From a virus: a stretch of 22,726 nucleotides of DNA. This document shows, one piece after another, positions 1 through 22,726 of the stretch. How positions within the stretch are numbered: position 1 is the stretch's first letter; every line of letters starts with the position of its first letter. Below the pieces are notes generated by a model. That model saw nothing but the letters and a program-made list of their open reading frames with translations. It was not told the DNA's origin and ran no database searches. The translations under genes were made by a program, and so were the position numbers. Location of the stretch: positions 1 through 22,726 of the IMG/VR virus record IMGVR_UViG_3300037882_000507; one strand, 5' to 3'.

Positions 1-123
1 TCGGAGTTGCATCGATTGTGTTGTTAACTTCTTGCAACTCGCATACAATGAATTAGTTCCTTGAGTGTTGCCAAATAAGCGCAGGTTTCCCTCACTGTTC
101 CCTGCGCGGGTTTGGTTATTGGG
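1..123. repeat. Left terminal inverted repeat (123 bp)
   Basis: The reverse complement of the last 123 bases of the window matches these bases with one mismatch (C at 100, against a base equivalent to T at 22627). The match ends at 123 and the sequences diverge at once. The repeat contains an 8-bp stem (4-11 with 33-40) and a larger hairpin (71-115). It includes the stop codon and last full codon of the leftward endolysin gene. It is either a true genome end or the edge of an inverted repeat where assembly stopped; the perfect outer part is exactly 99 bases. Confidence 0.97.
71..115 (-). terminator. Hairpin in left repeat, possible terminator of endolysin transcript
   Basis: CCAAA (71-75) pairs with TTTGG (111-115), and GCGCAGG (79-85) pairs with CCTGCGC (101-107), separated by a 3x3 internal loop. 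Read leftwards it lies directly after the endolysin stop codon. There is no clean U-tract after the stem, only a short T-rich stretch within the element, so intrinsic termination is plausible but not proven. The same structure lies just after terL at the other end. Confidence 0.4.
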
Positions 124-586
124 AGATGTAGTTCTGGTACTTCTCGATAGACTCGGACTTCTTGGCTTTGCCTTTTTCAGTGTTGTAATACTTCTTGTAA
201 TAAGACCAAATATCGTCAATCTTGCTCGCATCTGGTAACTTCTCAGCAATCCTGAAATAAAACAATCGACTCATTGCAGTCGCATATCTTAAATCATAGA
301 TAAGTCGTTCTTCTGGCGGTATCAGGTTTACGTTGAAGTGCATTCCTAACAAAGTGGATATCTTTGAATTGCGCGTAATAAACCTTTGCCATAAGTCGCT
401 ATAAGTAGCAGGTTCCATCTGATATATACCAAGAGCAGGCCCCTTTACTTGAGCGAGATAATGACCCCCGAGGCTCTCTGTTGCACAGGTGAAAACAAGT
501 AATTCCTCCGCATGTGAACTGTACAACTGCAACGAATCAAGAGCTGGCTTGATAATTAAGTTTCTTAATTGCTTTGAATCAATCAT
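116..586 (-). CDS. Endolysin, lysozyme/transglycosylase-like
   Basis: This 156-aa protein probably cleaves peptidoglycan at the end of infection. Residues 33-58 hold the pattern TCATESLGG...GPALGIYQMEP, typical of phage lysozyme/SLT-like endolysins; Glu37 in ATES is the likely catalytic acid. A later YYKKYYNTEKGKA stretch also fits the family. There is no signal peptide, so it would need a holin, and none is recognised in the window. It is the only leftward gene. Its start codon lies 39 bases from that of the small terminase subunit, with AAGGGA on its own strand at 592-597 as ribosome binding site. Its stop codon falls inside the left inverted repeat. The family is clear, but which glycosidic bond it cuts is not. 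Confidence 0.82.
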   Translation of the reverse strand: MIDSKQLRNLIIKPALDSLQLYSSHAEELLVFTCATESLGGHYLAQVKGPALGIYQMEPATYSDLWQRFITRNSKISTLLGMHFNVNLIPPEERLIYDLRYATAMSRLFYFRIAEKLPDASKIDDIWSYYKKYYNTEKGKAKKSESIEKYQNYISQ

Positions 587-602
587 AATGTTCCCTTATA
601 GT
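574..602 (+). promoter_or_regulatory. Candidate sigma70-type promoter for the rightward late genes
   Basis: TTGAAT (574-579) and TATAGT (597-602) are separated by 17 bases and match the -35 and -10 consensus at 4 and 5 of 6 positions. The predicted start near 609 lies just before the terminase small subunit start at 626. The -35 and spacer lie inside the first codons of the leftward endolysin, and the -10 abuts that gene's ribosome binding site. The call rests on consensus match and position only. Confidence 0.45.
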
Positions 603-625
603 TAAATAAAACACTGGATGTACAT

Positions 626-1204
626 ATGGCAAAATACAGTGCATGGGAATTATACGAAGGAGTGACTGGTAATGCACAGGTTTATAAAGAAACCGTACAT
701 TGCCCAATGATTATAGAATTGATGGAAGCTGGCTACTCCATAGCCGGATTCTGCACCGATGCAGGAATTAGCGAAAAAACATTTTATAAATGGCTTAGAG
801 CACACCCAGTCTTTAAAGAATGTTTTGAAATAGGATACACCATAGCAAAACATAACTGGGAACAAGAGCTAGAAGAATCAGACGATGAGTTTAATCATGA
901 CCTCTGGAAAGCTCGCGGATTCTCCAGGAAATTCCTTGGAAAGAACAACAATGTTCGCCTAACAATGGAATCAGAATCAAATCCCTATGAACAATACCAA
1001 CAGTTAATTGAACAAGCTAATGACGGGGATTTCACCGCATCAGAACTAAAACAATTAATGGAAGGAATAAACGTAGGCCGAGTATCCTACGAAACATTTG
1101 TACTGCAAGGTGAAATTGATAAAATGAAAAAAGACCTTGTGGAAATGGAAGTAAGCAATGAGCACAATATCATCCCAATTGCGCCAGTTACGAAAACTAA
1201 TTAA
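626..1204 (+). CDS. terS: Terminase small subunit
   Basis: This 192-aa protein probably recognises phage DNA and loads the large terminase for packaging. Residues 36-58 form a helix-turn-helix of the kind seen in phage small terminases (AGISEKTFYKWLRAHP), followed by a helical acidic segment and a C-terminal helical region likely used for oligomerisation. It is the first rightward gene and precedes portal, scaffold and capsid, whereas the large subunit is about 20 kb away at the other end. The start ATG has only a weak upstream GGAT. A generic HTH regulator is less likely given the neighbours. Confidence 0.75.
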   Translation: MAKYSAWELYEGVTGNAQVYKETVHCPMIIELMEAGYSIAGFCTDAGISEKTFYKWLRAHPVFKECFEIGYTIAKHNWEQELEESDDEFNHDLWKARGFSRKFLGKNNNVRLTMESESNPYEQYQQLIEQANDGDFTASELKQLMEGINVGRVSYETFVLQGEIDKMKKDLVEMEVSNEHNIIPIAPVTKTN

Positions 1205-1292
1205 AATAAGAACACGAATTGAATTTGTAGACCATAATGTGCCGTCTAGTGAATTCAAACCCGGAGTAATCTATATTCACATTTGGATATAA
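1158..1292 (+). CDS. Small overlapping ORF, 44 aa, unknown function
   Basis: An ATG at 1158, inside the end of the terminase small subunit gene and in another frame, has GGAAG about 6 bases upstream. It opens a 44-codon frame that spans the whole otherwise empty gap and stops at 1290-1292, where the ribosome binding site of the next gene (GGAG, 1294-1297) begins. The product is basic at its N-terminus and ends in a hydrophobic stretch (PGVIYIHIWI). I do not recognise it. The exact filling of the gap and the position of the stop suggest translational coupling, but chance is possible at this length. Confidence 0.45.
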   Translation: MSTISSQLRQLRKLIKIRTRIEFVDHNVPSSEFKPGVIYIHIWI

Positions 1293-1303
1293 AGGAGCAA
1301 GTG

Positions 1304-1570
1304 ATGAGCAAGCTGTCACGATGGTTGGATAAAAACGTAACCCATAAAACCGCTACACAAGAATCAATCGAAGCCGCAGCAGAGCAAATTGATTTTTATA
1401 AGAAGCAAAAAGATAACATGGAAAAAGAAAATGCAAGAATTACCGAGGAACGAAAGGTTGAGAATCAACGCATTCATGAAAAACAATTAAGAAGCCTAAG
1501 ACGCAGATACAGCTCAAGCAAGTTTCTTGATAACTCCCCATCAACCGACTTAAACAGCACACTAGGGTAA
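1304..1570 (+). CDS. Hypothetical 88-aa charged helical protein
   Basis: The start at ATG 1304 is chosen because GGAG lies 6 bases upstream; an in-frame TTG at 1283 has no such site. The product is very rich in Lys, Glu, Arg and Gln. It probably forms one long helix or coiled coil over residues 15-70, then a Ser/Asn-rich tail. It lies between terminase small subunit and portal, and the portal ATG follows 2 bases after its stop codon. No family is recognised. The position suggests a packaging or head-assembly accessory role, but that is inference. Confidence 0.65.
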   Translation: MSKLSRWLDKNVTHKTATQESIEAAAEQIDFYKKQKDNMEKENARITEERKVENQRIHEKQLRSLRRRYSSSKFLDNSPSTDLNSTLG

Positions 1571-1572
1571 TC

Positions 1573-3189
1573 ATGATTCCAACAACCCAGGATGTAAGCG
1601 GAGATACCCCAAAAGTAATGCAGCAGTTTATGAAGCGTTTAAAACGCGCTCAAGGAATCGCTGACTTATGGATGGGACTACATCAGGCCTGTTACTTTTA
1701 CGCCATACCCAACAGAAACAAATTCTGGAGGCCTAAAGAACAGCAAGGAGAATTAAGAGGTGCTCGCGTATACGATACAACAGCAATTGACGGAACAAAT
1801 ACCTTTGTTTCTAAAATGCACCTTGCTATGACTCCACCGCAAACACAATGGGGCTATTTGAACATTGACCCAGACTGGAAGTTGGATAATCCAGAACTTG
1901 TAGAACAGGCACAACTCCAATTAGATGACTACATGCGAAAACTATTCGAATTCATCCATGATTCCAATTTCGATGTAGTCATCAACGAATGTTATTATGA
2001 TTTAGGTGTCGGTACTGCTTGCCTTGTAATCAACTCATTAAGCCTTGAAACCCCGTTACTCTTTACCTCAATACCAATGGACAAACTTGCCATTGAAGAA
2101 GCCATGACAGGTAAAATCGAATCATGGTATAGGAACTGGGAAGATGTAAAAATAAATGAGATAAAAGTACGCTGGCCTAAAGCAACACTACCAGCAGAAT
2201 ACTTAAAAGATTTAGCACAAGACAATCAAGCCACCGTTGCATTAATCTATGAAGGAGTAATGTACCGGCCTGAGAATAAAAAGAAATACTGTTATGTGGT
2301 ATGTGCTCAAAATCATTTGCTTTATTATGAGGATTTCGAATACAACCCAGGCATAGTATGGCGATTCAGAAAAACAAATAATGATGTCTTTGGACGTGGC
2401 CCAATTATGGATGCGCTTCCTTCAATCATTAGCTTAAATGAAATGGCGCGAATAGAATTGGCCAGTGCCAACTTAAATACTTTCAAACCCTACATGGGAT
2501 TTAGTGATTCAGTATTTAATCCGCATACATTTAAAATCGAACCAATGACAGTAATTCCCATTGCGCAAATAGGCTCACAAGGTCAAGTTCCACTAATTCC
2601 ATTGCCCGATACATCCAACCCACAGTTTGCCCAATTAACCATTATGGACTTGAGGATGCAGATTAAAACCCTGCTTTTTGCTGATTCCCCAATACCTCAA
2701 GATGGAAAGCAACCCGTATCCGCAACAGAGTTAATGATTAGCACCCAAATGCTAGCCGAACGTATTGGTCCTAATTTCTCAAGACTACAACACGAATTCA
2801 TTCTACCCACATTGCAAAACTGCGCGTTCATATTAAACAAAACCGGATTGCTGCCCTTCCCAGTCATTCAAGGCGAAAACGGAAAAGCACGAATCAGTTT
2901 TAAATACATATCGCCTTTAGCACTGGCAAAAGGGCAGGAACAAGTCTCACGCTTTACTCAGTGGTTCCAAATCATTCAAGGTGTATCTGGCCCCGAACAA
3001 GCACAGCTATTTATTAACTCAGGAAAATACCCTTGGATATTAGCTAACTTAATGCAGCTTGATTTGAACCTATTGAACTCTCCAGAAGGCGTACAAAATG
3101 TGGCGCAACAAATGCTAGACCAAGGCAATGAAATGCAAGACCAAATGATGGAAGCTCAAGAGAATCAAACACCACCACCTACACAATAA
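1573..3189 (+). CDS. Portal protein (T7-like head-tail connector)
   Basis: This 538-aa protein should form the dodecameric ring at one capsid vertex, through which DNA enters and leaves and to which the tail attaches. Length and pattern fit the podoviral head-tail connector family: an N-terminal helical segment (FMKRLKRAQGIADLW), the RGARVYDTTAIDGTNTFVSKM stretch typical of the family, a central DVFGRGPIMDALPSI segment, and a C-terminus rich in Gln and Met. The early position, directly before a Bbp19-like protein, scaffold and capsid, fits T7-like order. No truncation is seen. Confidence 0.93.
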   Translation: MIPTTQDVSGDTPKVMQQFMKRLKRAQGIADLWMGLHQACYFYAIPNRNKFWRPKEQQGELRGARVYDTTAIDGTNTFVSKMHLAMTPPQTQWGYLNIDPDWKLDNPELVEQAQLQLDDYMRKLFEFIHDSNFDVVINECYYDLGVGTACLVINSLSLETPLLFTSIPMDKLAIEEAMTGKIESWYRNWEDVKINEIKVRWPKATLPAEYLKDLAQDNQATVALIYEGVMYRPENKKKYCYVVCAQNHLLYYEDFEYNPGIVWRFRKTNNDVFGRGPIMDALPSIISLNEMARIELASANLNTFKPYMGFSDSVFNPHTFKIEPMTVIPIAQIGSQGQVPLIPLPDTSNPQFAQLTIMDLRMQIKTLLFADSPIPQDGKQPVSATELMISTQMLAERIGPNFSRLQHEFILPTLQNCAFILNKTGLLPFPVIQGENGKARISFKYISPLALAKGQEQVSRFTQWFQIIQGVSGPEQAQLFINSGKYPWILANLMQLDLNLLNSPEGVQNVAQQMLDQGNEMQDQMMEAQENQTPPPTQ

Positions 3190-3204
3190 CACTAAGAGGG
3201 AACA

Positions 3205-3546
3205 ATGAATTTAGAAGATAACCCATTTATTAAGCCTGAAAATTTCTTTGAACAATACAATGAACAAATTGAAGAACTAAGAAAGAATCCAAATTACATT
3301 GAAATGGATAGATTGTGCTATGAAGTATTTGGAAGAACCGAAGAAGGAAAAAGACTGCTTGCTTTGTTACAAGAGCGTTATGTAGTTCCAGGTACTCCAA
3401 GCTCACCATCAGTTCAAAATTACGCGATGACGTGCGTGTATTACGAAGGTTTTAGAGATGCGTACAGACAATTAATTCATGCAACTAAAAGTTATCAATT
3501 GCGTAAAGAAGCAGAAATGAACGCCGCATTGAAAGAAGGTGATTAA
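3205..3546 (+). CDS. Bbp19-like phage protein, 113 aa
   Basis: The product is a small acidic, helical protein. Its pattern (CYEVFGRTEEGKRLLALLQERYV, then a conserved YYEGFRDAYRQLIHA segment) resembles the Bbp19-like domain found in podoviruses between portal and scaffold genes. The function of that family is not established; the location suggests a head-assembly role. GAGGGA lies a few bases before the ATG. It sits 15 bases after portal and 2 bases before the scaffold start, so the three are probably co-translated from one message. The family assignment is from pattern memory only. Confidence 0.6.
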   Translation: MNLEDNPFIKPENFFEQYNEQIEELRKNPNYIEMDRLCYEVFGRTEEGKRLLALLQERYVVPGTPSSPSVQNYAMTCVYYEGFRDAYRQLIHATKSYQLRKEAEMNAALKEGD

Positions 3547-3548
3547 TA

Positions 3549-4271
3549 ATGGGATTAATGAACCAGGAAATAGAAACTCAATCTTCAGAAGATGAGACTA
3601 TCAATAATGGAACGTCACAAGAAACACCAGAAGACCAACCCAATTGGTGGATTGAAGATGGAATACCAGGAGTCGGTGAACGTCCCGAATGGCTACCAGA
3701 AAAATACAAGACAGCAAAAGCATTATCAGATGCCTATAAATCATTAGAACAAAAATTAGGACAGGCTCCAGATAAGTACGACTGGGAATCTGGAAAGGAT
3801 TGGTTAGATCCCGATTACGAACCATTCCAGGAAATGGCAGAACTCGCACGAACCAATCACGTACCACAACCAGTAATGGATAAGATGCTTGAATCAGTGG
3901 GTAAGTATCTTAAAGAATTTCAAAATGATTATACGGAAGAACGACAAAAACTCGGTGAGAATGCAGGTGAGCGATTAACCCAATTAGAAAACTGGGTCAA
4001 AGCAAATTTCACTGAATCATCGTACGTGGCATTAACTAACAGTCTAAAAACAGCAGAATCCATTCAAGCACTAGAGGAGCTAAGAGATAAAATGATTAAT
4101 AACAACACTACAATTCCAACAGGAAATGAACAAAGCAATGTAACCAGTGAATCAATCGAAGACATTGAGCACGAAATTGCAAGTAATCTTGATAAATATA
4201 AAACCGACAATAAGTATCGTAGTGAATTACAACAACGTATTGCCAAGGTCGTTAATAAATCTACTAATTGA
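3549..4271 (+). CDS. Scaffolding protein
   Basis: This 240-aa acidic protein probably guides capsid assembly and is then removed from the head. It has the usual podoviral scaffold features. These are an acidic disordered N-terminus, then the RPEWLPEKYKTAKALSDAYKSLE motif near residues 46-68 that recurs in phage scaffolds, a long helical middle, and a short basic C-terminus of the kind that usually contacts the capsid protein. It lies directly before the major capsid gene. The start could be the ATG at 3549 or one three codons later. The stop codon overlaps a promoter-like TTGACA. Confidence 0.85.
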   Translation: MGLMNQEIETQSSEDETINNGTSQETPEDQPNWWIEDGIPGVGERPEWLPEKYKTAKALSDAYKSLEQKLGQAPDKYDWESGKDWLDPDYEPFQEMAELARTNHVPQPVMDKMLESVGKYLKEFQNDYTEERQKLGENAGERLTQLENWVKANFTESSYVALTNSLKTAESIQALEELRDKMINNNTTIPTGNEQSNVTSESIEDIEHEIASNLDKYKTDNKYRSELQQRIAKVVNKSTN

Positions 4272-4292
4272 CAACTAATTTAGTAATATAAT
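4268..4292 (+). promoter_or_regulatory. Candidate promoter for the major capsid gene
   Basis: A perfect TTGACA (4268-4273) overlaps the scaffold stop codon, and a perfect TATAAT lies at 4287-4292. The 13-base spacing is too short for a standard sigma70 promoter; pairing TTGACA with TAATAT at 4289-4294 gives 15. It could be a non-standard promoter or chance in AT-rich DNA. It would make a capsid message with a leader of roughly 130 bases. Confidence 0.35.
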
Positions 4293-4298
4293 ATCCTA

Positions 4299-4426
4299 TG
4301 TCCATGTGCCTTTTGCTCCAATGAGCAACTAACAGGACACCTTATCAAGAGGCCTCATTCGAGACACCCTCACTATTGTTAAGCCCTATTAGACAAACGT
4401 GTTTAATTACATTAAGACTAATAGGG
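4299..4426 (+). promoter_or_regulatory. Structured leader of the capsid gene with stem-sequestered ribosome binding site
   Basis: This non-coding stretch before the major capsid gene holds a compound hairpin: TGTCC (4299-4303) with GGACA (4335-4339), and inside it TTGCTC (4313-4318) with GAGCAA (4323-4328) around a 4-base loop. A second 9-bp perfect stem pairs CCCTATTAG (4384-4392) with CTAATAGGG (4418-4426). The 3' arm of that stem contains most of the AGGGG ribosome binding site of the ATG at 4435. Closing it should reduce capsid translation. The pairing is direct observation; the regulatory role is inference. Confidence 0.5.
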
Positions 4427-4434
4427 GAAATACC

Positions 4435-5265
4435 ATGTCTTTATCTTTGACGAATGTCCAACAAATAGAGTTCGATGCGCTTGTGAAAGCCATCTACCGG
4501 TCACGTGGTTTTTTATTGCGTGATACTTTAAGAATGAAATCCGATGTAGTTGGTAATCAGGTTGAATTTAGAACCGTTGATGAAGTCATCGCGGTACAAA
4601 CTCAATACTTGGCTGCCGTTACCATCCAAGACCCTAACTATCAAAAAGCACGTGCCACTTTGTTAAAATACACCGCACCTACTGCGGTAGACGAAGTGCA
4701 AGAGCTTACAGTTAACTTTGATGCCAAAATGGAAAACGCCATGTTGGTCGCTCAAGCAATGGGAAGACGTTCTGACCAAATCTCTATTGATGCAATAGTA
4801 GCAGATCCAGGCGACACCATTGTTAACGGTGGTACAAACTTTGACTACGAGAAATTTACTCGTGCTTTAGAGTTCTTTGATAACAATGCCGTTCCTTTAA
4901 GTGAGCGTTTTGTTGCAATGAGCGCGTCAAACTTCCGTAGCTTGCTGGGCGATGACCAATTCGTTTCTACTTTCTACACTAAGAATGACGTTATTGACCG
5001 TGCGCGAATCAGAGAATACTTAGGCTTTAACGTAATCATTATCCCACAAATGACAGAGGGCGGATTGCCTAAGACTGGTAATATTCGTACTGCTCTAGCA
5101 TGGCATAAAATGGCCGTTGGGGCTGGTATCGGTAAAAACTTTAGAACTGAGATTAACTACATAGCACAAAACACTGCCTGGTTAATCAATGGCGTGTTCT
5201 CAATGGGTGCGGTCGTGGTGGATAATCGCGGGGTGTTAGCTATAGATTGTGATGAATCAGTCTAA
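4435..5265 (+). CDS. Major capsid protein
   Basis: This 276-aa protein is most likely the head shell subunit. It follows portal and scaffold directly, and the sequence looks like a HK97-fold podoviral coat protein: an N-terminal helix (QQIEFDALVKAIYR), a long middle domain, the segment RIREYLGFNVIIIPQM, and a C-terminal stretch ending MGAVVVDNRGVLAIDCD. The start at ATG 4435 is preferred to an in-frame GTG at 4399 because AGGGG lies at 4423-4427 and because the family begins near MSLSLTNVQ. The leader appears structured, with the ribosome binding site in a stem, so expression may be controlled at translation. Confidence 0.87.
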   Translation: MSLSLTNVQQIEFDALVKAIYRSRGFLLRDTLRMKSDVVGNQVEFRTVDEVIAVQTQYLAAVTIQDPNYQKARATLLKYTAPTAVDEVQELTVNFDAKMENAMLVAQAMGRRSDQISIDAIVADPGDTIVNGGTNFDYEKFTRALEFFDNNAVPLSERFVAMSASNFRSLLGDDQFVSTFYTKNDVIDRARIREYLGFNVIIIPQMTEGGLPKTGNIRTALAWHKMAVGAGIGKNFRTEINYIAQNTAWLINGVFSMGAVVVDNRGVLAIDCDESV

Positions 5266-5295
5266 TCACCAATACAATAATTAAGGAGATTAAAA

Positions 5296-6090
5296 ATGAC
5301 TTTTGATATCACACGTTGGACTAGACAGACTTTAGCGTTCAACTCTGGCGCATTAGTACTTGATGGCCCATTAACAGAAAATGGCCCTGCATTGTTTTCT
5401 TATCAATCAGCAGCAGATGCTTTAGCAACAATTGCAGCAGCAAACTATTTCTCTAGCCAGGTTAGAGACTTAGCGGTTGGTGATATAATTTTTGTTAATG
5501 GTAGTGATGCATCCAACATGTATATAGTAGCTACTGTTGATAGAGATGCTGAAACTATTACAGTATCTTCATTCACTGCTTCTGGTGTTGTAGCTACAGC
5601 TAATATTCAAGATGGTGCAGTAACTACTGCCAAACTTGCAGATGGTGCTGTTACTAACGCTAAACTTGAAGAAGGCTTAATTAACCACGTTCAAGTTGAT
5701 GTGGCACTTGCTGATTTTATTGGTAGCTATACCGCATCAGAACTATTAGTTGCAGCTCCAGGCGCAGGAAAGAAAATAATTCTGCACAGAGCAACACTTG
5801 CAATTAATTATGGCGGTACTGTATTGGCAAGTGGTGGTGCTTCTCATATCCAATATGCGAACACAGCAAATGGTGCAGGTCCTAAAGCAACAGGCACAAT
5901 TGCAGCAGCTACTTTAATTGCCGCAACTGCTGATACTACTTTTGGATTTACACCAGTAGATACTACTTTAGTAGATTCAACCACATTGAACCAAGGTTTG
6001 TATTTTGCAATGGCTACAGCCGATTTTACTGGCGGTACTTCATCAACTTACAAATTTGATTTGTGGTATTCTATAGTAGATTTAGCATAA
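5296..6090 (+). CDS. Fibre- or decoration-like virion protein
   Basis: This 264-aa protein, low in charge and rich in Ala, Thr and Gly, is preceded by AAGGAG. Residues 106-125 are two copies of a ten-residue repeat (DGAVTTAKLA / DGAVTNAKLE), a motif seen in trimeric phage fibres and head decoration proteins. The N-terminal part is predicted as a compact domain binding the particle. The C-terminal part is a beta-rich domain reminiscent of decoration or adhesin heads. Its place between capsid and tail tube genes favours a head fibre or cement protein. No exact family is recognised. Confidence 0.6.
   Translation: MTFDITRWTRQTLAFNSGALVLDGPLTENGPALFSYQSAADALATIAAANYFSSQVRDLAVGDIIFVNGSDASNMYIVATVDRDAETITVSSFTASGVVATANIQDGAVTTAKLADGAVTNAKLEEGLINHVQVDVALADFIGSYTASELLVAAPGAGKKIILHRATLAINYGGTVLASGGASHIQYANTANGAGPKATGTIAAATLIAATADTTFGFTPVDTTLVDSTTLNQGLYFAMATADFTGGTSSTYKFDLWYSIVDLA
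5611..5670 (+). repeat. Tandem 30-bp coding repeat
   Basis: Two adjacent 30-base units encode DGAVTTAKLA and DGAVTNAKLE within the fibre-like gene. The DNA copies differ at several sites, mostly at third codon positions, so the peptide repeat is under selection and is not a recent duplication. Confidence 0.8.
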
Positions 6091-6103
6091 TTAAGGAACT
6101 GAT

Positions 6104-6700
6104 ATGGCATTAACTCAAGTCCAAATCCTATCAAATTCTTTGATTCAATTAGGACATGAGCCTATCAGTTCAATTGAAGGTGGAGACGCTTTAGTCGTCT
6201 CTGCCATCTCTGCTTATGATATTAAATTACCAGCAGCACTTGCAGCCAATAACTGGCGATTTGCAACACAGCTTGCGCAACTATCCAAATTAAATATAAC
6301 TCCACCCCAGCCTTGGTTATCAATTTACCAATTACCAGCAGGATGGTTAAAATTATTAAGACTGTACCCCAACATTTATCAATGGGATATTTATTCGGGT
6401 AACCAGTTATTTGCAGTTTATGACGATGAACTTTGGGCAGAATACGTTTTTCAACCGGATGTATCCCAGTTCCCAGCCCACTTTGTCGATTATTTTACAT
6501 ATGAAATATCAGCCTATCTTGCATTAACCAATGCTAACAAAGCTGATTATTATTCGGCTCTTGAATCAAAAAGAACTTCAACTCTTGGAATTGCCGCAGC
6601 AATAGAAGCACAAAACAGACCACAGTTTACTCAGAACCTATTCCCTGTTCTGGATAACAGATATATTGGTGGTATCATTGGAAATTCAATCAGCAGCTAA
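6104..6700 (+). CDS. Tail tubular protein A (T7 gp11-like)
   Basis: This 198-aa protein should form the ring that joins portal to the tail nozzle. The N-terminal SLIQLGHEPISSIEGGDALVVSA stretch, the conserved AANNWRFATQ, and the ISIYQLPAGWLKLLRL-like segment are typical of the T7 gp11 tail tube A family, and the length (about 200 aa) is normal. AAGGA precedes the ATG. The tail nozzle gene follows 11 bases later, as in T7-like phages. Confidence 0.9.
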   Translation: MALTQVQILSNSLIQLGHEPISSIEGGDALVVSAISAYDIKLPAALAANNWRFATQLAQLSKLNITPPQPWLSIYQLPAGWLKLLRLYPNIYQWDIYSGNQLFAVYDDELWAEYVFQPDVSQFPAHFVDYFTYEISAYLALTNANKADYYSALESKRTSTLGIAAAIEAQNRPQFTQNLFPVLDNRYIGGIIGNSISS

Positions 6701-6711
6701 TTGAGGCGATT

Positions 6712-9237
6712 ATGGCCGCTTTAACTTGGAGTCAGGACATATTTTCAAAGGGTGAACTTTCTCCTTTGCTGTATGGCCGTGTAACTGTTACCGCATATTA
6801 CAATGGTGTTAAATCAGGAAGGAATTGTATTACCTATCCACAAGGTGGCATAGGCAAACGATTTGGTACTTTATATCAAAACGTGATTACAGGTGTGACA
6901 GATTATCGTCAGATATTTTTTGACACGTTTGAGTACTTAAATGAATGCACTTACATCTTAGTAATTATTCCAGATTCAATACAAATATATCTAGAAGGAA
7001 TTCTAGTCGCAACCGTTGCAGCAACAGGAATAACGGCGGCAATGATTCCCCAGCTTGACACGACCATTCTTGAAAATAGATTTAGAGTATCCAGTGGTGT
7101 AAATAATATTGGTGCTACAGCGTTTAGACCAAGAGATTTATTAAGAACTGCCAATGCAGCCAATGCGATTGTTACAGCAGCAGCCGATTTATTGACGCTA
7201 ACCAATGCGCTAACATCAGGAACAATATACCCTGTTCAATTCACTACTACAGGTACATTACCTACTACAGTTCCTCAAGTCACTACTAATAAAACGTATT
7301 TTCTTTATATGACAGGAACTACTACAGCCGAACTGTACGGTACGGCTGAAGAAGCAAAAGCACGAGAAAATAAATACACCATAACCAATAATGGCGCGGG
7401 AACAAATAATGCCTATGTACTGAATACATGGGCATTCAGTAATGTTAATTTTAAAAATGTTCCGGTTTATGATTTTGAAAACAATTATTCTGCCATTTCA
7501 TTTACTCCAGGTGCGCAGTTAGGCTATAACATTACATTAACAGCGAGTGCGCCTATTTTTACGACAGGGATGGTTGGGGGCGCATTTGCTGGCAATGGTG
7601 GTGTAGGTCGTATTATTTCTTGGACGTCTACCACAGTGGTTAATATGAACATTGTCCAATCTTTTGATAGTACCGCAGCAATACCAGGGGATGCGGCTCT
7701 GTTAACAGAACCAGCTTGGAGTAATGAAAGAGGATGGCCTTCAAGATGTTCATCATTTCAAAGTCGCTCTGTATTCGCTAATACGCCCTTATTGCCCAAT
7801 GGATTATGGCTTTCTGTTATCAATGATTACGCTAACTTTGACGGATTGCTTTTAGATGATGATGATTCGATTTCTTACTATCCAACATCGGACAACATAA
7901 ACTACATTAAATTTATTGTTCCCTATCGCTCATTAACCATTCATACTAACACAGGCATTTATTCAACACCTTTGTCTTTTGAGCAAGCAGTAACGCCTAC
8001 TAACTTCTCAATGACCCTGCAAGATTCAACGCCAGCAACAGCCATACAGCCTCGTGGAATAGACAACCAAATTATTATTGTATCCGGCAATGACATACAT
8101 TCGATGCTTTGGGATGGATTCAATAACGCTTATAGTTCATCCATAGCCTCTATTGCGAATGAACATTTAATTAGAAACCCACACGATGAATCAGAGTATG
8201 TTGATTTAAATAAAGCAGGCTCTCGGTATATGTTTTTTATAAACGATGACGGCTCGCTTATTATCTTTCAAACATTAATATCAGATGACGTTCAGGGATT
8301 CACGCCCCAATACCTAGACCAAAGCTATGGCAATGCTTATTTTAGATGGGCTACAGCAAGTACTGGTGGCCGTGGGTGGTTTGTTACCGAAAGAGAAATT
8401 GCAGAGGCCGCACTTTCTTACGACATTACAGACTTTACAAGCGATACCTTGGAAACCACAACCTCATGGCCTACAGAAGAACCAAGGCTTATTCAATTTA
8501 CTACAACGGGAAGTTTGCCAACATCAACGCCTCAAATTGAATTATCTACTTGGTACTGGGCTTTAAGTGCTGGCGGATTATTTGCTACCATTTATTTAAC
8601 AGAGCAAGATGCACGAGATGGAGTTGCCGCCATAGAATTTTCCGATGCAGGAACTAATTCAAAAATTCAAAACTGGCCTCTTGTAACAAAATTCTATCTT
8701 GAGGAATTATCCTTTGATGTATTTACGGATTGCTCGCAAGTTTATTCAGGAGTTGCAACCTCAACACTTGCAGGTATAGGCGCGTATGTTGGACAAGACA
8801 TTCAAATACAAGGTGATGGATATGGTTTTGAAGTAGTTCCCACTTCAACTACAGTCAATGTAGAGGCTCATGGCGCAGCCGTTGAAGTAACAGAAGCATT
8901 CTATGGATTCCCAATTGATGTTGAAATAATCCCATTACCTATTGCGCCACCCGGAACAGTTGGTGCAAAAGGCTCTGGCATGGTGTGGGAACAAAACATT
9001 CGCTCAGTTCAATTAATGTTTGCTGACACTATATCTGGTGAAGTAAACGGAGTACCCATACAATTAAATAAATTCAGCCAGGTATTACCTAATGTTGCAC
9101 CAATACCCAGAACTGGAGTATTTAAAATAAGTCCAATGAAAGGGTGGGATATGTTTAATGTGGATGCATTAACTATTACCCATAGAGCACCTTTTGATAT
9201 TAAACTAATAGGTATATTTTATAGAGTAGAGGTGTAA
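6712..9237 (+). CDS. Tail tubular protein B (gp12-like nozzle)
   Basis: This 841-aa protein probably forms the distal tail nozzle. The N-terminus has the family signature FSKGELSPLLYGRV...YPQGGIGKRFGT, and the later RNPHDESEYVDLNKAGSRYMFF and TTSTTVNVEAHGAAVEVTEAFYGFP segments fit propeller-like nozzle proteins of podoviruses. Two related insert modules are visible: one starting near residue 175 (VQFTTTGTLPTTVPQ) and one near residue 594 (IQFTTTGSLPTSTPQ). Each continues into a beta-rich stretch of about 80 residues. Such FTTTG-LP modules recur in phage surface proteins and may be carbohydrate-contacting. Total length is at the upper end for the family because of them. Confidence 0.88.
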   Translation: MAALTWSQDIFSKGELSPLLYGRVTVTAYYNGVKSGRNCITYPQGGIGKRFGTLYQNVITGVTDYRQIFFDTFEYLNECTYILVIIPDSIQIYLEGILVATVAATGITAAMIPQLDTTILENRFRVSSGVNNIGATAFRPRDLLRTANAANAIVTAAADLLTLTNALTSGTIYPVQFTTTGTLPTTVPQVTTNKTYFLYMTGTTTAELYGTAEEAKARENKYTITNNGAGTNNAYVLNTWAFSNVNFKNVPVYDFENNYSAISFTPGAQLGYNITLTASAPIFTTGMVGGAFAGNGGVGRIISWTSTTVVNMNIVQSFDSTAAIPGDAALLTEPAWSNERGWPSRCSSFQSRSVFANTPLLPNGLWLSVINDYANFDGLLLDDDDSISYYPTSDNINYIKFIVPYRSLTIHTNTGIYSTPLSFEQAVTPTNFSMTLQDSTPATAIQPRGIDNQIIIVSGNDIHSMLWDGFNNAYSSSIASIANEHLIRNPHDESEYVDLNKAGSRYMFFINDDGSLIIFQTLISDDVQGFTPQYLDQSYGNAYFRWATASTGGRGWFVTEREIAEAALSYDITDFTSDTLETTTSWPTEEPRLIQFTTTGSLPTSTPQIELSTWYWALSAGGLFATIYLTEQDARDGVAAIEFSDAGTNSKIQNWPLVTKFYLEELSFDVFTDCSQVYSGVATSTLAGIGAYVGQDIQIQGDGYGFEVVPTSTTVNVEAHGAAVEVTEAFYGFPIDVEIIPLPIAPPGTVGAKGSGMVWEQNIRSVQLMFADTISGEVNGVPIQLNKFSQVLPNVAPIPRTGVFKISPMKGWDMFNVDALTITHRAPFDIKLIGIFYRVEV

Positions 9238-9238
9238 C

Positions 9239-9838
9239 ATGGTATTGCCATTAGTCGCTATAGGAGCAGGTGCAGCCGCATCTGGCGCAGTTGGTGGTGC
9301 AGGTGCCGCTTTAGGTGGAACCTTATTATCTGGTGCTTTTTCGGCATTTCTCTTGTCCATGCAAGCTGGCGGTTTAATCACTAACTTTGCACAGCAAAAA
9401 AATCAAAAGAAATTAATTGCAGCAGGCAAGCAATTAGAGCAAGCGTCTTTTGAGACTAATATGGAAGCTATAAAGTTAGAATCCAATGAAGCGTCACTTA
9501 ATGAATTAAAACAATTACGGCAAAACATTGGCACACAAATTGCAGCAAATGCCGCTAAGGGTACTGATTCAGGCGCAGGAAGTGCAGCCTTTACTATTGA
9601 AAAATCAAAGTCCAATTTCTTGTCCGATGAACGAGTAAGGCGATTTAATTTACTGGCTAAAGAAGCAACATTGAGAGCAAACAAAGTGCTGTCAGGACTT
9701 CATTCTCTTGAAAGCGAAACACAATTAGGCAGAAACATGACTTCCACTTTATTAAATCAAATGCCAATCAGCTCAACTATTGATATGGTTCGCAAAAGTA
9801 AATTTTCTACAAAATGGTTTGGTGAGGGAGTAGCTTAA
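9239..9838 (+). CDS. Internal virion protein (gp14-like)
   Basis: This 199-aa protein is likely stored in the head and ejected first, to form a pore in the outer membrane. The first 45 residues are almost all Ala, Gly, Val and Leu (a membrane-active segment), followed by a helical region rich in Lys, Gln and Glu. The LRQNIGTQIAANAAKGTDSGAGSA stretch is characteristic of T7 gp14-like proteins. Its start codon is 1 base after the nozzle stop, with GAGGTG upstream, and its stop overlaps the ATG of the next internal protein (TAATG). Confidence 0.8.
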   Translation: MVLPLVAIGAGAAASGAVGGAGAALGGTLLSGAFSAFLLSMQAGGLITNFAQQKNQKKLIAAGKQLEQASFETNMEAIKLESNEASLNELKQLRQNIGTQIAANAAKGTDSGAGSAAFTIEKSKSNFLSDERVRRFNLLAKEATLRANKVLSGLHSLESETQLGRNMTSTLLNQMPISSTIDMVRKSKFSTKWFGEGVA

Positions 9839-12318
9839 TGGCTAATCAAATAAAACCACAAAGTAAGTCACTTCCTGCCGCAAAAGACACGCCAATTCTG
9901 CAACCAAAAGAATCTCCATCTTATGCTCCTGGTATGCCTAACTATCAATCTGCTTTTTCAAGTGCGGCATTTTCACCAAACTCAATGGCAGAGCTTGGTA
10001 ATAAAATGTCTTTAAGTGCGAGTGTTGCTTTAGCACAAAAGGCAGGTACTTATTATGGGAAAAATCCAAAAGGGGAATTAATCCCTGCAATAACACAAAC
10101 GGATAAGGCATTTTCTGATGCGTACAGTGCGCAAGCGGAGTCAACACTTGGACTACAAGTTCAATCAATGATGCTTAAAGGCCGTGAAGAGATGGAGAAG
10201 CAATACCAACTCACGCCTCAAATGATACAGCAATACACGTCCAATATGGCGCAAGGCATTAATGATGCGCTTAAACTTGCCCCAAGCACCATCCGACCGA
10301 ATCTTGAAAATCAATTTGCAAGTCAACTCATGAAATCTTCTCATAATTTTACTATGAGTATGATTGATAAGAACAAGCAAATTGCCCAGCAAACAAGTGC
10401 TGTCTGGCAAGCAACACAACTTCAATCCATGCACGACACCATTTTAGATGGCGACATGCAAGGTGGCGCAGACATTTATAATTCAATTCAACAAAGAATT
10501 AAAAGCGAATTGTCAGGCGGTATGATTTCACCGACTCAAGCATATAAACTTGAGCAGGAATCAAAATTGAATCTTTATTCATCATCAATGATTCAACAGG
10601 CCATTGAAGCAAGAAATGGCAATAAAGTAGAACAGTTCCTAAGTGACATGCCAAAGAGTAAACCTGAGAGTTTAACCTGGGGTGAATGGGAGCATGTATA
10701 CAATCAGACTGTTGCCTACGTTGGCGCACTTGAAAATTTAAGCAATCGAAATGATTCCCTTGTTATTGCGCAAGCACGGGCAAGAGCATCTACGGCCCCA
10801 TTGACTCCTGATTACATTGAGGAAATAAGAGAGCAATTACCTGCTACAAAATTCCTTAATTTTATGACGAGTTATAGAGCGACTCAAATAAAACAAAGCA
10901 AAACTAAGCTAGCGACAGATGACTTAGCAGCCCATTGGACTGACACACTTTCATGGTCTAATAGAACCAAAGACCAAATCAATGGTGCTTATGATTTAGT
11001 AGTGCAAGACAATTTAAACAAAGCTGAAAAAAACAAGAAGCCTTTAACTCAAGTTCAGGCTGAAACACTAGCCGCAGAAACCGCACAAGGTGCAGTACCT
11101 AAGTTTCTTGATACCATTACTAAAGCGATTACTTCTGGAAATCCTCAGCTCGTTATGGACTATAGCGGAGCATTAGACCGAATTCAAAACAGAGGCGGTC
11201 AAAAAACCAGGGGGCTTGATAAAAGCGTCTTTGCCACTCATGAAGCATTTAAACATTTTTTATCTCAAGGATATACCACAGGAGAGGCGGCTGCATTTTC
11301 TAAAACTATGCTGGATAGAACCCCGGAAGATAGGGAGCGAATAGAAGAAACCGTTTCAGCATGGGAAAAGAAAACCGCCAAAAATGATAAAAAAACATTA
11401 AGCTGGGCAAGAGATATTGCAGGGATTAGCGAAGAAACTCAAGTACTTAATCAGGCCGGTTTTGCCAATTATCTGAAAGACATTTTTAAAGACAATCTGC
11501 GCTACAGTAACGGAAATGAACAAATAGCTACTAATATGCTGCAATCCGCATTAAAAAGAAACTGGGGAACTACTGAGGTGAACGGTCAGCAACAGTTTAC
11601 TATCTACCCTATTGAAAAGGTACTGGATTTAGAAGCAGGTGCTTTGCCCTTAATTCAAGACGACATCCATGAGCAATTAAAAACTCAGTTTGATGCGACT
11701 CAAGAAGGATATAACAAAGGTTTGTTTAATTATTATTACCGATTAAAAGAGCGGGTTACTTTTTATGATTTTGAACAAGCGCAAAAAACAGTAGATTCAT
11801 TTTATGATTCAAAGAATAGTTCATTTTTTGATTTTTTAGGTAAATTCGGTGAAAGTGCTACCAATGAAGAAGAAAAAATAAATCAATTTAATAAAGCTCG
11901 TGAAACCATTAAAGAATACAAGAAGGGAAATGCGAACGTCGTGGAGATGGTTTATTCCGATGGGACAGTTCAAGAGTATCCAATTGAAGTACGCCCTGGA
12001 AGTTTCATGACTGCCAGTGGTAGTGAAAATCCTACTATAGGTGATTATGACATTGTGGCAATGAACCCAAGCAAATTACCTATTGTTCTTTATGGCTCAT
12101 ACATTGGACAACAACATCATCCTATTTACAGGCCTAACATTAATAAAATTAAATCTCGATATTTTGATATTAACGGTATAGTGGGTGACGACCCACAGGG
12201 TCAATTTGAAGCAGATAAAGTACTTTCTCAGTTAAAAACTGATACTCCAGCAGGTTTGCCAGGCTCTGTACCAGTAAATTTAAACTTCATTGATGCTTTA
12301 TTAGGGAATAAAAAATGA
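9838..12318 (+). CDS. Internal virion protein (gp15-like)
   Basis: This 826-aa, largely helical protein has an N-terminal Pro/Ser/Ala-rich tail and long Gln- and Lys-rich segments. Size and place between a gp14-like and a very large third internal protein match T7 gp15, a component of the ejected periplasmic tunnel. No enzymatic motif is seen. It begins at a TAATG overlap with the gene before and ends in an ATGA overlap with the gene after, so the three are strongly coupled in translation. The assignment depends mainly on gene order, size and composition. Confidence 0.7.
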   Translation: MANQIKPQSKSLPAAKDTPILQPKESPSYAPGMPNYQSAFSSAAFSPNSMAELGNKMSLSASVALAQKAGTYYGKNPKGELIPAITQTDKAFSDAYSAQAESTLGLQVQSMMLKGREEMEKQYQLTPQMIQQYTSNMAQGINDALKLAPSTIRPNLENQFASQLMKSSHNFTMSMIDKNKQIAQQTSAVWQATQLQSMHDTILDGDMQGGADIYNSIQQRIKSELSGGMISPTQAYKLEQESKLNLYSSSMIQQAIEARNGNKVEQFLSDMPKSKPESLTWGEWEHVYNQTVAYVGALENLSNRNDSLVIAQARARASTAPLTPDYIEEIREQLPATKFLNFMTSYRATQIKQSKTKLATDDLAAHWTDTLSWSNRTKDQINGAYDLVVQDNLNKAEKNKKPLTQVQAETLAAETAQGAVPKFLDTITKAITSGNPQLVMDYSGALDRIQNRGGQKTRGLDKSVFATHEAFKHFLSQGYTTGEAAAFSKTMLDRTPEDRERIEETVSAWEKKTAKNDKKTLSWARDIAGISEETQVLNQAGFANYLKDIFKDNLRYSNGNEQIATNMLQSALKRNWGTTEVNGQQQFTIYPIEKVLDLEAGALPLIQDDIHEQLKTQFDATQEGYNKGLFNYYYRLKERVTFYDFEQAQKTVDSFYDSKNSSFFDFLGKFGESATNEEEKINQFNKARETIKEYKKGNANVVEMVYSDGTVQEYPIEVRPGSFMTASGSENPTIGDYDIVAMNPSKLPIVLYGSYIGQQHHPIYRPNINKIKSRYFDINGIVGDDPQGQFEADKVLSQLKTDTPAGLPGSVPVNLNFIDALLGNKK

Positions 12319-15300
12319 TAGAAAAGACCCCAATAGATGAGCATTTATACCCAATTAATGAAACAAATTATAAAGACCCATATCAAAGAGAACATAACAA
12401 TGTGGGATCCATTCCTGGATTAACGGTTGATACCACCTCAATTGACCCTAAAGCTTTTATTGATAACCCTGGCGACTTTATGTTGCCTAATCAATCCAAT
12501 GTCCAATTAAAAAATGTTGCCGAACAGCCTGGTTGGTTACAAACTTTTGGCCATGCATTAAAAGAAACTAACGAACTAGTTAATGCTGGTAACTTCTTTG
12601 CTAACACACGGGATGAAGTAACTCATTGGAATGATGAAGTTCCTGATAATTGGTCAGCAATGGAATTTGAATCCGTTAATGGATTTCCTCATAAGTACTG
12701 GCCATTTTTAACCAGTGCTGTAAGCCCCAATGATTTAATAGCACGACAGGAACGTGTTAGAGAACAAATGCATGATGACGAATTCTATTCAAGAGGCTCA
12801 TTCACTGCTGCGCTTTTAGGTGGCGTTGCTGGTGCCATTACAAGTCCAAGCACTTATATTTTCCCTACATTGGGTGGAATTCGTTATGCTGGATTTAGTC
12901 AAAACATCATTAAGAATACGGTTAAGGCTGCACCTGCATTAAGTGCCTCGATTGTAGCCAATGAAGGAATGAGAGAAGCCGCAAGAGCGGGTGGCAATCT
13001 TGAGGATTTAGTGCTTAACAGTACTCGTGATTTAATCTTTGCAAGTGCTTTGGTTGGTGGTGGTGCGGTTATTGGGCATAGTTTAAATGGTGGACAGCTT
13101 TGGAATTTAAGGAATTTTGTTAATGCCAATTACAAAGGAATTGATATAGTTCCTCGCATTAATAAAAAAGGCGAAGCAATAGGCCTTGATGCGGTTCCTA
13201 ATTCTAATTTCAGCGTGTCAGCAGCCGAAGTACAAGAAGTACAAGAGTATGTTAATAACGAATACATGAAGTCTGGATTATTTAAAATTCCATATCTTGG
13301 CAAAGGTGCTGAAAAGGTATTGGGTAACAAACTTCTTGGTTCTAATATATTACGTGGCCTATCCTCTGATTTTAAAACAATTGCTTACTTTACAGACCGA
13401 ATGGCAGCGCATGGAATTATTACTAAAGGCCTTGCCTCTGGAAAAGAGCGCGCACTTACTGCCGAGGAAAACCTTGGAATTATAAAAGCGCATACCACTA
13501 TATTTAATTCATCTCTTAGAGGACTGTTCTTTAAAATGAACGGACTAGAAGGGGGCGTAAATACTAAAAACGCCATTAAAAATTTTAAACAAGCACTAAC
13601 TAAAAATCAGGAAATTAATTGGGAAGAATTTGGAAAGCAAATTCGTTCTACCATTCTTACTGGTGAATCTTCTGATAATGCGCACATTAACGAAGGCGCA
13701 AAAATGGTGACTGAATTTATTGATTCGATTGCAAAACCATTTAGAGAAGCTATGGGATGGTCAGAAGACTTCTTATCACCTCGCACTTCTATTGGTTACT
13801 ACATGCAAAATTACAATATTGAACAAGTAGTAAAAAGACCAGGTGATTTTGTTACTTTTGTTAAATCTCAATTAGCTGAACAAGATAAATTAATAGGTGA
13901 ATTAGAAGCACCAATTAATGAAGCAAAAGCACATTTAAACCAACTTATTGCAGCACAACGAGATCCAAATTGGATTGAAACAAGAGCCTTTGTTAATGAA
14001 ATTAATGAAGCAAGAGCGCGTTTGAAGAATGAACGAAACATATTGGTTAATCAGTTACGCGACAATCACAAACTGCAAATATTAGCCGAAGAACGTATTT
14101 TATTAAATTCAGAAGAAGCAGACGAATTATCAGCCATACTGAAACCCGTTACTGATATTGATAAAGAAATAAGCAAAGCCAATGTGTTGTTGCGCAAAGC
14201 AAAAGAAGATTTGTCCTCTAAAAAAGAACAATTAAAATCATCATTAACGGATAAAACAAGACAAAAAAATATTGATGAAATTGAACTTTTGACTAAAGAA
14301 GTCGAGCGTCTTAAAAAAGAAATTAAAAAAATTGCAGATAAAAAAGAAAGTGTGCTTTCCATGCTGGAGCAAAGCGCATTTGAGGGTAAAATAAATCCCA
14401 AGTTTTTTAAAAAAATACCTGATTCATTTCAAATTGAGTTTTTAAATCCTAATGAATTGCCTAAATTAAGAAAGCCTTTTGAATCTGATTATCATCGTGA
14501 GCAATACGCCATTGCTTTTGGAGAAACTTTAAAGGGAAATAGTCCTGAACAATTGAACCAGCAGATGCTTGGGCAAATGTTCCCTGGACGCATTGAGACA
14601 CCACAATACCTTAAAAAAAGAAGTATTATGATACCAGCAGAGGAATTTAATCAGGCTGGATTTCTTGATAACAATTTGGATAGGTCCTTGTCATCCTATG
14701 CTTTAGCTTTAGGCAGACATACAGCAATTAGAAAAGCATTTAATCATTATTCACAAGAGCCATTATTTGACCGTGTTATTGCTAATTTAAATAAAGAACG
14801 CAAAGAAAAAGAAGCAACTATTGCCGAAATTGCAGATGAAAAGAAACGTGAAAAAGCCTATGTAAAATTAGATAAGAAATTTACAGAAGCAAAACAACAT
14901 GTAAATGATTTTTATAATACCTATATGGGTTTTAATGATTCTAATCCAACAATAAGACGAGTAGCACAAAACATTAGAAACTACACCGCTTTAATCCGTT
15001 TAGGTGGCGTTCCCATTTCACAGATTACCGACTTAGGTGCTATTGTATTAAAGCAAGGTCTCTATCCTACACTTTCACAAGGTTTAAAGCCCATGCTGTC
15101 CAGCCTTAATGGAATTCTAAAAACTAAAGATGCTGCGCAAATGAAAGAAAATGCAGCACATGGTTATGTAGGAATTCAACATTTAGCGCATGGTTACAGC
15201 AATAAAATGCTCAATGCAGACACCATGCAAGACGCACCAGTCATTGGTAAACTCAGTTCAGGATTACAAAATTTAACGCACATGTCGGGTAATTTCTACG

Positions 15301-16202
15301 GCACCAATGCCATTGAAAACATGAACCAAGTGATGACGGCCAACATTGTTCAATCAAAAATTATGAAAGCAGTGTTTGATTACCAAAAAGGTAAATTAAC
15401 AAAGCAACAGGAATTAATGTTAGCTTCTGTTGATATCAATCCCAAGCAATGGTCAGACCGATTTATTAAAGGTTATGAAGATGCTAAGGGCTGGAATGAG
15501 GGCGCAGGTTATCAAAGCAATTATTTTAATTGGTCGGATAATGAAGCCACGACAAAAATGGCTGAGGCTATTTATAGAGAGACTTACAACACAATAGTTC
15601 AGCGCGGAATGTTCAGTTCTCCTTTCTGGACTAAAGACCCCGTATTAGGATTATTTTTTACATTTAATGGGTGGGCATGGGGTGCATTAAATCGCTACAC
15701 CATCCCATTAATGCAACGTCAGGACGCACAATCTTTTATTGGTGTTGGTGTTATGTTTGGATTGGGAATGCTTGCTAATCCATTGCGTGAACTGGCTAAT
15801 GGAAAAGAAGTAAACCTTGAAGACGAACATTTATTTAAAAATGCATTATTAGATTCAGGATTTTTAGGCCCAACTTCTAACGTATTAAACTGGGCTAATA
15901 TTGTGATGAACCATAATTTAATTCCTGGATTGCAAAATGAAAAGACCCGTCAACTTTCTAAAATGGGCGCACTTATGGGGCCAGTTGGTGGTGTTGCAGA
16001 TGATGCATTTAATATACTAGAGCATTTCTGGGTAGGGGATTATACTCAAGCAGACGTTAAAAAATTGGCGCGATTAATTCCATTTACAAGTCATTTGGCA
16101 TTTAGAAAACTTATAAACGGAACAATTGACCGAAGCAATATACCAGAACAAAGAACGGACGCTGAACCTAGAGCGTTATGGCAAGCATTGAAAGGAGAAT
16201 AA
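12315..16202 (+). CDS. Giant internal virion protein (gp16-like), 1295 aa
   Basis: This is the largest gene of the window. Its place and size match the T7 gp16-type internal core protein that crosses the cell envelope during ejection. Visible parts: a hydrophilic N-terminus; a Gly/Ala-rich hydrophobic segment near residues 162-192 (FTAALLGGVAGAITSP); a highly charged coiled coil from about 515 to 695; a second amphipathic part; and a hydrophobic C-terminal stretch near 1103-1157 (GLFFTFNGWAWGALN, GVGVMFGLGMLANPL). Unlike T7 gp16, no lytic transglycosylase motif is seen. It starts within the stop codon of the previous gene (ATGA). Confidence 0.75.
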   Translation: MIEKTPIDEHLYPINETNYKDPYQREHNNVGSIPGLTVDTTSIDPKAFIDNPGDFMLPNQSNVQLKNVAEQPGWLQTFGHALKETNELVNAGNFFANTRDEVTHWNDEVPDNWSAMEFESVNGFPHKYWPFLTSAVSPNDLIARQERVREQMHDDEFYSRGSFTAALLGGVAGAITSPSTYIFPTLGGIRYAGFSQNIIKNTVKAAPALSASIVANEGMREAARAGGNLEDLVLNSTRDLIFASALVGGGAVIGHSLNGGQLWNLRNFVNANYKGIDIVPRINKKGEAIGLDAVPNSNFSVSAAEVQEVQEYVNNEYMKSGLFKIPYLGKGAEKVLGNKLLGSNILRGLSSDFKTIAYFTDRMAAHGIITKGLASGKERALTAEENLGIIKAHTTIFNSSLRGLFFKMNGLEGGVNTKNAIKNFKQALTKNQEINWEEFGKQIRSTILTGESSDNAHINEGAKMVTEFIDSIAKPFREAMGWSEDFLSPRTSIGYYMQNYNIEQVVKRPGDFVTFVKSQLAEQDKLIGELEAPINEAKAHLNQLIAAQRDPNWIETRAFVNEINEARARLKNERNILVNQLRDNHKLQILAEERILLNSEEADELSAILKPVTDIDKEISKANVLLRKAKEDLSSKKEQLKSSLTDKTRQKNIDEIELLTKEVERLKKEIKKIADKKESVLSMLEQSAFEGKINPKFFKKIPDSFQIEFLNPNELPKLRKPFESDYHREQYAIAFGETLKGNSPEQLNQQMLGQMFPGRIETPQYLKKRSIMIPAEEFNQAGFLDNNLDRSLSSYALALGRHTAIRKAFNHYSQEPLFDRVIANLNKERKEKEATIAEIADEKKREKAYVKLDKKFTEAKQHVNDFYNTYMGFNDSNPTIRRVAQNIRNYTALIRLGGVPISQITDLGAIVLKQGLYPTLSQGLKPMLSSLNGILKTKDAAQMKENAAHGYVGIQHLAHGYSNKMLNADTMQDAPVIGKLSSGLQNLTHMSGNFYGTNAIENMNQVMTANIVQSKIMKAVFDYQKGKLTKQQELMLASVDINPKQWSDRFIKGYEDAKGWNEGAGYQSNYFNWSDNEATTKMAEAIYRETYNTIVQRGMFSSPFWTKDPVLGLFFTFNGWAWGALNRYTIPLMQRQDAQSFIGVGVMFGLGMLANPLRELANGKEVNLEDEHLFKNALLDSGFLGPTSNVLNWANIVMNHNLIPGLQNEKTRQLSKMGALMGPVGGVADDAFNILEHFWVGDYTQADVKKLARLIPFTSHLAFRKLINGTIDRSNIPEQRTDAEPRALWQALKGE

Positions 16203-16205
16203 TTC

Positions 16206-16790
16206 GTGACCTCAAAAACAGATTATTGCGTTTATAAACTTCAATCTCCTGATAATAAAATTTATATTGGTGCTACAAAAAATATTAAAAGACGAATAAA
16301 CGACCACAAAAATGGAAATAAATGTACTAAATTACAAGATGCCATCAAATTATTTGGGTTTCATTCATTTGAATTAAAAATTGAAATTTCTGGTTTGACA
16401 AAAGAGGAAGCATTTAAAAAAGAAAATGAATTAATATTAGCTTTAAATTCAATTTACCCAAATGGATATAATTTAACTACTGGTGGATTAAATTGCCAAT
16501 ATTCTGAAATTTCTAAAAATAAAATGTCTGAAAAAAATAATAAAATTGCATGGAATAAAGGCATTGAATTATCTGAAAAACATAAATTAAATTTATCAAA
16601 ATCACATAAAAATATTAAACAATCCCCAGAAACAATTGAAAAGCGTGTATCTAAATTGCGTGGTAAACCAAGATCAGCTGAATTAAAAAATATATTAAGT
16701 GATAAAATGAAAGGAAGGAAATTTTCTGATGAAACTTTGCAGAGAATGTCGATTGCTCAAAAAAAACGATTTTCTAAGGATGATATATGA
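16206..16790 (+). CDS. GIY-YIG homing endonuclease with NUMOD3-like repeats
   Basis: This free-standing 194-aa endonuclease probably cuts phage DNA lacking the gene, promoting its own spread. The N-terminal catalytic domain shows VYKL...KIYIGAT (the GIY-YIG pair in degenerate form), an Arg/Arg pair in NIKRRINDH, and Glu in KKENELI. The C-terminal half has two or three repeats (NKMSEKNN...WNKG, IEKRVSKLRGKPRS, LSDKMKGRKFSDETLQRMS) of the NUMOD3 type that bind DNA. The start is GTG 16206 with GGAG 8 bases before it. The gene is visibly richer in A and T than its neighbours. It is wedged between an internal virion protein and the fibre, sharing an ATGA with the latter. Confidence 0.88.
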   Translation: MTSKTDYCVYKLQSPDNKIYIGATKNIKRRINDHKNGNKCTKLQDAIKLFGFHSFELKIEISGLTKEEAFKKENELILALNSIYPNGYNLTTGGLNCQYSEISKNKMSEKNNKIAWNKGIELSEKHKLNLSKSHKNIKQSPETIEKRVSKLRGKPRSAELKNILSDKMKGRKFSDETLQRMSIAQKKRFSKDDI

Positions 16791-18913
16791 CCGCTCAGAT
16801 TGAAATTAATGACACCCTTCCTCGTACTCAAATAATAGCCACAAGTGGTCAGCTTGAATTCGATACCGATTGGACAGCAAATGTTGCAAGCGATATAGAT
16901 GTATATCTTACTCCTGATGGAGTTGATCCAGATGATGCAACGCAACTCGTTAATCCAAATCTATACAATGTGACTTTTATTGGCGGTCAGCAAACAGTAC
17001 GAGTAACTTTTATATCTGGTGTTACATTAGATGACATTATAACTATTGTTAGAAATACACCAGCAAGCCGTACTAACCTTTATACCAATACTAATTTTAC
17101 TACCAGTATGCTAAACCAAGACTTTGGTATTTTGACTTTAGTGGATCAGCAAGCTCAACTTTACGATGAAGTCATTACCCCGCATTATAATTTATCAGCA
17201 ACGATTGAAGATAAAGATTTAATCCTTCCAGTTCTTGGTTCCATGCAAGCATGGCGAATGAACGAAGCTAATACTGCAATTGAATTAGTTACTATTCCAG
17301 ATGGTGGATTTGCTCCAGAAGTAGGAAGTTTTGTTACAGTAACAGATGAGCGAACAGATTTGCCCAATAGCTTTCCATTAGCTGATTTAGGTAATGCTTC
17401 AACCAGTGGTATGGGTATTCCCGCAGGAACAACAGCGCAACGGGTTACACCAACGGCTCCAAATATTGGATTACGATTTAATACAGATTTAGCCGTGATT
17501 GAGGCGTATATTGGCGGTGCATGGGTAGAAATTCCATCAAGTGCAGCAGGATTATTTTTGCCATTAGCAGGCGGAACAATGTCAGGACCCATTGATATGG
17601 GTGCAGAGCTTATTAATAATGTGCTTGACCCAGTAAGTGACCAAGATGCCGCGACAAAGATTTACGTTGATACCGTTGTTGGAGGTTCAGTTGGTGGTGC
17701 TCCAGGAAATATTCAATGGAATGATGCAGGTGCTTTTGGTGGTGATCCAAATTTTAATACCGATGGCGCGGGTAATGTCACCATTGATGGCTCGCTTGAG
17801 GTAGACAATCTATCGTTTAATGGCAATAGAATCTCACCAACCACTGGCCTTGTAGAGCTTGAAGACGCGCAATTGTTTAATGACCTTGACGCAGATAATA
17901 ACAAGATTATAAATCTTGATTTGCCAACTGCTGGTGGAGATGCCGCAAACAAAGAATATGTAGATTCAGTAGCCGCAGGATTCTTTTTTCTTGAGCCTGT
18001 GCGTGTAGCTTCTACTGCTAACTTCACCTCAACATATAACAATGGTGCGTCAGGTGTAGGAGCAACACTTACGGCAACGGTTAATGGCGCGGCTAGTCTT
18101 GACGGTGTATCGCTTGCTCTTAATGACCGTGTGTTATTTAAGAACCAAACTAGCACACTTGAAAATGGCATTTACTATGTATCACAAGTTGGATCTGGTG
18201 GAACACCAGCAATCTATACTCGCGCCCTAGACTATGATGAGCCTAGCGATATCGACCCCGGAGATATGGCAACGGTATTACAAGGCACTTCAAATGCCTC
18301 AACCTTTTGGGTAGAAACTGCGGTTGTTACAACCATAGGCACAGATCCTATAACATTTACACAGTTTGGGGTGGCAGCAGGAAATATTGTCACAATTACT
18401 GGCTCACAAACTGTTACAGGTCAAAAAACATTTGTTGCGCCAATACTTGGCGCAGCTAGTGCAACCAGTTTAAGTTTTACCAGTACGTCAGGGATTATTG
18501 GAACTACAACAAATAATAATGCTGCAGCTGGTAGTGTTGGTGAAGTTATTTCTTCAATTGTGCCAGTTGGTAGTGCTTTTTCTATTTCAACAAGTACATA
18601 TACAGATATCACTTCAATTTCATTAACTGCTGGGGATTGGGATTTATACGGTAACATTCTCTATATAATTGGTGGAGGCGGATCAATTTCTACAAGATGG
18701 TCAGCTATTAATAATGTTTCCGTAAACTTACCCTCAGATATTGGATTTGCTGGATTAGAGCAAGATACAACATCGGGAAGTTCTTCACTAATGGCTCCTT
18801 ACACTAGATACAGCTTGGCTGCAACGACAACAATATATCTAGTCGGATATGTAACTATTGTATCTGGAACTGTTACAGTTTGTGGAAATATTTTCGCTCG
18901 ACGAGCGCGATAA
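16787..18913 (+). CDS. Tail fibre protein, T7 gp17-type N-terminus
   Basis: This 708-aa protein is the likely receptor-binding fibre. Residues 1-150 match the T7-type tail-fibre N-terminal domain that anchors to the tail (IIATSGQLEFDTDW, then VRVTFISGVTLDDIITIVRNT). Two collar-like repeats follow, LPLAGGTMSGPIDMGAELINN near 258-296 and IINLDLPTAGGDAANKEYVD near 371-398. Next comes a beta-structured module (ENGIYYVSQVG, DPGDMATVLQG), and finally a Ser/Thr/Gly-rich C-terminal head that likely carries specificity. AAGGA lies 6 bases before the ATG, inside the homing endonuclease gene. A probable chaperone gene follows. Confidence 0.9.
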   Translation: MTAQIEINDTLPRTQIIATSGQLEFDTDWTANVASDIDVYLTPDGVDPDDATQLVNPNLYNVTFIGGQQTVRVTFISGVTLDDIITIVRNTPASRTNLYTNTNFTTSMLNQDFGILTLVDQQAQLYDEVITPHYNLSATIEDKDLILPVLGSMQAWRMNEANTAIELVTIPDGGFAPEVGSFVTVTDERTDLPNSFPLADLGNASTSGMGIPAGTTAQRVTPTAPNIGLRFNTDLAVIEAYIGGAWVEIPSSAAGLFLPLAGGTMSGPIDMGAELINNVLDPVSDQDAATKIYVDTVVGGSVGGAPGNIQWNDAGAFGGDPNFNTDGAGNVTIDGSLEVDNLSFNGNRISPTTGLVELEDAQLFNDLDADNNKIINLDLPTAGGDAANKEYVDSVAAGFFFLEPVRVASTANFTSTYNNGASGVGATLTATVNGAASLDGVSLALNDRVLFKNQTSTLENGIYYVSQVGSGGTPAIYTRALDYDEPSDIDPGDMATVLQGTSNASTFWVETAVVTTIGTDPITFTQFGVAAGNIVTITGSQTVTGQKTFVAPILGAASATSLSFTSTSGIIGTTTNNNAAAGSVGEVISSIVPVGSAFSISTSTYTDITSISLTAGDWDLYGNILYIIGGGGSISTRWSAINNVSVNLPSDIGFAGLEQDTTSGSSSLMAPYTRYSLAATTTIYLVGYVTIVSGTVTVCGNIFARRAR

Positions 18914-18926
18914 AAAGGAAACCATT

Positions 18927-19382
18927 ATGTCATTAAATTTAGTTGAAATTTGTTTAGTTAAATACCCCGGTCAAATAGAGGCTGGTAATATTTCATTTAA
19001 AAAACCAGATGAAAATATTTATTTTGCCCACTGGGCAGTTCCTGAAATATCTCAGCCAACAGAAGAATCAATATTAGCTGAGGAACCACAATGGGTAATA
19101 CCTTATGCAATGTTTCAGGCATTTAATGTGTTCTTACCATACATTGATAGGTTATTAGATACTACGGCTCAATCAAAGCAGTATGGAAATGCAGTATCGT
19201 GTGCAAGTTATGTATCAAGCACTAATCCACAATGGAAATTAGAAGCAGAAACTTTTGTATCGTGGCGTGATGCGGTTTTTGTTTATGCAATTAATATTCA
19301 AACGGAAGTGCAAGGTGGCGCACCCATTCCCTCATTTGAAGAATTTGTGGCAGGATTACCAGCGATTGTCTGGCCTAATTAA
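18927..19382 (+). CDS. Probable tail fibre assembly/chaperone protein
   Basis: The start at ATG 18927 is preferred because AAGGAAA lies just upstream and earlier in-frame codons lie within the fibre gene. The 151-aa product ends with WKLEAETFVSWRDAVFVYA...IPSFEEFVAGLPAIVWP. This C-terminal pattern is very common in phage proteins encoded next to fibres, usually annotated as tail assembly chaperones. The N-terminal half, with many aromatic and acidic residues (NIYFAHWAVPEISQP), is specific to this phage. The position directly after the fibre supports a role in fibre folding or trimerisation. No catalytic motif is seen. Confidence 0.6.
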   Translation: MSLNLVEICLVKYPGQIEAGNISFKKPDENIYFAHWAVPEISQPTEESILAEEPQWVIPYAMFQAFNVFLPYIDRLLDTTAQSKQYGNAVSCASYVSSTNPQWKLEAETFVSWRDAVFVYAINIQTEVQGGAPIPSFEEFVAGLPAIVWPN

Positions 19383-19405
19383 ACATAACAATGGAGAATA
19401 TAAAA

Positions 19406-19564
19406 ATGGGCAATGAATCAAGTTTAGTTCCTGAAATAAAGAGACGTGCTTTAAAAGGTGGGAAGAATGCACCATTTAAAGGAAAAGCACCATCCGATAA
19501 TAAATCAACTAATGTAAAAAACAATAATGTTAAAACAAAAATGAAAGATACTGGAAGGTCTTAA
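19406..19564 (+). CDS. Lysine-rich mini-protein 1, 52 aa
   Basis: The ATG at 19406 has GGAGA about 9 bases upstream. The 52-residue product has 10 Lys and 3 Arg, is probably disordered, and has no hydrophobic segment. It is the first of three short basic genes that follow each other with 1-base gaps. An alternative in-frame ATG lies at 19391. The family is not recognised. A nucleic-acid-binding or packaged peptide is possible but unproven. Confidence 0.6.
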   Translation: MGNESSLVPEIKRRALKGGKNAPFKGKAPSDNKSTNVKNNNVKTKMKDTGRS

Positions 19565-19565
19565 T

Positions 19566-19694
19566 ATGAAAAAGAACCCACTTAAAGACGCTAAAAAACA
19601 TTTGTTGTCTGATAATAAAGACGCAAAGAAAGAAATTAAAGAGCATAACAAATTAGTCAAAGAGCTTTCTAAATCACCAAAAAGGAAGAAATAA
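19566..19694 (+). CDS. Lysine-rich mini-protein 2, 42 aa
   Basis: The gene starts 1 base after the previous stop, with GGAAGG upstream. The 42-aa product has 15 Lys, mixed with Glu and Asp in a pattern suited to a short charged helix (KDAKKEIKEHNKLVKELSK) and a basic tail. It probably lies in one transcription unit with its neighbours. Function is unknown. Confidence 0.6.
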   Translation: MKKNPLKDAKKHLLSDNKDAKKEIKEHNKLVKELSKSPKRKK

Positions 19695-19695
19695 T

Positions 19696-19818
19696 ATGCT
19701 TAAACATTCTGATGCAGCACAAGATAAAAAGCTCATAAAAAAAGAAATAAAAGCCTACGAGAAAAAAGAAAAAATGGCTGAAAAAAAGAAAGAATCAAAG
19801 AAAACTAAAAAGAAATAA
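19696..19818 (+). CDS. Lysine-rich mini-protein 3, 40 aa
   Basis: The gene starts 1 base after the previous stop, with AAGGA about 10 bases before the ATG. The 40-aa product contains 17 Lys, most in the last two thirds. The SDAAQDKKLIKKEIKAYEKKE core looks like a helical motif, and I have an uncertain memory of similar short phage proteins. It shares the Asp-(2-3)-Lys-Lys-(4)-Lys-Glu-Ile-Lys rhythm with mini-protein 2, so an old duplication is possible. Function is unknown. Confidence 0.6.
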   Translation: MLKHSDAAQDKKLIKKEIKAYEKKEKMAEKKKESKKTKKK

Positions 19819-19877
19819 TCTTACTTATAGACTATAGTTAATGTAGGTAAATAGCTGTCATGATAAGATGGTGAACT

Positions 19878-20309
19878 ATGAGAACCTTACTTGTATTGAT
19901 TATGTCTATAAGTTTAATTGGCTGTCCAAAATATCATAGAATCGAATTTACTAATGAAATCTATTTATTGCCAAAGCCTGGCTTTGTTTGGCAAATTCAA
20001 AATGATTTATATTTTAAAGTTGATAATGTAGCTCACAAAATACCAGAAGGCTTTAAAACAGATTTAGCCTCTGTACCTCGGTTGTTATGGCCTTTATTTT
20101 CTCCAGTTCAATACGAGATAATCCTTCCATCAACCATCCATGATTTTTTTTATAAGAATAATTTTGGCTACACCAGGAAAGAGATAGACAGTATTTTTTA
20201 CTGGGCATTGATTGATAATGGCATTTCAAAGTTCAAAGCGTATGTGTTTTTTGTAGGTGTGCGAATGTTTGGATGGAATTATTTTAATAAGGGAAGCAAT
20301 GCAGATTAA
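19878..20309 (+). CDS. DUF1353 protein with lipoprotein signal
   Basis: This 143-aa protein has a short hydrophobic N-terminus ending in the lipobox LIGC (Cys16), so it is predicted to be lipidated and exported. The body has the DUF1353 pattern common near phage late genes (EGFKTDLASVPRLLWPLFSP, TIHDFFYKNNFGYTRKEIDSIFYWALIDNG, and a C-terminal VGVRMFGW). The biochemical role of DUF1353 is not established. A lipid-anchored form in a late operon could act in lysis or superinfection exclusion, but this is speculation. Its end overlaps RusA by 11 bases. The ribosome binding site is weak. Confidence 0.75.
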   Translation: MRTLLVLIMSISLIGCPKYHRIEFTNEIYLLPKPGFVWQIQNDLYFKVDNVAHKIPEGFKTDLASVPRLLWPLFSPVQYEIILPSTIHDFFYKNNFGYTRKEIDSIFYWALIDNGISKFKAYVFFVGVRMFGWNYFNKGSNAD

Positions 20310-20667
20310 ACTTGTTTTGCCATGGCCACCTTCTGCAAATACCTATTGGAGAAGAAATGGACATCGATATTTTATTTCTCCCAATGGAAAAAAATACCGT
20401 GATGAAGTCATTAACTCTTGTGCTATATATGCGAATTTGTTTGATGAAAACGCAAGAATTAATGTGCATGTGGATGCTTACCCGCCAGATAAAAGACGCA
20501 GGGATTTAGATAACTTGGGAAAATCACTTTTAGATTCCTTACAGGCTGCATTAATATTCCCTGATGATTCTCAAATAGACAGATTATGTTTTGTAAGGAT
20601 GCCAACCAATGAGAATAAAGTTGAGGTATACATTGAACGTATTAATCCAGTTACTACCTTGTACTAA
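20299..20667 (+). CDS. rusA: RusA-family Holliday junction resolvase
   Basis: This 122-aa protein probably cuts four-way DNA junctions symmetrically. The start at ATG 20299 is chosen because GGGAAG lies just upstream and the family begins near IKLVLPWPPSANTYWR. The acidic residues needed for catalysis are all present: Asp69 and Asp71 in RRRDLDN, Lys75, and Asp90 in PDDSQID. These line up one position earlier than Asp70, Asp72, Lys76 and Asp91 of E. coli RusA. Total length is also normal for the family. It is the only DNA-processing enzyme other than terminase and homing nucleases, and it lies before terL, suggesting a role in clearing branches before packaging. Confidence 0.92.
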   Translation: MQIKLVLPWPPSANTYWRRNGHRYFISPNGKKYRDEVINSCAIYANLFDENARINVHVDAYPPDKRRRDLDNLGKSLLDSLQAALIFPDDSQIDRLCFVRMPTNENKVEVYIERINPVTTLY

Positions 20668-20686
20668 CTTTTCTGCATAGTATAAT
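20659..20686 (+). promoter_or_regulatory. Candidate promoter for the HNH-terL unit
   Basis: TATAAT (20681-20686) is preceded 16 bases earlier by TTGTAC (20659-20664), which overlaps the RusA stop codon. Transcription would start near 20692, so the message would begin with the hairpin at 20691-20722. It is the best -10 match in the intergenic regions. The -35 is partial. Confidence 0.5.
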
Positions 20687-20690
20687 TACA

Positions 20691-20722
20691 AAGCCGGAGG
20701 GTTGCACCCCTTGATCCGGCTT
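20691..20722 (+). promoter_or_regulatory. Leader or terminator hairpin before HNH-terL
   Basis: AAGCCGGA (20691-20698) pairs perfectly with TCCGGCTT (20715-20722). Inside it GGG (20699-20701) can pair with CCC around TTGCA. There is no U-run after the stem, so a simple intrinsic terminator is not convincing. Its position directly at the predicted transcription start suggests a 5'-end stabilising hairpin or a control element. Confidence 0.55.
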
Positions 20723-20744
20723 ACTAAATTTACGGGATAATTAT

Positions 20745-21287
20745 ATGTCAAAATTGCCACCCATACCAAGCATATCTGTTGGTGAAAAAATAGAAATGCT
20801 TACCATTTTAGAAATTATACCAGGCCATTATCCAAAAGGGATGAAACATATTCCCGGAGGTCATACACACCGTAAAGTAAGATGCATTTGCGATTGCGGT
20901 CTTGAATGCATTATGGATTACGCATCAATTAGATGGCATAAAACAAAATCATGCGGTTGCCTATCATTAAGAATCGGTCAAACTCATGGTTTACACGGCA
21001 CTCCAGAATATCGCTCTTGGGATGGGATGAAGCGAAGGTGCTACAATAAGGCAGCAAAAGATTACACTCGCTATGGAGCCAGAGGCATAATTATGTGCGA
21101 TAGATGGAAGAATAATTTTCAAAATTTTATTGATGATATGGGATTTAAACCAACAATTAAACACTCCTTAGATAGAATTGATAATAATGGAAACTACGAG
21201 CCTAAAAATTGCAGATGGGCAACTGCTAAAGAGCAAGCTCAAAATAGAAGTCCAAATAGCAGGTGGGCAAATAAAATAAAGGAGTAA
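20745..21287 (+). CDS. HNH homing endonuclease, free-standing
   Basis: This 180-aa protein probably cuts DNA at the terL region of related phages lacking it. A Cys-rich zinc-ribbon-like part comes first (CDCG near 49-52 and CGC near 70-72). It is followed by HGLHGTPEYRSWDGMKRRCYN and a stretch ending YGARGIIMCDRW. The C-terminal nuclease segment near 141-168 has the pattern SLDRIDNNGNYEPKNCRWATAKEQAQNR seen in phage HNH endonucleases. It lies between a promoter-hairpin region and terL, with only 4 bases to the probable terL start. Its last codons contain the AAGGAG that would serve terL. Confidence 0.82.
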   Translation: MSKLPPIPSISVGEKIEMLTILEIIPGHYPKGMKHIPGGHTHRKVRCICDCGLECIMDYASIRWHKTKSCGCLSLRIGQTHGLHGTPEYRSWDGMKRRCYNKAAKDYTRYGARGIIMCDRWKNNFQNFIDDMGFKPTIKHSLDRIDNNGNYEPKNCRWATAKEQAQNRSPNSRWANKIKE

Positions 21288-21291
21288 TATA

Positions 21292-22602
21292 ATTTATATT
21301 AAAATTCCAGGAATAAATCCATATCCGCACCAATACCGCATGTTTAAAGCAGTGCAAAAAGGACTTAATGTGGTAAGCATTTGTCACAGAAGGTCTGGCA
21401 AGGACGTATGTTGCCTCCAGTTATGGGTTCTTAGGGCTTTAACTCGCGTAGGCACTCATGTCTATTTATTTCCGCAACTCAATCAGGCACGCAGTGTGAT
21501 TTGGAATGGTATGGATTATTCCGGTAAGCCTTTTATAGATGCTATACCAAATGCACTTATAGAATATAAAAATGATGCTCGAATGGAAATCAGGCTATCA
21601 AACGGTTCAAGATTAGTGCTAGGTGGCTCCAATAACTACAATTCTTTAATGGGAAGTAATCCTGTTACCATCATTTACTCAGAGTATGCGCTTCATCATC
21701 CACTGGCTAGGCAATACCTTAACCCAATATTAATCCAAAACGATGGCCTTGAAGTAATCAACAGTACACCTCGTGGTAAGAATCATTTGTTTGATGTGTA
21801 TGATGTGGTGCGTGATAACCCAAGATATCACATAGAGCATCTGTCTGTTAAAGAAACATTCAAGCACGACGGCACACCAATCATTACAGAACAACACATT
21901 GCCGAAGCACGAAAGATGGGCATGTCGGATGAAATGATAGACCAAGAGTTTATGTGTTCTTTTGATGTGGGTAATTTAGGTTCTTATTTTACGCGTGAAT
22001 TAGCGGATATGGATAGAGAAAGCCGGATAGGGATAGTTCCGGTTAACCCTAATCTTCCGCTTCATACATGCTGGGATTTGGGCGGTACAGACGCAACAGC
22101 AGGATGGATATTCCAAATCGATGGCCTTTACATTAACTTGGTATATCTTTTGCATGATTCTGGATTTGGCCTCAAATACTATCTTGAAAAAGCAGAGGAA
22201 TTAAGAAAGGCGCATCGATGCAAATGGGGTTATCATTTTATGCCTCACGATGTAGACCAAAAGCATCAAGGATGGGAATCAACAAAATCACGACTTCAAA
22301 TAGCACGAGAGCATGGCTGGCATTTTAAAGTTACGCCTAAGATTGATTTTGAAGACGGTATCGAATCAATGCGATTTGTTTTCCCAAGAATTCGAATAGA
22401 TAAAAACAACTGCGCTTTGGGTTTACGTGCAATGCGCGAATATCAGCGCGAATACGATGAGCTTAAAGCACGATTCAAGCCTCAGCCACTCGAGAACTGG
22501 TGTGTTCATATTATGGATGCACTACGTTATTTATCAGTAAATTATAAACGAATGTTTAATGTTCCTATGATGCCTACAAAATATGAGGTTGAGGGATTTT
22601 AA
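21292..22602 (+). CDS. terL: Terminase large subunit, probable non-AUG start
   Basis: TerL is the ATPase-nuclease motor for DNA packaging. Walker A is HRRSGKD (16-22, counted from ATG 21340) and Walker B is VTIIYSEYAL with its catalytic Glu. The nuclease part includes CWDLGGTDATAGW, MPHDVDQK and the C-terminal HIMDALRYL. The first standard start, ATG 21340, has no ribosome binding site and would exclude the upstream in-frame NPYPHQ segment, which fits the adenine-binding Q motif of terminases. AAGGAG at 21279-21284 points instead to ATT 21292 (spacing 7) or ATA 21289; no ATG, GTG or TTG exists in that frame after the stop at 21277. Start uncertain, identity firm. Confidence 0.88.
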   Translation: MYIKIPGINPYPHQYRMFKAVQKGLNVVSICHRRSGKDVCCLQLWVLRALTRVGTHVYLFPQLNQARSVIWNGMDYSGKPFIDAIPNALIEYKNDARMEIRLSNGSRLVLGGSNNYNSLMGSNPVTIIYSEYALHHPLARQYLNPILIQNDGLEVINSTPRGKNHLFDVYDVVRDNPRYHIEHLSVKETFKHDGTPIITEQHIAEARKMGMSDEMIDQEFMCSFDVGNLGSYFTRELADMDRESRIGIVPVNPNLPLHTCWDLGGTDATAGWIFQIDGLYINLVYLLHDSGFGLKYYLEKAEELRKAHRCKWGYHFMPHDVDQKHQGWESTKSRLQIAREHGWHFKVTPKIDFEDGIESMRFVFPRIRIDKNNCALGLRAMREYQREYDELKARFKPQPLENWCVHIMDALRYLSVNYKRMFNVPMMPTKYEVEGF

Positions 22603-22603
22603 A

Positions 22604-22726
22604 CCCAATAACCAAACCCGCGCAGGAAACAGTGAGGGAAACCTGCGCTTATTTGGCAACACTCAAGGAACTAATTCATTGTATGCGAGTTGCAAGAAGT
22701 TAACAACACAATCGATGCAACTCCGA
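22604..22726. repeat. Right terminal inverted repeat (123 bp)
   Basis: This is the inverted copy of 1-123, with one mismatch at 22627. It begins 1 base after the terL stop codon, as the left copy begins at the end of the endolysin gene. The outer 99 bases are identical to the left copy. It contains the same paired elements: an 8-bp stem at 22687-22694 with 22716-22723, and the larger hairpin at 22612-22656. Confidence 0.97.
22612..22656 (+). terminator. Hairpin in right repeat, possible terl terminator
   Basis: This is the mirror of 71-115: CCAAA pairs with TTTGG and GCGCAGG with CCTGCGC. It starts 9 bases after the terL stop codon and has a T-rich CTTATTT inside and after its inner stem. 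It is placed as a late transcript terminator, but with no clean U-tract. Confidence 0.4.

Follow-up and report, generated by a model that had tools for sequence, protein, structure and literature searches.

Inverted repeats around a phage virion block point to a probable A-R-B-R' genome that isomerises by inversion

Introduction

What kind of genome leaves a block of virion genes with inverted copies of one sequence at its two ends? The question is raised by a stretch of viral DNA, referred to here as the window, that is 22,726 bp long. It is the whole of the IMG/VR contig IMGVR_UViG_3300037882_000507, so the inverted arms are true contig ends in the assembly. The original prediction for this DNA offered two readings: a linear genome with unusual termini, or a structural-gene cassette in a larger genome that could invert by recombination between the repeats. 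Here the window is compared with related contigs and isolates. The virion block is referred to as A, the repeat at its ends as R, and the block found in relatives on the far side of R as B.

The inverted ends and block A

The inverted ends are real. Positions 1-123 and 22604-22726 agree at 122 of 123 positions after reverse-complementing (BLAST E 2e-57, chance negligible). Outward of the single mismatch, C at 100 against A at 22627, the last 99 bases of the two arms are identical. The window holds no other long inverted pair and no direct terminal repeat. The arms had been described as abutting gene ends. On the right this is accurate, since the terL stop is at 22602, one base before the arm, but on the left the stop codon of the gene in the endolysin position (116-118) lies inside the arm, whose inner edge is 5 bp into the coding part. 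Two hairpins had also been described for each copy, and both were recovered (right-arm stems 22620-22626/22642-22648 and 22687-22694/22716-22723); the arms fold only mildly better than shuffled sequences (z -2.1).

Block A measures 22.5 kb in the window and 20-24 kb in the group. The genes at its two ends, endolysin and terL, read outward. A homologue of the gene in the endolysin position (116..586) adjoins R in relatives. No polymerase, helicase, primase or other recognised replication gene was found among the window proteins scanned. The label 'T7-like' given to this DNA suits the virion proteins but not the replication genes, which in relatives are lambda O/P-like and accompanied by SSB, thymidine kinase and exonuclease VIII.

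Two further features of the block can be mentioned. The genes for the small and large terminase subunits (626-1204 and 21340-22602) lie at opposite ends, each near a copy of R; phage ZP6 differs in that its two terminase genes are side by side. The ORF directly upstream of terL (20745-21287) has the appearance of an HNH homing endonuclease, without a Pfam match.

Table 1. Features of the window, with examples of the conserved R element in relatives
Feature	Position	Strand	Remarks
Left inverted-repeat arm	1..123	.	Edge of R, endolysin side, truncated by contig end
Right inverted-repeat arm	22604..22726	.	Edge of other R copy, terL side, truncated by contig end
Hairpin 1, right arm	22620..22648	+	GCGCAGG...CCTGCGC; placed like a terminator, directly behind terL; left arm has inverted copy
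Hairpin 2, right arm	22687..22723	+	GAGTTGCA...TGCAACTC; inverted copy in left arm
Block A, virion/packaging block between two R copies	124..22603	.	
Gene in endolysin position	116..586	-	phrog_3108, no function in libraries; reads outward into left R
Terminase small subunit	626..1204	+	
Head-tail connector (portal)	1573..3189	+	PF12236
Major capsid protein	4399..5265	+	Used for clade tree
Tail proteins at tail tubular protein A and B positions	6104..9237	+	
Large virion proteins (from position, size) and tail fibre	9838..18913	+	
GIY-YIG endonuclease gene inside virion block	16206-16790		
RusA-like Holliday-junction resolvase	20257..20667	+	
Terminase large subunit (terL)	21340..22602	+	Reads outward into right R
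R element examples	L024:8300-8420 (G004); G021 oriented 11624-11713		

Arm length and the assembler

The figure of 123 bp is probably the k-mer of an assembler and not the size of the repeat. Arms of exactly this length sit at the contig ends of G004, G040, G044, G045 and G063. Arms of 99 bp occur in G013, G029 and G071, and G031 has 99 exact bases from its contig end; further k-sized arms are 77 bp (G006), 103 bp (G074) and 127 bp (G062, G070). In one published JGI data set the k values were 23, 43, 63, 83, 103 and 123 for MEGAHIT and 33, 55, 77, 99 and 127 for SPAdes (PMC6646334). Both figures of the window, the 123-bp arm and the 99 identical bases to the ends, are on these lists and do not distinguish the assembler. 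Other lengths are also seen (e.g., 69-71, 78, 85-87, 97, 105-106 and 113-121 bp), so that agreement with k is a tendency and no rule. From the arm lengths at assembler k, the two copies in the window would run on, still identical, beyond the contig ends; it is because the copies of R are identical that short-read assembly halts just inside them.

Relatives that run through the repeat

Related contigs were collected by terminase, capsid and replication-gene searches. The group is a large, uncultured one: the capsid profile matched at least 177 viral contigs in one scan and at least 126 in another, the two sets overlapping. When oriented as the window, the longer relatives read A-R-B or B-R-A. 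Continuation past the repeat into B is found on the endolysin side in G004, G022, G026, G029, G032, G033 and G041, and on the terL side in G005, G006, G021, G031 and G048. In seven lineages R, measured from its A edge to its B edge, is 487-2104 bp long. Block B (7-13 kb) is a replication/recombination block. For example, that of G004 encodes exonuclease VIII, a conserved 292-aa protein, lambda O- and P-like proteins, SSB and thymidine kinase; gene content varies in the other relatives. In six lineages the sum of A, B and R counted twice is 31.9 to 36.4 kb, within the range of the genomes of related isolates (31.5-38 kb). Each long A/B contig crosses R once and, on reaching the other junction, ends just inside R.

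Inverted arms of at least 60 bp were present in 19 contigs of the first-pass table and in none of 11 control sequences. In 17 first-pass contigs, the window included, the flank on the endolysin side and the flank on the terL side carry matching inverted arms at the same place; in seven, an inverted edge of at least 60 bp is common to both B ends (G004, G006, G021, G025, G029, G032 and G041). One of these, G025, is block B alone, with 114 bp inverted at both contig ends; in G026 the inverted edge at the B ends is only 24 bp. An out-of-sample set of 14 contigs was chosen after the model had been formed, on the grounds that their length and the place of the capsid gene pointed to a complete block A. 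An inverted repeat of 99-174 bp was found in 11 (ten exact, one 97.7%), and the remaining three stop too early to judge. A fifteenth contig, fetched whole (G075), has a 113-bp inverted pair joining both B ends. The total with inverted arms of at least 60 bp is 31 contigs. In ten contigs of the out-of-sample batch a piece of the terL end recurs at the end with the endolysin gene, in inverted orientation with respect to A, and the same duplication of the terL 3' part lies behind the endolysin gene in G004, G013, G051, G052 and G054. Sequences resembling tRNAs were noticed by eye beside the A/R border, at the right end of G016 and in the left flanks of G013 and G046.

These observations strongly support the cassette of the original prediction, since relatives run past the repeat into B and both orientations occur. 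The window is very probably block A of a tailed phage with a circular map A-R-B-R' of 32-36 kb, quadripartite and isomerising by inversion. In such a circle R (roughly 0.5-2 kb) would occur twice, inverted, with one copy at each A/B junction. In relatives both the A ends and the B ends meet inverted edges of R; the window displays the A ends. Its full R and its B block, neither on this contig, are predicted from relatives, the nearest being G040. Inside the cell the genome would be circular or circularly permuted. No single contig holds both complete copies of R with all of A and all of B, so that the circle is something we infer.

Distribution in the clade

In the capsid tree a branch with support 99/96 separates the repeat-bearing contigs from four repeat-free isolates; G018, G027 and the isolates have long branches in this tree. 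The nearest relative of the window is G040, which also has 123-bp arms. One deep lineage (G046/G057) has no repeat in the flanks available, and the repeat is thus not established for every member. None of seven related isolates has an inverted repeat of at least 60 bp, and a search of GTDB genomes with terL and capsid profiles detected no relative. The capsid proteins of the window and of Dunaliella viridis virus SI2 (HQ332136, L235), which was recorded from an alga and is classed in the Caudoviricetes, are 34% identical. The host assignment of SI2 appears doubtful.

What the repeat carries

In many lineages R contains, from A to B, the 3' end of terL, a conserved non-coding element, a sigma70-type promoter and small genes. 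The element is about 75 bp long, with the consensus ACTGG-N-AGAGAGTTcTGGGGCACCGGA followed by a C-rich tail and with a CACCGGA core. Its profile matches nearly every flank of sufficient length; it is absent in five isolates and has no match in G056, and in G030 and G044 the terL flank stops before its position. As a structured RNA the element showed no covariation and no Rfam match (four sources), and the lack of covariation makes a protein-binding DNA site more likely than an RNA. A cleaved cos site was also considered and is not established; three contig ends do fall inside the element, but at different bases. As a guess, it is a candidate packaging or replication site, and R may have a signal of this kind in addition to its genes.

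The promoter of G004 is TTGACA-16-TATAAT, and a strict pattern of this type has a match in 12 of 19 R sequences. It reads into B from each side. The ORFs beside R on the B side likewise read into B at both ends in the six contigs checked. With the genes at the A ends directed outward and those at the B ends directed inward from R, flipping breaks up no transcription unit, and this speaks against an expression switch. Inversion of A relative to B would then be neutral for transcription.

A small gene carried by R (68-83 aa) was noted in G004 (L024:8548-8799), G010, G023 and G024. It is near-identical across lineages that are otherwise much more diverged, which suggests exchange of R between phages. 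An exact 31-mer of the window repeat had no match in viral contigs.

Orientation of the blocks and recombination between the copies

The two copies of R could be compared directly in one species represented by two contigs, G048 and G053, which are identical over 10,913 bp of A. R as it follows terL in G048 and R as it follows the endolysin gene in G053 are identical at 1151 of 1151 positions and then diverge into different B sequence. Within one genome the copies are 95.7-100% identical at their edges, whereas for edges from different genomes the median is about 58%. Concerted evolution of this kind requires that the copies recombine or undergo gene conversion with each other.

The blocks were assigned an orientation according to which way the exonuclease/292-aa genes point with respect to A. 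Orientation I was found in G004, G022, G023, G006, G021, G030, G032, G033 and G041, and orientation II in G005, G026, G029, G031 and G053; the call for G021 is weaker because its B is rearranged. The most direct comparison is that of G004 with G005. These share 14,978 bp at 100% identity, yet the B end carrying thymidine kinase follows the endolysin gene and R in G004 and follows terL and R in G005. Since R is longer than typical short-read inserts, the assembler's choice of B end is possibly arbitrary, and the pair suggests flipping without proving it. It is likely, on contig comparison, that A flips relative to B.

The same limit gives a static repeat its chance. On that reading A-R-B-R' is real, identity is maintained by gene conversion only, inversion is rare or never occurs, and the contig orientations are choices of the assembler. 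Contigs would not phase A against B across an R that exceeds the inserts, and G004 and G022 concur, both unlike G005. A static repeat does not sit well with the difference between G005 and G004 despite their full identity, nor with the variation among close lineages, where G026 and G029 differ from G032 and G033. Recombination that homogenises inverted copies should also give some crossovers. We regard a static repeat as improbable.

The agent acting on the R copies is likely to be homologous recombination, since a tyrosine recombinase (PF00589) was found in none of 17 partial genomes and a serine recombinase (PF00239) in only two, G030 and G031; most of these genomes lack some part. Genes for recombination include RusA in the window and exonuclease VIII and SSB in relatives. 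These phage functions probably aid recombination between the copies, which would both keep R identical and invert A relative to B. The conserved 292-aa protein of B was tried as a known annealing protein; it has no Pfam, PHROG function or NCBIfam match and no convincing PDB fold match. The serine recombinase gene of G030 and G031 (190-193 aa) is located in block B near the gene for this protein, in these two related members only.

Those two serine recombinases are what would favour a site-specific inversion switch that changes gene expression, like the G segment of Mu or the C segment of P1. Such a switch is highly unlikely here: the serine enzyme is missing from 15 of the 17 contigs and the tyrosine enzyme from all 17, most of them incomplete genomes, the block that flips is the entire virion module, and the relations of promoters to genes are unaffected by inversion.

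A linear genome, with inverted repeats as its physical ends (either hairpin ends or terminal inverted repeats of the phi29 and PRD1 kind), is extremely unlikely and is the part of the original prediction that is not supported. Many contigs do stop right after terL or endolysin; these stops often coincide with assembler k values, relatives run through the repeat into B on both the endolysin and the terL side, and no replication gene is recognised among the window proteins scanned. An assembly artefact, i.e., a chimeric or fold-back contig with one end duplicated in inverted form, would suit arms that lie exactly at contig ends and equal an assembler k in length, and is hardly credible when the repeat occupies the homologous place in dozens of contigs that come from different metagenomes and differ in repeat sequence, occurs inside contigs too, duplicates the terL 3' part behind the endolysin gene in several species, and is concordant over 1151 bp in G048 and G053.

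Comparison with known systems

Short-read assembly cuts genomes at repeats, and catalogues consequently hold many of these phages as 20-24 kb fragments labelled linear. The 22.7-kb contig of the window would be one such fragment. No tailed phage with this plan was found in the open-access literature, an absence that is weak evidence. T7-like phages carry direct terminal repeats and their own RNA and DNA polymerases. The window, whose B block lies off this contig, has no direct terminal repeat and no polymerase gene among the proteins scanned, and replication genes in relatives are lambda O/P-like. MEP301-like and Pelagibacter podoviruses (MEP301, Hodr and Lederberg) have related connector, capsid and terminase proteins and genomes of 33-35 kb, and MEP301 is annotated with recombination genes; in contrast to the contigs, these three are without an inverted repeat of at least 60 bp.

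Inverted repeats also bound the invertible segments of phages Mu (G) and P1 (C), which are small and switch tail fibres by means of an invertase of their own. The repeats of this phage clade, in contrast, enclose the whole virion module. Chloroplast repeats are homogenised and have shifting borders, and they are much longer than the phage R. The phage R differs in holding a promoter, small genes and often the terL end. In plan the two are alike, chloroplast DNA being a circle of large block, inverted repeat, small block and inverted repeat that exists as two isomers (PMC3147054). The yeast 2-um DNA is likewise a small circle with two inverted repeats (599 bp) and two isomers, and inversion there can trigger double rolling circle replication (PMC3147054). 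It relies on Flp acting at FRT sites, whereas no conserved site-specific recombinase was found in the 17 phage contigs scanned.

HSV-1 also has two unique blocks (UL and US) with inverted copies of junction repeats between them, and forms four isomers by inversion (PMC3147054). It belongs to another virus order, and the phage repeat is 0.5-2 kb. It is possible, if doubtful, that the clade is independently herpesvirus-like, with free flipping, repeats that carry a packaging signal and an early promoter, amplification by double rolling circle and virions of mixed isomers. Isomers between inverted junction repeats are already known in herpesviruses, chloroplasts and yeast 2-um DNA. A member of the phage clade with this layout would be a simple system in which to ask why genomes isomerise, whether for their mode of replication, for packaging or as a by-product.
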